From: Thiomicrospira cyclica ALM1
GTDB lineage: Bacteria > Pseudomonadota > Gammaproteobacteria > Thiomicrospirales > Thiomicrospiraceae
Length of the DNA: 64,000 nt
Direction: 5' to 3'
NCBI RefSeq assembly: GCF_000214825.1
Contig: NC_015581.1
Location: forward strand, 62,001 to 126,000
The notes under the pieces were generated by a model, which was not told where the DNA came from, ran no database searches, and was given only the letters and a program-made list of their open reading frames with translations. Below are positions 1 through 64,000 of the stretch, in pieces; within the stretch, counting starts at the first letter, position 1; each line of letters begins with the position of its first letter. The position numbers and the translations under genes were made by a program.

Positions 1-70
1 GCGTTTTCATCTTGAAGATCGGATACTGATTCACGGCAATAAAACTGTGGTTTTTAGTCAATAAACCGAC

Positions 71-2323
71 TCAATAAAAATCCAGTATGGCTTGGAGACG
101 GGCTTTTAGTAGTGCTTCCAAGCCTTTGCGACCTATATGCGCTTGCCCAGATGAGGCAGACCAGGCCTGGCGACATTGCGCCCAACTCTGCCCCTGTTGT
201 TTCCAGCGCAATAATTCGGCTTCTGGCCAGTGCCATTTTTCCTCGCTTTGTTGCTCAAACCAGTCTATTAACGCGCCACTAACCGCCTCATAGGGTCGAT
301 AGCCTAGAACATATTCCCTCAGGGCTTGTTGACGTTGGTGGGGCGGAGTCCGTTGCCAGGGGCGAACTTGCCAATCTGGGTGCTGTTGCCAAATCACTTG
401 CCAGGCCTGCTGCTCGGTGACGCTAATAAGGTCGTGGCTGAGCGGTTGAAACTCATCTGACAGAGCGAGCCATTGCGCCTGAAACCAGTTTTGAATCTGA
501 TCATAAGCCTGGCGTAAACTCTGGGCTTGGGGTGGGGTCATCATGATCAGGTTACAGCGTCCACTGGCCGCATCGGCTTGCACACCCAGATGCAACGTGT
601 GAAAGCCGCAGGCCGACCAAAAACGCCATAATGCGGGGCTGGCACCAAAACTGACCGTAAAACTATCGATATCGATATTGTGTGGATGGCTTTGCCAATA
701 GCTAACCAGTTGCTTGCCTAAACACTGTTGACGGTAGGGTTTGGCGATGGCAATCCGAGTACAACGGGCATAGCGGCCGCTATAGAGAGCTGGCGTTTGG
801 TGGTGCTGGCGCAGTTTTTGGGTCACTAGATGCCCTTGCAGACGCCGCTCTGGTCCCCAGTCAGGCAAGGGTCCTTCCATGATGGCCCAAAGTGCGCCGA
901 CCAGTTGGGAATTGTGCCAGATCAGCGCGAGTTGATAGTTGGGCGCACTGCAAAGTAATTGCCAGTCGCGTGGCCTTGTTTGATAGTGGCTTTCGGTTAA
1001 CAGGGCAAACACCTGGGCGCGTTGGCTGGCTGAAAGGTCTTGCGGCGTGACACATTGCCAGCTTAGATGGTGAAGTGGTAAGGGTGTTAAGCCAGCCGTT
1101 TCACCGCCCTGTTCGCTAAGCTGATGGTCGACTTGACCACTTAATTCGCGCACGAGCGCCTCCAGTGGGTCTTCGGCGTGCCAGCGTAACGCCTGAGTTA
1201 GTGTGAATTCACGCCAGTCACTGAAATGCTGATCAAGCCAAGGGCGCAAGTGCTGTTGCCAGGCTTGGCCAGACCCTTCATAACCCGCTGAGGTGCTACT
1301 GAGCAGACAGTGAGGATAGTGCCGAATCAGCTTTTGAAGTTGTGGCCAAGGAAGGTGGGCGGCTTCATCAATAATCAACCAGTCAAGGGTGGGTTGTTGC
1401 GCCAATAGCGCATCAGGCGCCCAGCGAGTCACCGTGTCTTGGTGCTTGGGGTTCAGGCATAACCAGGCCTGCTGATGTTGCTCTGGACGCGCGCTGCATA
1501 AGGCGATTTGGTAGGGCGTATCAACATCCGCTAAAAGGCGATTGAGGAGATGACCGATTAAGGTGGATTTGCCACGTCCCCGCGCCGCAACCAATAGGGT
1601 TGGGCTAGCAGGTTGTTGCGTTACCTGATCACGAAAGTGCTGATACAGCAGCTGCAGTAGTTGCGATTGTTCGGCCGACAAGGCGGTCAGCTCAGCACTG
1701 GGGGGTTGAGTGCTGGGTGGCCGAGTGTGGGTGATGTTTCGGTTTATGTGGCTATCGGCATCTTGATGATTCATCGAGTCTGTTTCGAGCAGCACAAGGT
1801 GTTGATCAGCATTAAGGATACGTTCGCGCGCCCAAAGTGCATAGTGCGGTGTCATATCCTGGGCGTGCCATGGAAAGCTCAGCAGTTTCGCCAATGGGTG
1901 TTCGCTCGGTGCGGGCAACCCAGCCGTCTCCTCAGGCAGCAACCAACAACAGATTCCTCCGCCCGGTAATAAGCCTTCCGCTAAAGTAATCGCTTCGATA
2001 TCCAGACCCTCTGCCATATCAACCACCAGGCCTGCTTGTTGGGCACTGCGAGTTTGTCCTAATTGATGGCGCAGGTGTTGTCGGTTGGCTTTTGAGTCGA
2101 GCCAAAGTAGTTCCGATGGCCAATCTGCAAACTGAGCCTTGGACGCCTCTAGCAGTGTAGTTTGCCAGGCTTTGCTACCCATTAAAACGAGGCTGGCGCG
2201 TTGATGGCGCTGACGTTGCTGGTGCCAATAGGCCAAAATTTGGGCTAATTGATCTGCTAATTGCTGGTTAAGCGCAAAGTTTTCATCAACAGTGGGTAGA
2301 GAGTCGGTAGAATTATTGGCCAT
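71..2323 (-). CDS. tmcA: tRNA(Met) cytidine acetyltransferase TmcA
   Basis: Acetylates the wobble cytidine (C34) of elongator tRNA-Met using acetyl-CoA and ATP or GTP. The family architecture is visible. An N-terminal region is followed by a helicase-like ATPase with Walker A GRGKST near residue 250 and Walker B LIIDEAAHLP near residue 317. A GNAT acetyltransferase domain follows, with CTRIAIAKPYRQQCLG near residue 525 and a GASPALWRFWSACGF segment after it. At 750 aa it is somewhat longer than the E. coli enzyme (about 670 aa). The ATG is preceded by an AT-rich 47-nt gap shared with the divergent mnmC-like gene. Four copies of the CAGGCCTG motif lie in this gene and encode QAW three times and AGL once. 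Confidence 0.93.
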   Translation of the reverse strand: MANNSTDSLPTVDENFALNQQLADQLAQILAYWHQQRQRHQRASLVLMGSKAWQTTLLEASKAQFADWPSELLWLDSKANRQHLRHQLGQTRSAQQAGLVVDMAEGLDIEAITLAEGLLPGGGICCWLLPEETAGLPAPSEHPLAKLLSFPWHAQDMTPHYALWARERILNADQHLVLLETDSMNHQDADSHINRNITHTRPPSTQPPSAELTALSAEQSQLLQLLYQHFRDQVTQQPASPTLLVAARGRGKSTLIGHLLNRLLADVDTPYQIALCSARPEQHQQAWLCLNPKHQDTVTRWAPDALLAQQPTLDWLIIDEAAHLPWPQLQKLIRHYPHCLLSSTSAGYEGSGQAWQQHLRPWLDQHFSDWREFTLTQALRWHAEDPLEALVRELSGQVDHQLSEQGGETAGLTPLPLHHLSWQCVTPQDLSASQRAQVFALLTESHYQTRPRDWQLLCSAPNYQLALIWHNSQLVGALWAIMEGPLPDWGPERRLQGHLVTQKLRQHHQTPALYSGRYARCTRIAIAKPYRQQCLGKQLVSYWQSHPHNIDIDSFTVSFGASPALWRFWSACGFHTLHLGVQADAASGRCNLIMMTPPQAQSLRQAYDQIQNWFQAQWLALSDEFQPLSHDLISVTEQQAWQVIWQQHPDWQVRPWQRTPPHQRQQALREYVLGYRPYEAVSGALIDWFEQQSEEKWHWPEAELLRWKQQGQSWAQCRQAWSASSGQAHIGRKGLEALLKARLQAILDFY

Positions 2324-2370
2324 ATTTAATAATAGTTTGAACTCTAGGCACGAGAAGGTGGCATTTTAAC

Positions 2371-3732
2371 ATGATGGCGCAAGACGCTGATAGCCAACAC
2401 CAAAACGGCATTGAGACGCAGGCCAGGATGCAAGCTCAAATGGCGAGTGAGATGCCGGCTGAAATGCAGGCATGGACTGGCGCGCGCCGCCCAAAAAAAC
2501 CGAAACCGGTGATGCCTTGGTACCAGCCGCCTATGCCAATTTCTTGGCCTGAAAAACCTCATTTGGTCGTAGTGGGCGCTGGCCTGGCCGGTGCGGCGGT
2601 TGCACAGGTAATGGCGCAAGCGGGTTGGCAGGTTAGCGTGTTAGATCAAGCGAGTTCGCCCGCTGATGGTGCGTCGGGCAATTTAGCCGGCCTGGTACAT
2701 CCATTGATCACCGCCGATTGGAATATTCGCAGTCAATTTTATTGGCAGGGCTTGCAGGCGACTTGGCGTTGGGTGGCGGATTGGGTTGTGCAGGGCGAGG
2801 TCGTGGGGGATTTATCCGGTTTGCAACAGCGGGTCAATGCCAGTGATTTAGCTCAATGGGCGCAGAAGTTGCAACAGCTGGGCTTGCCGACCAGCTGGGT
2901 TAAGATCATTGCAAACGAAGACACTCATCAATCACCAGGCCTTGTGTATCAGCAAGCCGGTTGGTTAAGTCCGCCATCCTTGGTTAAGCGCGCCTTGCGT
3001 CATCCTTTGATTCGATTTCAAGGTGACAGGGTTGTGCAGTCTTTGGCTTGGCAAGATGACACGGTCGGTTGGCAGATTAAAACTCAGGCGGGAGAGATAT
3101 CGGCCGATGCCGTGGTGCTGGTCACCGGTGCTTTGTCGGCGTTAAACCAGGCCTGGCACTTGCCGATTCGGCCACTTAAAGGGCAGGTCAGTTATATGAG
3201 CGAGCAGGATTGCCCATACCCTTTATCTGGTGCGGTCGCGCACCAGGGCTATAGCACACCGACGGTTGAGGGCTATTGGGTCACGGGGGCAACTTTTGAA
3301 GCGCCCGATTTATCATCTGCGCTTTCATGGCAGGGTCACGCCGATAACGCCGCCAAGCTGCAAGCGGTATTGCCTGATTGGGCTCCTCCGCCAGTAGAAA
3401 CTTGGCAGGGACGCGTCGGATTTCGGCCCACCACCGCCGATCACCTGCCGATTATTGGTGCGATTCCAGACCGTGAATGGTTGGAGCAAGCCTATCTGTC
3501 ACAGCCACACAATAAAGCGTTATTTCAATACCCCGCTCAGCGTTACCACCCAGCCTTGTGGGTATCGCAAGGGCATGGGGCACGTGGCTTAATGTCGGTA
3601 TGGTGGGCGGCTGAGCGCATTCGCGATCAAATACTTGGCGTTGCGCAGGATAGTGCAACCACCGAGTTAGATGCCGCGGTGCACCCAGGACGCTTTCAGT
3701 TACGCCCTTGGCGCAAAGGACAAACGCCATGA
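2371..3732 (+). CDS. mnmC: FAD-dependent oxidoreductase, stand-alone MnmC C-terminal domain
   Basis: Resembles the oxidoreductase half of bifunctional MnmC, which removes the carboxymethyl group of cmnm5(s2)U34 in tRNA to give nm5(s2)U34. Visible signs are an FAD-binding VVGAGLAGAAVAQ near residue 66, a DGASGNLAGLVHPL segment matching the GASGN..G..YPL block of MnmC, a TTADHLPIIGAIPD block, and a C-terminal GHGARGLMSVWWAAE. The N-terminal MnmD methyltransferase domain is absent. Instead there are about 60 residues of low-complexity Met/Gln-rich sequence and a PKKPKPVMPWYQPP stretch that looks like the interdomain linker of fused MnmC. The true start could be downstream, because several internal ATGs exist. 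A generic DadA-type amino acid oxidase is less likely. It overlaps the next gene by ATGA. Confidence 0.8.
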   Translation: MMAQDADSQHQNGIETQARMQAQMASEMPAEMQAWTGARRPKKPKPVMPWYQPPMPISWPEKPHLVVVGAGLAGAAVAQVMAQAGWQVSVLDQASSPADGASGNLAGLVHPLITADWNIRSQFYWQGLQATWRWVADWVVQGEVVGDLSGLQQRVNASDLAQWAQKLQQLGLPTSWVKIIANEDTHQSPGLVYQQAGWLSPPSLVKRALRHPLIRFQGDRVVQSLAWQDDTVGWQIKTQAGEISADAVVLVTGALSALNQAWHLPIRPLKGQVSYMSEQDCPYPLSGAVAHQGYSTPTVEGYWVTGATFEAPDLSSALSWQGHADNAAKLQAVLPDWAPPPVETWQGRVGFRPTTADHLPIIGAIPDREWLEQAYLSQPHNKALFQYPAQRYHPALWVSQGHGARGLMSVWWAAERIRDQILGVAQDSATTELDAAVHPGRFQLRPWRKGQTP

Positions 3733-5396
3733 GCGGGTTGATAAAAGTCTGGCTGGTGTTGCTGCCAATACTGGTATTGCAAGGTTGCGCGAGCTATAAA
3801 CAACAAACCGAACCGGCTAGGCAAGCGTTGTTGGTGCAGGATTGGGCGGCGGCTGAACAAGCTTTGCTGCGCGACCTAGATGGTGAGCGGCGCGAAAAAA
3901 TTCTGTTGAACCTCGAATTAGGCATGTTGCGACATTTAGCCGGTGACTACCAAGGCAGTCATGGTTTATTTGAGCAGGCCAAAGCGGATGCCGAAGCGGC
4001 GCAAACCCTATCCGTGACCGAGGAGTTGCGGGTATTACTGACCAGCCCGCGGCAACGTATCTATCGGCCACAAACTTTTGAACGCTTGTTTGTTGAATAT
4101 ATTCAAACGCTCAATTTTATCGCGCTGAGCGAGGCGGCTGTTCATTCGTCAGACCCATCGAGGTCCTCCAATTCTGCGAATCTGGCCCAACAGCGTGAAG
4201 CGTTAAATAATGCGCGCGTGATGGTGCGCCAAAAGGAGATTCAGCTCAATGATTTGGCGGCACAGGTTTTGGACTATCAAGCCGCCGCCGAGCAGCGCGA
4301 AACGCCGTTTTATCGGCTGTTAGCAATTTTACGCTTACTCAATGGTGATTTGTTTGATCGCAGCGAATATGTGTTACGTGACAATGCTTGGTTACGTTAT
4401 GTCACCGGGATGATCTATGAGCAACGGGGCGAGTGGTCGGCGGCACAGGTGGCTTATCAACAAGCGGCAGAACTCTATGAGCAGGGTTATCGTGAACAAA
4501 TGGGTTTATCGGACCAAGTGACCCAGCAGGCCTGGTTTGACACCCTGCGGATGATGAAGCGCTTAAATCAGCCTGGCTGGCCAGGTCTTGCGGCACAAAA
4601 ACTCAGCGAACCTCAGCAACAGCAGTTGCAGGCCTGGCAGCCGGGCTGGGTTGAACTGGTTCAGGTGGTTCATCAGGGCTGGATTCCACAGCGGGGTGAA
4701 ATGAATGCGATGCTGATTGTGAATCATCGCACCCAAAACATGGAAGTCTATCCGATCATCTTGGCGCCTGGCGATGAGGGCTTGGCGCAGTCGATTTGGT
4801 TTTATTTAATGTATACCGATAAAGGTTTGGCACGATTAGCACTGAATATTTACCAAGATGGTTTGCGAGGCATTGTCCGCGGTGCGATTGGCAGTAAAAC
4901 CCTATTTTTAGGCCCCATTTGGCCACAAGTGCAAGCCGTTGGGTTAGACCGAGCGGCGCAAACACCGTTACGGGTAACCCTGCCTTATTATGATTTGTTG
5001 GCTTGGCCGCAACCGACGAAACTGCAATGGCGCCTGAATGAGCAGGCGGTGACGGGAGTGATGATGGATGCCCCAGCCATCCAAGCGGTGCAAGCGCAAT
5101 TACTAGCTGCTAATGAGGATTTTTATGCGGCCTTAGCACGCGCGATGCTCAAGCGTTTGGGCGTGCAGGCGGTAACGCAAGATAATGCCTGGTTGCGCTT
5201 GCTGGGTGATATTGCAACCTCAGCAACGGAAGCGGCCGAGACGCGGAACTGGCAAACCTTGCCAGCCTATATCCATTTACAGCGTTATTGGGTTGAGCCA
5301 GGCCTGGTCACCTGGGTGGATGTGGACGGGCAAACACAACAGCGAGAACTGAGCGCCGGCGAGCGCTGGTGGCTACCTATCGCGCACCAGCAATAA
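3729..5396 (+). CDS. lipoprotein with tetratricopeptide-like helices (COG3014 type)
   Basis: A 555-residue predicted lipoprotein. I chose the ATG that overlaps the upstream stop (ATGA), because it gives a clean signal peptide, MSGLIKVWLVLLPILVLQGC, with lipobox LQGC at Cys20. An ATG 21 nt upstream would add a hydrophilic tail before the signal. The N-terminal half is helical and rich in Ala, Gln and Glu (AAEQALLRDLDGERREKILL and similar), suggesting TPR-like repeats. The C-terminal half is beta-rich with no catalytic motif that I recognise. Position directly before an lpoB-like gene is the known setting of COG3014 lipoproteins in gammaproteobacteria, so a role at the cell envelope near peptidoglycan synthesis is inferred. 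Three CAGGCCTG motifs lie inside. Confidence 0.75.
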   Translation: MSGLIKVWLVLLPILVLQGCASYKQQTEPARQALLVQDWAAAEQALLRDLDGERREKILLNLELGMLRHLAGDYQGSHGLFEQAKADAEAAQTLSVTEELRVLLTSPRQRIYRPQTFERLFVEYIQTLNFIALSEAAVHSSDPSRSSNSANLAQQREALNNARVMVRQKEIQLNDLAAQVLDYQAAAEQRETPFYRLLAILRLLNGDLFDRSEYVLRDNAWLRYVTGMIYEQRGEWSAAQVAYQQAAELYEQGYREQMGLSDQVTQQAWFDTLRMMKRLNQPGWPGLAAQKLSEPQQQQLQAWQPGWVELVQVVHQGWIPQRGEMNAMLIVNHRTQNMEVYPIILAPGDEGLAQSIWFYLMYTDKGLARLALNIYQDGLRGIVRGAIGSKTLFLGPIWPQVQAVGLDRAAQTPLRVTLPYYDLLAWPQPTKLQWRLNEQAVTGVMMDAPAIQAVQAQLLAANEDFYAALARAMLKRLGVQAVTQDNAWLRLLGDIATSATEAAETRNWQTLPAYIHLQRYWVEPGLVTWVDVDGQTQQRELSAGERWWLPIAHQQ

Positions 5397-5484
5397 AATC
5401 ATGAAAATGAGAAGGATTTGCAGGTAAATTTGCCAAATCTTGGTAAAATGTTAAGAATTTATAATCGTGTAAGGAAAATAAATT

Positions 5485-6117
5485 ATGCAGCGACAAAAAT
5501 TATGGCGACCACTAACTCGCACCGGATTATTGGTTAGTGTGATTGCACTGGGTCTTGGTTTGCACGGCTGTGCCGGCACCAAGGTTGAGCGCGTCGATGC
5601 CGCCGAAGAAATTGCGCTAACCGATCAATGGAACGCAACCGATTCTCGCTTGGTAGCGGACTCGATGATTGACGATATGTTGAGCTTTCCGTGGATAGAG
5701 CGCTTTCAAACCGAAACCGGCCAAGTTCGTCCGGTAATTATTATTCAATCGGTGGATAATCGCTCGCATCAGCAGATTCCGGTAGAAACCTTTATCAATG
5801 ATTTGCGTCGTGCGGGGATTCGTTCGGGACGTGTCGATTTTGTGGCCGCGGCCGATCAGCGTGGCGAAATTCGTGATGAGCGTGCTGAGCAACAAAGTTT
5901 CTCACGCCCCGATACGGTAACGCCTTTTGGTGAAGAAATTGGCGCTGATTTTGCTTTGTCTGGCACGATTACCTCGATTGTTGATCAGTTGAATAATCGT
6001 CGGGTGACTTTTTACCAAACCGATTTGGTTTTGATTGATTTAAAAACCAATCGTCAAGTTTGGGCGGGTCAAAACAAAATTCAGAAAATACAACAACGCT
6101 CACGCTTTGGATTCTAA
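5485..6117 (+). CDS. lpoB: LpoB-like penicillin-binding protein activator, outer-membrane lipoprotein
   Basis: Similar to LpoB (YcfM/COG3417), the outer-membrane lipoprotein that stimulates the peptidoglycan synthase PBP1b. The 210-aa product has a signal peptide ending in LGLHGC, so Cys29 would be lipidated. It then has the family pattern: a linker, then a globular region with RPVIIIQSVDNRSHQQIPVE, a DLRRAGIRSGRVDFV segment, GADFALSGTITSI, and a final DLVLIDLKTNRQVWAGQNKI. The 88-nt gap before it contains AAGGAAA at a suitable distance from the ATG. Its stop codon is followed directly by the ATG of the next gene, so the two are probably translated together. I did not see the PBP1b gene in the window. 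Confidence 0.82.
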   Translation: MQRQKLWRPLTRTGLLVSVIALGLGLHGCAGTKVERVDAAEEIALTDQWNATDSRLVADSMIDDMLSFPWIERFQTETGQVRPVIIIQSVDNRSHQQIPVETFINDLRRAGIRSGRVDFVAAADQRGEIRDERAEQQSFSRPDTVTPFGEEIGADFALSGTITSIVDQLNNRRVTFYQTDLVLIDLKTNRQVWAGQNKIQKIQQRSRFGF

Positions 6118-6321
6118 ATGTTTTTTATTAAAACACTGATTTGGATGAGTTTAATCGTTTTGTGGATTGTCGCTATTCTGCTCGACTGGGGACCGGTGCG
6201 AGATTATTCGATCATTGTACTTGAATCCTTAATCAGCTGGGTTGAACAGCTTAGCCATTTTGGTGACTGGTTGACATCGCAAGCTGAGCAAGCACAACAA
6301 GACACAAATCAAAGTCAATAA
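6118..6321 (+). CDS. small single-pass membrane protein, unknown function
   Basis: A 67-aa protein whose first 24 residues form one strongly hydrophobic helix (FFIKTLIWMSLIVLWIVAIL). An amphipathic stretch and a polar Gln/Ala-rich tail ending NQSQ follow. The ATG abuts the stop codon of the lpoB-like gene with no spacer, so it is almost certainly translated as part of that operon. I do not recognise a family. Its position suggests an envelope role alongside the two lipoproteins, possibly as an inner-membrane anchor or assembly factor, but that is inference from context only. Confidence 0.6.
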   Translation: MFFIKTLIWMSLIVLWIVAILLDWGPVRDYSIIVLESLISWVEQLSHFGDWLTSQAEQAQQDTNQSQ

Positions 6322-6357
6322 CTTATTTTAACCCCTGGCAATAAAGTAGGAGAACAC

Positions 6358-6936
6358 ATGAAAAAAACACTTCAAGCCTTAGCGGCAACAGCACTGATTA
6401 GCGCAAGTTTGCCAATGGTTGTGCACGCGAATGAAATGGGTATTAATGTACAGCTTGCTAATGATTCGGCAAAGTTCGGATTTTTTAGCAGTGACTTGTG
6501 GATGCAGGAAACCTACCGTTTTGACTTAAGCTATCAGTACAACAATGATAAAGATTATGTGATTGATACCTCGTTTTCATATGTTGGAAAAGGTGTGTTA
6601 GATCCAAACCTAGATCTGGGTGTGAAAGGCAAGTTTGCTTATGCAAAAGCGAAGGATATCGATAAATTAGGTACCGGTATCTTATTGGGCGTGCACGCTG
6701 CTTACTGGTTACCTACCGCAACGCCAACCAATGTCACTGTTGAATACTTGATTGCACCAGAGATTCTAGCTTTTTCGGATGCTGAAAAACTGAACGAACT
6801 CTCGATTCGCGCCAATGTGCGCTTATTACGCAACTTGCAAGGCTTTGTAGGTTACCGTCATTTTGAAGTGGAATATAAAGAAGCCAAGGTCAAGTTTGAC
6901 GATGGGGCTCACATAGGCTTTGAATTAGCATTTTAA
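6358..6936 (+). CDS. YfaZ-like outer-membrane beta-barrel protein
   Basis: A 192-aa protein with a standard signal peptide (MKKTLQALAATALISASLPM, cleavage after VHA). The mature part alternates polar and hydrophobic residues in short strands and ends in FELAF, with a C-terminal aromatic as in outer-membrane barrels. The overall size, the GINVQLANDS start of the mature part and the VGYRHFEVEY strand fit the YfaZ family, whose function is unknown. It has its own strong RBS (AGGAGAA) 36 nt after the preceding gene. The stop codon overlaps the promoter region of the sulfide:quinone oxidoreductase gene. Confidence 0.65.
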   Translation: MKKTLQALAATALISASLPMVVHANEMGINVQLANDSAKFGFFSSDLWMQETYRFDLSYQYNNDKDYVIDTSFSYVGKGVLDPNLDLGVKGKFAYAKAKDIDKLGTGILLGVHAAYWLPTATPTNVTVEYLIAPEILAFSDAEKLNELSIRANVRLLRNLQGFVGYRHFEVEYKEAKVKFDDGAHIGFELAF

Positions 6937-6948
6937 TATTAGTATAAT
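6920..6948 (+). promoter_or_regulatory. promoter for the sqr gene
   Basis: TTGAAT (6920-6925), a 17-nt spacer and a perfect TATAAT (6943-6948). The -10 box is the loop of a perfect 8-bp inverted repeat, AATATTAG-TATAAT-CTAATATT (6935-6956), which could be an operator. The -35 box lies inside the end of the preceding yfaZ-like gene. Confidence 0.6.
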
Positions 6949-6962
6949 CTAATATTGATGTT

Positions 6963-6999
6963 GTGCCACCGCGGTTACACGCTGGTGCACGACTTTTTT
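6963..6999 (+). terminator. leader hairpin with T-run, possible attenuator of sqr
   Basis: In the 5' leader of sqr, GTGC-C-ACC (6963-6970) can pair with GGT-GCAC (6984-6990), leaving one bulged C, and six T residues follow (6994-6999). This is shaped like an intrinsic terminator only about 20 nt before the sqr start codon. It lies downstream of the proposed promoter, so it may reduce read-through conditionally. It could also simply end the upstream transcript. Confidence 0.4.
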
Positions 7000-7020
7000 G
7001 TCTTCATAAAGGTTAGTAAC

Positions 7021-8343
7021 ATGTCATCTTTATCGGTTCTGAGCGGCATTAATCGTCGCAAATTTTTACTCAGTGGTGCGGCTGCGATGGCCGCTGTTGC
7101 TGGTTTAGGTTCTATTCCAGCGCGTGCCGCAAATACGCGTGCCAATATTGTCATTACCGGCGCTGGCGCGGCAGGCATCAGTTTGGCTAACCGCCTAACC
7201 AAAGCACTTCCTAATGCCAATATCACCATTATTGATCGCCGCGAAACCCATTATTACTGGCCGGGTCTAACCCTAGTTGCGACCGGTGCTTGGCCAAAGA
7301 GCAAGGTTTTAGATCGTAATGCCAGCTTTTTGCCCTCAAAGGTCAACTGGATCAAGGAAATGGCAGATGTTTATGAGCCAGATCATAAACGAGTCATAAC
7401 CGATACGGGGCGTGTTGTTAATTATGATTATTTGATCGTCGCGACCGGCGTTGAATATCATTACGATGCTATTGAGGGTATGGATGTTAGCGCGATTGGT
7501 CAAAATGGTTTAGCCAGTGTTTATAATAGCCCAGACGCGGCCGCGCAAAGTTGGGATGCCATTCGCAAGTACAGTGAAAAGGGCGGTAATGGGATTTTTA
7601 CCTTGCCAAGCACGCCGATTCGCTGTGCTGGCGCCCCTTTAAAAATGACGTTATTAACCCTCGACCGTTTGCGTCAAAACGGGGGTATGGATAAAGCGAA
7701 CATGAGCTTCTATTCAGCCACCAATAATGTGTTCGGTTTACCCTGGTTTAACCAGTTTGTGTTGGACCGTTACGAAGAGGCCGGCATGGATGTTAAATTC
7801 CGTACCGAATTAGCGGCGGTAGATATAGGTGCCCGCAAAGCGACCTTTACCCAAGAAGACGGCAGTCAGTTCACCACCGATTATGATTTATTACACGTGG
7901 TTCCGCCAATGCGTGCACCGCGCTCTATCAGAGAGTCAAACCTGGCCTGGTCAGAAGGCAATATGGCTGCTGGCGGTTGGTTGGCTGTCGATCGCGATAC
8001 GCTACAACATAATACCTATCCGGAGGTGTTTGGTTGTGGTGATGTCAATGGCACGCCACGCGGTAAAACGGCGGCGACGGTGAAGATGTCGGTACCGATT
8101 GTGGTTCAAAACCTGATTTCCGTGATTGCTGGAGAGGAGCCGGTTGCCAAATTTGATGGTTATACGTCATGTCCATTATTGACTCGCTTTGGCGCGGCGA
8201 TGTTAATTGAGTTTGACTACGATGGCAATTTAACGCCGACCTATTCGTTTATCGATCCGAAAAAAGAGTCGTGGTTTGCATGGATTATGAAAGATCAAAT
8301 GCTGAAACCTACCTATTTGCAAATGTTGAAAGGGAATGTGTAA
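7021..8343 (+). CDS. sqr: sulfide:quinone oxidoreductase, Tat-exported, type II-like
   Basis: Oxidises sulfide to polysulfide or zero-valent sulfur and passes electrons to the quinone pool. The 440-aa product starts with a twin-arginine signal (NRRKFLLSG then a hydrophobic stretch ending ARA), which implies folding in the cytoplasm and export to the periplasmic face. An FAD fold follows (IVITGAGAAGISLANRL near residue 43). The expected redox cysteines are Cys202 in RCAGAP and Cys384 in YTSCPLLT. The third cysteine of type I enzymes is not seen, and KFDGYTSCPL plus EFDYDG resemble the type II (mitochondrial-like) enzymes. The start gives a complete Tat signal and has AAAGGTTAG upstream. An in-frame upstream ATG would bury that signal. 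Flavocytochrome c dehydrogenase is less likely. Confidence 0.88.
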   Translation: MSSLSVLSGINRRKFLLSGAAAMAAVAGLGSIPARAANTRANIVITGAGAAGISLANRLTKALPNANITIIDRRETHYYWPGLTLVATGAWPKSKVLDRNASFLPSKVNWIKEMADVYEPDHKRVITDTGRVVNYDYLIVATGVEYHYDAIEGMDVSAIGQNGLASVYNSPDAAAQSWDAIRKYSEKGGNGIFTLPSTPIRCAGAPLKMTLLTLDRLRQNGGMDKANMSFYSATNNVFGLPWFNQFVLDRYEEAGMDVKFRTELAAVDIGARKATFTQEDGSQFTTDYDLLHVVPPMRAPRSIRESNLAWSEGNMAAGGWLAVDRDTLQHNTYPEVFGCGDVNGTPRGKTAATVKMSVPIVVQNLISVIAGEEPVAKFDGYTSCPLLTRFGAAMLIEFDYDGNLTPTYSFIDPKKESWFAWIMKDQMLKPTYLQMLKGNV

Positions 8344-8349
8344 CGAATT

Positions 8350-8688
8350 ATGGACGGTTTGATTTTAGGCTTTTTTATGATGGTGGGCTATGCCCAAGCT
8401 CACTGGTTAATGATTGCATTATTTGTGTTGGGTGCGGTGGTTTTAAATGCAGTGGCACTGTTTAAGCTGGGTGGCTTGATTAAGCCAGCAGCTTTTAAGG
8501 CCACGCTATTGGCTGCGTTAGGCATTGCTGCCATTTTGTTTGTCAGTATTCCGACGCTAACCGGCTCATCTTTTGCCTTTATGGGTTATTGGTTAGACTG
8601 GGCGTTACTGATCTTTATGGCCGTGGGTTATGCGGTGGCACTGTTATTGTGGGTGCATCCGATTGTCCGTTTGGTAAAAGGTGTGTAA
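8350..8688 (+). CDS. four-helix membrane protein cotranscribed with sqr
   Basis: A 112-aa protein composed almost entirely of four hydrophobic helices separated by short polar turns, with ends GLILGFFMMVGYAQAH and LLLWVHPIVRLVKGV. It begins 7 nt after the sqr stop codon, and a strong terminator follows, so sqr and this gene form a two-gene unit. It contains no cysteine pair. Histidines (AHWLM, WVHPI) sit near helix ends, but I see no clear heme motif. A role as membrane anchor or quinone-site partner for the exported SQR is inferred from position alone. I do not recognise the family. Confidence 0.65.
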   Translation: MDGLILGFFMMVGYAQAHWLMIALFVLGAVVLNAVALFKLGGLIKPAAFKATLLAALGIAAILFVSIPTLTGSSFAFMGYWLDWALLIFMAVGYAVALLLWVHPIVRLVKGV

Positions 8689-8716
8689 GCTTAATACCGC
8701 AGGCGTCAATAAGTAG

Positions 8717-8740
8717 CGGCCACATAATGTGGCCGTTTTT
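8717..8740 (+). terminator. intrinsic terminator of the sqr unit
   Basis: CGGCCACA-TAA-TGTGGCCG, a perfect 8-bp GC-rich stem, is followed directly by five T residues. It lies 29 nt after the stop codon of the four-helix protein gene and before the separately initiated CinA-like gene. Confidence 0.9.
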
Positions 8741-8785
8741 ATATCAGTATGTTCGTAAAAATCGCAGCAGTGGCTAGGAGTGTGT

Positions 8786-9550
8786 ATGGCGGGAATTGGC
8801 TTAGTTGTCATTGGTGATGAAATCCTTTCAGGTAAGCGTCAGGATCGACACTTGGCTAATTTAAGTCGATTATTAAAAGCACGCGGCTTGGGGTTGAGTT
8901 GGGTCAGATTCTTAGGTGATGATCCGGTGATTTTACGCCAGCAACTCAAACAAACTCTGGCATCCGGTGATCAGGTGTTTTGCTGTGGCGGTATTGGTGC
9001 TACTCCGGATGATCGTACCCGTCAAGCTGCTGCTGATGTTATGGGTTTGCCGTTAGTGGTGCATGAGGAAGGCAGAGCCATTCTTGAAGCCTTGTTTGGG
9101 GATCAGGCTTATCCTAATCGCATTAAGATGGTTGAGTTTCCCGAAGGCGCACAACTCTTGCCAAATAGCTTCAATGGCGTGCCGGGCTTTTATCTGCACC
9201 AGCATTACTTTATGCCCGGCTTTCCTCAAATGGCCGAACCTATGATGGCCTGGGCACTTGCGAATCCGCTGGGACACCTTTCTGGCCAACATAGGTTGGA
9301 GCTCGCGATTCGACTCATTGACGGCAGTGAAGCCGAGTGGATTGAGGTCATGGAACAACTAGAGGCGCGCTATCCAGACGCACGAATTTTTAGCCTGCCG
9401 CACTTTGATGCGCAACGCCGCCGTAGTATTGAAATGGGGGTTGAGGCTGACCCCGCTATCGCTGAAACCATTATTGAGCACTTTAAAAGTGTGGCCGATG
9501 AACGCAACCAACTTTGGGAAGATTTGGTAATACAAGAGCCTTCAGCATGA
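8786..9550 (+). CDS. CinA-like molybdopterin-binding domain protein (MoaB/Mog fold)
   Basis: A 254-aa protein equal to the N-terminal domain of CinA-type proteins, without the nicotinamide-nucleotide deamidase domain. Visible motifs are GLVVIGDEILSGKRQD at the start, FCCGGIGATPDDRTRQAAAD (the GG.G.T.DD block of the MoCF fold) near residue 75, and NGVPGFYL near residue 130. The enzymatic role of this stand-alone form is not established. Pyrophosphatase activity is known for related CinA domains. The chosen ATG has CTAGGAG five nucleotides upstream; the GTG two codons earlier would overlap that site. The stop overlaps the next start (ATGA). The name CinA is not evidence for competence here. Confidence 0.8.
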   Translation: MAGIGLVVIGDEILSGKRQDRHLANLSRLLKARGLGLSWVRFLGDDPVILRQQLKQTLASGDQVFCCGGIGATPDDRTRQAAADVMGLPLVVHEEGRAILEALFGDQAYPNRIKMVEFPEGAQLLPNSFNGVPGFYLHQHYFMPGFPQMAEPMMAWALANPLGHLSGQHRLELAIRLIDGSEAEWIEVMEQLEARYPDARIFSLPHFDAQRRRSIEMGVEADPAIAETIIEHFKSVADERNQLWEDLVIQEPSA

Positions 9551-10731
9551 ATCAAAAACAGTATGACGTTATTGTCATAGGTGCGGGTGCGGCCGGTATG
9601 ATGTGCGCCATTGAAGCCGGCTATCGCGGATTAAACGTGTTGTTGCTCGATCATGCGCCTAAGCCTGGTGCCAAAATTCGTATATCCGGTGGTGGCAAGT
9701 GTAATTTCACCAACCGCAACGTAGAGCCAAAGCATTTTATTTGTAGCAATCCCCATTTTGTAAAGTCAGCCTTAGCGCGCTATCAGCCAGACGCGTTTAT
9801 TGAGCGAGTAGAACGCCACGCTATAGCTTATGAAGAACGTGATAAGGGTCAGCTATTTACTCTGGATGGTGCTGGTCAGTTAGTGGCGATGTTTCGAACC
9901 GAGTTAGACTGGGCAGGCGTTGAACTTCAGCTCAATTGCTTTGTTTCCAACGTGCAAAAAGGATCAGATCAATGGCAGTTAATCACGTCGAATGGTTCAT
10001 TGCAGAGTCAAAAACTGGTAGTGGCTACGGGTGGATTATCCTATCCAAAACTTCGCGCCAGCGATTTTGGGATGCAATTAGCTCAGCAATTTGGGTTGGC
10101 GGTGATGCCATCAAGACCAGGCCTGGTTCCGTTGGTGATGCCGGCACGTCAGCAGGCCTGGTGGTCTGAATTAAGTGGTTTAAGCCTACGCGTTATTGCC
10201 TCAACCGCACGTGGCCCTGAATTTGACGGTGCGATGTTGATTACGCACCAGGGTTTAAGTGGGCCCAGTATTTTGCAGGCATCTAATTATTGGTTTGCTG
10301 GTGAAGCCATTCGGCTTAATTTGCTGCCACAAATTAAGGGGATCGCTGGTTGGTTACAAGAGCTAAAGCAACAAGCGCAACCCTTGTCTACGGTGTTAAA
10401 ACAGTATTGGCCGAAACGTTTTGTGCAGGCCTGGCAGGATAAGTTTGGTTTTGACGACGATCTTGCTAACTACAGTCAAATTCGTCTGGACGCTCTGGCA
10501 GAGCAATTAACGGCTTGGTCGCTTTACCCTGAGGATACCGCCGGCTATGCTAAGGCCGAAGTGAGCCTTGGGGGCGTTGCTACCGATGAAGTGTCTTCAA
10601 AAACCATGGAATCACTCAAAGTGCCGGGACTTTATTTTATCGGTGAAGTGTTAGATGTAACCGGTCATTTAGGTGGGTTTAATTTTCAATGGGCTTGGGC
10701 ATCCGCACACGCGTGCGCCCAGAGTCTTTAG
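9547..10731 (+). CDS. YhiN/HI0933-family FAD-dependent oxidoreductase
   Basis: A 394-aa flavoprotein of the HI0933-like family. It has VIVIGAGAAGMMCAIEAG at residues 8-25, the family signature GAKIRISGGGKCNFTNRN near residue 46, a VVATGGLSYPK motif, TLITHQGLSGPSIL-like sequence (seen as LITHQGLSGPSILQAS), and a C-terminal GLYFIGEVLDVTGHLGGFN block followed by WAWASAH. The substrate is unknown for most members. The start codon overlaps the cinA-like stop, so the two are cotranscribed. A longer in-frame start inside the upstream gene is rejected because it adds residues before the FAD motif with no RBS. Three CAGGCCTG motifs occur, encoding PGL and QAW twice. Confidence 0.87.
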   Translation: MNQKQYDVIVIGAGAAGMMCAIEAGYRGLNVLLLDHAPKPGAKIRISGGGKCNFTNRNVEPKHFICSNPHFVKSALARYQPDAFIERVERHAIAYEERDKGQLFTLDGAGQLVAMFRTELDWAGVELQLNCFVSNVQKGSDQWQLITSNGSLQSQKLVVATGGLSYPKLRASDFGMQLAQQFGLAVMPSRPGLVPLVMPARQQAWWSELSGLSLRVIASTARGPEFDGAMLITHQGLSGPSILQASNYWFAGEAIRLNLLPQIKGIAGWLQELKQQAQPLSTVLKQYWPKRFVQAWQDKFGFDDDLANYSQIRLDALAEQLTAWSLYPEDTAGYAKAEVSLGGVATDEVSSKTMESLKVPGLYFIGEVLDVTGHLGGFNFQWAWASAHACAQSL

Positions 10732-10749
10732 TTGTAAGAAGGATAAAGT

Positions 10750-11199
10750 ATGTCATTGTTTTGTGCTGATAATGCCCTTAGGGAGCCATTTAATACTCTG
10801 GTCGATAAGTTATTATCCGATGTATCACTACAAGCCAGTGATGTTTTTCTACACGCGCTTGAAAGTGAAGCCGATACACAAATGAATTATTGGGTTGTGC
10901 GATTATTAATCGAACGAAAGGTCGTTGATCCACTCTTGCCGGTCACTCAAGATTCCGCAGGCTCTGCCGTAATGCCAATACATGCCGCGTGTTTATTGCA
11001 AAATGTGGGCGCCTTAGCCGCCATGCTTGATGTGAGTGCTTACGAGGGCAGTCCATTAGGTAAACAATTTGTATCAGCACTCAGGATCTGCCAAACGCAA
11101 GGTTTTGATCAAGGCGCTGGTTTGATGATGGCACATGCACAAACTCTAGAAGTACTCGATGCGCTATTGTTGTCCTTACAAGGTGTAAAACCCCACTAA
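10750..11199 (+). CDS. hypothetical protein, 149 aa
   Basis: A soluble acidic protein with no signal peptide, no membrane helix and no motif I recognise. It is predicted helical, with a Leu/Val/Ala-rich pattern (NTLVDKLLSDVSLQASDVFLHALE) and three cysteines. The gene has an AGAAGGA site 18 nt after the YhiN stop, so it is probably the third gene of the cinA-like/yhiN unit. Base composition and codon use look like those of its neighbours. No function is proposed. Confidence 0.7.
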   Translation: MSLFCADNALREPFNTLVDKLLSDVSLQASDVFLHALESEADTQMNYWVVRLLIERKVVDPLLPVTQDSAGSAVMPIHAACLLQNVGALAAMLDVSAYEGSPLGKQFVSALRICQTQGFDQGAGLMMAHAQTLEVLDALLLSLQGVKPH

Positions 11200-11306
11200 T
11201 AGGGTCAATAAAATTCATTATGTTTGAATCAAATTACTTTTTTTTCACAAGGTTATGTTAAAATTTTAATGAGAATTCATCTATCACTGTTTCTAGGAGA
11301 AACGCA

Positions 11307-11912
11307 ATGAAATTGAAAGTTACTGGTCTTGCTATTGCAAGCTTATTTGCAATGAGCATGAATGCAAATGCAGGCGACATCCATCATAATGGTTCACCAG
11401 CATATGTTATTAACTCAGAAGGCAACATCGTCCGTACTACCTCTGGTGGGTGCGTACGCAGCATCCATTGGTCAAAAGAAACGGCTATTGCCAAGTGCGA
11501 AGGCTGGGAAGAGCAGGTTGCTGACAAATCAGCCTCTATAGCCCCGGCTCCTGTGCTGGATGTTGCCGCGCCATCAGCGCCAGAAAAAATTGTTGGTTTG
11601 TTCGGTTTTGATCGTGCTGACTTGGATTCTAAAGATTTTGAGCGTTTAGATCGTTTTGCTGCGTTTTTGAATGCCAACCCAAATGAGCGCGCGGTGGTTC
11701 ATGGTCACACTTGTACGATTGGTACTCCAGCATATAACTTAGCTTTATCTGAGCGTCGTGCGAATGCTGCCCAAACTTACCTATTAAATAAAGGTGTTCC
11801 TGCTTCACGCATTGAAACAGTCGCCTTTGGTCTTACACAGCCAGCGGCAAGTAACGACACCGAAGCAGGTCGTGTTCAAAACCGTCGTTTTGAATTGATG
11901 CTAGCTGAATAA
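11307..11912 (+). CDS. OmpA-family peptidoglycan-associated protein
   Basis: A 201-aa exported protein. The signal peptide ends NANAGD, and a short N-terminal domain with two cysteines follows (GGCVRSIHW and AKCEGW, likely a disulfide). An Ala/Pro linker and a C-terminal OmpA-like domain then follow (FGFDRADLDSKDFERLDRFA, HGHTCTIGTPAYNLALSERR, VETVAFG-like IETVAFGLTQPAAS, RVQNRRFEL). The domain binds diaminopimelate of peptidoglycan in related proteins. The usual GHTD is here GHTC, and the Arg of RVQNRR is kept. There is a strong AGGAGA site. The gene is single and is closed by a terminator, so it is probably well expressed as a structural envelope protein. Confidence 0.88.
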   Translation: MKLKVTGLAIASLFAMSMNANAGDIHHNGSPAYVINSEGNIVRTTSGGCVRSIHWSKETAIAKCEGWEEQVADKSASIAPAPVLDVAAPSAPEKIVGLFGFDRADLDSKDFERLDRFAAFLNANPNERAVVHGHTCTIGTPAYNLALSERRANAAQTYLLNKGVPASRIETVAFGLTQPAASNDTEAGRVQNRRFELMLAE

Positions 11913-11933
11913 TTTAGCGTCCTAGTTCATCTT

Positions 11934-11970
11934 ATAGGGGTGATAGTTTAAAACTATCGCCCCTATTTTT
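11934..11970 (+). terminator. intrinsic terminator after the OmpA-family gene
   Basis: ATAGGGGTGATAGTTT pairs with AAACTATCGCCCCTAT with one mismatch. The T-run begins at the base of the stem. Confidence 0.9.
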
Positions 11971-12061
11971 ATTTGTAATTAAAAAAATTAAAGAACAGGT
12001 TATACTGGTCTTAAGTTTATAAGTTAATTTTATGTATAGATAAATCTTTAAGGAGATTCTA

Positions 12062-12811
12062 ATGGCATTAGTCAACAAAGAAGGTCAGCAAGTTCCTAAC
12101 GTTACGTTCCCAACTCGTCAAAATGGTGAATGGGTTAACGTCACTTCAGATGAGCTATTCAAAGGTAAAACTGTTATCGTATTTGCACTGCCAGGTGCTT
12201 TTACCCCAACCTGTTCTTCAACGCACTTGCCACGTTACAACGAGTTGGCACCCGTGTTTTTCAAAAATGGTGTTGATAGCATTGTTTGTTTGTCAGTAAA
12301 CGACACCTTTGTAATGAATGAGTGGGCGCGTGACCAAGAAGCTGAAAACATTATTCTGCTTCCTGATGGTAACGGTGACTTTTCGGAAGGCATGGGAATG
12401 TTGGTAGACAAAAACAACCTAGGTTTTGGTAAGCGCTCATGGCGTTATTCTATGCTGGTAAAAGATGGCGTGATCGAAAAAATGTTCATCGAGCCAGAAG
12501 TTGATGGCGATCCATTTGAAGTATCTGATGCCGATAGCATGTTAAATTTCATCAACCCCAATGCCGCTAAGCCACCCGTTGCGACGATTTTCACTAAAAT
12601 CGGTTGCCCTTTCTGTTCTAAAGCGAAGGCCGCACTTGAAGACGCGGGTATTAAGTTTGAAGAAATCATGATCAGCAACAGCGGCTTAACCTCACGTACA
12701 CTTCGTGCCGTAGCAAATCGTGACACTGTGCCACAAGTTTTCATTGAAGGTCAGCATATTGGTGGTTCTGATGATTTAGAGATTTACTTGGCTAAACAAA
12801 AAACGGCGTAA
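12062..12811 (+). CDS. hybrid peroxiredoxin-glutaredoxin (PrxGrx, hyPrx5)
   Basis: A glutathione-dependent peroxidase that fuses a Prx5-type peroxiredoxin with its own glutaredoxin. The peroxidatic cysteine is Cys51 in [13 protein letters not shown]. The [13 protein letters not shown] and [12 protein letters not shown] segments are typical of Prx5. After an Asn/Pro/Ala linker, the glutaredoxin domain shows CPFC at residues 182-185, TVPQVFIEG and GGSDDLE. Length (249 aa) matches the Haemophilus-type hybrid enzyme. AAGGAG precedes the ATG. A perfect terminator separates it from the glutathione reductase gene, which supplies its reductant, so the pair is functionally linked even if transcribed separately. 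Confidence 0.95.
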
Positions 12812-12842
12812 CCTCCGTTTTTAGTGAGTTAGATGCACAATA

Positions 12843-12876
12843 AAACAGGGAGCTAAGTCATTTAGCTCCCTGTTTT
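12843..12876 (+). terminator. intrinsic terminator after the PrxGrx gene
   Basis: AAACAGGGAGCTAA and TTAGCTCCCTGTTT form a long perfect stem around a GTCAT loop region, followed by a T-rich tail. Confidence 0.92.
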
Positions 12877-12917
12877 TGTCTCTGGCCTTTAATAGATAGG
12901 CACTATAAGGATAATAG

Positions 12918-14273
12918 ATGAAATACGATTATGATTTGATTGCCATCGGTGGTGGTAGTGGTGGTTTGTCAGTAGTAGAGCGAGCAGCTGAGTACGGCAA
13001 AAAATGTGCGGTTGTTGAGGCCAAAAAACTTGGTGGAACCTGCGTCAACATTGGCTGTGTCCCGAAAAAAGTCATGTGGTTCGGCGCCCATATTGCCGAG
13101 GCTTTGCGTGATGCACCAGATTACGGTTTTGACCTAGATGTAAAAGGTTTTTCTTGGGCCAAACTGGTTGAACAGCGTGAAACCTACATTAAAAACATCA
13201 ACACCTGGTTCGGTGGTTATATGGAAAAACTGGGCGTTGATGTGCTCCAGGGTTGGGGTCGTTTTATTGACGCCAATACCATCGAAGTAGACGGTAAACG
13301 CTATACCGCTGAAGTCATCGTGATTAGTCCCGGTGGTATCCCTGATATTCCACAAGAAACCGAAGGTGCCGAATTGGGTTTAACTTCCGATGGTTTCTTT
13401 GCCCTAACCAAACAGCCTAAAAAAGTGGCGGTTATTGGCAGTGGCTATATTGCGGTGGAATTGGCCGGTGTGTTTCAAGCCTTAGGTACCGATGTTAGCT
13501 TAATTAGTCGTAAAGACCTGGTGTTGCGTGGTTTTGATGACATGATTCGAGAAACCCTGACTGATGCGATGATCGAAAGTGGCATCCATAAGGAATACCA
13601 CTTCCGTGTAAAGAAGCTGGAGCGCATTGCCGATGGCACAATTACGGTAGTTAGTGAAGACGGTCAAGTTTTAAGCGGATTTGATGAAGTCGTTTGGGCT
13701 GTGGGTCGTCGTAATTTACTCGAGCCATTGGCATTAGAAAATGTCGGCATTGAGCCGACTAACCGAGGCACCATTGAGGTAGATTCGTGCCATCATACCG
13801 GTGTAGCGAATATCTATGCGATTGGTGATGTTACCGGCCAACCGCAATTAACTCCGGTAGCCATTCGTGCCGGTCGCTTCTTGGCGGAGCGTCTTTATAA
13901 CGGTAAGCCGCATTTGAAACTCGACCTGCATGCTGTACCAACGGTTATTTTCTCTCATCCGCCGGTTGGTACCGTGGGGCTTGCGGAGCATGATGCACGC
14001 AAGGCTTATGGTCATGATAATGTGAAGGTTTACACCTCGGTGTTTACGCCGATGCGTTATGCCTTTACCAAGCACCAAATCAAAACCGCTTTGAAACTGG
14101 TGGTTTATGGCCCGGAAGAACGCGTCGTGGGTATTCACATTGTTGGCGATGGTGCTGATGAAATGCTTCAAGGTTTCGCAGTGGCTGTGCAAATGAACGC
14201 GCGCAAGTCGGATTTAGATGCAACGATTGCGATTCATCCGAGCTCAGCGGAAGAATTAGTGACCATGCGTTAA
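12918..14273 (+). CDS. gor: glutathione-disulfide reductase
   Basis: NADPH-dependent flavoenzyme that regenerates reduced glutathione. The 451-aa protein has the FAD motif [17 protein letters not shown] at the start and the redox-active disulfide Cys42/Cys47 in [13 protein letters not shown]. It also has an NADPH-binding [17 protein letters not shown], a second FAD block [21 protein letters not shown], and the C-terminal catalytic [10 protein letters not shown] (active-site His of the partner subunit). The [13 protein letters not shown] segment after the NADPH motif carries the basic residues expected for NADPH rather than NADH. It lies just after the PrxGrx gene, which consumes glutathione. 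It is convergent with waaA, with a single nucleotide between the two stop codons. Confidence 0.95.
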
Positions 14274-14274
14274 T

Positions 14275-15552
14275 TTACGCTGAACCTTGTTGTTGATGAA
14301 TACGGCCTAACGCCTGTCGGTAGGCCGTTAATACATCCGGCTGTTGCGCAATAAGTTGTGCCGCGCGGTTGCCATAACGCTCGCACAACGCACCATTGCT
14401 CAACAACTGGTTTATGTGTTGTTGTAACTTGTCATAATCCGGGCAAATAATGAGCCCACCTTCTCGTTCAAATAGCGCTGCTTCCTGGGCAAAGTCACGA
14501 TTATCCGGTCCGGTCAAAATACAACGACCATAAGCGGCCGCCTCTAAAAAATTATGGCCACCCTTGGGTACAAATGAACCGCCCATAATCACCAATTTGG
14601 CATGTTCAAACCAGGGTAACAGCTGTCCAAAACGATTATCGACACAAATACGACCGGCATTGGCCTGTGCCGGTAAATCCTTAACCCGATAAGCGGGATG
14701 ATTTTGGCTAATCAGTTTTTGCAACAATCGCTCACCCTGATGCGGATGACGTGGCACAACCACCAATAACTCCTCGCGTCCCAAGCCAAGCCAGTGCTCA
14801 ATCAGGCTAATGTCTTCATCCTGATGACTTGACGCAATCAGCACATAGTCATGGGCATAGGCTTTAGGAAAATGGGGCAACTGTTGCAAATTACTAAGCT
14901 TAAGATTGCCGAGCACCTGTAACTTTTCCGCAGGCGCACCGAGTCGGATAAAATCGTCAGCATCGCTGACATGGCGGACTAAAATGGCATCGCAGGCATT
15001 AAAGCAGGCCTGGTAAGCGTGTTGTAACCAGTTGGGCGCGCTCAAGCTTTTAGCAGACAGGCGACCATTAATCAGCGTAATCGGTAGACCGGCCGATTTC
15101 ACTGTTTGAAACAAATTCGGCCAAAGTTCGGTTTCCACTACCCAGAGTGCTTGCGGTTGCCAATTAGTTAAGAATCGACGAATCGAACGGGGGTAATCCA
15201 GAGGGAGATAGCTGATTTTGAGATGCGCGTGCGTAATGGCTTGCGCTGCACGATAGCCGGTGGGGGTATTGCAACTGATTAACCAGGCCTGGTTAGGCTC
15301 GGCCAAAATTAATGGAGTGACTAGACGCACTTCACCCACTGAGGCGCAATGAATCCAAATCGGGCTTGAGCATGAAAGCGGTTGTTGGGCATTGGCTTTC
15401 GGGTGAGCGTGCCGGCGATATCCCCATCCTAGGCGTTGCATGATAAATTGCCAGCCGCCTTGGCGTTTAAATGCCTCCCACCCAAGCCAAATTAACAGTA
15501 GGGGAACAAATATGCGGATTAATAGTTGATATGGCCACAGCTTACCGGACAT
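14275..15552 (-). CDS. waaA: 3-deoxy-D-manno-octulosonic acid transferase
   Basis: Transfers Kdo (here probably 8-amino-Kdo as well) from its CMP form to lipid IVA at the inner membrane. The 425-aa protein starts with a membrane-anchoring segment (LLIRIFVPLLLIWLGWEAF) and shows the GT30 features IWIHCASVGEVRLVTPLI near residue 70, a VETELWPN motif, INGRLSAKS, and a C-terminal MGGSFVPKGGHNFLEAAAYG. It is the last gene of the minus-strand unit gmk-kdnA-kdnB-kdsB-waaA, 1 nt after kdsB. Two CAGGCCTG motifs are inside. Confidence 0.94.
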   Translation of the reverse strand: MSGKLWPYQLLIRIFVPLLLIWLGWEAFKRQGGWQFIMQRLGWGYRRHAHPKANAQQPLSCSSPIWIHCASVGEVRLVTPLILAEPNQAWLISCNTPTGYRAAQAITHAHLKISYLPLDYPRSIRRFLTNWQPQALWVVETELWPNLFQTVKSAGLPITLINGRLSAKSLSAPNWLQHAYQACFNACDAILVRHVSDADDFIRLGAPAEKLQVLGNLKLSNLQQLPHFPKAYAHDYVLIASSHQDEDISLIEHWLGLGREELLVVVPRHPHQGERLLQKLISQNHPAYRVKDLPAQANAGRICVDNRFGQLLPWFEHAKLVIMGGSFVPKGGHNFLEAAAYGRCILTGPDNRDFAQEAALFEREGGLIICPDYDKLQQHINQLLSNGALCERYGNRAAQLIAQQPDVLTAYRQALGRIHQQQGSA

Positions 15553-15553
15553 G

Positions 15554-16299
15554 TTAGTGACCAGACAATAACAAGGCTTCCATAATCTCTAAATCACCAG
15601 GGACATCCACCTCCGGTGAATCATAGCGACTTTCAACCACTTTAATTTTGTGGCCCTGTTCCAAAACTCGCAGTTGTTCTAGTTTTTCAATGTCCTCTAA
15701 GCGGCCTAATGGCCAGCTCGCATAGGCATCGACAAACGCTTTGGTGTAGGCATAAACACCCAAATGCTTGTAAGAATCATGGTCCCAATAATCACGGCCA
15801 TGTGGAATGGTCGCGCGAGAAAAATACAGCGCAAAACCATGGACATCCGTCACCAATTTGACATCTTTAGGGCTGGTAATTTCCGCTTCATTGATAATCT
15901 TAAACGACAAGGTGCTCATTGCAAAAGAGCCGTCATAATCAGGCTCCTTGAATGGAGCGATAACGGCTTCAATGGATTCATGATGTACCAGGGGCTGGTC
16001 GCCCTGGACATTCACAATCAAACTATCATCAGCCAAATTCAAAGCCGCGGCGGCCGCGGCAATGCGATCCGTGCCAGATGCGGCTTCAACCGGTGTCATC
16101 ACAACCTGGCCACCAAAATTGCGCACCACTGTTGCAATGCGCTCATCATCAGTAGCCACATAGACCCCTGCTAAGCCTTCAGCCTTCGCAATCCGTTCAT
16201 AGACATGCTGAATCATTGGTTTGCCGGCGATGAGTTTTAACGGCTTACCCGGTAGCCGCGAGCTACCATAGCGCGCGGGAATAAACACATAGGTTTGCA

Positions 16300-16300
<1 letters not shown>
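15554..16300 (-). CDS. kdsB: CMP-Kdo / CMP-Kdo8N synthetase
   Basis: Activates the octulosonate as its CMP sugar. The 248-aa protein opens with VFIPARYGSSRLPGKPL (nucleotide-binding loop) and has VYVATDDERI, NVQGDQPLV and a YFSRATIPHGRD segment, all typical of KdsB. Because kdnB and kdnA lie directly upstream, the natural substrate is likely the 8-amino sugar, as shown for the Shewanella pathway; that substrate assignment is inference. The gene begins where kdnB ends, so translation is probably coupled. Confidence 0.94.
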
Positions 16301-19199
<2,899 letters not shown>

Positions 19200-19301
19200 A
19201 AAAATACACTAATGGTAAATAATCTAACAGTTTATCAAAAAACCGTTCATTTTCCTGTAGGTTTTATGCCGCAAATTGCAAATTTTGGATACAATTTCAC
19301 T

Positions 19302-19829
19302 ATGAATAAACAAAGTATCTTCTTAGTAGGGCCGATGGGCGCCGGAAAATCGACAGTGGGACGCATTTTGGCCGAAAAACTCGGCTATGATTTTATGGAT
19401 AGCGACCATGAAATTGAAGCGCGCACGGGTGTAACTATTCCGGTTATTTTTGATATTGAAGGTGAAGCCGGTTTCCGAGCGCGAGAAACGACGGTCATTG
19501 ATGATATCACCCAACAACCAGGCCTGGTGCTTGCCACAGGGGGCGGTGCGGTGTTATCAGCTGAAAACCGTCGTCATCTTGCCGCACGCGGCTTTGTGGT
19601 TTACTTGCGCTCAACCCTGCCAGCGCTGATTCAGCGTACCAAAAATGACCGCAACCGTCCGTTATTGCAAACGGAAAATCCGGAAACGGTTATTGAGCGC
19701 TTGCTTACGGAACGGGGCCCCCTCTATGAAGGGGTTGCTGATCTAATCGTTGATACTCAGCAAGCCTCAGTGTTCCGTGTGGTGCGTCATATTCAAGACC
19801 AATTAGTACGCGAAGGTGTGGTGTCATAA
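19302..19829 (+). CDS. aroK: shikimate kinase
   Basis: Phosphorylates shikimate in chorismate synthesis. The 175-aa length with the chosen ATG matches the family (about 170 aa). Visible parts are the P-loop [15 protein letters not shown] at residues 7-21, the shikimate-binding [13 protein letters not shown], a GEAGFRARE segment, [10 protein letters not shown], and the lid RNRPLL. An in-frame start 90 nt upstream is rejected because it reads through AT-rich intergenic DNA and adds residues absent from the family. It is followed by aroB, the usual partner. Confidence 0.94.
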
Positions 19830-19882
19830 CCGGAGCTAACCAACCCGCTTCGTATTTTCAATCGAAATTTTAGGACAGTCCA

Positions 19883-20962
19883 TTGATTACCTTAACCGTA
19901 GATTTAGCAGAACGCAGTTATCCAATTTTTATTGGTCAGGATTTATTACAACAACCCGGCCTAGTCGCTCCTTTTGTCAAAGGCACTCAGGTGATGATTG
20001 TCACCAATAGCACGGTCGCGCCCTTATATTTAGACCGCGCCAAAGCGTTGTTTACTGATTTGCAAGTCGATGCGGTGGTCTTGCCGGATGGTGAGGAGTA
20101 TAAAAATTTAGAGATTCTTAATCGAATTTTTGACCAGTTGATCGGCGGCCATTTTGATCGCAAATCTACGCTGGTGGCATTAGGCGGTGGTGTGATTGGT
20201 GATATGACCGGTTTTGCGGCGGCAGCCTATCAACGTGGGGTGCCGTTTATTCAAATTCCAACGACTTTGTTATCGCAAGTGGATTCGTCGGTAGGGGGCA
20301 AAACCGGGGTCAACCATCCGCAGGGTAAAAATATGATCGGTGCGTTTCATCAGCCGCAAGCGGTGGTGATTGATACTTTGACCTTGAATACGCTGGAAGA
20401 CCGTCAGCTGTCAGCAGGCCTGGCGGAAGTGATTAAATATGGCCTCATTCGTGATCTTGCGTTTTTTGAATGGCTGGAGCAGAACCTTGAAGGTTTGATG
20501 GCGCGGGATCATGCATTATTAGCGCAAGCGATTGAACGCTCTTGCCAGAATAAAGCCGATATCGTCGCGGCGGATGAGACCGAGCAAGGTCAGCGTGCTT
20601 TGTTGAATTTGGGACATACCTTTGGTCATGCGATTGAAGCGGGCATGGGTTATGGTGCTTGGTTGCACGGTGAAGCGATTAGTGCCGGTATGATGCAAGC
20701 GGCTTATATGTCACAGCTGTTAGGGGATTTAAGCGCGGCCGATGTTGAACGTATTGGCGCAATTTTTAAACGCGCCAAACTGCCTATTTATCCGCCAAAT
20801 GAATTAAGTAACGAACAATTTATGCACTATATGGCCGGCGATAAAAAAGTCCAAGCCGGTAAAGTGCGCTTGGTACTACTAAAATCAATTGGCCAAGCTT
20901 ATATTAGCGGTGATTATCCGGCTGAGTTATTGCAAAAAACGCTTACTGAATGGCGAAGCTAA
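19883..20962 (+). CDS. aroB: 3-dehydroquinate synthase
   Basis: Converts DAHP to 3-dehydroquinate, the second step of the shikimate pathway, using NAD and a divalent metal. The 359-aa protein has [13 protein letters not shown], the NAD-binding [41 protein letters not shown], and metal-ligand segments [21 protein letters not shown] and [10 protein letters not shown]. Translation appears to begin at TTG, with AGGACAG five nucleotides upstream and no closer ATG that keeps the first beta strand. It forms a unit with aroK. Confidence 0.94.
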
Positions 20963-20969
20963 GTATTTT

Positions 20970-21018
20970 AAGAGGGTTTTACTAGGGTCTTAGCTACCCC
21001 TGAACGCCGCCTCTTTTT
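20970..21018 (+). terminator. possible terminator after aroB
   Basis: AAGAGG (20970-20975) pairs with CCTCTT (21010-21015), with an imperfect inner stem, and the distal arm runs into a T-run. The fold is weaker than the other terminators here. Confidence 0.4.
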
Positions 21019-21081
21019 GCACAGCAAAAATCGAAGGCTGCGCGCTAAACACTATCTGCTTTTAAAACCTAAGGACATATC

Positions 21082-21990
21082 ATGCTCGACCAATTACAAC
21101 AGCGTTTTGATCACCCCAATGTGCGTTTTTATCAGCGCGACCAGTTGGTAATGATTGAGCTAAACAATCGTTACGGCCAAGCCACAGTGACGACTCATGG
21201 GGCGACCCTGCTAAGTTACATCCCTGCAGGTGGCAGCGATCTATTATGGGTGAGCGATACCGCGATTTATGACGGCAGTAAGCCAGTGCGCGGTGGGGTG
21301 CCGGTGTGTTGGCCGTGGTTTGGTGCTTATGATGCTAGCAAAATGGGCGCAGACCCAACCGATGCCGTCAAAAAAGCGCACGGTTTTGCACGTTATGAAT
21401 TGTGGGAGGTTGAATCGGTCGAATCAATCGGTGATGCTACCCAAGTGGTATTAAGCCTAACCCCAAATGCGTCGATTGAAAAAGCCTGGTCACACGATTT
21501 TAAACTCAGCCTAGCCATTACCCTCGGGAAGCAATTAACGGTCGAGCTGATTGGCGAAAACCGCAGTGACCAGGCCTGGTATGTCACCGAAGCCTTGCAC
21601 ACCTACTTTAAAGTTGCCCAAGCGCCAGGCCTGGTAGTTGAAGGTTTGGAAGGCATCACTTATTATGATAAAAACCAAGATTTTGCTCCCTTTACTCAAA
21701 CCGATAGGCTAAAGGTGCAAGCACCGATGGACTGCGTCTATGTCGATCACATCGGTGCAGTCGTCATCAAAGATCAAGGGCGTGATATTAAAATGGATAA
21801 GAGCAACAGCGCCAGCACCATCGTTTGGAACCCGGGTGCGGAAGGTGTTAAAGCCTTTGCCGATATGCCAGATGGTCAATATCAACATATGGTGTGTATC
21901 GAGGCGGGTAACGCGTTACAGAATGGTTATGAATTGGCCGCTGGCGCTCGTCATGTCATGACAATGACCTTGGAGGAGGTAGCAAGATGA
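21082..21990 (+). CDS. D-hexose-6-phosphate mutarotase (YeaD family)
   Basis: Aldose 1-epimerase-like protein that interconverts anomers of glucose 6-phosphate or related hexose phosphates. The 302-aa protein has QATVTTHGATLLSY, the family block PVRGGVPVCWPWFGAY, AHGFARYELWEVE (catalytic His region), TEALHTYFKV, and TIVWNPGAEGVKAFADM near the end. AAGGACAT precedes the ATG. Its stop codon overlaps the start of the DUF3392 gene. Two CAGGCCTG copies lie only 55 nt apart, encoding QAW and PGL. Confidence 0.88.
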   Translation: MLDQLQQRFDHPNVRFYQRDQLVMIELNNRYGQATVTTHGATLLSYIPAGGSDLLWVSDTAIYDGSKPVRGGVPVCWPWFGAYDASKMGADPTDAVKKAHGFARYELWEVESVESIGDATQVVLSLTPNASIEKAWSHDFKLSLAITLGKQLTVELIGENRSDQAWYVTEALHTYFKVAQAPGLVVEGLEGITYYDKNQDFAPFTQTDRLKVQAPMDCVYVDHIGAVVIKDQGRDIKMDKSNSASTIVWNPGAEGVKAFADMPDGQYQHMVCIEAGNALQNGYELAAGARHVMTMTLEEVAR

Positions 21991-22322
21991 ATGAACTATT
22001 TAGTGATGTACTAATCGGGTTTTCAGGGTTTCTACGTCCTTATTTGAGTGAATTGGGTTTAGCTATGATGGCTACACTACTGGTAATTTATGGTAAAGAC
22101 ATTTTGAATGTGCTGAAACAACAAATTGGTGGCTTAAACATACTGCTCAAGTTAACCCTGTTCATTGTGTTTTGTGCGGTTGGCTTTGGTTTATTAACCA
22201 GTCTGCTCACCCCTTGGTTGATCAGCCTGTTAGCAGGGGTTGATGATTTATGGCTGGGTTTAGCTGTTTTGGTTGTGTTTTATTTCATTGGCTTCTTGGC
22301 CAAAAAGCGCGGCGTACTCTAA
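21987..22322 (+). CDS. DUF3392-type small inner-membrane protein
   Basis: A 111-aa membrane protein with three or four hydrophobic helices. The N-terminal block FSGFLRPYLSELGLAMMATLLVIYGKDI strongly resembles DUF3392 proteins of Vibrio and relatives, which have no known function. The start codon overlaps the mutarotase stop (ATGA), so the two are translationally coupled. A bidirectional terminator follows, and the next gene is convergent. Confidence 0.75.
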   Translation: MNELFSDVLIGFSGFLRPYLSELGLAMMATLLVIYGKDILNVLKQQIGGLNILLKLTLFIVFCAVGFGLLTSLLTPWLISLLAGVDDLWLGLAVLVVFYFIGFLAKKRGVL

Positions 22323-22339
22323 AACGCCTAGCCTAAAAG

Positions 22340-22378
22340 AATCAGGCTGACTCAAAAGAAATCTGAGCCGGCCTGATT
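22340..22378. terminator. bidirectional terminator between DUF3392 and sod
   Basis: AATCAGGC-TGA-CTCA pairs with TGAG-CCG-GCCTGATT around an A-rich loop, with a short mismatch in the middle. It lies between two convergent genes. T-runs are weak on both sides. Confidence 0.5.
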
Positions 22379-22398
22379 ACAACAAGTGAAACTAAAGT

Positions 22399-23007
22399 TT
22401 ACTTGTTCACTTGATACAGATCAGCGACCTTGTTCCAGTTAACCACATCCCACCAAGCATTAATATAGTCAGGACGACGGTTTTGGTAACGCAAGTAATA
22501 GGCGTGTTCCCAAACATCTAAACCAAGAATCGGAGAGCCTTTTACTTCGGCAATATCCATTAATGGGTTGTCTTGATTTGGGGTTGACGTAATTTGTAAT
22601 TTGCCCTCTGCATTAACAATCAACCAAGCCCAGCCGGAACCAAAGCGAGTTAAACCGGCTTGGGTGAATTGGGTTTTGAAGCTGTCAAAGTCGCCAAAAG
22701 TGGCTTTGATATCATCAGCCAAGGTGCCAGTTGGTGCGCCCATGCTATCAGGTGTCATCAGATCCCAAAAAAAGCTATGGTTCCAGTGACCACCACCGTT
22801 ATTACGTACCGCAGGTGAAATTGCGCCAGCGTTACGAACCAACTCTTCTAAATCCTTACCTTCATGCTCACTACCAGCGAGGGCATTGTTAAGGTTGGTT
22901 ACATAGGTATTGTGGTGTTTCGAGTGGTGGATTTCCATGGTTTGCGCATCAATCGCAGAGTTAAGCGCATTGTAGTCATAGGCTAAATCGGGCAGTTTAA
23001 AACTCAT
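22399..23007 (-). CDS. sodA: superoxide dismutase, Mn-type signature
   Basis: Removes superoxide in the cytoplasm. The 202-aa protein has the metal ligands in [22 protein letters not shown] and [11 protein letters not shown]. Residues that separate Mn from Fe enzymes favour Mn: GGGHWNHS rather than the Fe-type AAQVWNH, and a Gln in TSTPNQDNP where E. coli SodA has its second-shell Gln. [12 protein letters not shown] is also Mn-like. A cambialistic enzyme cannot be excluded. I use the internal ATG with GAGGAA upstream; the longer in-frame start adds a non-conserved leader. Confidence 0.9.
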
Positions 23008-23093
23008 AGTTACATTCCTCGGATTAAAAATCACTAAAAACAAAAAAGATACAGACCTTCAACATTCTATATCCAAACGCCGTTTGATTAAAG

Positions 23094-23112
23094 CCCTAGT
23101 GTTTTACTAGGG
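23094..23112 (-). terminator. possible terminator after ycgL
   Basis: CCCTAGT and ACTAGGG form a perfect 7-bp stem around a GTTTT loop, 13 nt beyond the ycgL stop. On the minus strand it is followed only by a short T-run, so termination may be partial. Confidence 0.45.
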
Positions 23113-23124
23113 AATTAAAAGACT

Positions 23125-23433
23125 CTAAAAAATATTATCAAGACGCTCTGGAGGCGGTGGCATATCACTGAGTTTTTCAACTTCTTGTGGCGGTAGCTGG
23201 ATAAAATACCCTTTTTGCTGCAAGGCATCCCAAACTTTTTGCGGATCTTCGCGACCCATTTTACGGGCTGGCGTCATTTCAAAGTCCAACACATGTTGTG
23301 CTTCGCCAAACATAACGCGCAATTCCGCAGGTAAATCACTCAATTTTGAGCTTTGCGGAATCATTAGATAAAGCTCGTCTTTCTTACTGCTCTTATAGGC
23401 TGAAATGGGCAGGCTTTGTGGGGCTGTTGCCAT
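23125..23433 (-). CDS. ycgL: YcgL domain protein
   Basis: A 102-aa protein matching the YcgL family of gammaproteobacteria: an ISAYKSSKKDELYLMIP start strand, SKLSDLPAELRVMFGEAQHV, and a C-terminal ALQQKGYFIQLPP followed by a Pro-rich tail. Function is unknown. In many gammaproteobacteria it sits near rnd or minC; here it lies between sodA and an NAD(P)-binding protein gene, so context gives no hint. Confidence 0.8.
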   Translation of the reverse strand: MATAPQSLPISAYKSSKKDELYLMIPQSSKLSDLPAELRVMFGEAQHVLDFEMTPARKMGREDPQKVWDALQQKGYFIQLPPQEVEKLSDMPPPPERLDNIF

Positions 23434-23587
23434 AGTATCTCCGAAATTGACTAGATTAATAAACCGTTACGCGCTATTGTAACTTATTAACAGTCAGCTT
23501 TTCTGGCTTGACCCTTGTCAGGCTTTTTCTTAATATGCTGCAGCATTTTGCAAATACGCGAACACATTAATAGGATTGCATAGAAAG

Positions 23588-24559
23588 ATGATGAAATTTG
23601 GTAATAAAGTCGTCGTTTTAGGCGCCGGCGGTTGGTTAGGGCGCGAAGTAATTGCTCGTTTAAGTGAGCAAAAATATCAAGTTACCGCAGTGGTTAAGCG
23701 CGCCTCACGTAATCGTGAGCTGGCGCTTTATCCGAATGTTAAGGTCCGCGATGTCGGCGGATGGACACTAGAGGCTCTAACCCCATATCTACAAGAACAA
23801 GATACCGTGATTAATCTGTTAACAGACCAATCTATTGCAAATGAAGCCTGTAGCGATGATGCGTTACGCGAATTACAAGCAGGCCTGGTATTGGCCGCCG
23901 AAGAACAGGCGATTGCCCGATGGATTCAATTATCTCTGCTGGGTGCGGGGGAGCAAGCGGAAACGCCTTGGGCACAACTCTGCGCGATTCTTGATGATAT
24001 GGTACTGGCGTCACGCACAATGCTCGTTACCATTATGCGACCAGGCCTGCTCATCGGCCAGGGCGACGATACAACGACCTTATACAATGCCCAATTACAG
24101 CGCGCTAAACTACTGATGTTGCCGCATGCGGATCGCGAAGTCCAGCCGCTGTGGGTGCGAGATTTTGCACGCGCCTTAGCTGCCGCGGTGAAACAGCCCA
24201 AGAGTTATGGAAAAACTTGGGAGCTCGCGGGTGATGAGGTGATGACGATTGAAGACCTGGCCAGCTGGGTTGCGCAATTTCAGGGCGTAGAAAGCCCGAC
24301 CTTGCTTCCCATGTGTCAACTCAACACCAAGTTTATGCTGTTACTCGGGCCTTTGGCGCCTTTTCAGGTTACCACGCCTTATCAAAATAAACGTTTAGCT
24401 AACCCCCAGATTACTAAGCAGGACTTTGCTACTTTGACCGGTTTTAAACCGCGGCAGATTGAAGCGGTCCTCAGTGATTACATTAGTCAAATGAAAGCTC
24501 GTCAGCGTTTCGATTTTTGGCGTCGCAATGCTGGTCGTGCCAACCCACCGAGTGCGTAA
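23588..24559 (+). CDS. NAD(P)-binding protein, NDUFA9/atypical SDR type
   Basis: A 323-aa Rossmann-fold protein. The N-terminal VVVLGAGGWLGREVIARL is the dinucleotide-binding loop of atypical extended short-chain dehydrogenases. VINLLTDQSI, SLLGAGEQ and TIMRPGLLIGQGDD follow the order seen in NDUFA9-like proteins. The usual YxxxK catalytic pair is not apparent, so a structural or binding role is possible. Two adjacent ATG codons (the second 3 nt later) are candidates, and an upstream in-frame TTG is less likely. It is followed at 3 nt by cca. Two CAGGCCTG motifs occur (AGL and PGL). Confidence 0.72.
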   Translation: MMKFGNKVVVLGAGGWLGREVIARLSEQKYQVTAVVKRASRNRELALYPNVKVRDVGGWTLEALTPYLQEQDTVINLLTDQSIANEACSDDALRELQAGLVLAAEEQAIARWIQLSLLGAGEQAETPWAQLCAILDDMVLASRTMLVTIMRPGLLIGQGDDTTTLYNAQLQRAKLLMLPHADREVQPLWVRDFARALAAAVKQPKSYGKTWELAGDEVMTIEDLASWVAQFQGVESPTLLPMCQLNTKFMLLLGPLAPFQVTTPYQNKRLANPQITKQDFATLTGFKPRQIEAVLSDYISQMKARQRFDFWRRNAGRANPPSA

Positions 24560-24562
24560 ATT

Positions 24563-25807
24563 ATGGACATCTACCTTGTTGGCGGTGCCGTGCGTGATGG
24601 CTTGCTCGATATCCCGATTGCCGACCGAGACTGGGTGGTGGTCGGCGGTAGTATCGAGCAAATGCTCGCGCTCGGTTGCCAACAGGTAGGCAAAGATTTC
24701 CCCGTCTTTATCCACCCGGTCAGTCGAGAAGAATATGCACTGGCACGAACGGAGCGCAAACAAGGGCAAGGCTACCACGGTTTTGAAGTCAATGCCGACG
24801 CCGGTGTAACGCTAGAGGAAGACTTGCTTCGTCGTGATTTAACCATCAACGCGATGGCAGTTGCGCAGAACGGTGACCTTATCGATCCCTATGGCGGCAA
24901 GCAGGATTTGGATGCGCGTTTGTTACGTCATGTATCGCCAGCTTTTGAGGAAGATCCCTTACGGGTACTGCGGGTCGCGCGGTTTCGAGCGCAATTAGCT
25001 GAAAAAAACTTCACTGTCGCGCCTGAAACCCTTACGCTAATGCATACTATGGTGCAAAGTGGCGAGCTTCACGCACTAGTGCCGGAACGGGTTTGGCAAG
25101 AAGTCAGCAAAGCCTTGTTGACACCCAAGCCGAGTTTGTTTTTTAAAACCCTACATGAGGTGGGTGCGTTAGCGGTATTGTTTCCAGAACTTGCCCGGCT
25201 ATTTAAGGTGCCACAATCCCCCGAACACCATCCAGAAGGGGACGCCGGCACTCATAGCCTAATGGTACTTGATGTCGCCGCCGAACTGGGTCATGATTTG
25301 GCGATTCGATTCGCTGCTCTAGTTCATGATTTAGGGAAAGGGGTGACGCCAGAAGATTATTGGCCCTCCCATCCGCAGCACGAATTGGCCGGCGTGCCGT
25401 TAGTCAATGCGCTCTGTCAGCGTTACCGTGTGCCCAAAACCATGCAACGCTTGGCGGTCAGAGCGACCGAATGGCATGGTCAAATTCATGCTGGCGGCCC
25501 AACCATGCCATTAACGGCTCAGCTGGCCGTGCTTAAAGGCTGTGATGCGTTTCGGCAACCCGATGAATTTGATGCTGTTTTGACCGTTTGCGAGGCCGAT
25601 AGTCGCGGACGCAAAGGCTTTAAAACGACGGATTATCCACAAAAAGCCTACTGGCGTGGTGCACTGCTGGCGGTGCAGAATGTCGACCCACGCAGTCTTG
25701 TGTCGGCAGGGCTTAAAGGTGAAGCCATGGCGCAAGCGATTGAACAACGGCGCCTAGCTTGCCTGGATAATTTTTGTACCCATTGGTTAGATGAACATGA
25801 GGCTTAA
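24563..25807 (+). CDS. cca: CCA tRNA nucleotidyltransferase with HD domain
   Basis: Adds or repairs the 3' CCA of tRNAs without a template. The 414-aa protein has the class II signature IYLVGGAVRDGLL at residues 3-15, the catalytic ADRDWVVVG segment, RRDLTINAMA, and ERVWQEVSKAL. A C-terminal HD domain follows (GTHSLMVLD and ALVHDLGKG), which in the E. coli enzyme carries phosphohydrolase and phosphodiesterase activities. fieF starts directly after its stop codon. Confidence 0.95.
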   Translation: MDIYLVGGAVRDGLLDIPIADRDWVVVGGSIEQMLALGCQQVGKDFPVFIHPVSREEYALARTERKQGQGYHGFEVNADAGVTLEEDLLRRDLTINAMAVAQNGDLIDPYGGKQDLDARLLRHVSPAFEEDPLRVLRVARFRAQLAEKNFTVAPETLTLMHTMVQSGELHALVPERVWQEVSKALLTPKPSLFFKTLHEVGALAVLFPELARLFKVPQSPEHHPEGDAGTHSLMVLDVAAELGHDLAIRFAALVHDLGKGVTPEDYWPSHPQHELAGVPLVNALCQRYRVPKTMQRLAVRATEWHGQIHAGGPTMPLTAQLAVLKGCDAFRQPDEFDAVLTVCEADSRGRKGFKTTDYPQKAYWRGALLAVQNVDPRSLVSAGLKGEAMAQAIEQRRLACLDNFCTHWLDEHEA

Positions 25808-26731
25808 ATGATTAAGCTTGGTCCCTGGCGGGTTTCTCAGCCGCAACTGACACGAATTGCGACCTATGCATCGGTATCGGTCGCATCGTTCTTAATTCTG
25901 CTCAAGTTTATGGGCTGGTGGTTCACGGGTTCGGTCAGTATTTTGGCATCGCTGTTAGATTCGGCCTTAGATGTGGTCGCTTCGTTAATGATTTTACTGG
26001 CGGTGCGGTTTGCCCAAATACCGGCCGATGCCGAACACCGTTTTGGCCACGGTAAGGCCGAACCCTTGGCGGCATTAGCGCAGAGTGTTTTTATTATAGG
26101 TTCGGCCTTTTACTTATTAATCTATGCGATTGAACGCCTTATCAACCCCCAGCCTATCGAGCAGATCACCCTGGGTATCATCATTATGGTGATTTCAATT
26201 TTTCTAACTTTCTTACTGGTCATGTTTCAACGCTATGTGGTGCGCCAAACCCAGTCCACCGCCATTAAATCCGATGCGCTGCATTACATCACCGATTTAG
26301 CCGCCAACAGCTTAGTTATTATCGGGTTATTGCTCGCGGCTTTTTATTTTGGTTGGATTGATGCCGTATTAGGCCTATTTATTGCACTTTTTATCGGCTG
26401 GAGCGCATTAAAATTAGCCAGGGATTCGGCCAATCAACTGCTGGACATTGAATTACCGGACGAGATGCGTCAAACCATCGCCAAAATTATTATGAATCAG
26501 CGTGGTGTAGAGGGTTTTAACGACTTGCGCACCTATCGCTCTGGACCCAATGTATTTATTCAGTTTGATCTAGAATTGGATGATCGTATGCCGCTGGTAA
26601 AAGCCCACCATATTGCGGAAATGGTGACCGAAAAAATTCAAGAGGTTTATCCGCAAGCTGACGTGATTGTTCATCAAGAGCCCGTCAGCTTGCGGACCGA
26701 CCCCCAACATCATCAATGGGGTCGTGATTAA
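25808..26731 (+). CDS. fieF: cation diffusion facilitator FieF-type metal exporter
   Basis: Exports Zn2+ or Fe2+ in exchange for protons. The 307-aa protein has the CDF features in order: LLDSALDVVAS in helix 2 supplying the first metal ligands, HRFGHGKAEPLAALAQS in the helix 2-3 loop, SDALHYITDLAANS in helix 5 with its HxxxD pair, and a cytoplasmic C-terminal domain with HHIAEMVTEKI and VIVHQEPV. The start codon abuts the cca stop. Which metal it exports cannot be read from sequence alone. Confidence 0.9.
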   Translation: MIKLGPWRVSQPQLTRIATYASVSVASFLILLKFMGWWFTGSVSILASLLDSALDVVASLMILLAVRFAQIPADAEHRFGHGKAEPLAALAQSVFIIGSAFYLLIYAIERLINPQPIEQITLGIIIMVISIFLTFLLVMFQRYVVRQTQSTAIKSDALHYITDLAANSLVIIGLLLAAFYFGWIDAVLGLFIALFIGWSALKLARDSANQLLDIELPDEMRQTIAKIIMNQRGVEGFNDLRTYRSGPNVFIQFDLELDDRMPLVKAHHIAEMVTEKIQEVYPQADVIVHQEPVSLRTDPQHHQWGRD

Positions 26732-26769
26732 TTAGCCAATCACGCCCCAACGTTTAAGGACATAAACCT

Positions 26770-28008
26770 ATGGCCCAATCGCCTCTACGCTGGCTGGTCA
26801 AAACAATCCTGCTGCCCTTGCTTATCCTCATTATCGGATTTGGCATCTTTAACTATCTCAAAAACACCAAGCCGGTCGCCGAGCCGGTTGATATTGAAGA
26901 ACGGGCGTGGCCGGTGGAGGTTTTGTCACTTAATACACAGCAAACCGCCACCCAACTATCCCTGGTAGGGCGGGTAGAAACCCAGCAGCGCATTCGCCTG
27001 CATGCGCCGCTAAATGCCGATCTGGTCAGCTTGCCACGGCAGGTGGGCGAACGTTTTGAAGCCGGTGCCGAATTAATGGCCTTTGACGATCGGCAGGTCG
27101 CCTGGCAACTGCAAGCTGCGCAAGCCGATTTTAATGAAGCTCAAGCACTCTTCGCCGCCGAAGAGGTTCAACATGTCAATGAGCGAGAAAAACTCACCCG
27201 CGAAGCAGGCCTGCTGGCGTTAAAGCAAACCGATCTTCAGCGTAATCAACAGCTCGTAGCACGAGAACTTGCCTCACAGCAAGTGGTTGATCAAGCTCAA
27301 GAGGCCTTGAACCGGCAAGAACTTACCTGGCTCAATGCACAGCTTCAGGTCGAACAGCAAACCAGCCGTTTGGCACAAGCACAGGCCCGTTTAGACCGTG
27401 CCCAGGTGCAGCTGGATACGGTGCAGCGGCAAGCAGAGCAAGCGCGCTACATCGCACCCATGCCCGGTCGCATCATGGCACGCCATGCTGCCGAAGGTGA
27501 ACCCCTAACCCAAAATAGCCCAGTACTGGATTTTTATAGCCTCGATAGCTTGGAATTGCGTGTCACCCTGCCCTTGGATCAAGTAGCGACCTTGCAAGCG
27601 GCGATTGCGCAGGCACAGCCTATTTCCGGTCAACTGCTAGGTACCGACGAGCCGCTCGAATTTTCACGCTTCGATGCAGTCGCCAGTGTTCGCGGATTAG
27701 ATGCCTGGTTTGCCTTTACCCTGCCCACCCAAAGCAGGCCTGGTGAAATGCGGGAAATGCGGGTTTCAGTGCCGCTGGAGTCACCAGCCTTTGCTGTGCC
27801 CTATAGCGCGCTTTACGGACAAAATCGTGTCTATGTGATTGATAGTGAACGCTTGGTCGCGCGTGAAGTGAAACGGGTTGGGGATTGGATGCAAGGCACT
27901 CAGCGTTGGGCGTTAGTAGTGGGCGAGTTGGCGCTGGGTGAGCAATTGCTGGTCACCCAGTTACCCAATGCGGTGGGTGGTTTACGCGTGAGGCCTCTCA
28001 ATGAGTAA
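26770..28008 (+). CDS. RND efflux periplasmic adaptor subunit
   Basis: Membrane-fusion protein linking an inner-membrane RND pump to an outer-membrane channel. The 412-aa product has an uncleaved N-terminal helix (ILLPLLILIIGFGIFNYL), no lipobox, a beta-barrel/lipoyl start (LVGRVETQQRIRLHAPLNAD and VGERFEAG), and a long coiled-coil hairpin of Gln/Ala-rich heptads at about residues 115-225. The returning lipoyl strand follows (YIAPMPGRIMARHAAEGE). It overlaps the pump gene by 8 nt. The outer-membrane channel is not encoded next to it. Two CAGGCCTG motifs are inside. Confidence 0.88.
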   Translation: MAQSPLRWLVKTILLPLLILIIGFGIFNYLKNTKPVAEPVDIEERAWPVEVLSLNTQQTATQLSLVGRVETQQRIRLHAPLNADLVSLPRQVGERFEAGAELMAFDDRQVAWQLQAAQADFNEAQALFAAEEVQHVNEREKLTREAGLLALKQTDLQRNQQLVARELASQQVVDQAQEALNRQELTWLNAQLQVEQQTSRLAQAQARLDRAQVQLDTVQRQAEQARYIAPMPGRIMARHAAEGEPLTQNSPVLDFYSLDSLELRVTLPLDQVATLQAAIAQAQPISGQLLGTDEPLEFSRFDAVASVRGLDAWFAFTLPTQSRPGEMREMRVSVPLESPAFAVPYSALYGQNRVYVIDSERLVAREVKRVGDWMQGTQRWALVVGELALGEQLLVTQLPNAVGGLRVRPLNE

Positions 28009-31000
28009 GCACAGTCGTCGCGGTTTAATTGGTCTCTTTACCTATCACAAGGTCGCCGCCAATTTATTGATGCTACTGATGATGCTGGCCGGAGCGGTCG
28101 CCTTGATGCGCCTGAACGTTCAGTTTTTCCCAAATTTCGATTTAGACTATGCCCAAGTGCGAGTTATTTGGCCCGGCGCGAATGCGCAAGATGTCGAGCA
28201 AAGTGTCACCAATCCAATAGAACGGGTACTGCGCACGGTAGAGAATCTCGACGAAATGACCTCGACCTCAGCATTAGGCTCCTCATTGGTGACGTTGAAA
28301 TTTAAAGAAGGCACCGACATGATTGAGGCAGTCGATCAAGTGCGCCAACGGGTTACCGAATTACGCAACCTACCACAAGATATTCAAACGCCCACCATTG
28401 AACGAATTCTCCGTTACGAACCCATTGCCAAGGTCTTATTATTAGGTCAGCCCGGCGATGCCGATGGCCTGCGAGAGATGGCGCGACAATTTGAGCGTGA
28501 ACTGCTCGATCGTGGCGTTGACCGGGTCACCTTTCGTGGCCGCCCGATTGAAGAACTGGCCATTGAATTGCCGCTGGCCAAGCAACAGGCTTACCAGTTA
28601 AGCATTGCCCAAGTGGCCGAGCAGGTCAGTAGTATCAGTCGTGATGTCCCTGCTGGCCAAATTGGCTTTAGTGACGCCACTCGCGATGTGCGCGCACTCG
28701 AACAGCGTCGAGAAGTGAACCACTTTGCTGACCTACCTTTGCAAGTGAGTGATACCGAACAATTGCGCTTGGGCGATGTTGCCCAAGTCATTCTCCGCCC
28801 GGTTCGTGAGGCGGCTTACCTAAGGGTGGACGACCGCCCAGTGATTGAGCTGTCCCTGCAACGCTCGGAAAGCGGTGACACGCTAGCCTCATCACGCATT
28901 ATGCAGGCCTGGTTAGATGACACCTTGCCACACTTGCCTCAGGGGGTCGATTTGGTGGTCTATGACGAAACCTGGTCGCTGGTGAAAGAACGGATTATGT
29001 TGCTGGTTAAAAACGGGCTTGGCGGCTTGTTATTGGTGCTAGCAATTTTATATATCTTCCTCAACGGGCGGGTCGCCTTTTGGGTAGCGGTCGGTATTCC
29101 GGTGTCCTTTTTAGCCACGCTGATGGTGCTTTATCTAGCCGGTGGCAGTATTAATATGATTAGCCTGTTTGCGCTGATTATGGCGCTGGGTATTATCGTC
29201 GATGACGCCATAGTGGTCGGTGAAGATGCGCTCACCCATTTTGAGCAAGGCGAATCACCGGGCGAGGCCGCCGCCGGCGGTGCCAAACGCATGTTTACAC
29301 CCGTAATGGCCTCATCCTTAACCACCATTGCCGCCTTTTTGCCTTTAATGATTATCGGTGGTGAAATTGGCGGTATTTTAATCGCCATTCCGATGGTGAT
29401 TATTTCCGTTATTCTGGTGTCGCTGGTGCAATGCTTTTTGGTATTGCCGGGTCATTTACGCTTTGGTTTAGGTTTGTTTAACGGCACGGAACCGAAATGG
29501 CGTAAACGCTGGGATGCCGCATTTGGACGTTTCCGTCAAGTGTATTTCCGTGCGGTGATTCGCTGGGTGCTCAATAACCGTATGAGTATGGTCGCCATGA
29601 CCTTTAGTCTTATTCTATTAATCATCGGTCTAATTGCCGGCGGGCGGCTAAGTTTTACCTTCTTCCCCTCGCCAGAATCTAACCGTATCAATGCCTCGGT
29701 GCAATTTGTATCCGGCACGCCAGAGCAGGTTACCGCCGATTTTATGCGCCAAGTTTATCAAGCTTTGCGTGAGGTTGAAGCGGAACTGGAGCCGGGTATC
29801 GTCAAAACTGCGGTACTGGCTTACAATCAAGGCTCCAGTGCCAGCAGTGGGGTGTATGGCGCGATGCAAATTGAGCTAATCCCCTCCGATCGACGTCAAA
29901 CCCGCAATATCACCCTAATGCAGGCCTGGCGCGAACGCGTACCCACGGCACCCGGCCTAGAAAACTTTAATATTGCCGCTCAAACCGGCGGGCCACCTGG
30001 ACGGGATATCCAAATCCAATTTACCGGTGCCGATGCCGAGCGTTTAAAGTTGGCGTCCGAAGCCTTACAAGCGGTTATTGAAGATTTGCCCGGCGTCAGT
30101 GGTGTATCGGATGATTTGCCCTACGGTCGCCAGCAAATGGTTTATCAACTCACTCCCTATGCGCAAGCCTTGGGCTTTACCACCAGCTCTATTGGTAGCC
30201 AGCTCAGCAGTGCTTTATCGGGTCAACTGGCGCAAATTTTTACCCTGGGCGAAGATGAAATTGAAGTGCGAGTGATGCTACCACGCGAGGAGCAAGCGCA
30301 ACTCGCTTTACTCAATCAACTCCAGCTGGTTGCACCGAATGGCGAATTTGTGAACCTCTCACAGCTGGTCGAGTGGCGCACTCAGCAAGGTTTTGATGTG
30401 TTACGCCATTTTAACGGCCAGCTTGCGGTTACCGTACTCGGCGATGTCGATCGCAGTCAAAATAATGCCAATCAAATTCTAGCCAATCTGCAAGACACCG
30501 TCTTGCCTGAGTTACAGCAGCGCTATGGCGTAAATTACAGCCTAGAGGGCACCGCTAAAAACCAAAGTAATACCTTTGGCGATATGCTGATTGGCTTAAT
30601 GCTCGGGCTGGTGTTGATTTATATTATTTTGGCTTGGGTATTCCAGTCTTATGGCTGGCCGCTCGTGGTCATGCTGGCGATTCCGCTCGGCTTAATCGGC
30701 GCCATTTTGGGCCATTATGTGATGGGGATTGGCTTGACCATCTTGTCACTGTTTGGTTTATTTGGCTTGGCCGGCATTGTGGTTAACAACGCGATTATTT
30801 TGGTCAGTTTCTATCAACGCCTACTGGCCGAAGGCCTCAGTGTTAACGAAGCACTCGAAGAAGCCTCGGTACAGCGTTTGCGGGCCGTTCTGGTTACCAG
30901 TCTAACCACCATTGCCGGTTTAACCCCGTTATTGTTCGAAACCTCATTGCAAGCACAGTTTTTAATCCCCATGGCGGTGTCGATAGCCTTTGGTCTAGCC

Positions 31001-31111
31001 TTTGCAACGATATTAATTCTATTGGTTATTCCCGCGTTATTATCTCTCTACGAAGGCGGCGCTAAGCGGGTTGAGGGCTGGCTAAAGCGCTCTACCCAAC
31101 GCGCAATTTGA
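28001..31111 (+). CDS. RND-superfamily efflux permease (AcrB/HAE family)
   Basis: Proton-driven exporter of 1036 aa with the expected two halves. TM1 is followed by a porter domain starting LNVQFFPNFDLDYAQVRVIW, with PGANAQDVEQSVTNPIERVL close to the family pattern. A helix bundle contains LFALIMALGIIVDDAIVVGEDAL, with the twin Asp residues of the proton relay in TM4. A second half has LSLFGLFGLAGIVVNNAIILV. The substrate is not predictable, although family relatives export drugs, metals or lipids. It is coupled to the adaptor gene upstream. Two CAGGCCTG motifs occur, both encoding MQAW. Confidence 0.92.
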   Translation: MSKHSRRGLIGLFTYHKVAANLLMLLMMLAGAVALMRLNVQFFPNFDLDYAQVRVIWPGANAQDVEQSVTNPIERVLRTVENLDEMTSTSALGSSLVTLKFKEGTDMIEAVDQVRQRVTELRNLPQDIQTPTIERILRYEPIAKVLLLGQPGDADGLREMARQFERELLDRGVDRVTFRGRPIEELAIELPLAKQQAYQLSIAQVAEQVSSISRDVPAGQIGFSDATRDVRALEQRREVNHFADLPLQVSDTEQLRLGDVAQVILRPVREAAYLRVDDRPVIELSLQRSESGDTLASSRIMQAWLDDTLPHLPQGVDLVVYDETWSLVKERIMLLVKNGLGGLLLVLAILYIFLNGRVAFWVAVGIPVSFLATLMVLYLAGGSINMISLFALIMALGIIVDDAIVVGEDALTHFEQGESPGEAAAGGAKRMFTPVMASSLTTIAAFLPLMIIGGEIGGILIAIPMVIISVILVSLVQCFLVLPGHLRFGLGLFNGTEPKWRKRWDAAFGRFRQVYFRAVIRWVLNNRMSMVAMTFSLILLIIGLIAGGRLSFTFFPSPESNRINASVQFVSGTPEQVTADFMRQVYQALREVEAELEPGIVKTAVLAYNQGSSASSGVYGAMQIELIPSDRRQTRNITLMQAWRERVPTAPGLENFNIAAQTGGPPGRDIQIQFTGADAERLKLASEALQAVIEDLPGVSGVSDDLPYGRQQMVYQLTPYAQALGFTTSSIGSQLSSALSGQLAQIFTLGEDEIEVRVMLPREEQAQLALLNQLQLVAPNGEFVNLSQLVEWRTQQGFDVLRHFNGQLAVTVLGDVDRSQNNANQILANLQDTVLPELQQRYGVNYSLEGTAKNQSNTFGDMLIGLMLGLVLIYIILAWVFQSYGWPLVVMLAIPLGLIGAILGHYVMGIGLTILSLFGLFGLAGIVVNNAIILVSFYQRLLAEGLSVNEALEEASVQRLRAVLVTSLTTIAGLTPLLFETSLQAQFLIPMAVSIAFGLAFATILILLVIPALLSLYEGGAKRVEGWLKRSTQRAI

Positions 31112-31276
31112 TGCTAAATGACGCCCCCACTTGAAGAATCTTGCAAATTAAGCGAAAATAACTAACTATTTGTGTTTGAAATAGCAAGGCGCAGGTCTGC
31201 TTATTCGGTTATAAAGACCCCGGTATACCCCGGTTTCAAACACCCCCGAATTTTTTTAATGATTGAGGACGTTGAT

Positions 31277-33286
31277 ATGCCAACTCGTAGAGAACTCGCT
31301 AACGCTATCCGTGCGTTAAGCATGGATGCGGTACAAAAAGCCAAATCAGGACATCCTGGTGCCCCAATGGGGATGGCTGATATTGCCGAGGTTCTGTGGA
31401 ACAGCCACATGAAATACAACCCAAAAAATTCAAACTGGGCCGACCGTGATCGTTTCGTACTATCGAACGGCCATGGCTCTATGTTGATTTATTCTCTACT
31501 GCACTTAACCGGTTTTGAGTTAGGTATCGAAGATATCAAACAATTCCGTCAGCTTCATTCAAAAACAGCCGGTCACCCAGAATACGGTTATGCCGATGGC
31601 ATCGAAACCACCACCGGTCCACTAGGTCAAGGTGTTACTAATGCCGTGGGTATGGCGATTGCAGAACGCACATTAGGCGCGCAGTTCAACCGCCCAGGTT
31701 ACCCAGTTGTAAATCACCACACCTATGTATTCTTGGGCGACGGTTGCTTGATGGAAGGCTTGTCGCATGAATCTTGTGCAATGGCCGGTGCTTTAGGTCT
31801 AGGTAAGTTAGTTGCCTTCTGGGACGACAACAACATCTCTATCGACGGTCACATCGACGAGTGGATGGAACAAGACGTACCGGGTCGTTTTGAATCTTAC
31901 GGCTGGCACGTGATCCGTGGTGTTGATGGTCATAACGCAGAAGCGGTGGATGCCGCTATCCATGAAGCTAAATCGATTCAAGACAAGCCAACGCTCATTT
32001 GTACCAAAACCACCATCGGTTTCGGTTCGCCAAACCTATGTGGCACGCACGATTGTCACGGCGCACCACTAGGTGACCAAGAAATTGCCCTAACGCGTGA
32101 AAACCTAGGCTGGAATCACGAGCCTTTCGTTATCCCGCAAGACATTTATGATGGTTGGGATCACACTGCAAAAGGCGCTGAAGAAGAAGCCGCTTGGAAT
32201 GAAATGTTTGCCGGCTACGCAAAAGAATACCCAGAATTGGCGTCTGAATTCAAACGTCGTATGTCAGGCGAATTACCGGCCAACTTCGAAGTCGAAATGA
32301 ACAAGTTCATTGCCAAAACGCAAGCCGATATGCCAAACATTGCCTCACGTAAAGCGTCACAAAACGCGATTGAAGCCATGGGACCATTATTGCCAGAACT
32401 ATTTGGTGGTTCAGCCGACCTAACCGGTTCTAACCTAACCAACTGGTCAGGCACGGTTAAAGTAAACAAAAACAATGCTAACGGTAACTACATCTCTTGG
32501 GGTGTGCGTGAATTTGGTATGGCCCACATGATGAACGGTATGGTCCTTCATGGTGGCTTCAAGGTTTACGGTGCAACCTTCCTAATGTTCATGGAATTCA
32601 TGCGTAACGCGTTACGTATGTCAGCACTGATGAAAATCGGCACCATCTATGTTTATACTCACGACTCGATTGGTCTGGGTGAAGACGGCCCAACTCATCA
32701 GCCAGTAGAGCAAATTGCGACCATGCGCATGATTCCACGTTTCCAGACCTGGCGTGCTTGTGATGCGGTGGAATCAGCGGTATCTTGGAAAGTGGCTGTG
32801 ATGCGTAACGAAGCGCCAACCGCGTTGGTCTTTTCGCGTCAAAACCTAACCCCACAACCACGTACCGATGCGCAGGTTAAAAACATCGAGAAGGGCGGTT
32901 ATGTCCTAAAAGATTGCAACTGCGAAGGCGCGTGCGAAGCACAATTGATTATTATCGCGACCGGTTCGGAAGTTGATCTAGCGGTGAAAGCGGCCGATCA
33001 GTTGAATGCCGCAGGGACTAAAGTACGCGTGGTATCTATGCCATGTCCAGAAATGTTCGCCGCGCAAGACCAAGCCTATCAAGATTCGGTCTTGATTCCA
33101 GGTGTTAAGCGTTTAGCGGTAGAAGCGGGCGTAACAGCTTACTGGTACAAGTGGGTTGGTTTAGACGGTGATGTGGTTGGTATCGACACCTTCGGTGAAT
33201 CCGCACCCGCTGGCGAGCTATTTAAAGAATTTGGTTTCACGGTAGAAAACGTCGTAGCAAAAGCTCAGGCGCTCATTGCGAAATAA
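31277..33286 (+). CDS. tkt: transketolase
   Basis: Thiamine-diphosphate enzyme of the Calvin and pentose phosphate cycles. The 669-aa product from the ATG preceded by GAGGAC has [24 protein letters not shown] at the start, the ThDP-binding [14 protein letters not shown]...[10 protein letters not shown] region, [20 protein letters not shown], and [20 protein letters not shown]-like sequence. A longer in-frame reading that begins in the intergenic region is rejected. Codon use is strongly biased (many CTA and GGT codons), suggesting high expression. It heads the carbon block tkt-gap-pgk-pyk-fba. Confidence 0.96.
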
Positions 33287-33342
33287 TCGATTTTAAATTT
33301 ATGTTTGTTAACTAAAAAAGGGCTACGGCCCGACTGAAAACT

Positions 33343-33360
33343 CGGCACTTGTGCCGGTTT
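33343..33360 (+). terminator. short hairpin between tkt and gap
   Basis: CGGCAC-TT-GTGCCG with a following GTTTT. It may be a weak terminator or an RNA-processing site that sets separate tkt and gap mRNA levels. Confidence 0.4.
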
Positions 33361-33370
33361 TCCTCAATAG

Positions 33371-34378
<1,008 letters not shown>

Positions 34379-34388
34379 GGAGCCACCT

Positions 34389-35567
34389 ATGTCTTTTATT
34401 CGTATGGCAGATTTGGATCTTAAGGGCAAGCGCGTCTTAATTCGTGCTGACCTTAACGTGCCAGTTAAAAATGGCGTTGTCACCTCAGATGCGCGTATTC
34501 GTGCCTCTATGAAAACCTTTGAAGCGGCCATGAAGGCCGGTGCCAAAGTGATGGTCATGTCGCATCTAGGTCGTCCCGTAGAAGGTGAGTTTTCAGCAGA
34601 AAATTCATTGGCGCCGGTTGCGGCAAACCTATCCGAAAAATTGGGCAAAAACGTTCGTCTGATCAAAGACTACTTAAACGGTGGTTTTGATGTGGCTGAT
34701 GGTGAGCTAGTGCTACTAGAAAACGTCCGTTTCAACGTCGGGGAAGGCAAAAACACCGAAGAGTTATCGAAAAAATACGCCGCATTGTGTGATGTTTATG
34801 TGATGGATGCTTTCGGTACCGCTCACCGTGCGCAGGGTTCTACCCACGGCGCCGGTGTCTATGCCCCCGTTGCTTGTGCCGGCCTGTTATTAACTGAAGA
34901 ACTTGATGCACTAACCAAGGCCTTAAAAGAGCCTGCGCGTCCATTAGTGGCGATTGTCGGCGGTTCTAAGGTTTCAACTAAGTTAACCGTGCTTGAGTCG
35001 CTATCACAAGTGGTTGACCAGTTGGTTGTTGGTGGTGGTATTGCCAACACCTTCATTAAGGCCGCTGGCCACAATGTCGGTAAGTCACTATGTGAAGATG
35101 ATTTGGTGCCAACCGCTAACAAGCTAAACGAGATTATGAACGCACGTAATGCGTCTATTCCCGTGGCTGTTGACGTTGTAACCGGTAAAGAATTCTCTGA
35201 AACCGCGGCGGCGGAAACCAAATCAGTTGCTGATGTAGCGGATGACGATATGATTTTCGATATCGGGCCAAAATCAGCCGCAGAATTAGCTGAAATAATC
35301 AAAAACGCCGGCACCGTGGTATGGAACGGTCCCGTGGGCGTGTTTGAGTTTGATCAGTTTGGAGCAGGAACTAAAACCATCTCTAAAGCGATTGCCGAAT
35401 CCAAAGCCTTCTCAATTGCTGGCGGTGGTGACACCCTAGCCGCGATTGATAAGTATGGCATTGCGGATCAAGTGTCTTACATTTCAACCGGCGGTGGTGC
35501 CTTCCTTGAATTCTTGGAAGGCAAAAAACTACCTGCCGTTGAAATGCTGGAACAACGCGCGAAGTAA
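34389..35567 (+). CDS. pgk: phosphoglycerate kinase
   Basis: Phosphorylates 3-phosphoglycerate in the Calvin direction. The 392-aa protein from the ATG after TAAGGAG matches family length. It has [64 protein letters not shown] and the nucleotide-binding [12 protein letters not shown]-like [14 protein letters not shown]. It begins 10 nt after gap and is certainly cotranscribed. A hairpin formed by two facing AGGCCTG motifs follows its stop codon. Confidence 0.97.
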
Positions 35568-35584
35568 GTAACACAAAGTACTAA

Positions 35585-35612
35585 TCCAGGCCTGCTGTTA
35601 GCAGGCCTGGTT
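35585..35612 (+). terminator. pgk terminator built from two facing AGCAGGCCTGG motifs
   Basis: CCAGGCCTGCT-GTT-AGCAGGCCTGG is a perfect 11-bp stem with a 3-nt loop, 18 nt after the pgk stop, followed by TTCTATC. The stem is very stable but the T-run is poor, so it may end transcription, stabilise the 3' end, or serve the motif's own unknown role. Confidence 0.65.
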
Positions 35613-35807
35613 CTATCAACAAACACTGTTGTAAAACGGTCATCTTATTGTTATCAGTTAAATAAGGATGACTCGAGAAGTGAATTGAACCAAGGCCGGA
35701 CGGGTCTTTCCCCAGCTAGGGGGCAGTTTATTTTACGAGACATCTTGCAACTGCCACACTAAGACGTAGTTTAGCAAACAGTCAAACACATAAGGAAACA
35801 TGCCAAG

Positions 35808-37250
35808 ATGGCTGAAACACTTCGTAGAACAAAAATTGTCGCCACCCTTGGGCCAGCGACCGATCGTCCCGGTGAACTGGAACGTATTATCCTCGCCGGT
35901 GTTGATGTGGTGCGTATTAATATGTCACACGGTAACCCGGAAGATCATTTACTTCGCGCCCAAAATATTCGCGAAACCGCCGCTCGCGTTAATCGCGAAG
36001 TGGCCATTTTGGTTGATTTGCAAGGACCAAAAATCCGGATTGCCAAATTCAAAAATGGCCCGATTGAACTCAATGACGGCGACCAATTTGCCTTAGATAA
36101 CAACGTCGCCAATGATGCCGGTAATCAACAAGAAGTGGGGTTAACCTACAAAAACCTGCCTTATGACGTTAAAGCTGACGATCTGTTGTTACTAGACGAT
36201 GGCCGGATTGTGATGAAGGTCAATCAAGTGGTTGGCGAGCGCGTTGAATGTACCGTCACCGTGGGCGGTACCTTGTCCAATAACAAGGGTATTAACCTGC
36301 ATGGCGGCGGCTTATCCGCCAGCGCATTAACCGAAAAAGACAAGGAAGACATCCTAACCGCCGCTAAAATTGATGCCGACTACCTAGCCTTGTCCTTTCC
36401 CCGTTCTGCGGAAGATGTCGACTACTGCCGCAGCCTGGCCGAACAAGCCGGTCTAAAATGCGGTATTGTGTCTAAAATCGAACGTGCCGAAGCCGTGGCT
36501 GATGACGCAACTCTGGATGGCATTATCCTCGCCTCGGATGTGGTGATGATTGCCCGTGGTGACCTCGGTGTCGAAGTGGGTGATACCCAATTACCGGCCC
36601 TGCAAAAGAAAATTATCAAACGCGCACGTCAATTAAACCGTGTCACCATCACCGCGACCCAGATGATGGAAACCATGATTGACAACGCCATCCCAACCCG
36701 CGCAGAAGTCTTTGACGTCGCCAACGCGGTGATGGACGGTACCGATGCGGTGATGCTATCTGGCGAAACCGCGACCGGTCGCTCGCCGCACCAGGTCGTT
36801 GCGACCATGGCCAAAATTTGTCATGAAGCGGAAAAATCGCGGTCAACCCGCCATTCTACCCACCGCATCGAAGAAACTTTCCAAGCGGTTGACGAAACCA
36901 TTGCGATGGCAACCATGTACGCGGCCAACCACTTTAATGTCAAATGCATTGCTGCCTTAACCGAATCGGGTAACACCGCTTTGTTAATGTCGCGCATCAG
37001 TTCGGGCATGCCGATTTTCGCCCTAACCCCGCATCAGGCCACCCGTCGTAAGGTGTGTATGTATCGCGGTGTTTATCCGTCGATAGTTGATTTTGCCAAC
37101 CTAAGCGACGAGGAAGTTACCCAATCGATCTTAAGTCAGCTTAAGCAGTTTGGCCGGGTTAACAGCGGTGATTTGGCGATTGTAACTCGTGGCCAAACCC
37201 AGGGCGAAATGGGTGGCACCAATCGCATGGAAATTGTTAAAGTACCTTAA
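35808..37250 (+). CDS. pyk: pyruvate kinase
   Basis: Makes pyruvate and ATP from phosphoenolpyruvate. The 480-aa protein has RRTKIVATLGPATDRPGELE at the start, VVRINMSHGNPEDH, VDLQGPKIRIAKF, the substrate site GIVSKIERAEAV, MIARGDLGVEVG, ITATQMMETMIDNAIPTRAEVFDVANAV and a C-terminal regulatory domain. AAGGAAACATGCCAAG precedes the ATG. It sits between pgk and fba, an arrangement typical of cbb-linked central carbon clusters, although a 240-nt structured gap separates it from pgk. Confidence 0.96.
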   Translation: MAETLRRTKIVATLGPATDRPGELERIILAGVDVVRINMSHGNPEDHLLRAQNIRETAARVNREVAILVDLQGPKIRIAKFKNGPIELNDGDQFALDNNVANDAGNQQEVGLTYKNLPYDVKADDLLLLDDGRIVMKVNQVVGERVECTVTVGGTLSNNKGINLHGGGLSASALTEKDKEDILTAAKIDADYLALSFPRSAEDVDYCRSLAEQAGLKCGIVSKIERAEAVADDATLDGIILASDVVMIARGDLGVEVGDTQLPALQKKIIKRARQLNRVTITATQMMETMIDNAIPTRAEVFDVANAVMDGTDAVMLSGETATGRSPHQVVATMAKICHEAEKSRSTRHSTHRIEETFQAVDETIAMATMYAANHFNVKCIAALTESGNTALLMSRISSGMPIFALTPHQATRRKVCMYRGVYPSIVDFANLSDEEVTQSILSQLKQFGRVNSGDLAIVTRGQTQGEMGGTNRMEIVKVP

Positions 37251-37302
37251 TCTTAATGCAAGTTAAGTTAAATTTTTTAAACTAAAAAAAGGAGTATCGC
37301 AT

Positions 37303-38367
37303 ATGGCGATGATTACACTTCGTGAATTGATGGACTACGCAGCAGAACATAGCTTTGGTATGCCAGCGTTTAACGTAAACAACATGGAACAAGTACGCGC
37401 AATCATGCGTGCCGCTGACGCAGTAAACTCACCAGTCATTCTGCAGGGTTCTGCTGGTGCACGTAAATATGCCGGCGAGCCAATGCTTCGTCACATGGTA
37501 GCCGCGGCTGTTGAAATGTACCCACACATTCCAGTGGTTATGCACCAAGACCACGGCTCTGATGTGGGCGTCTGTTTACGCGCGATCCAGTCTGGCTTCA
37601 CCTCGGTGATGATGGACGGTTCTTTAATGTCAGACATGAAAACCCCCGCTTCTTATGAATACAACGCTGGCATTACTGCCGAAGTTGTGAAGATTGCTCA
37701 TGCCGGTGGTGTGTCTGTAGAAGGCGAATTGGGTTGTTTGGGTTCATTAGAAACTGGCATGATGGGTGAAGAAGACGGACACGGTTCTGATGAAAAACTA
37801 GACCATTCAGCACTTTTGACTGATCCAGAAGAAGCGGCTCAGTTTGTACGTGAAACCAACGTCGACTGTTTAGCCGTAGCGGTAGGTACCTCCCACGGTG
37901 CGTACAAGTTCACTTCTAAGCCGTCTGATGACGTTTTGAAAATTGACCAGATCAAAAAAATCCATGCGCGTATCCCAACCACTCATTTGGTTATGCACGG
38001 TTCTTCGTCAGTACCAGAAGAATGGTTAAGCATCATCAACAACTACGGTGGTGACATGGGTCAAACCTATGGTGTACCTGTAGAAGCGATTGTTGAAGGG
38101 ATTAAGTACGGTGTGCGTAAAGTGAACATCGATACCGACCTACGTATGGCCTCAACCGGTGCGATTCGTAAGCACTTGGCGGAAAACACGTCAAACTTCG
38201 ACCCACGTAAATTCTTCAAAGCGGCCGAAGACGCGATGATGGAAATCTGTAAAGCACGTTTTGAAGCCTTTGGTTGTGCCGGCCATGCGTCTAAAATCAA
38301 AGCGTCTGGTTTAGAAGTGATGCAATCTCGTTATGCGTCAGGTTCATTAGACCAGAAGGTCGTTTAA
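37303..38367 (+). CDS. fba: fructose-bisphosphate aldolase, class II
   Basis: Zinc-dependent aldolase that makes fructose 1,6-bisphosphate and, in the Calvin cycle, sedoheptulose 1,7-bisphosphate. The 354-aa protein has [16 protein letters not shown], the metal-binding [43 protein letters not shown] and HGSSSVP. This is the long, Calvin-type class II form. GGAG lies 9 nt before the ATG. It is the last gene of the carbon block; a hairpin array and then a terminator follow. Confidence 0.95.
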
Positions 38368-38402
38368 GCCTGGTTGTAAACCAGGCCATTACCCGGCCTG
38401 GT
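38368..38402 (+). repeat. degenerate three-arm GCCTGGT/ACCAGGC array after fba
   Basis: Arm 1 GCCTGGTT (38368-38375), arm 2 AACCAGGCC (38379-38387) and arm 3 GGCCTGGT (38395-38402). Arm 2 can pair perfectly with either neighbour, so two exclusive hairpins are possible. The arms are partial copies of the CAGGCCTGG motif. Confidence 0.6.
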
Positions 38403-38414
38403 GCTGCCACCAAA

Positions 38415-38439
38415 AACTCGAACTTGTTTCGGGTTTTTT
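38415..38439 (+). terminator. intrinsic terminator of the carbon block
   Basis: ACTCGAA-CTTG-TTTCGGGT, a stem with G-T wobble, is followed by a run of six T residues 48 nt after the fba stop codon. Confidence 0.75.
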
Positions 38440-38532
38440 ATTAGCAACGACTTATAAATCGCACGGCTTTGGGCTATAACTGTTGCAAAAAAACAACAGA
38501 TGCAAATTTTGTTTAAAAATATTCCCCAGACC

Positions 38533-38561
38533 TTGCACTGACCAACAAAAATCCGTATTGT
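38533..38561 (+). promoter_or_regulatory. possible promoter of the porin gene
   Basis: TTGCAC, a 17-nt spacer and TATTGT, about 70 nt before the porin ATG. This is the best sigma70-like match in the 190-nt gap; the match is moderate. Confidence 0.35.
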
Positions 38562-38631
38562 CATCATCAAGCCGAGCCATTAGAGCCCGGTAATTAACGA
38601 AATACACTAACTTTTAAATAAGGAAGACAGC

Positions 38632-39684
38632 ATGAAAAAGAATATTCTTGCAGTAGCCATCGCTGGCGCAATGGCCGTTCCATTTGCAGCAAACGCTTCA
38701 GCTCCAACCCTATACGGTCAAATGAACATTGCAGTTGACTCAGTCACTGACAACGGTTCTGCAGTAGTAAACCGTAACTCACGTTTAGGCGTTAAGGGTT
38801 CTGAAGACGTTGGTAATGGCCTTAAGGTGGTATACCAGTTCGAAACTACCTTGGTTGCAAATGGTGGTGATAACGGTGGTTTTGGTGGTCAGCGTAATAC
38901 CTTCGTAGGTGTTGCGGGTGGTTTTGGTACCGTTATCGCCGGTCGTCATGACACGCCATTACGTATGATTCAGCCTAACGACCGTTTTAACGACTCTGCA
39001 TACCTAGGTAATAACACTGGTCGTTTCGGTGGCTTAAACTTGGGTGGAGATGCTAACTTTTCTGGTGAAGATCGCGTAGACAATGTAGTAGTTTATATTT
39101 CCCCAAACATCAATGGTTTCCAAGTTAGTTTGGCCGGTATTACAGATGCCGAAGAACCTAAAAATCAGGCACTAGGCAATGGCTATTCGGCTTCACTTTC
39201 TTACGGTTCTAAGCGTAATGGTTTGTATGCCGCAATTGGTTTAACGCAAGCCACCAAAGATCTTTATGCTGCAGGCGAAAATATTGATCAGCAAAATACC
39301 CGTGCTGTCGTTCAGTACTCTGACGCTGGTTTAGTGGTTTCGGCTATGTACAATGGTGTTAACACTAAGAAAGTTGAAATTGACGGTGAGCGTTCAGACC
39401 TTGGTAACCATAGTAACATCGTATTAGGTGCGGCCTACACCATGGGTGACTTCACCCCACGTGCTAAAGTTGCATTTGTATCTTATGATGACATCGTTAT
39501 CGAAGATGAAAAGTTTAAAACAAAAGATGCGACTAACTATACAATCGGTTTAGATTACGCACTAGGCAAGAAAACCCGTACTTTTGTAGAGTATGGTGTT
39601 CTTGATAAGAACAGCTTAAGTGGTGTTCGTGTTAATGACAAGTCAACTGACGTGTTCACTGTTGGTATCGCTCACAGCTTCTAA
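38632..39684 (+). CDS. general porin, outer-membrane beta-barrel
   Basis: A 350-aa Gram-negative trimeric-porin-type protein. The signal peptide MKKNILAVAIAGAMAVPFAA is cleaved after NAS. The mature start APTLYGQMNIAVDSVTDNG and NSRLGVKGSEDVGNGLKVVYQFE are hallmarks of the porin_4/OmpC-like family. Strong beta alternation runs to a C-terminal VGIAHSF ending in the aromatic needed for barrel insertion. AAGGAAG precedes the ATG. Codon bias suggests abundant expression. It is monocistronic, closed by a strong terminator. Confidence 0.93.
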   Translation: MKKNILAVAIAGAMAVPFAANASAPTLYGQMNIAVDSVTDNGSAVVNRNSRLGVKGSEDVGNGLKVVYQFETTLVANGGDNGGFGGQRNTFVGVAGGFGTVIAGRHDTPLRMIQPNDRFNDSAYLGNNTGRFGGLNLGGDANFSGEDRVDNVVVYISPNINGFQVSLAGITDAEEPKNQALGNGYSASLSYGSKRNGLYAAIGLTQATKDLYAAGENIDQQNTRAVVQYSDAGLVVSAMYNGVNTKKVEIDGERSDLGNHSNIVLGAAYTMGDFTPRAKVAFVSYDDIVIEDEKFKTKDATNYTIGLDYALGKKTRTFVEYGVLDKNSLSGVRVNDKSTDVFTVGIAHSF

Positions 39685-39743
39685 TTTTGTTCCGAGTTCG
39701 CTCGGACAGCTTGGAACTGTAGCACTAGCCTAACGGCTAAAAA

Positions 39744-39765
39744 CCCCGCCCCGGCGGGGTTTTTT
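39744..39765. terminator. strong terminator after the porin gene
   Basis: CCCCGCC-CC-GGCGGGG stem with T6 on the plus strand and an A-tract on the 5' side, so it could act in both directions between convergent genes. Confidence 0.92.
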
Positions 39766-39792
39766 AATCCCCAAACAAAACCAAAACAACAA

Positions 39793-39810
39793 CGCCCCAA
39801 AATCGGGGCG
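39793..39810 (-). terminator. terminator of the Rpn-family gene
   Basis: CGCCCC-AAAATC-GGGGCG. On the minus strand it is followed by a T-rich tail (TTGTTGTTTTGG), 39 nt beyond the stop codon of the Rpn-family gene. Confidence 0.55.
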
Positions 39811-39848
39811 TGGTAAAAAGCATCAACAATGTAAAGCTGTCTTACAAC

Positions 39849-40799
39849 CTAAGACTTAGACTGCTCGTGTTTATTAAGGTAGTCGATTAGGTCATCTAGC
39901 GGGACTTTTAATTTTGTCGCCGCGTCTTTAACAGAAATACCAAAGTCCTTAACCATCGTTTGCGCAGCTTCAAGTTTGCCTTCGAGTTTGCCTTCTTGCT
40001 GTCCCTTCATCCAGCCTTCTTGCTGTCCCTTCATCCAGCCTTCTTGCATCGCGATGCGTTCTACGGATGTGACATACGCCATTTTTTGTTCCTCCTCAAT
40101 CTGGTCGACTAAGACCTTGAATTCAATATCTAAATTATGCGGTAATGTAATCATCCAGTCAATCAGCCGGAAGAGTTCTAGTAGTTGCTGATGCGTGTAG
40201 CCCCGTTGGTATAACAACCGAATCAGTTGTTTTTTAGCATCCAGCTGATGTTCCGGTGCCTTATTCAGCTTGGCGTGCAGTTGTGCGGCGACAATCAATG
40301 CAAACACATTATCGCTGGCATAGAGTTCTTCAAGGCGATCCTGCCAATCAAGCAACTTTACCATCGGAAACTTAAACGAGATTTCACAACCGCCCAGCTC
40401 AAAGCGAAAATGGTCGGGCCGAAATTTTTTATTAACATCGGTTAACACCGCCAAGCTAATGACATCCTTGTCGTACTTGTCGTTAATCCGATAATTATAG
40501 CGATACATCCGCCTTGCAAAATCCGCCTCTGGCTCACCTTGTACTTCAACATGAATTAACACCCAGCGCGCAATGCCATCGGTACATTCCACCTGCACCA
40601 GCTTGTCGGCATAGGTACGGCCATTTTCCGCATTCGGCAGAATCTGTTGCAGTTCTTTATCGAGGAAAATCACTTCGCGCTGCCAGTTAATTAAGGCATA
40701 AACGTGAGGGAACAACAGCGCCAAAAACTCCGGAAAGCGCAGTTCCAGTGCTTCTTTCCACGGGCTGTCGTGGTCTTGGTTATTATTGGATTCAGTCAT
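39849..40799 (-). CDS. Rpn/YhgA-family PD-(D/E)XK nuclease-like protein
   Basis: A 316-aa protein of the Rpn (recombination-promoting nuclease, YhgA-like transposase_31) kind. The N-terminal part has the expected order: SPWKEALELRFPEFLALLFP, then DKLVQVECTDGIARWVLIHVEVQGEPE, which contains the E/Q-x-E of the nuclease core, then FARRMYRYNYRINDKYD. Near residues 250-275 an 8-residue unit EGWMKGQQ is repeated in tandem, followed by EGKLEGKLE, predicting a charged coiled coil. Relatives are often paralogous and phase-variable in copy number. Function here is unknown. Hairpins lie on its downstream side and AT-rich DNA upstream. Confidence 0.78.
   Translation of the reverse strand: MTESNNNQDHDSPWKEALELRFPEFLALLFPHVYALINWQREVIFLDKELQQILPNAENGRTYADKLVQVECTDGIARWVLIHVEVQGEPEADFARRMYRYNYRINDKYDKDVISLAVLTDVNKKFRPDHFRFELGGCEISFKFPMVKLLDWQDRLEELYASDNVFALIVAAQLHAKLNKAPEHQLDAKKQLIRLLYQRGYTHQQLLELFRLIDWMITLPHNLDIEFKVLVDQIEEEQKMAYVTSVERIAMQEGWMKGQQEGWMKGQQEGKLEGKLEAAQTMVKDFGISVKDAATKLKVPLDDLIDYLNKHEQSKS
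39991..40047 (-). repeat. 24-nt in-frame tandem repeat in the Rpn-family gene
   Basis: Two identical 24-nt units (39991-40014 and 40015-40038) plus 9 nt of a third. Each encodes EGWMKGQQ on the minus strand. Being a multiple of three, copy-number change by slippage would keep the frame and vary the coiled-coil length. Confidence 0.9.
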
Positions 40800-40902
40800 A
40801 AGTGCCTAGGTCTTAGAGTGGTTAAGATTTATCAAGGCTTTAATTATACGTAATTTATAGTATTATCTGAGAGTTTTTAATTATTTTACTAGGTGCTGTT
40901 AA

Positions 40903-41628
40903 TTAATAATTAATGACCAGGGGTTTAATTATTTGAGCTTCGGCCTGCCAGGCCTGGTGATAAATGGGCGTATTGGGGAAAGGACTATATTGACTTACCA
41001 GCGTGGCTAGGTCGCTGAGATTATGCGCATCGGCATCGGGGGTAATATCATTTAGCACGATCGCTTGCAGTGGCAGGTTGCGTTCGGCAATCGCGGTTAA
41101 GCTTAACAGCGCTTGGTTCAGACAGCCGAGTCGATTAGCCACCACCAGTACAATGGGTAAGCCCAGTTTTTGTGCTAAATCGGCATTCAAGCCATCAGGC
41201 GTTATTGGGGAATAAAAACCACCAGCGCCCTCAACCAATAGTAAATTTGGTTTTGATGCTAGTTGCTCTGGATGATTCGCCAAGCAGGCCTGGTGTAACT
41301 GCGCCAAGCGTAACTGTTGTAACTGTGGATTGGGGCTCTGTGCGATGGCACGAGCTGGCGAGATGGCCGGTTCGAATAGATACGGACAAATTTGTGCCAG
41401 CGGCGGTGGGGTTTGACCGGCGGCGATAACGGCTTGTTGCAGTTGTAGCGCGTCTTCGGACAGCAGTTGCTCATTGACCCAAATACAGCCCGAGGCCACC
41501 GGTTTGCGCGCAATAATCTGATAGCCCTGCTGGGCAAAACCTTTAATCAGCGCCGCCGATACCCAGGTTTTACCCACTTCGGTATCGGTGCCGGTTATAA
41601 ATACGCCTGGCATGAATAAAGCCGGCAT
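40903..41628 (-). CDS. bioD: dethiobiotin synthetase
   Basis: ATP-dependent carboxylation of 7,8-diaminononanoate, the penultimate biotin step. The 241-aa protein has GVFITGTDTEVGKTWVSAALI (P-loop) near the N-terminus, ARKPVASGC, LLVEGAGGFYSPI and VLVVANRLGCLNQALL. Translation may start at the first ATG or five codons later at MPGVF. It follows purC by 3 nt on the same strand, in the unit psiE-purC-bioD. bioA lies 9 kb away. Two CAGGCCTG motifs are inside (QAW and QAC). Confidence 0.92.
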   Translation of the reverse strand: MPALFMPGVFITGTDTEVGKTWVSAALIKGFAQQGYQIIARKPVASGCIWVNEQLLSEDALQLQQAVIAAGQTPPPLAQICPYLFEPAISPARAIAQSPNPQLQQLRLAQLHQACLANHPEQLASKPNLLLVEGAGGFYSPITPDGLNADLAQKLGLPIVLVVANRLGCLNQALLSLTAIAERNLPLQAIVLNDITPDADAHNLSDLATLVSQYSPFPNTPIYHQAWQAEAQIIKPLVINY

Positions 41629-41631
41629 AAC

Positions 41632-42519
41632 CTAGTTTTCCGTCAGGCGGGCTTGCGCTTCTTGGTACTTGGTGAGCGTGGCCTTGACGACACTGTCTGG
41701 TAATTCCGGGCCGGGTGCGGTTTTATCCCAGTCGAGCGTTTCTAAGTAATCACGCACAAATTGTTTGTCAAAACTTGGTGGATTGCTGCCCATCGCGTAG
41801 TCTTTGGCTGGCCAAAAGCGTGAACTATCCGGAGTTAGGATTTCATCAATTAATACCAGTTCACCCTGCTCATCTAAACCAAATTCAAATTTGGTATCGG
41901 CAATAATAATCCCGCGCGCTAGGGCAAATTCGGCGGCAGACTGATAGAGTTTTAAACTGATGTCGCGTACTTGTGCGGCTAAGTCGGGACCAATTTTGGC
42001 CACCATCTGTTGGTAGGTGATGTTTTCGTCATGATCGCCCACGTCCGCTTTGCTGGACGGGGTAAATAAGGCTTCGGGCAGTTGTTGCGCTAATTGCAGG
42101 CCTGCTGGCAGTGCGAGGCCACAGACGCTTTGGCTTTGTTGATATTCCTTCCAGCCCGAACCGACCAAATAACCGCGCACAATGGCTTCAATCGGCAGTG
42201 GTGTGTAACGGCCTACCACCACACCGCGACCGTCGAGTTGTGCCAACTCATCAGGCGTTAAGTAGTCGCTTAGGCTTAAATCGCTGGCCAAGTGGTTGCG
42301 AATAATGCCTTGGGTGTGACGAAACCAAAATTGCGCCATGTTGGCGAGGATGCGACCTTTGCCGGGAATCGGCGTCGGTAAGATCACATCGAACGCGGAA
42401 GTTCGATCCGTGGTGACAATTAACAAATGCTGGTCGTCAAGTTGGTATAGGTCACGTACCTTGCCGCGATTAATCAGCGGTATCGAGTTTAGGGACGATT
42501 GGTGTAGGGCGGGGGTCAT
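41632..42519 (-). CDS. purC: SAICAR synthetase (phosphoribosylaminoimidazole-succinocarboxamide synthase)
   Basis: Joins aspartate to CAIR in purine synthesis. The 295-aa protein is the longer form, similar to fungal Ade1 and many bacteria. It has LINRGKVRDLYQLDD, VTTDRTSAFDVILPTPIPGKG, VVVGRYTPLPIEAIVRGYLVGSGWKEY, IIADTKFEFGLD and LIDEILTPDSSRFWPA. It lies 9 nt after psiE. One CAGGCCTG copy occurs as AGL. Confidence 0.95.
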   Translation of the reverse strand: MTPALHQSSLNSIPLINRGKVRDLYQLDDQHLLIVTTDRTSAFDVILPTPIPGKGRILANMAQFWFRHTQGIIRNHLASDLSLSDYLTPDELAQLDGRGVVVGRYTPLPIEAIVRGYLVGSGWKEYQQSQSVCGLALPAGLQLAQQLPEALFTPSSKADVGDHDENITYQQMVAKIGPDLAAQVRDISLKLYQSAAEFALARGIIIADTKFEFGLDEQGELVLIDEILTPDSSRFWPAKDYAMGSNPPSFDKQFVRDYLETLDWDKTAPGPELPDSVVKATLTKYQEAQARLTEN

Positions 42520-42528
42520 AGTGAGCTC

Positions 42529-42987
42529 CTAGTCAACATAATCAGATTTTTGGGGTTTCGCAGTGGGGGCAAGCCAACGAGGTCCCATACGGTCTTGTGA
42601 TGGGAATTTTAATGACCCATAACGTAAAGCCAGTACCGCCAATGCAATTAAGATAATGGTGAAGCCGACCGCGAGCATTTCCCATTCGCTGAGTTCTTTC
42701 ATCTCCAAAATCAAGTAACGTGCCATCGCAATAATGGCAATATATAAGGGCAGGCGAATCGGTAGTTTACCGGAGTCGAGGTAAATCGCCACCATCGCTA
42801 AGACTTCTAGATAAAGAAACAATAACAGTAGGTCACCCAGAGTTACTGTCGCGGTGAGCACCATTTGGGTGACTTCGGTAAATCCAGCGTAGATGGTAGC
42901 CAAGGCGATAATCACTAGGCCGATGATTTCAAATACGCCGATGGTGCGGCGAATGGCATGGGTGGTTTTGGTGTGTTGGACACTCAC
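42529..42987 (-). CDS. psiE: PsiE-family phosphate-starvation-inducible membrane protein
   Basis: A 152-aa protein with four hydrophobic helices and the PsiE pattern [38 protein letters not shown]. Function is not established; the E. coli gene is induced by phosphate starvation. It starts the psiE-purC-bioD unit and is divergent from rpe. I did not find a convincing Pho box in the gap. Confidence 0.8.
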
Positions 42988-43176
42988 GGGAAAGTCCTTT
43001 TTATCAAGCTATTTTTGCCGCATTATAGTGTTTTTGCATCCGTTAAGGTGAAATTTATCCCGATACTGGTAAAATGCTTGGCATTTCAAGGGTTTTATTT
43101 GGGTGTAGACTGGGTGTTACTGTCACAGTCGACGGATGTTTTTTATTATTTACCTCTAAGTTATAAGGATTTTACT

Positions 43177-43881
43177 ATGGCTAAGCAATCGAATTGGATC
43201 GCGCCTTCTATTTTATCAGCCGATTTTGCCCAGTTAGGCAAAGATGTGAAGGATGTTTTAAACGCGGGCGCCGACGTGGTGCATTTTGATGTGATGGATA
43301 ACCATTATGTGCCTAATTTAACCATTGGCCCATTGGTGTGTGAGTCGTTAAAAAACTATATGGTGCGTGAAAGCTTAACCGCACCGATTGATGTGCATTT
43401 AATGGTTAAGCCGGTGGATCGTGTGATCGGTGACTTCGCCAATGCCGGTGCCGATTATATTACCTTCCACCCAGAAGCATCAGAACACATTGACCGCAGC
43501 CTGCAGTTGATTAAAGGGGCTGGCTGTAAAGCAGGCCTGGTATTTAATCCGGCGACCTCGTTAAGCTATTTGGAACACGTGATGGATAAGATTGACATGA
43601 TTTTGATTATGTCTGTGAACCCTGGTTTTGGTGGTCAGGCGTTTATTCCTCATGCGCTCGACAAGTTGCGTGCGGCGCGTCAGTTAATTGATGCCAGCGG
43701 TAAGGACATTCGTTTAGAAATTGATGGCGGTGTGAAGGCTGAGAATATTGCCGAAGTGGCCGCAGCTGGCTGTGATACGTTTGTATCGGGTTCAGGCATT
43801 TTTGGTAAGGCCAATGCAGCAGATGCGAATCGTTATGACACGATTATTAAGCAAATGCGCGCTGAATTAGCCAAGGCGTAA
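43177..43881 (+). CDS. rpe: ribulose-phosphate 3-epimerase
   Basis: Interconverts ribulose 5-phosphate and xylulose 5-phosphate in the Calvin and pentose phosphate cycles. The 234-aa TIM barrel has [55 protein letters not shown] and LEIDGGV. The ATG preceded by TAAGGAT gives normal family length; longer readings into the divergent psiE region are rejected. It is followed at 7 nt by gph, the usual partner. Confidence 0.95.
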
Positions 43882-43888
43882 TCAGAGC

Positions 43889-44575
43889 ATGGTCGCTAAA
43901 ATTAAACCAGGCCTGGTGCTGATTGATTTGGATGGTACCTTGATTGATAGCGTGCCGGATTTAGCCTATTGCGTTGATGAGATGATGGCGCAATTAGGCT
44001 TGCCGTTACGCGGTGAGGCCGCGGTGCGTAATTGGGTGGGCAATGGGGTTGAGCGCTTGGTGCGTCGTGCCTTAATCAATGCCGTCGATGGCGAGCCTGA
44101 TGAGGCGTTATTTGCCAAAGCCTATCCGATCTTTTTAGAGCTGTATCGGGATAACAATGCCAAACGCTCGCAGGTGTACGATGGTGTGGTTGCCGGCATT
44201 GAGTGGATGCTGGCGCAAGGCTATCGTTTAAGTTGTGTCACCAATAAGGCCGAAGCCTTTACCTTACCCTTGTTGAAAGATAAGGGCTTGCTGGATTATT
44301 TCGAGTTTGTGGTGAGTGGCGATACCTGTGCGGAGAAAAAACCTCATCCGATGCCACTCTTGCATGCGGCGAAGTTGATGGGTGTCAGCCCGGATAATGC
44401 CTTAATGATTGGCGATTCGAAAAGTGATGTGAAAGCGGCCCGTGCCGCGGGCTTCCATGTTTTCTGTATGAGTTATGGCTACAACCATGGCGAAGATATT
44501 CGCAATTACGAACCGGATGTGGTGATGGATAGCATGACCGAGCTGGCCAATTATATGCGTGCAAAGGAGAGCTAG
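43889..44575 (+). CDS. gph: phosphoglycolate phosphatase
   Basis: HAD-family hydrolase that removes 2-phosphoglycolate, the product of Rubisco oxygenation. The 228-aa protein has the nucleophile motif LIDLDGTLIDSVPDL, a conserved cap region, CVTNKAEAFTLPLL, KPHPMPLL and MIGDSKSDVKAARAAGF. It is in the operon rpe-gph-trpE-trpG-trpD-trpC. One CAGGCCTG copy near the start encodes KPGLV. Confidence 0.9.
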   Translation: MVAKIKPGLVLIDLDGTLIDSVPDLAYCVDEMMAQLGLPLRGEAAVRNWVGNGVERLVRRALINAVDGEPDEALFAKAYPIFLELYRDNNAKRSQVYDGVVAGIEWMLAQGYRLSCVTNKAEAFTLPLLKDKGLLDYFEFVVSGDTCAEKKPHPMPLLHAAKLMGVSPDNALMIGDSKSDVKAARAAGFHVFCMSYGYNHGEDIRNYEPDVVMDSMTELANYMRAKES

Positions 44576-44578
44576 GCG

Positions 44579-46093
44579 ATGGCGATGACCCGCGAGCTAC
44601 TGCGTGATTTACAAGCCCAAGGCTATAGCCACGCGCCGATGGTGCGTCAGTTATTAGCCGATTTTGATACGCCCTTGTCGGTGTATGCAAAATTAGCCGA
44701 TGCCCCAAACAGTTATTTGTTTGAGTCGGTGCAAGGCGGGGATAAGTGGGGGCGTTACTCGATTATTGGGTTGCCCTGCGACACGCAGGTGCGGGTAAAA
44801 GGTCAGCGGGTCAGTGTTTGGCAAGCTGGCGCCCGTGTTGCCGAACAGGTGGTCGATGATCCTTTGGCTTGGTTAGAAGCTTATCAAACTGGGTTTAAAG
44901 TTTATGAGCAACCCGGCCTGCCGAAATTTTGTGGCGGATTGGTGGGCTATTTTGGTTATGACACCGTGCGTTATATGGAGCCACGTTTAGCCGCCGGCGT
45001 GCCAGCGCGTGATGATTTAAACGCCGATGACATGGTGCTGCTGGTATCAACTGCGTTGGTGGTGTTTGATAATCTAAATGGTCAGGTGCAATGTATTGTG
45101 CAGGTGCCTTTGCAAGATCCGAGTATTGATGACCCCTATGCCTATGGCTTGGCGCAGTTGGGGGCGATGGCGGCACAGTTGAGCAAACCTTTAACGCCAC
45201 CGCAGGATAAGTCTAGTGGTCAGGCGGTGGCCGAGTTGGATTTTAAGTCCAGTTTTGGTGAAGCGGCTTTTAAAGACGCGGTGCATCAAATAAAGGACTA
45301 TATTTTAGCCGGCGATGCGATGCAGGTGGTGTTGTCCCAGCAGATGTCGATTGATTATCCCTATCGTCCGCTCGACTTGTACCGCGCTTTGCGCCATTTA
45401 AACCCGTCGCCCTATTTGTTTTATGTCAATTTGGATGATGTGCATATTGTCGGCTCCTCCCCTGAAATTTTAGTGCGTCTTGAGGATGGTTTAGTGACTG
45501 TGCGCCCTATTGCGGGTACGCGCAAACGGGGCGAAGATGCCGCCGCCGATTTGGCCTTAGAGCAGGATTTGCTGGCCGACCCGAAAGAGTTGGCAGAGCA
45601 TTTAATGCTGATTGATTTAGGCCGCAATGACGTGGGGCGTATTGCCCAAACGGGCGCGGTGAAGCTTACCGAGAAAATGACCGTAGAGCGTTATTCTCAT
45701 GTGATGCATATTGTGTCGAATGTGGAAGCGCAAGTGCAACCCGGTCTAAGTGCCATTGACGTGTTGCGGGCGACCTTTCCGGCTGGCACGGTGTCCGGTG
45801 CACCGAAAGTGCGTGCTATGGAAATTATTGATGAGCTGGAACCGGTAAAGCGGGGCATTTATGCCGGTGCGGTCGGCTATTTAGGCTGGCATGGCAATAT
45901 GGACACCGCGATTGCGATTCGTACCGCGGTGATTAAAGACGGCCGCTTGTTTGTGCAGGCCGGTGCCGGTATTGTGGCCGATTCGGTTGCGCAAAGCGAG
46001 TGGGATGAAACCATGAATAAAGGGCGGGCGGTGTTTCGTGCTGCCGCGTTTGTGAGTCAAGGTATGGGAGCTGACGATGTTGTTAATGATTGA
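44579..46093 (+). CDS. trpE: anthranilate synthase component I
   Basis: Makes anthranilate from chorismate and ammonia. The 504-aa protein shows an N-terminal [31 protein letters not shown], a [32 protein letters not shown] block, [41 protein letters not shown] and [21 protein letters not shown]. The LESA-like feedback site seems to be LFESVQGG. It begins 3 nt after gph and overlaps trpG by 17 nt. Confidence 0.95.
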
Positions 46094-46661
46094 TAACTAT
46101 GATTCCTTTACCTATAACCTGGTGCAGTATTTTGGTGAATTGGGTCAGGATGTGAAGGTGGTGCGTAATGATCAACTGACGCTAGAGGATATTGCCAACT
46201 GGCAGCCCGAGTATTTGGTGATTTCGCCCGGGCCTTGCACGCCAACCGAAGCCGGGGTGTCGGTTGCAGCGATTCAACGCTTTGCTGGTGAGATTCCGAT
46301 TTTGGGGGTGTGCTTGGGTCATCAAGCGATTGGTCAAGCCTTTGGTGGTGAGATTATTCGCGCCAAACAGGTGATGCATGGCAAAACCTCGCCGGTGTTT
46401 CATCATGATCTTGGGGTGTTTGCGAATTTGCCGAATCCGGTGCAAACGACCCGATACCATTCGTTGGTGATTAACCAGGCCTGCTTACCGGATTGTTTGG
46501 AAGTGACCGCCTGGACTCAAACCGACAGCGGTGAATTTGATGAAATTATGGGCGTGCGTCATAAAACCTTGCCGATTGAGGGGGTGCAGTTTCATCCCGA
46601 ATCGATTTTGACCGAGCAGGGTCATCAGATGTTGCAGAACTTTTTAGATCAATCGAGGTAG
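46077..46661 (+). CDS. trpG: anthranilate synthase glutamine amidotransferase component
   Basis: Supplies ammonia to TrpE and may also serve folate synthesis with PabB. The 194-aa class I amidotransferase has [33 protein letters not shown], the nucleophile motif [15 protein letters not shown] and the catalytic His/Glu in [13 protein letters not shown]. It starts inside trpE and lies 3 nt before trpD. One CAGGCCTG copy encodes QAC. Confidence 0.94.
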
Positions 46662-46664
46662 CCG

Positions 46665-47684
46665 ATGTTAATTGCTGACGCCTTGCAGGCACTATTGAAA
46701 CAACAGGATTTAGCCAGTACGCAGATGCGCGATGTTATGCAGTATCTGATGTCGGGCGAGGCAAGCGATGCGGAAATTGCCGGCTTATTAATTGCCTTGC
46801 GGATGAAAGGCGAAACCATTGATGAAATCGCCGCCGCCGCGGAAGTGATGCGCAGTTTATCGGTAAAGGTGAATCTTGGCTCGCTAGACGGCTTGATTGA
46901 TACCTGTGGTACCGGCGGTGATGGTGCGAATATTTTCAATGTCTCTACCGCGACCGCGTTTGTGGCCGCTGCTGGGGGCGCGAAGGTTGCCAAGCATGGT
47001 AATCGTTCGGTGTCGAGTAAGTCGGGCAGTGCTGATTTATTAGAAGCGGCCGGGGTTAACTTAGGTTTGACCGCCACTCAGGTGGAAGCCTGTATTACCG
47101 AATTGGGCGTTGGTTTTATGTTTGCGCCGGCCCATCATGGTGCGATGAAGCACGTGATTGGCGTGCGTCGGGCTTTGGGCGTGCGCACGGTGTTTAACTT
47201 GCTGGGTCCACTGACCAATCCCGCTAATGCCCCCGCACAGGTGTTAGGGGTTTATGATCGCGGTTTATTAGTACCCTTTGCTCAGGTGTTGAAGCAATTG
47301 GGTTCTGAGCATGTGATGGTGGTGCATGCCGCTGATGGTTTGGATGAAATTTCTGTGGTGGCATCCACCTATGTGGCCGAGTTGCGTAACGGGCAGATTA
47401 AAGAGTGGCAAATTGACCCGGATGAATATGGCATGGCGCATCCGAGTTTGTTACCCCTGTCTGTGGCCTCGGCTGAAGAAAGTTTGGCGTTAATTCAACA
47501 AGCTTTTGCAGGTGAAGCCGGGCCTGCGGCCGATATTATTGCGCTAAACGCGGGTGCTGCGCTGTATGTGGCCGGCCAAGTGACCAGTTTTGCTGATGGC
47601 GTAATGCGCGCGAAAACCCTGTTGCGTGACGGTTTGGCGGCGCAGAAGTTTCAGCAGTTTATTGAATTTACTCAAGCAATCTAG
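46665..47684 (+). CDS. trpD: anthranilate phosphoribosyltransferase
   Basis: Transfers ribose 5-phosphate from PRPP to anthranilate. The 339-aa protein has LLIALRMKGET, the PRPP-binding DTCGTGGDGANIFNVST, KHGNRSVSSKSGSADLLEAAG, FMFAPAHHGAMKHV, RRALGVRTVFNLLGPLTNPA and HAADGLDEIS. It sits in the tryptophan operon 9 nt before trpC. Confidence 0.96.
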   Translation: MLIADALQALLKQQDLASTQMRDVMQYLMSGEASDAEIAGLLIALRMKGETIDEIAAAAEVMRSLSVKVNLGSLDGLIDTCGTGGDGANIFNVSTATAFVAAAGGAKVAKHGNRSVSSKSGSADLLEAAGVNLGLTATQVEACITELGVGFMFAPAHHGAMKHVIGVRRALGVRTVFNLLGPLTNPANAPAQVLGVYDRGLLVPFAQVLKQLGSEHVMVVHAADGLDEISVVASTYVAELRNGQIKEWQIDPDEYGMAHPSLLPLSVASAEESLALIQQAFAGEAGPAADIIALNAGAALYVAGQVTSFADGVMRAKTLLRDGLAAQKFQQFIEFTQAI

Positions 47685-47693
47685 CAGGCACGC

Positions 47694-48500
47694 ATGGCAA
47701 CTCCAACTATCTTAAATAAAATTAATCAACGCAAGCTCGCGGAAATTGCCGCGGCAGAAGCTATTGTACCTTTGGCTGAAATCACCGCACTGGCCGAGCA
47801 GACCTGCTTGGATAATCCCGTGCGCGGTTTTGCTGCCGCACTACAAGTCAAAGTTGCGGCCGGTCAAGCGGCGGTGATTGCCGAGATTAAAAAAGCCTCG
47901 CCCAGTAAGGGCGTGTTGCGTGAAAACTTTGATCCAGTGGCGATTGCTCAAGCCTATGAGCGAGCGGGTGCGGCTTGTTTGTCCGTGTTAACCGATGTTG
48001 ATTTTTTTCAGGGCTCGGCAGACTATTTGCGACAAGCACGGGCGGCGGTCAGTTTGCCGGTAATTCGCAAAGATTTTATTATTGCGCCCTATCAAGTCTA
48101 TGAAGCGCGGGCGATGGGTGCGGATTGTATTTTGTTAATCGCCGCTTCTTTAACCAATGCGCAAATGGTTGAGTTAACCGCGCTTGCCCAAACGTTACAG
48201 ATGGATGTGTTAATAGAAGTGCATGATGGTGAAGAGCTCGATCGTGCTTTGAGCATTCCGTTGCCGCTGATCGGGATTAATAACCGCAATTTGCATAATT
48301 TTGAGGTGAGTTTGCAAACCACTTTGGATTTGTTGGCGCGTTTACCGGCTGACCGATTAGTGATTACCGAAAGTGGTATCTTGTCGGCCGCCGATGTTCA
48401 GCTGATGCGTAGCCATGATGTGCATGGCTTTTTGGTCGGTGAGGCCTTTATGCGCGCCCACGATCCGGGTGATGCCTTAGCCGATATGTTTAAGCTGTGA
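47694..48500 (+). CDS. trpC: indole-3-glycerol-phosphate synthase
   Basis: Ring closure to indole-3-glycerol phosphate. The 268-aa TIM barrel has [21 protein letters not shown] near residue 60, [50 protein letters not shown] and ITESGI. It is monofunctional, without a TrpF domain. It is the last gene of this tryptophan cluster; trpF, trpB and trpA are not in the window. A hairpin made of two facing AGGCCTG motifs follows 6 nt after its stop. Confidence 0.95.
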
Positions 48501-48504
48501 TGAT

Positions 48505-48542
48505 TAGCAGGCCTGGTTGAGCATTCTTAACCAGGCCTGCTT
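48505..48542 (+). terminator. trp operon 3' hairpin built from two facing AGCAGGCCTGGTT motifs
   Basis: AGCAGGCCTGGTT and AACCAGGCCTGCT form a perfect 13-bp stem around a 10-nt loop directly after trpC. The T-run is weak (TATTTGGG). Confidence 0.65.
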
Positions 48543-48553
48543 ATTTGGGTTAG

Positions 48554-48571
48554 GTTATAACCCGTTATAAC
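48554..48571. promoter_or_regulatory. tandem GTTATAAC palindromes ahead of the OsmC gene
   Basis: Two identical 8-bp palindromes, GTTATAAC at 48554-48561 and 48564-48571, are centred exactly 10 bp apart and lie 15 nt before the start codon. The arrangement on one face of the helix fits an operator for a dimeric regulator. TATAAC may also act as a -10 box. Confidence 0.4.
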
Positions 48572-48585
48572 AAAGAGAGATCAGG

Positions 48586-49017
48586 ATGATGAATACAATA
48601 GCAACAGTGAAATGGGTTGATGGCATGAGTTTTGTGGGTGAAACCGCATCGGGTCATGCTGTGGTGATGGATGGTCCGCCCGATATTGGTGGTAAAAATC
48701 TGGGGCCGCGCCCAATGGAAATGGTGTTATTGGGGTTGGGTGGTTGTACAGCAGTTGATGTGATGATGATTTTGCAGAAAGGCGGTCAAGCCGTGCAGGA
48801 TTGTCGCATTGAGGTGAGCGCGGAACGTGCCGACACCATTCCGAAGGTGTATACCAAAATCCATTTGCATTATGTGGTGACGGGGCATGGTTTATCCGCC
48901 GCCAAGGTTGAGCGAGCGGTGAACTTATCGGCTGAAAAATATTGTTCGGTATCGAAAATGTTAGAGCAGGCCGCGTCGCTAACTCATGACTTTGAGGTCG
49001 TAGACACGGCGCACTGA
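48586..49017 (+). CDS. OsmC/YhfA-family redox protein
   Basis: A 143-aa OsmC-fold protein. The two family cysteines are in LLGLGGCTAVDVMMIL and AEKYCSVSKML, as in the thiol-peroxidase and YhfA branches. SFVGETASGHAVVMDGPPDIGG is typical of the YhfA-like subgroup. Activity against organic hydroperoxides is possible but not proven for this branch. A second ATG lies 3 nt downstream. A large hairpin and T-run close the gene. Confidence 0.85.
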   Translation: MMNTIATVKWVDGMSFVGETASGHAVVMDGPPDIGGKNLGPRPMEMVLLGLGGCTAVDVMMILQKGGQAVQDCRIEVSAERADTIPKVYTKIHLHYVVTGHGLSAAKVERAVNLSAEKYCSVSKMLEQAASLTHDFEVVDTAH

Positions 49018-49029
49018 TTATTTGCGTGA

Positions 49030-49078
49030 GCGAATTATGCTTGCATTTTGACGTTTAACCGTCATAATTCGCGTTTTT
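49030..49078 (+). terminator. terminator between the OsmC gene and speD
   Basis: GCGAATTATG (49030-49039) pairs perfectly with CATAATTCGC (49063-49072), followed by GTTTTT. An inner TGACG/CGTCA stem can form in the loop and competes for the last two pairs. Confidence 0.8.
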
Positions 49079-49124
49079 CAAAATTTTATTAATAACATTG
49101 AAACAAGGGAAGGTGGGCCAAAAA

Positions 49125-49631
49125 ATGCCTGAAAATATTCTAAAAACCGGTAATGAGCACTTTGAAATCATTGAAAAAACGACAGTGATTGAGTCGTCTT
49201 GGCCCACCCATGATCAAGCGGTGGAAGATTTAACCCAAGATCATTTTATTGTGCGCGATGGTAAAGAATATGCAGGCACGCATTTGATTATCGACTTGTG
49301 GGGCGCTAAGCGCTTGGATGAGTTGGAGTTAATGGAAGACACTTTGCGCGAGGCGGTGACGAAAGCCGGCGCAACGCTGTTACATATTCATTTGCATCAC
49401 TTTACCCCGAATGGCGGCATTTCGGGTGTTGCCGTACTGGCCGAATCGCATATTAGTGTCCACTCTTGGCCAGAGCGTGATTTTGCCGCCTTTGATGTGT
49501 TTATGTGTGGCGATGCCCAGCCTGAAAAAGCGATTGCGGTTTTAGAAGCGGCGTTTACCCCGTCACACGTTGTGGTTGATACCCTGTTGCGTGGTGATGT
49601 GAACAGCGCAGCGACTGAGGATGCCGCGTGA
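49125..49631 (+). CDS. speD: S-adenosylmethionine decarboxylase proenzyme
   Basis: Gives the aminopropyl donor for spermidine. The self-cleaving site is the Glu107-Ser108 bond in [14 protein letters not shown], where Ser becomes the pyruvoyl group. [21 protein letters not shown] and FDVFMCG are also family-typical, of the short class I (Ib) kind with an N-terminal extension of about 40 residues. I use the ATG with AAGGGAAGGTGGG upstream; an in-frame TTG nine codons earlier lies on the wrong side of that site. Its stop overlaps the speE start (GTGA). Confidence 0.9.
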
Positions 49632-50455
49632 GCGAAATCAGTTATTTAGAAACATTGCACCCGTCCTGGGGGCAGTCGTTTGTGATGGATGAGATTTTGT
49701 TTGAAAGCAAAACCGCGCATCAGCATCTGGTAATTTTTAATAATGCCCAGTGGGGCCGTGTTATGGCGCTAGACGGTGTTATCCAAACTACCGAGCGTGA
49801 CGAATTTATTTATCACGAAATGCTAACCCATGTGCCGATGATGGCGCACCCTTGTCCTAAGCGCGTGCTGATCGTTGGCGGCGGGGATGGTGGTATTCTA
49901 CGTGAGGTGTTGAAGCATCCTGAGGTTGAGCAGGTTACCCAGGTGGAAATTGATGAGGCGGTGGTGTCGATGTGTCGTACCTATTTTCCGAATCATTCAC
50001 AGGGTGCGTATGATGACCCGCGTTTAAACCTGGTGATTGGTGATGGCGTTGAGTTTGTTAATCAGACCGCACAAACCTTTGATGTGGTGATTTCTGATTC
50101 AACCGATCCAGTGGGGCCTGGTGAGGTGCTATTTACTTCGCGTTTTTATGCCGGGGTGCAGCGTTGCCTCGCCGAAGGCGGTATTTTTGTAGCACAAAAT
50201 GGGGTGAGTTTTTTGCAGGGCGATGAGCTGAAAACCTCGGCACAGCGTTTGGGTTTAACCTTTGCGCATCGTGGTTTTTATAGCGTTGCCGTACCAACCT
50301 ATGTTGGCGGCATTATGACACTAGCCTGGGCGAGTGATGCGGTGGATCTTACCACTGTACCACCGCGTGCGGTTGAATTAGCCACCCGTTATTACGCCCC
50401 AGCATTGCACCAGGCCTGCTTTGCGTTACCACGCTATATTGCCGAGCAGTTATAG
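49628..50455 (+). CDS. speE: spermidine synthase
   Basis: Transfers aminopropyl from decarboxylated SAM to putrescine. The 275-aa protein has [10 protein letters not shown]-like [41 protein letters not shown], the nucleotide-binding [26 protein letters not shown] and [15 protein letters not shown] (DxxDP motif of the active site). GTG start, translationally coupled to speD. One CAGGCCTG copy near the end encodes QAC. Confidence 0.94.
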
Positions 50456-50485
50456 TTAAGTTGCTTAGTCTTGAGCGCTAGAGCG

Positions 50486-51817
50486 CTAGACAAATGGTCG
50501 TTGTTGTTTGAGTGCGGTGTCTTGTTTATCAGCGGCTATTAAAGCTTTCATTACGGCGCTGGCCATCACCTGGGCGATTTGTTGAGCTTCGGTCGCTGTC
50601 ATGGTGTAGGCCGGCATGCTATAAACCAACTTTCCAAACGGGCGCAGCCAAACACCTTCTTCCAGTGCAAATTCTTGTATTAAGCCAGCCAAATCATCGC
50701 GATTTAATTCAATCACGGCTACCCCACCTAAGCAGCGGATACCGACAATATCAGGATGTGCTAGACCTTGCCAGGCCTGACTAAAGATGTGTTGTAGTTG
50801 CGTAACGGCCGTTTGCCAATCATAGTCGTTTAGTAGTTTCACGCTTGCATGTGCAATGCGGCAGGCGAGTGGGTTGGCCATAAATGTTGGGCCATGCATG
50901 AGCAGGCCTGGTGCTGCTTGGCTAATCCCCGCACGAATCCGTTCATTGCATAGTACGGCGGCCAGGCTTATCATGCCCGCACTTAATCCTTTGCCAAGGG
51001 TTAAGATGTCCGGTTCAATATCGGCCCATTCGCAGGCAAACAACTTGCCAGTGCGACCTAGCCCGGTGGCGATTTCATCGGCAATTAATAATACATCGTA
51101 GTGTCGGCATAGTGCGGCGGCTTCTTTAAGGTAGTCGGCAGAATAAAAACGCATCCCGCCCGCGCCCTGCACAATCGGCTCAAAAATAAACGCCGCTATT
51201 TCATGATGATGCTGTTCCAGTATTTGGGCCAGTGACGCTAAGCAGGCCTGGTTGTCAAGTGGCTCGCTAGGATGGTGGCAAATGGGTGGTGCTTTTGCAA
51301 ACAAATTTGGCATCAGGTTGTCTGCGAACAGATGGTGCATGCCATCAACCGGATCGCAAACCGACATGGCACCAAAGGTATCGCCATGATAGGCATGCTG
51401 TAAGGCGATGAAGCGTGACTTTCTGGGCTGGCCAATCGACTTCCAGTACTGTAAAGCCATTTTGAGGGCGACCTCCACCGCAATAGAGCCAGAATCAGCG
51501 AAAAAAGTGTGCGTAAGACTGGGCGGGGAAATATCAATTAAAGCCTGTGCGAGTTCGGTCGCTGGTTGATGGCTAAAGCCACCAAACATAATATGCGGCA
51601 TCTTCTGCAGTTGCTCACTAGCGGCCGCGATAATGGTAGGGTGATTATAGCCATGAATTGCCGACCACCAAGATGACATGGCATCGAGTAATTGACGACC
51701 GTCGTCTAGGGTAATTGTACAACCCTGGGTTGACGATGCCGCTAGTGCTGGTTGACGAGCTGGCAGGCGATTGTAGGGGTGCCAAATATGCTGTTGATCA
51801 AATAGAAAGTTATTCAT
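50486..51817 (-). CDS. bioA: adenosylmethionine-8-amino-7-oxononanoate aminotransferase
   Basis: PLP enzyme of biotin synthesis using SAM as amino donor. The 443-aa protein has IWHPYNRLPARQP (substrate-binding start of BioA), LLDAMSSWWSAIHGYNHP, FADSGSIAVEVALKMALQYW, ALQHAYHGDTFGAMSV, LIADEIATGLGRTGKLFACEWADIEPDILTLGKGLSAGMI with the catalytic Lys, and MHGPTFMANPLACRIAHAS. It is convergent with speE and divergent from the tRNA operon. Two full CAGGCCTGG-type motifs and one with a changed last base are inside. Confidence 0.94.
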   Translation of the reverse strand: MNNFLFDQQHIWHPYNRLPARQPALAASSTQGCTITLDDGRQLLDAMSSWWSAIHGYNHPTIIAAASEQLQKMPHIMFGGFSHQPATELAQALIDISPPSLTHTFFADSGSIAVEVALKMALQYWKSIGQPRKSRFIALQHAYHGDTFGAMSVCDPVDGMHHLFADNLMPNLFAKAPPICHHPSEPLDNQACLASLAQILEQHHHEIAAFIFEPIVQGAGGMRFYSADYLKEAAALCRHYDVLLIADEIATGLGRTGKLFACEWADIEPDILTLGKGLSAGMISLAAVLCNERIRAGISQAAPGLLMHGPTFMANPLACRIAHASVKLLNDYDWQTAVTQLQHIFSQAWQGLAHPDIVGIRCLGGVAVIELNRDDLAGLIQEFALEEGVWLRPFGKLVYSMPAYTMTATEAQQIAQVMASAVMKALIAADKQDTALKQQRPFV

Positions 51818-51891
51818 ATAGGCTAGTTTAGCGATTCTTTTGATGAATGAAATGCTTGTCAGAATTATTTTAGAACTTTAGTAATCTTTTG

Positions 51892-51919
51892 TTGACAGGT
51901 GTGTTTTTCTAGGTAAAAT
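51892..51919 (+). promoter_or_regulatory. promoter of the tRNA-Tyr/Gly/Thr-tuf operon
   Basis: Consensus TTGACA, 16-nt spacer and TAAAAT, about 14 nt before the mature 5' end of tRNA-Tyr. A CGC-containing discriminator (ACGCAACC) follows, as in stringently controlled stable RNA promoters. Confidence 0.8.
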
Positions 51920-51933
51920 ACGCAACCACATTT

Positions 51934-52018
51934 GGAGGGTTTCCCGAGCGGTCAAAGGGGGCAGACTGTAAATCTGCTGGCTCAGCCTTCGTTGGTTCGA
52001 ATCCAGCACCCTCCACCA
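51934..52018 (+). tRNA. tRNA-Tyr (anticodon GTA)
   Basis: Class II tRNA of 85 nt with encoded CCA. The acceptor stem GGAGGGT/ACCCTCC is perfect. The anticodon loop CTGTAAA gives GTA. A long variable arm (GGCTCAGCC) and a TTCGAATC T-loop are present. First gene of the tRNA-tuf operon. Confidence 0.97.
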
Positions 52019-52026
52019 ATATACCT

Positions 52027-52101
52027 GCGGGTGTCGTATAATGGCTATTACCTCGGCCTTCCAAGCCGAAGACGTGGGTTCGATTCCCATCACCCGCTCC
52101 A
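52027..52101 (+). tRNA. tRNA-Gly (anticodon TCC)
   Basis: 75 nt with encoded CCA. The acceptor stem is GCGGGTG/CACCCGC, the anticodon stem-loop CGGCC-TTCCAAG gives TCC, and the T-loop is GGTTCGATTCC. It lies 8 nt after tRNA-Tyr. Confidence 0.97.
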
Positions 52102-52121
52102 TTTCAAGATTTAAGAATTCA

Positions 52122-52197
52122 GCTCTCATAGCTCAGTCGGTAGAGCGCTTCCATGGTAAGGAAGAGGTCACCAGTTCGATTCTGGTTGAGAGCTCCA
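52122..52197 (+). tRNA. tRNA-Thr (anticodon GGT)
   Basis: 76 nt with encoded CCA. The acceptor stem is GCTCTCA/TGAGAGC, and the anticodon stem CTTCC/GGAAG encloses ATGGTAA, giving GGT. Followed by tuf, as in the classic gammaproteobacterial tyrU-glyT-thrT-tufB order. Confidence 0.97.
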
Positions 52198-52248
52198 TTT
52201 TTAGGCTGGGGTGCCCAGTCAATTAGTAACGCTAAAACGGGGTTCGTC

Positions 52249-53439
52249 ATGGCAAAAGCAAAGTTTGAACGTACAAAGCCGCACGTTAACGTAGGAACGA
52301 TTGGTCACGTTGACCATGGTAAAACGACATTAACAGCGGCATTGACCATTGTGCAGGGTAAGAAGTTTGGTGGTGATGTCAAAGGTTACGACCAGATTGA
52401 CAATGCACCGGAAGAAAAAGCACGTGGTATTACCATTTCAACAGCACACGTTGAGTATGAGTCCGAGTCGCGCCACTATGCGCACGTTGACTGCCCAGGG
52501 CATGCTGACTATGTTAAAAACATGATCACGGGTGCGGCGCAGATGGACGGTGCCATTCTTGTATGTTCGGCTGCTGATGGCCCCATGCCACAAACCCGTG
52601 AGCACATTTTGTTATCACGTCAGGTGGGTGTACCTTACATCGTTGTGTTCCTAAACAAGGCGGACATGGTTGATGATGAAGAGTTGCTAGAATTGGTTGA
52701 AATGGAAGTACGTGAGTTGTTGTCAGACTATGACTTCCCAGGTGATGATACGCCGGTCATTAAAGGTTCGGCCTTGAAGGCTATTGAAGGTGACCAGTCT
52801 GAGATTGGTGAGCCAGCAATCGGTCGTTTGATCGAAGCGTTAGATACCTACATTCCAACACCAGAGCGTGATACGGATAAGCCGTTTTTGATGCCAGTAG
52901 AAGACGTATTCTCGATTCAGGGTCGTGGTACGGTTGTAACCGGTCGTATTGAGACAGGTGTTGTTAAAGTAGGCGAAACGGTTGAGATCGTAGGTATCCG
53001 TGATACCGTAAGCACTACTGTAACCGGTGTTGAAATGTTCCGTAAGTTACTAGATCAAGGTGAAGCGGGCGATAACGTGGGTGTACTACTACGTGGTACT
53101 AAGCGTGAAGACGTTGAGCGTGGTCAAGTGTTGAGTCATGTTGGCAAGATTAATCCACATACTCAGTTTGAATCAGAAGTGTATGTATTGTCGAAAGAAG
53201 AAGGTGGTCGTCATACGCCATTCTTCAATGGTTACCGTCCCCAGTTTTACTTCCGTACTACGGACGTAACTGGTGCGTGTGAATTACCATCAGGTGTTGA
53301 AATGGTTATGCCAGGAGATAACATCCAGATGACAATCACCTTGATCAACCCAATTGCGATGGACGAAGGTTTACGCTTCGCGATTCGCGAAGGTGGTCGT
53401 ACGGTTGGTGCGGGTGTTGTTTCTAAGATTTTGAAGTAA
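52249..53439 (+). CDS. tuf: elongation factor Tu
   Basis: Delivers aminoacyl-tRNA to the ribosome. The 396-aa GTPase has [14 protein letters not shown] (G1), [13 protein letters not shown] (G2), [13 protein letters not shown] (G3), [20 protein letters not shown] (G4) and GSALKA (G5), then domains II and III ending [10 protein letters not shown]. The ATG is the one 52 nt after tRNA-Thr; a longer reading through that tRNA is not real. Codon use is highly biased. An intrinsic terminator follows. Confidence 0.98.
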
Positions 53440-53446
53440 TTAAATC

Positions 53447-53475
53447 TTGCAAAAATTAAAAGGGACTGATATAGT
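53447..53475 (+). promoter_or_regulatory. candidate promoter for tRNA-Trp-secE-nusG, overlapping the tuf terminator
   Basis: TTGCAA (53447-53452), 17-nt spacer and TATAGT (53470-53475). The -10 box lies in the loop and descending arm of the tuf terminator hairpin. The predicted start would be just before tRNA-Trp, and no room for a promoter exists between the terminator and the tRNA. Confidence 0.45.
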
Positions 53476-53485
53476 CCCTTTTTTT
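53458..53485 (+). terminator. intrinsic terminator of tuf
   Basis: AAAAGGGACT-GATAT-AGTCCCTTTT, a 10-bp stem running into seven T residues, 19 nt after the tuf stop codon. Confidence 0.9.
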
Positions 53486-53493
53486 AATTTTCT

Positions 53494-53570
53494 AGGGGTA
53501 TAGCTCCAATTGGTAGAGCCGCGGATTCCAAATCCGAAGGTTGGGAGTTCGAATCTCTCTACCCCTGCCA
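53494..53570 (+). tRNA. tRNA-Trp (anticodon CCA)
   Basis: 77 nt with encoded CCA. The acceptor stem is AGGGGTA/TACCCCT, the anticodon loop TTCCAAA gives CCA, and the T-arm contains GTTCGAATC. It precedes secE and nusG as in many gammaproteobacteria. Confidence 0.96.
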
Positions 53571-53627
53571 AATTTTAACGGTCTGTATCCAAGGTGCAGG
53601 TCGTTTTTTTTAATTGTACTGAAACCA

Positions 53628-54011
53628 ATGAATAAAAATCCAGAAGTTCAAGAAGCACGCAGTACAGCGGATACCGCTAAGCTGGTATTGTCTCTATTTA
53701 TATTAGTGGGCGGTATCTTCGCCTATTATTACCTGTCTGATCTCCATGCCGTAATTCGTGTATTGGTGGTAATTGCGGGCGCCGTTGGCGCCGTTGCTGT
53801 GTTGTATACAACGGCTCTAGGTGGGTCGTGGTTTAAATACTTAATTCAGACAAAAAAAGAAATACGTCAGGTCGTATGGCCGACACGTAAAGAGACAGCA
53901 CAAACAACGCTCATTGTGGTTATTGCCGTCATCATCGTGGGTATTTTCCTATGGTTGATTGATATGTTCTTCCTATGGGCGGTGAAGTTATTGACCGGAC
54001 AGGGAGGCTAA
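53628..54011 (+). CDS. secE: preprotein translocase subunit SecE
   Basis: Essential clamp subunit of the SecYEG channel. At 127 aa it is the three-helix form seen in E. coli. Two N-terminal hydrophobic helices ([17 protein letters not shown] and [17 protein letters not shown]) precede the conserved amphipathic [19 protein letters not shown] and the last helix. The in-frame extension upstream overlaps tRNA-Trp and is rejected. nusG follows after 1 nt. Confidence 0.95.
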
Positions 54012-54012
54012 A

Positions 54013-54546
54013 ATGGCAAAACGTTGGTATGTAGTACATGCATTTTCTGGTTATGAAAACAAAGTTAAGGCCGGTATTGTTGAATATGCTGAGCGTGCGG
54101 AGTTAAGTGACCATTTCGGGCGTATCCTAGTGCCCTCGGAAGAAGTTGTTGAAATTCGAGATGGTAAAAAACGCACCAGTGAACGTAAATTTTTTCCTGG
54201 CTATGTGTTGGTTGAAATGGAATTAAGCGAAGAAACCTGGCACCTAGTTAAGAGTGTACCCCAAGTGCTTGGTTTTATTGGTGGTAAGAGTGATAAGCCT
54301 GCGCCAATAACCCAAAAAGAAGTGGATAGAATTTTACAGCGTGTTGAAGAAAATGTAGACAAGCCACGGCCTAAAATCATCTACGAACCAGGTGAAATGG
54401 TTCGAGTTACAGATGGTCCGTTTACCGACTTTGAAGCCGTTGTTGAAGGCGTTGACTACGATAAAAATAAATTACAAGTATCAGTATTGATTTTTGGGCG
54501 CTCAACGCCGGTTGAGCTTGAGTTCTCACAGGTCGCAAAAAGCTGA
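54013..54546 (+). CDS. nusG: transcription termination/antitermination factor NusG
   Basis: Elongation factor linking RNA polymerase to Rho or ribosomes. The 177-aa protein has [17 protein letters not shown] (NGN domain), [29 protein letters not shown], and a KOW domain [40 protein letters not shown]. It directly follows secE. Confidence 0.97.
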
Positions 54547-54597
54547 TTTTTTTAACGGGGAGCCGCAAGGCGCTATTACCCAACTAGGAGTGTAACA

Positions 54598-55026
54598 ATG
54601 GCTAAGAAAATTGCAGCCTATATTAAATTACAGATTCCTGCAGGTGCAGCGAATCCAAGTCCGCCCGTTGGTCCAGCTTTGGGTCAGCGTGGTGTTAACA
54701 TCATGGAGTTCTGTAAAGCGTTTAACGCCCAGACAGCCAATGTTGAAAAAGGACTTCCATTGCCTGTTGTTATTACTGTTTACAGTGATAAGAGCTTCAC
54801 ATTCATTACTAAAACCCCTCCGGCCGCTGTGTTGTTGAAAAAAGCAGCTGGCATCAAGAGTGGTAGTGCCGTACCTAACCTAAACAAGGTGGGTAAGGTT
54901 ACCCGTGCTCAGTTAGAAGAAATTGCTACTACAAAAATGCCGGATTTGAATGCTAACGATTTAGACACAGCAGTTAAAATCATTGAAGGTTCCGCGCGTA
55001 GCATGGGCCTAACGGTTGAGGGGTAA
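54598..55026 (+). CDS. rplK: ribosomal protein uL11
   Basis: Stalk-base protein of the 50S subunit, 142 aa. It has the N-terminal [37 protein letters not shown] and [18 protein letters not shown], followed by the rRNA-binding C-terminal domain ending RSMGLTVEG. It starts 51 nt after nusG with AGGAG and is followed by rplA at 6 nt. Confidence 0.98.
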
Positions 55027-55032
55027 TAAGAC

Positions 55033-55722
55033 ATGGCAAAATTAACAAAAAAACAAAAAGTAATGGTTGAGCGTGTCAATAAAGACTCTTCTTATGAGGT
55101 TATGGCTGCGCTTGATCTTGTTAAAGAGTTGGCAACGGCAAAATTCGATGAAACTGTGGATGTTGCTGTTAAGTTAGGCGTTGACCCACGTAAATCTGAT
55201 CAGGTTGTTCGCGGTGCAACAGTATTGCCGAATGGTCTTGGTAAGACTATTCGTGTTGCTGTATTTACCGGTGAAGCGAACCAGGCGGCTGCTAAGGCAG
55301 CAGGTGCTGATTTCGTGGGTATGGATGAGTTGGCTGCTGACATTAAAAAAGGCATGATGGACTTTGACGTAGTTATTGCAAGCCCAGATGCCATGCGTGT
55401 TGTAGGTGCGTTAGGTACTGTTTTAGGTCCACGTGGCTTAATGCCTAACCCTAAGACAGGTACTGTAACGCCTGATGTTGTGACTGCGATCAATAACGCA
55501 AAAGCAGGTCAAGTTCGTTACCGTGTAGACAAGGCCGGTATTGTTCATGCTCCAATCGGTAAGGCGTCTTTTGATAGCCAAAAATTGAAAGAAAACTTGG
55601 CAGCCCTTATTGAAGACTTGAATAAAGCTAAGCCTTCCGCTGCTAAGGGTGTATATATGAAGAAGGTTTCCTTATCCAGTACCATGGGTCCTGCGGTAGC
55701 TGTGGAACAGTCTTCAATCTAA
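55033..55722 (+). CDS. rplA: ribosomal protein uL1
   Basis: L1 stalk protein and, in relatives, translational repressor of the rplK-rplA mRNA. The 229-aa protein has [54 protein letters not shown] and [20 protein letters not shown]. It is translationally close to rplK. Autoregulation by L1 is known for E. coli and assumed here. Confidence 0.98.
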
Positions 55723-55885
55723 ATTCCTGTTGTTCTTTTGAATAATGGGTTGCGGTTTGGGTCTCCTAAATGTGAGTGCCCATCGCAGACCGTAGGTGGT
55801 TGTGAATAGAACAACCTTAATTGCATTTGCGGCCTACGTAGATGAGTAGTTTAGTTACATCGTAACTAAACTTATGGAGGTTAGA
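55723..55885 (+). ncRNA. L10(L12) ribosomal leader ahead of rplJ
   Basis: A 163-nt untranslated leader. A long-range closing stem GTTGTTCT (55729-55736) / AGAACAAC (55808-55815) encloses a GC-containing arm, as in L10-responsive leaders. A perfect 11-bp hairpin AGTTTAGTTAC-ATC-GTAACTAAACT (55848-55872) ends just before the GGAGG of rplJ. Binding by the L10-L7/L12 complex is known for this leader class; the fold here is read by eye. Confidence 0.6.
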
Positions 55886-56380
55886 ATGGCACTTAAACTC
55901 GAAGATAAAAAGCTTGTCTTAGAAGAAGTTTCTGCTGTATTGGCAGATACCGTTTCTATAGTCGTAGCTGAATATCGTGGGTTGACAGTGGAGCAGATGA
56001 CTAAGCTTCGTTCTCAGGCTCGCGACAATGGTGTTGTTGTTCGCGTAGTTAAAAATACCCTAGCTAAACGTGCATTTGCAGGAACACCTTATGAAGACAT
56101 GAGCGCTTCATTGGTAGGACCTGTTGTTTTGGTGTTCTCTCAGAAAGAACTATCAGGCGCAGCGCGTGTTGTTAAGGCATTCAAAAAAGAAAACGATGCT
56201 ATGGTTGTTAAAGCAGTATCAATTGGTTCAGGCACCCTTGACGCTAATCAATTAGATATGGTTGCATCACTACCAACTTACGACGAAGCAATTGCAAAAC
56301 TAATGTATGTAATGAAGGCACCGGTCGAGAAATTGGCTCGTACGCTGGCAGCTTACAAAGAGTCACGCGAAGCGGCTTAA
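55886..56380 (+). CDS. rplJ: ribosomal protein uL10
   Basis: Stalk scaffold that binds L7/L12 dimers, 164 aa. It has EDKKLVLEEVSAVLADTVSIVVAEYRGLTVEQMTKLR, RVVKNTLAKRAF, SLVGPVVLVFS and a C-terminal helix for L7/L12. I chose the ATG after ATGGAGG; the earlier in-frame ATG overlaps that site. Confidence 0.97.
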   Translation: MALKLEDKKLVLEEVSAVLADTVSIVVAEYRGLTVEQMTKLRSQARDNGVVVRVVKNTLAKRAFAGTPYEDMSASLVGPVVLVFSQKELSGAARVVKAFKKENDAMVVKAVSIGSGTLDANQLDMVASLPTYDEAIAKLMYVMKAPVEKLARTLAAYKESREAA

Positions 56381-56419
56381 TTTTTTGCATTAGTTATTTA
56401 TTACATTTAGGAGATAAAC

Positions 56420-56788
56420 ATGTCTGTATCACAAAACGATATCTTAGAAGCCGTTGCCAATATGACGGTAGTCGAAGTTGTTGAATTAATTTCAGCAATG
56501 GAAGAAAAATTTGGTGTATCTGCTGCAGCGATGGCTGTTGCTGGTCCAGCTGCTGCCGCTGAAGCTGCTGAAGAGCAATCAGAGTTCAACGTAGTTTTAA
56601 CCAGTGCTGGTTCTAACAAAGTTGGTGCGATCAAAGCTGTTCGCGCAATCACTGGTCTTGGCTTAAAAGAAGCTAAAGACGCGGTTGAAGGTGTTCCAAC
56701 TGTGCTTAAAGAAGGCGTCTCTAAAGAAGAAGCTGATGAAATTAAAAAGCAAGTTGAAGAGGCTGGCGGCCAGGTTGAGATCAAGTAA
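56420..56788 (+). CDS. rplL: ribosomal protein bL12 (L7/L12)
   Basis: Multicopy stalk protein that recruits translation factors, 122 aa. N-terminal dimer domain ([20 protein letters not shown]), an Ala-rich hinge ([17 protein letters not shown]), and the factor-binding domain [42 protein letters not shown] precedes the ATG. Confidence 0.98.
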
Positions 56789-56823
56789 TAGCTTGATTTT
56801 AACTGCTTAGCTGCAGTGAAAAT

Positions 56824-56849
56824 GGCTGACATTTCGGTGTCGGCCTTTT
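56824..56849 (+). terminator. rplL-rpoB attenuator
   Basis: GGCTGACA-TTTCGG-TGTCGGCC with one G-T pair, followed by TTTTGTGTTTT. Its position between rplL and rpoB matches the partial terminator known to lower rpoBC transcription in E. coli. Confidence 0.75.
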
Positions 56850-56953
56850 GTGTTTTATCAGTGTGTAAAAGCGTCATATTTTAGTTTGATACGACCCTTT
56901 TATACATTTACTTGAAGTCCCACAATTTAATAACCCGATTGTCGAGGTATTCC

Positions 56954-59900
56954 ATGTCATACTCGTTAACCGAAAAGAAACGTATCCGTAAAGATTTTGC
57001 CACTCAAGCATCAATGCTTGATGTGCCGTACCTACTGTCTTTGCAAAAGAGCTCCTACCACGATTTTATTCAATTAGATAAAAAACCGAATGACCGCATT
57101 GCGATGGGTCTTCACTCTGCCTTTAAGTCTGTATTTCCAATTAAGGGTGTCGCTGGCACAGCGGACTTGGATTACGTCAGCTATCATCTAGGTCAGCCTG
57201 AGTTTGATGTTAAGGAGTGTAAACAGCGTGGCGTAACTTATGCGGCGCCTCTGCGCGTCAAGATGCGGTTGGTGATTTATGATAAAGAAGCGCCTGCCAG
57301 TAATCGCCCTGTTAAGGATATTAAAGAACAGGAAGTTTATCTGGGTGATATGCCCTTGATGACCGATAACGGTACTTTTGTTATTAACGGTACCGAACGT
57401 GTAATCGTAACGCAGTTGCATCGTTCGCCGGGCGTTATCTTTGATAATGACAAGGGCAAGTCACATTCTTCTGGCAAAATTTTATTTAACGCGCGGATTA
57501 TTCCATACCGTGGATCTTGGTTGGATTTCGAATTTGACCATAATGATTGTTTGTTTACGCGTATTGACCGTCGTCGCAAATTACCCGTTTCAATCCTGCT
57601 ACGTGCAATGGGTTATGACAACGAGCAAATTTTATCTGCTTTCTTTGACACAACACCAATTCGTATTACTAAAACTAAAATTGTGATGGGCATTATTCCT
57701 GAGCAATTGAAAGGTCAAGTAGCCGCATTTGATATGGTTGATAAAGGAGAAGTGATCGTTGCGGCGGGTAATCGTATTACTGCTCGGAGTATCAAGCAAT
57801 TTGAGCAGGCTGGCTTAAAAGAGATTGATGTGCCAGAAGCTTTCCTGGTTGGCAAGGTAGTGGCAGAGAACCTGGTTGATAAGTCAACAGGTGAGTTATT
57901 AGCGGCTGCAAACACTGTGATAACAAGTGAATTGATTGCGAAGATGCATGAGATTGGTAAAGTACAGCTTGGTGTATTGTTTGTTGACGAGTTACTTCAT
58001 GGTCCATATATCTCAGATACTTTGAACCTAGACAGTACGAGTACTCAATTAGAAGCACAGATCGAAATCTATCGTATGATGCGCCCAGGTGAACCGCCAA
58101 CAAAAGAGTCTTCTGAAGCTCTATTTAATAGTCTGTTCTTCCAAGAAGAGCGTTATGACTTGTCCAATGTTGGTCGCATGAAATTAAACCGTCGTTTAGG
58201 GCGTGATAACAATGATGGTCGTTTGGTTTTAGAACCGGATGATATTGTAGAAGTAATTCGGGAGCTTATTCGTATCCGTAATGGTGAGAGTATGGTTGAT
58301 GATATTGATACTTTAGGTAATCGTCGAATTCGTGCTGTTGGTGAAATGGCCGAGAATGCTTTCCGTGTTGGTTTGGTTCGTGTTGAGCGTGCCGTTAAGG
58401 AGCGACTTAATCAGGCCGAATCTGATGGTTTAATGCCTCAGGATTTGATTAATGCTAAGCCGGTTTCGGCGGCGATTAAAGAGTTCTTTGGTTCTAGCCA
58501 GTTGTCTCAATTCATGGATCAGGTTAACCCCTTGTCAGAAGTGACGCATAAGCGTCGTGTTTCTGCGCTTGGCCCGGGTGGCTTAACTCGTGAGCGTGCA
58601 GGTTTTGAGGTTCGTGACGTACACCCCACTCATTATGGCCGCGTTTGTCCTATTGAAACGCCTGAAGGACCAAACATCGGTCTAATCAATTCGTTGGCTG
58701 TTTATGCAAAAACCAACGAATACGGTTTCTTGGAAACACCTTACCGTCGTGTTATTGATGGTCAGGTTTCTGATGAGATTGTATATATTTCTGCAATTGA
58801 TGAAGCACAGTATATCATTGCGCAGGCGAGTGCTCGCTTAGATGATTCCGGTCGTTTTGTTGATGACTTGATTTCAGCGCGTCATCAAAATGAATTTACC
58901 TTGTCAATGTCGAAAGACATAAACTTGATGGACGTATCTCCGAAGCAAATTGTTTCAGTTGCAGCCGCATTGATTCCATTCCTTGAGCACGATGATGCTA
59001 ACCGTGCCTTGATGGGTTCAAACATGCAGCGTCAAGCAGTACCGACGCTTCGAGCCGATAAGCCGTTAGTAGGTACCGGTATTGAGAAAACGGTAGCAAT
59101 CGATTCTGGTGTAACCGTGGTTGCCGAGCGCGGTGGTGAAGTGGTTTCTGCGGATGCGTCGCGTATTGTAGTGCGTGTTAATGCCGATGAGATTAGTGAG
59201 GGTGAAACGGGTGTTGATATTTATAATCTTATTAAATATCAACGTTCAAACCAAAATACGTGTATTAACCAAAAACCCATTGTTGCCGCTGGTAATTTAG
59301 TTGCGCGCGGCGATGTATTGGCTGACGGGCCTTCAACTGATTTAGGTGAGCTGGCTCTAGGTCAGAATATGCGTGTTGCTTTCATGCCTTGGAACGGTTA
59401 CAACTTTGAAGACTCCATCCTAGTATCTGAGCGTGTTGTGCAAGAGGATCGTTTTACAACAATTCATATTGAAGAATTTACCTGTTTAGCACGTGATACC
59501 AAGTTAGGTCCAGAGGAAATTACCGCTGATATTCCGAACGTGGGTGAGTCGGCTTTATCTCGTCTGGACGAGAGCGGTATTGTTTACATCGGTGCCGAAG
59601 TGAAACAGGGTGATATTCTGGTTGGTAAGGTTACCCCAAAAGGGGAGACCCAGTTAACACCGGAAGAGAAGCTACTACGTGCCATCTTTGGTGAAAAAGC
59701 ATCGGATGTTAAAGATACGTCATTGCGAGTCTCTAAGGGTATTGAAGGCACAGTTATCGATGTGCAAGTCTTCACTCGTGAAGGGATGAAGAAGGATTCG
59801 CGTGCCCAAGCAATTCATGAAGAAGAGCTTGATGCCGTTCGTAAAGACATTGATGAGCAATACCGTATTCTGGAACAGGATAGCTTGGCTCGTTTGCGCA

Positions 59901-61012
59901 CAATTCTTGTTGGTCAAACCACACTGGAAGGTAAAACCTTAACAGCTGATCAATTGGCCATAATGGATAGTAAGTCTTTATTCCTTTTGAATCTTAACGA
60001 TGAAGATTTAATGCGTCAGTTAGAAGCACAGGAAGACCAGCTTAATACTAAGCGTAAGGGCTTGAATGACGCCTTTGAGGAAAAGCGTAAAAAATTAACT
60101 CAGGGCGATGATCTGGCGCCAGGTGTGTCGAAGATGGTTAAGGTCTACGTGGCGATTAAGCGTCGTATTCAGCCAGGTGATAAGATGGCCGGCCGTCATG
60201 GTAATAAGGGTGTAATCTCTCGTATTTGCCCTGTTGAGGATATGCCATTTGATGAAACAGGTCGTCCGGTTGATATTTGTCTGAACCCACTAGGTGTACC
60301 TTCTCGTATGAACGTTGGTCAGATTTTAGAAACCCATCTAGGTTTAGCGGCAGAAGGCCTGGGTCAGAAAATTGATGCCATGTTACGTCGTGAAGCGGAT
60401 TTGGCAGAGGTTCGTAGTTTCTTGGATAAGATTTATAACGAAACCCAAGGCCAAGGCGTTGATTTTGCCGCCTTTAGTGATGATGAGTTGATCGAACTGG
60501 CACGCAACCTATGCAAAGGCGTACCGATGGCAACGCCTGTTTTTGACGGTGCTGGCGAGGGTCAAATCAAAGCATTGTTACGCTTAGCGGATCTACCAGA
60601 GTCAGGTCAAATGCGTTTATTTGACGGGCGTACAGGTGAAGAGTTTGATCGCCCAGTAACAGTGGGTTATATGTACATGCTCAAGCTTAACCATTTGGTT
60701 GACGATAAGATGCATGCGCGTTCAACCGGTCCATACAGCCTCGTGACTCAGCAACCATTGGGCGGTAAAGCTCAATTTGGCGGTCAGCGTTTCGGTGAAA
60801 TGGAGGTGTGGGCACTAGAAGCATATGGTGCGGCATTCACTCTGCAGGAAATGTTAACGGTGAAGTCGGATGACTTGAATGGTCGTACGCGAATGTACAA
60901 AAACATTGTCGATGGCAATGAGTACATGGAGCCGGGGATGCCTGAATCCTTTAGCGTGTTGCGTAAAGAAATTCGTGCATTAGGTATTGATATTGAGTTG
61001 GAGCAAGACTAA
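56954..61012 (+). CDS. rpoB: RNA polymerase beta subunit
   Basis: 1352 aa with the chosen ATG (GAGGT upstream), close to the E. coli length (1342). An earlier in-frame start reads through the attenuator region and is rejected. Landmarks include [13 protein letters not shown] at the N-terminus, the rifampicin region [32 protein letters not shown] with drug-contact residues in the sensitive form, [15 protein letters not shown]-like [17 protein letters not shown], and a C-terminal [24 protein letters not shown]. The rpoC start codon follows the stop with no gap. Confidence 0.98.
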
Positions 61013-64000
61013 ATGAAAGATTTAATCGGTTTTCTAAAAAAACAAAACGTTTCCAGTGAATTTGATGCGATCAAAGTATCACTTGCTTCACCTGAAAAAA
61101 TTCGTTCATGGTCATATGGCGAAGTTAAGAAGCCAGAGACCATAAACTACCGTACATTTAAACCAGAGCGTGATGGTTTGTTTTGTGCCAAAATCTTTGG
61201 TCCAATTCGTGATTATGAATGCTTGTGTGGGAAGTATAAGCGCCTTAAACACCGTGGTGTTATCTGCGAAAAATGTGGCGTTGAGGTCACTCAGTCAAAG
61301 GTGCGTCGTGAACGTATGGGTCATATTGACCTAGCAACGCCGGTTGCGCATATCTGGTTTTTGAAGTCGCTTCCAAGTCGTATTGGTTTAATGTTGGACA
61401 TGACGCTTAAAGAAATTGAAGCGGTATTGTATTTTGAAGCCTTTATGGTTGTTGATCCTGGTCTGACACCTTTAGAGGCTTGGCAGTTGTTAACAGAAGA
61501 AGAGTATCTTGATGCATTAGAAGAGCATGGCGATGAATTTGAAGCCATGATGGGTGCTGAAGCTATTAAACGTATGTTGCAGTCGATTCCCTTAACGGAA
61601 GAGGCCGCTCGTTTACGTTCAGAAGTTGAAAACACCAACTCTGAAACCAAGCAAAAGAAAGTATCTAAGCGACTGAAGTTGATTGAGTCGTTTATTCAGT
61701 CAGGTAATAAGCCGGAATGGATGGTGTTAGAAGTTCTGCCGGTATTGCCGCCAGAGTTGAGGCCATTAGTGCCTTTGGATGGTGGCCGATTTGCGACCTC
61801 TGATCTTAACGATTTGTACCGCCGAGTGATTAACCGAAACAATCGTCTTAAGCGTTTATTAGATTTGATGGCGCCCGATATTATCGTGCGTAACGAAAAG
61901 CGTATGTTGCAAGAAGCCGTAGATTCATTGCTGGATAACGGTCGTCGTGGTCGTGCGGTTACCGGTACTAACAAACGCCAGTTAAAATCTTTAGCCGACA
62001 TGATTAAAGGTAAACAAGGTCGTTTCCGTCAAAACCTGCTCGGTAAGCGCGTTGACTACTCAGGTCGTTCAGTCATCGTAGTAGGCCCAACCTTACGTTT
62101 ACATCAGTGTGGCTTGCCAAAGAAGATGGCACTTGAACTTTTCAAGCCCTTTATTTTCAGCAAACTGCAAAAACGTGGATCAGCACCTACAATTAAGGCT
62201 GCCAAGAAAATGGTTGAGCAGAGCTTGCCAGAGGTTTGGGACGTGCTTGATGAAGTGATCCGTGAGCACCCGGTACTACTAAACCGTGCGCCAACATTGC
62301 ACAGGTTGGGTATCCAAGCGTTTGAACCGGTATTGATTGAAGGTAAGGCTATTAACTTACATCCGTTAGTGTGTTCAGCTTTCAACGCCGACTTTGATGG
62401 TGACCAGATGGCTGTACACGTGCCTTTGTCATTGGAAGCTCAGCTTGAAGCGCGTACGCTAATGATGTCAACTAACAACCTATTGTCACCAGCAAACGGT
62501 GATCCTATCATCGTACCTTCGCAGGACGTTGTATTGGGTCTTTACTACATTACCCGTGAGAAAATCAATGCTATTGGCGAGGGTAAGGCGTTTGTTAACT
62601 GGCAGGAGGTAACACGCGCACTAGAGGCAAAAGTTGTTCATTTGCATACGCGTATTAAATTGCGGGTTAATGAGACTTTGATTGAAGAGGGTGTCGAGCG
62701 TTGCCAAACACGTATTGTTGATACAACTGTTGGCCGTGCGTTGTTAAGCCGTATTTTGCCTAAGGGTTTATCCTATGACCTGATCAACACTAATTTAACG
62801 AAGAAAAATATTAGTAAGGTTTTAAACACTTGTTATCGTGTGCTAGGTCCAAAAGAAACCGTTATTTTTGCTGACCAATTGATGTATGCCGGCTTTAAAT
62901 GGTCAACGATGGCAGGTCTGTCCTTCTGCTCGGATGACATGTTGATTCCAGATGAGAAGGCGCCCATTCTTGAGCGCGCAGAAGAGCAGGTTAAAGAGAT
63001 CCAGACTCAGTATGCGCAAGGACTTGTAACCGAGGGTGAGCGTTATAACAAAGTTGTCGACATTTGGTCACATACTAACGAATTAGTAACCAAAGCGATG
63101 ATGGAGGAGTTGCAGTACGATTTGACTGTCGATGCCAAAGGTGAACAGGTTAAAGAAACATCTTTTAACTCGATTTATATGATGGCAGACTCAGGTGCTC
63201 GTGGCTCGGTTGCCCAGATGCGCCAGTTGGGTGGTATGCGTGGTTTGATGGCTAAGCCAGACGGCTCGATTATTGAAACACCTATTACTGCTAACTTCCG
63301 TGAAGGTTTGAACGTACTTCAGTACTTCATTTCAACCCATGGTGCGCGTAAAGGTTTGGCGGATACAGCATTGAAAACAGCTAACTCAGGTTACCTAACC
63401 CGTCGCTTAGTTGATGTTGCACAAGACGTGGTTGTAACCGAACATGACTGTGGTACCCATGCTGGCATTGAAATGACCGCGCACGTAGAAGGTGGTGATG
63501 TTATCGAATCATTACGCGAGCGTATTCTGGGACGGGTGTTAAGCGAAGCTGTTCTAGATGCCGCTGGCAATGTGCTCGTTGAAGAGGGTACGTTGCTTGA
63601 TGAAAAACTAGTTGACTTGATTGATGCTAACGGCATCGACCGCGTAAAAGTTCGTTCACCGATTACCTGTGAAACAAAGTTTGGTGTGTGTCAAAAGTGT
63701 TACGGTCGTGATCTTGCCCGTGGCCACCTGGTGAATATGGGTGAGGCTGTTGGCGTTATGGCGGCACAGTCAATCGGCGAGCCAGGTACTCAGTTGACCA
63801 TGCGTACATTCCACATTGGTGGTACAGCATCGAAATCAGCGGCTCAAAGTCAGGTTGAAGTGAAATATGAGGGTAGTGTTAAGTTTAATAACTTGAAGAC
63901 AGTACGTAACTCAGAAGATAAAGTGATGGTTACAACTCGTTCTGGGGAAGTAACCATTCAGGATGCAGCGGGTCGTGAGAAAGAGCGTTATAAAATTCCT
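61013..64000 (+). CDS. rpoC: RNA polymerase beta' subunit (3' end beyond window)
   Basis: The first 996 codons are present and the frame is open to the window edge. The zinc-binding cysteines fall at Cys70 and Cys72 in YECLCGKYK and again in [26 protein letters not shown] is intact. The catalytic NADFDGD motif occupies residues 458-464, giving Asp460/462/464 exactly as numbered in E. coli. [11 protein letters not shown] and [22 protein letters not shown] (trigger-loop region) are also present. The ATG abuts the rpoB stop. Confidence 0.98.

Follow-up and report, generated by a model that had tools for sequence, protein, structure and literature searches.

Sequence-specific uptake of DNA has been described for the Pasteurellaceae and the Neisseriaceae; as far as the available part of the source extends, the known uptake sequences are "not palindromes", and the uptake drive model expects a gradual enrichment of near-miss words (PMC1939737). 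In Neisseria, terminators are portrayed, in the accessible portion of one report, as long stems with few T residues in the tail (PMC1852404). The locus considered here lies 3' of pgk in Thiomicrospira cyclica ALM1, in a stretch of 64,000 nucleotides (the window, G000:C1:62001-126000), where both arms of a hairpin are copies of a palindrome that is repeated throughout the genome. We take Thioalkalimicrobium cyclicum ALM1 to be now placed in Thiomicrospira. No report of this motif was found in a partial survey of the open-licence literature.

The structure is probably a terminator-like hairpin at the 3' end of pgk, with a stem that consists, in this lineage, of two copies of the iterated palindrome ASCAGGCCTGST (Table 1). 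The segment reads CCAGGCCTGC TGTTA GCAGGCCTGG, two 10-mers with 5 nt between them, and its 11 complementary pairs form a perfect stem closed by the loop GTT that starts 18 nt 3' of the stop codon. Folding of the RNA of positions 35568-35630 yielded -22 kcal/mol against -11.7 for shuffled sequences (sd 2.64, z -3.9), and 1 of 200 shuffles was equally good. Sequence, pairing and fold thus bear out the original prediction, which had described two copies, 5 nt apart, giving a perfect 11-bp stem with a 3-nt loop after pgk. It had also described the T-run as poor, and the tail indeed holds 2 T in 9 nt when counted by the pairing script, which begins two bases later than position 35611 (CTATCAACA). 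The hairpin has the GC-rich stem directly past the stop codon that is looked for in Rho-independent terminators but lacks their T-run, and a terminator scan of positions 32000-40000 did not list it. We infer that transcription ends at this hairpin; since the T-run is weak here, termination may be inefficient or Rho-dependent.

Table 1. Features of the window that are discussed in the text (window positions)
Feature	Position	Strand	Basis or remark
pgk ORF (phosphoglycerate kinase), gene upstream of the hairpin	34353..35567	+	ORF list; likely true start 34389
Hairpin, 11-bp stem and 3-nt loop, terminator-like, 3' of pgk	35586..35610	+	Sequence, pairing, fold; counterparts in 30 genomes examined
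Palindrome CAGGCCTG, copy 1, left arm of the pgk hairpin	35587..35594	.	Genome position G000:C1:97587
Palindrome CAGGCCTG, copy 2, right arm of the pgk hairpin	35602..35609	.	Genome position G000:C1:97602
Weak T-tract after the pgk stem, TTCTATCAA	35611..35619	+	Sequence
Conserved long hairpin RNA of the pyk leader, 3' of the pgk hairpin and distinct from it	35665..35749	+	Alignment, covariance model
Close pair 2 of the window, 16-nt gap	48508..48539	.	7 nt past stop (own gene calls), tandem genes
Close pair 3 of the window, 27-nt gap	10118..10160	.	Within predicted gene

The 10-mer on which the original prediction was built is one flank version of a 12-bp palindrome, ASCAGGCCTGST, with a self-complementary core octamer, CAGGCCTG. 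In aligned copies, C or G (0.96) and then A (0.79) follow the core on each side, and the composition further out is near background. In 216 copies, the three combinations of the S (C or G) flanks number 72, 88 and 41, close to independence, so that the "opposite orientation" ascribed to the two copies at pgk reflects the choice of flank letters and not a property of the motif. The copies do pair, as had been proposed; the motif being palindromic, however, any two copies can do so, and "facing" means little.

The genome, a single contig of 1,932,455 bp, holds 840 copies of CAGGCCTG (about 435 per Mb), as against 3 for the reversed-word control, and 37 of them are in the window. In 464 kb sampled, made up of the window and 20 stretches of 20 kb, CAGGCCTG was the top octamer, with 432 occurrences against 15.4 expected, both strands being counted. 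Among 216 sampled copies, 195 are within predicted genes (92, 96 and 7 in the three codon phases), the gene calls behind these gene and gap counts, and behind the pair context and codon checks below, coming from our own ORF scorer and not from curated annotation. Density is higher in convergent gaps (1.76 per kb) than in genes (0.45 per kb). A putative intracellular protein acting as a dimer, such as a nucleoid-associated, recombination or segregation factor, might bind this palindrome, its use in terminators then being secondary; the perfect two-fold symmetry, the random sequence beyond 12 bp and the occurrence of sites at conserved places between species would suit such a protein. Nevertheless, the copies number 3-13 per 20 kb without domain structure in the sampled stretches and, at 840, are to our knowledge far more numerous than known site-specific chromosome-organising motifs, and we regard this explanation as unlikely.

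Some 34 kb are free of CAGGCCTG, from positions 51243-64000 of the window on to genome position 147209. The ORFs in the window part of this stretch are, judging by the names we give their protein sequences, presumably tuf, rplA and rpoB; an island beside tRNA genes had been considered and was dropped, since these ORFs identify the stretch as a ribosomal and RNA-polymerase cluster.

When the window was aligned to the relative G007 (80.0% identity), 27 of 35 copies were conserved, as against 118 of 1007 composition-matched octamers, and the alignment to G002 gave 26 of 37 against 106 of 936; three other relatives conserved 3 of 4, 3 of 7 and 3 of 6 copies, aligned sites too few to say much. Where the encoded amino acids agree, the octamer is intact in 23 of 26 cases in G007 and in 22 of 26 in G002, far above the control octamers (0.19-0.32), which indicates that the DNA word itself is maintained. 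In the 464 kb sampled, the 12 classes of one-mismatch words were not enriched (observed over expected 0.4-1.57), with the exception of CAGACCTG at 3.56, in which the change is at a central position. This sole enriched form, CAGACCTG/CAGGTCTG, was found 34 times against 9.5 expected in the sampled stretches, and 15 of the 34 sites retain the AS..ST flanks.

These properties invite comparison with HIP1, and the motif could likewise be driven by a methyltransferase together with biased mismatch repair, in which case the pairs at gene ends would be a side effect of density. The enriched near-miss is a central C-to-T change, as deamination would produce, and the motif, a palindrome extended symmetrically, approaches with its roughly 435 copies per Mb the 500-2500 per Mb reported for HIPs in the accessible part of the source (PMC4390886). 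The other one-mismatch words, in contrast, are unenriched, unlike HIP1 one-offs.

The motif is unevenly spread: of the 58 family genomes searched (T. cyclica being one), 30 have copy numbers of 409-1133 and the other 28 of 0-74, and 35 genomes outside the family hold 0-222 copies of CAGGCCTG. One family member, G029, has 12 copies of CAGGCCTG and 1025 of a different palindrome, ACCGGCCGGT, which is found 0-15 times in each of the remaining 57 genomes of the family and no more than 28 times in any of the 35 outside it; in G031, G020 and G011 the preferred form is ACCAGGCCTGGT. Alternate HIPs similarly replace one another between genomes, a further point in favor of a methyltransferase-driven palindrome. 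The enzymes themselves do not follow the motif. In a search covering PF00145 and PF01555, none of 9 Thiomicrospira genomes contained a C5 methyltransferase of family PF00145, which 3 of the 19 motif-rich genomes searched in the family possessed; PF01555 (N4/N6) exceeded the cut-off in 8 of the 19, and 10 of the 19 had neither. Drive by C5 or N4/N6 (PF01555) methyltransferases was rejected because the distribution of these families fails to match that of the motif, and we hold a HIP1-type origin through methylation and mismatch repair to be improbable.

Dialects were also sought in motif-poor genomes: G016 yielded a tandem repeat region only, without a dispersed word, and G032 and G014 yielded longer asymmetric repeats, mostly intergenic. 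The repeat of G032, AAAATCTRCCAGGTTGGGG, is dispersed and asymmetric, its core is intergenic in 12 of 18 copies, and some copies form close inverted pairs; that of G014, GAAAAAAGTCGGGGACCCCC, is dispersed as well, with 12 copies of its core in the 100 kb sampled.

The relatives of pgk belong to Thiomicrospira, Hydrogenovibrio and Thiomicrorhabdus. They were found in 54 of 55 genomes (query, translated positions 34389-35564), and of these 54 loci 30 were fetched and all 30 examined for their 3' region. In 30 of 30 genomes, the best hairpin 3' of pgk comprises 9-17 pairs and starts 0-52 nt after the stop codon, as returned by a finder that always reports a best hairpin, the shuffled control applying to the single T. 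cyclica fold. In 12 of the 18 motif-rich genomes the pgk stem holds at least one copy of the motif, and in 5 it holds two, both arms being the motif in T. cyclica (G000), G007, G008, G002 and G031; the other 6 have a stem without the motif. Among the 12 motif-poor genomes, the stem holds the motif in one, and the stems of G030, G032 and G034 are of unrelated sequence. In G004 and G006, one arm reads CAGGTCTG and forms G-U pairs with CAGGCCTG in the other arm. In the sisters G007, G008, G002 and G004, the 9-nt tail after the stem contains 5-7 T.

The suggestion that the stem is perhaps retained for the sake of the motif runs counter to the findings at pgk, where motif-free relatives keep a hairpin and decayed arms still pair by G-U. 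As the hairpin is present family-wide, motif-free genomes included, the motif was built into it. We read the pgk locus, on the strength of these sequence comparisons, as one where selection would act on the RNA stem while the DNA word moves in and out. Alternatively, the two copies at pgk could be chance neighbors of an abundant word, with no role in transcription, as the weak T-run at pgk might suggest. Against mere coincidence stand the 30 examined genomes, which have a hairpin past pgk, five of them with both arms formed by the motif and others with decayed arms preserved by G-U pairing; the genome-wide pairs bear on it as well.

Close pairs were defined as octamers with 0-30 nt between them, and the next distance class as 31-61 nt. 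The genome of T. cyclica has 9 close pairs, against 11.3 expected from the copy number and 6 in the next class, a random frequency that favors chance neighborhood. Their placement, by contrast, is not random: 6 of the 9 are between genes, past stop codons, where sampled densities predict 1.7 (P 0.008), and 3 are inside genes, where 11.4 are predicted (P 0.004). Taking the pgk and genome-wide data together, we consider it very unlikely that the pgk pair arose by chance alone and is without a function in transcription.

Of the 19 motif-rich genomes tested, 6 were above the uniform expectation (P 0.015 to 1e-11), several of them two- to fourfold, and 13, that of T. cyclica included, were without clear excess. 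Close pairs numbered 37 against 9.5 expected in G019 (next distance class, 10), 35 against 10.3 in G023 (9), 20 against 5.3 in G033 (1), 22 against 10.7 in G001 (9), 21 against 12.0 in G003 (11) and 24 against 14.6 in G031 (6), and the ACCGGCCGGT dialect of G029 forms 44 against 11.5. The pairs examined were intergenic in 20 of 20 cases in G023 (of 35 pairs), 12 of 13 in G031 (of 24), 4 of 7 in G020 (of 8) and, for ACCGGCCGGT in G029, 15 of 15 (of 44); many of the relatives' examined pairs are between convergent genes and have T-rich tails. In G023, the two copies are repeatedly separated by 11-nt spacers that have a CATTTT-like core, as if the pairs were part of a longer composite element.

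The original prediction had seen in facing pairs at gene ends the use of uptake sequences as terminators, and had tied this to pairs being more frequent than the copy number implies. In raw counts that excess is missing from T. cyclica and is found in some relatives only; the position at gene ends holds, both for 6 of the 9 pairs here and for the examined pairs of the relatives. The data support the view of the motif as a word iterated across the genome, with close pairs that, by their location, behave like terminator stems.

Downstream of the pgk hairpin, the pyk leader contains a second structure, with the invariant parts AGGRTGNCTCG ... CGAGNCATCTT, that is held by 26 of 29 extracted leaders, a thirtieth having been left out as its pyk start was not found. 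In 25 distinct leader sequences, the 19-pair structure had 97.0% paired cells, as against 38-50% when slid, and three pairs were changed on both sides. A covariance model of this hairpin matched 49 of the 58 genomes of the family and none of 35 outside it, the second match in each genome being the opposite strand of the same place; it had no match in 71 further pgk loci, and an Rfam search of the hairpin gave no match. It may represent an undescribed leader RNA of pyk. Within positions 35639-35672 of the window (+ strand), GTCATCTTAT can pair with ATAAGGATGAC, which would compete with the pyk-leader hairpin; the arrangement appears similar by eye in G007 and G002, and this pairing is possibly a switch.

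How the palindrome came to form the pgk stem can be pictured as the meeting of two processes. On the RNA side, the pgk transcript would need a stem-loop past its stop codon, which most relatives have, whatever its sequence. On the DNA side, some reader of the palindrome would keep about 400-500 copies per Mb, both in genes and in the gaps that separate genes. Were a second copy to land beside a first, the two would provide a ready-made GC-rich stem, which could then be kept or tuned as a terminator.

Why the word is maintained is a separate question. By analogy, its distribution is best read as resembling that of an uptake signal, and biased uptake of self DNA during natural transformation, of the kind known from Neisseria and Haemophilus, with a receptor that tolerates a symmetric site, is the most likely single reason, which we favor tentatively. 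Next comes an iterated palindrome independent of uptake, of the type of cyanobacterial HIP1, for which we see a lesser though real chance; most of the probability left beside uptake falls to an iterated palindrome or a binding site without uptake. A search of 36 family genomes found ComEC (PF03772) in 34, that of T. cyclica among them: in 19 of 19 motif-rich and in 15 of 17 motif-poor ones. Its presence in the motif-poor genomes means that it does not discriminate. It is conceivable, and we propose it with some reserve, that the Thiomicrospiraceae possess a self-DNA recognition signal for transformation of their own, two-fold symmetric, with the dialects ASCAGGCCTGST, ACCAGGCCTGGT and ACCGGCCGGT, recognized by a receptor that is symmetric or dimeric, its pairs being re-used as terminators, unlike any described signal. 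If so, this would be a third independent uptake lineage, with a palindromic signal and a switch of dialect between close relatives, and would allow tests, in free-living sulfur oxidisers, of how receptor and signal evolve. If the motif is no uptake signal, it would represent a highly iterated palindrome without the methyltransferase required by the current HIP model. On either reading, pgk would illustrate the stepwise building of an abundant DNA word into an existing RNA hairpin.

Among known repeats, REP elements are similar in being repeated and able to form intergenic hairpins; the present motif differs from them in that 195 of 216 sampled copies lie within predicted genes and in that its conserved unit is 12 bp. 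HIP1 and the alternate HIPs of cyanobacteria share with it a palindromic octamer at hundreds of copies per Mb, a symmetric extension and replacement in some genomes, going by the available part of the source (PMC4390886). Its 435 copies per Mb are a HIP-like density, but the cognate PF00145 methyltransferase is absent from all 9 genus members and PF01555 is patchy; moreover, enriched one-offs, mostly at outer positions, characterize HIPs and are not seen here, and the motif's probable use in terminators is a further difference from HIP1. With uptake sequences (DUS and USS), typically at about 1000 copies and far above expectation, the motif shares its copy number, 840 against 3 for the control. 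It departs from the uptake drive model, which according to the consulted portion of the source expects gradual enrichment of near-misses, in that these are unenriched except CAGACCTG, and from the known uptake sequences, described there as non-palindromic, in that CAGGCCTG and its 12-bp extension are palindromic (PMC1939737). Compared by eye, the USS of Pasteurellaceae is an asymmetric 9-mer of different letters; it is likewise gammaproteobacterial, present in about 1000 copies and, in the part of the report at hand, co-opted as paired copies by terminators (PMC1852404). The Neisserial DUS is asymmetric where the motif is palindromic and belongs to a different family, and uptake of the motif is putative only; nonetheless, to the extent that the accessible parts of the sources describe it, the DUS resembles the motif in its spacing of about one copy per 1-2 kb, its genic and intergenic location, its close pairs serving as terminator stems, as those of the motif probably do, and its dialects (PMC2397512, PMC3630211).
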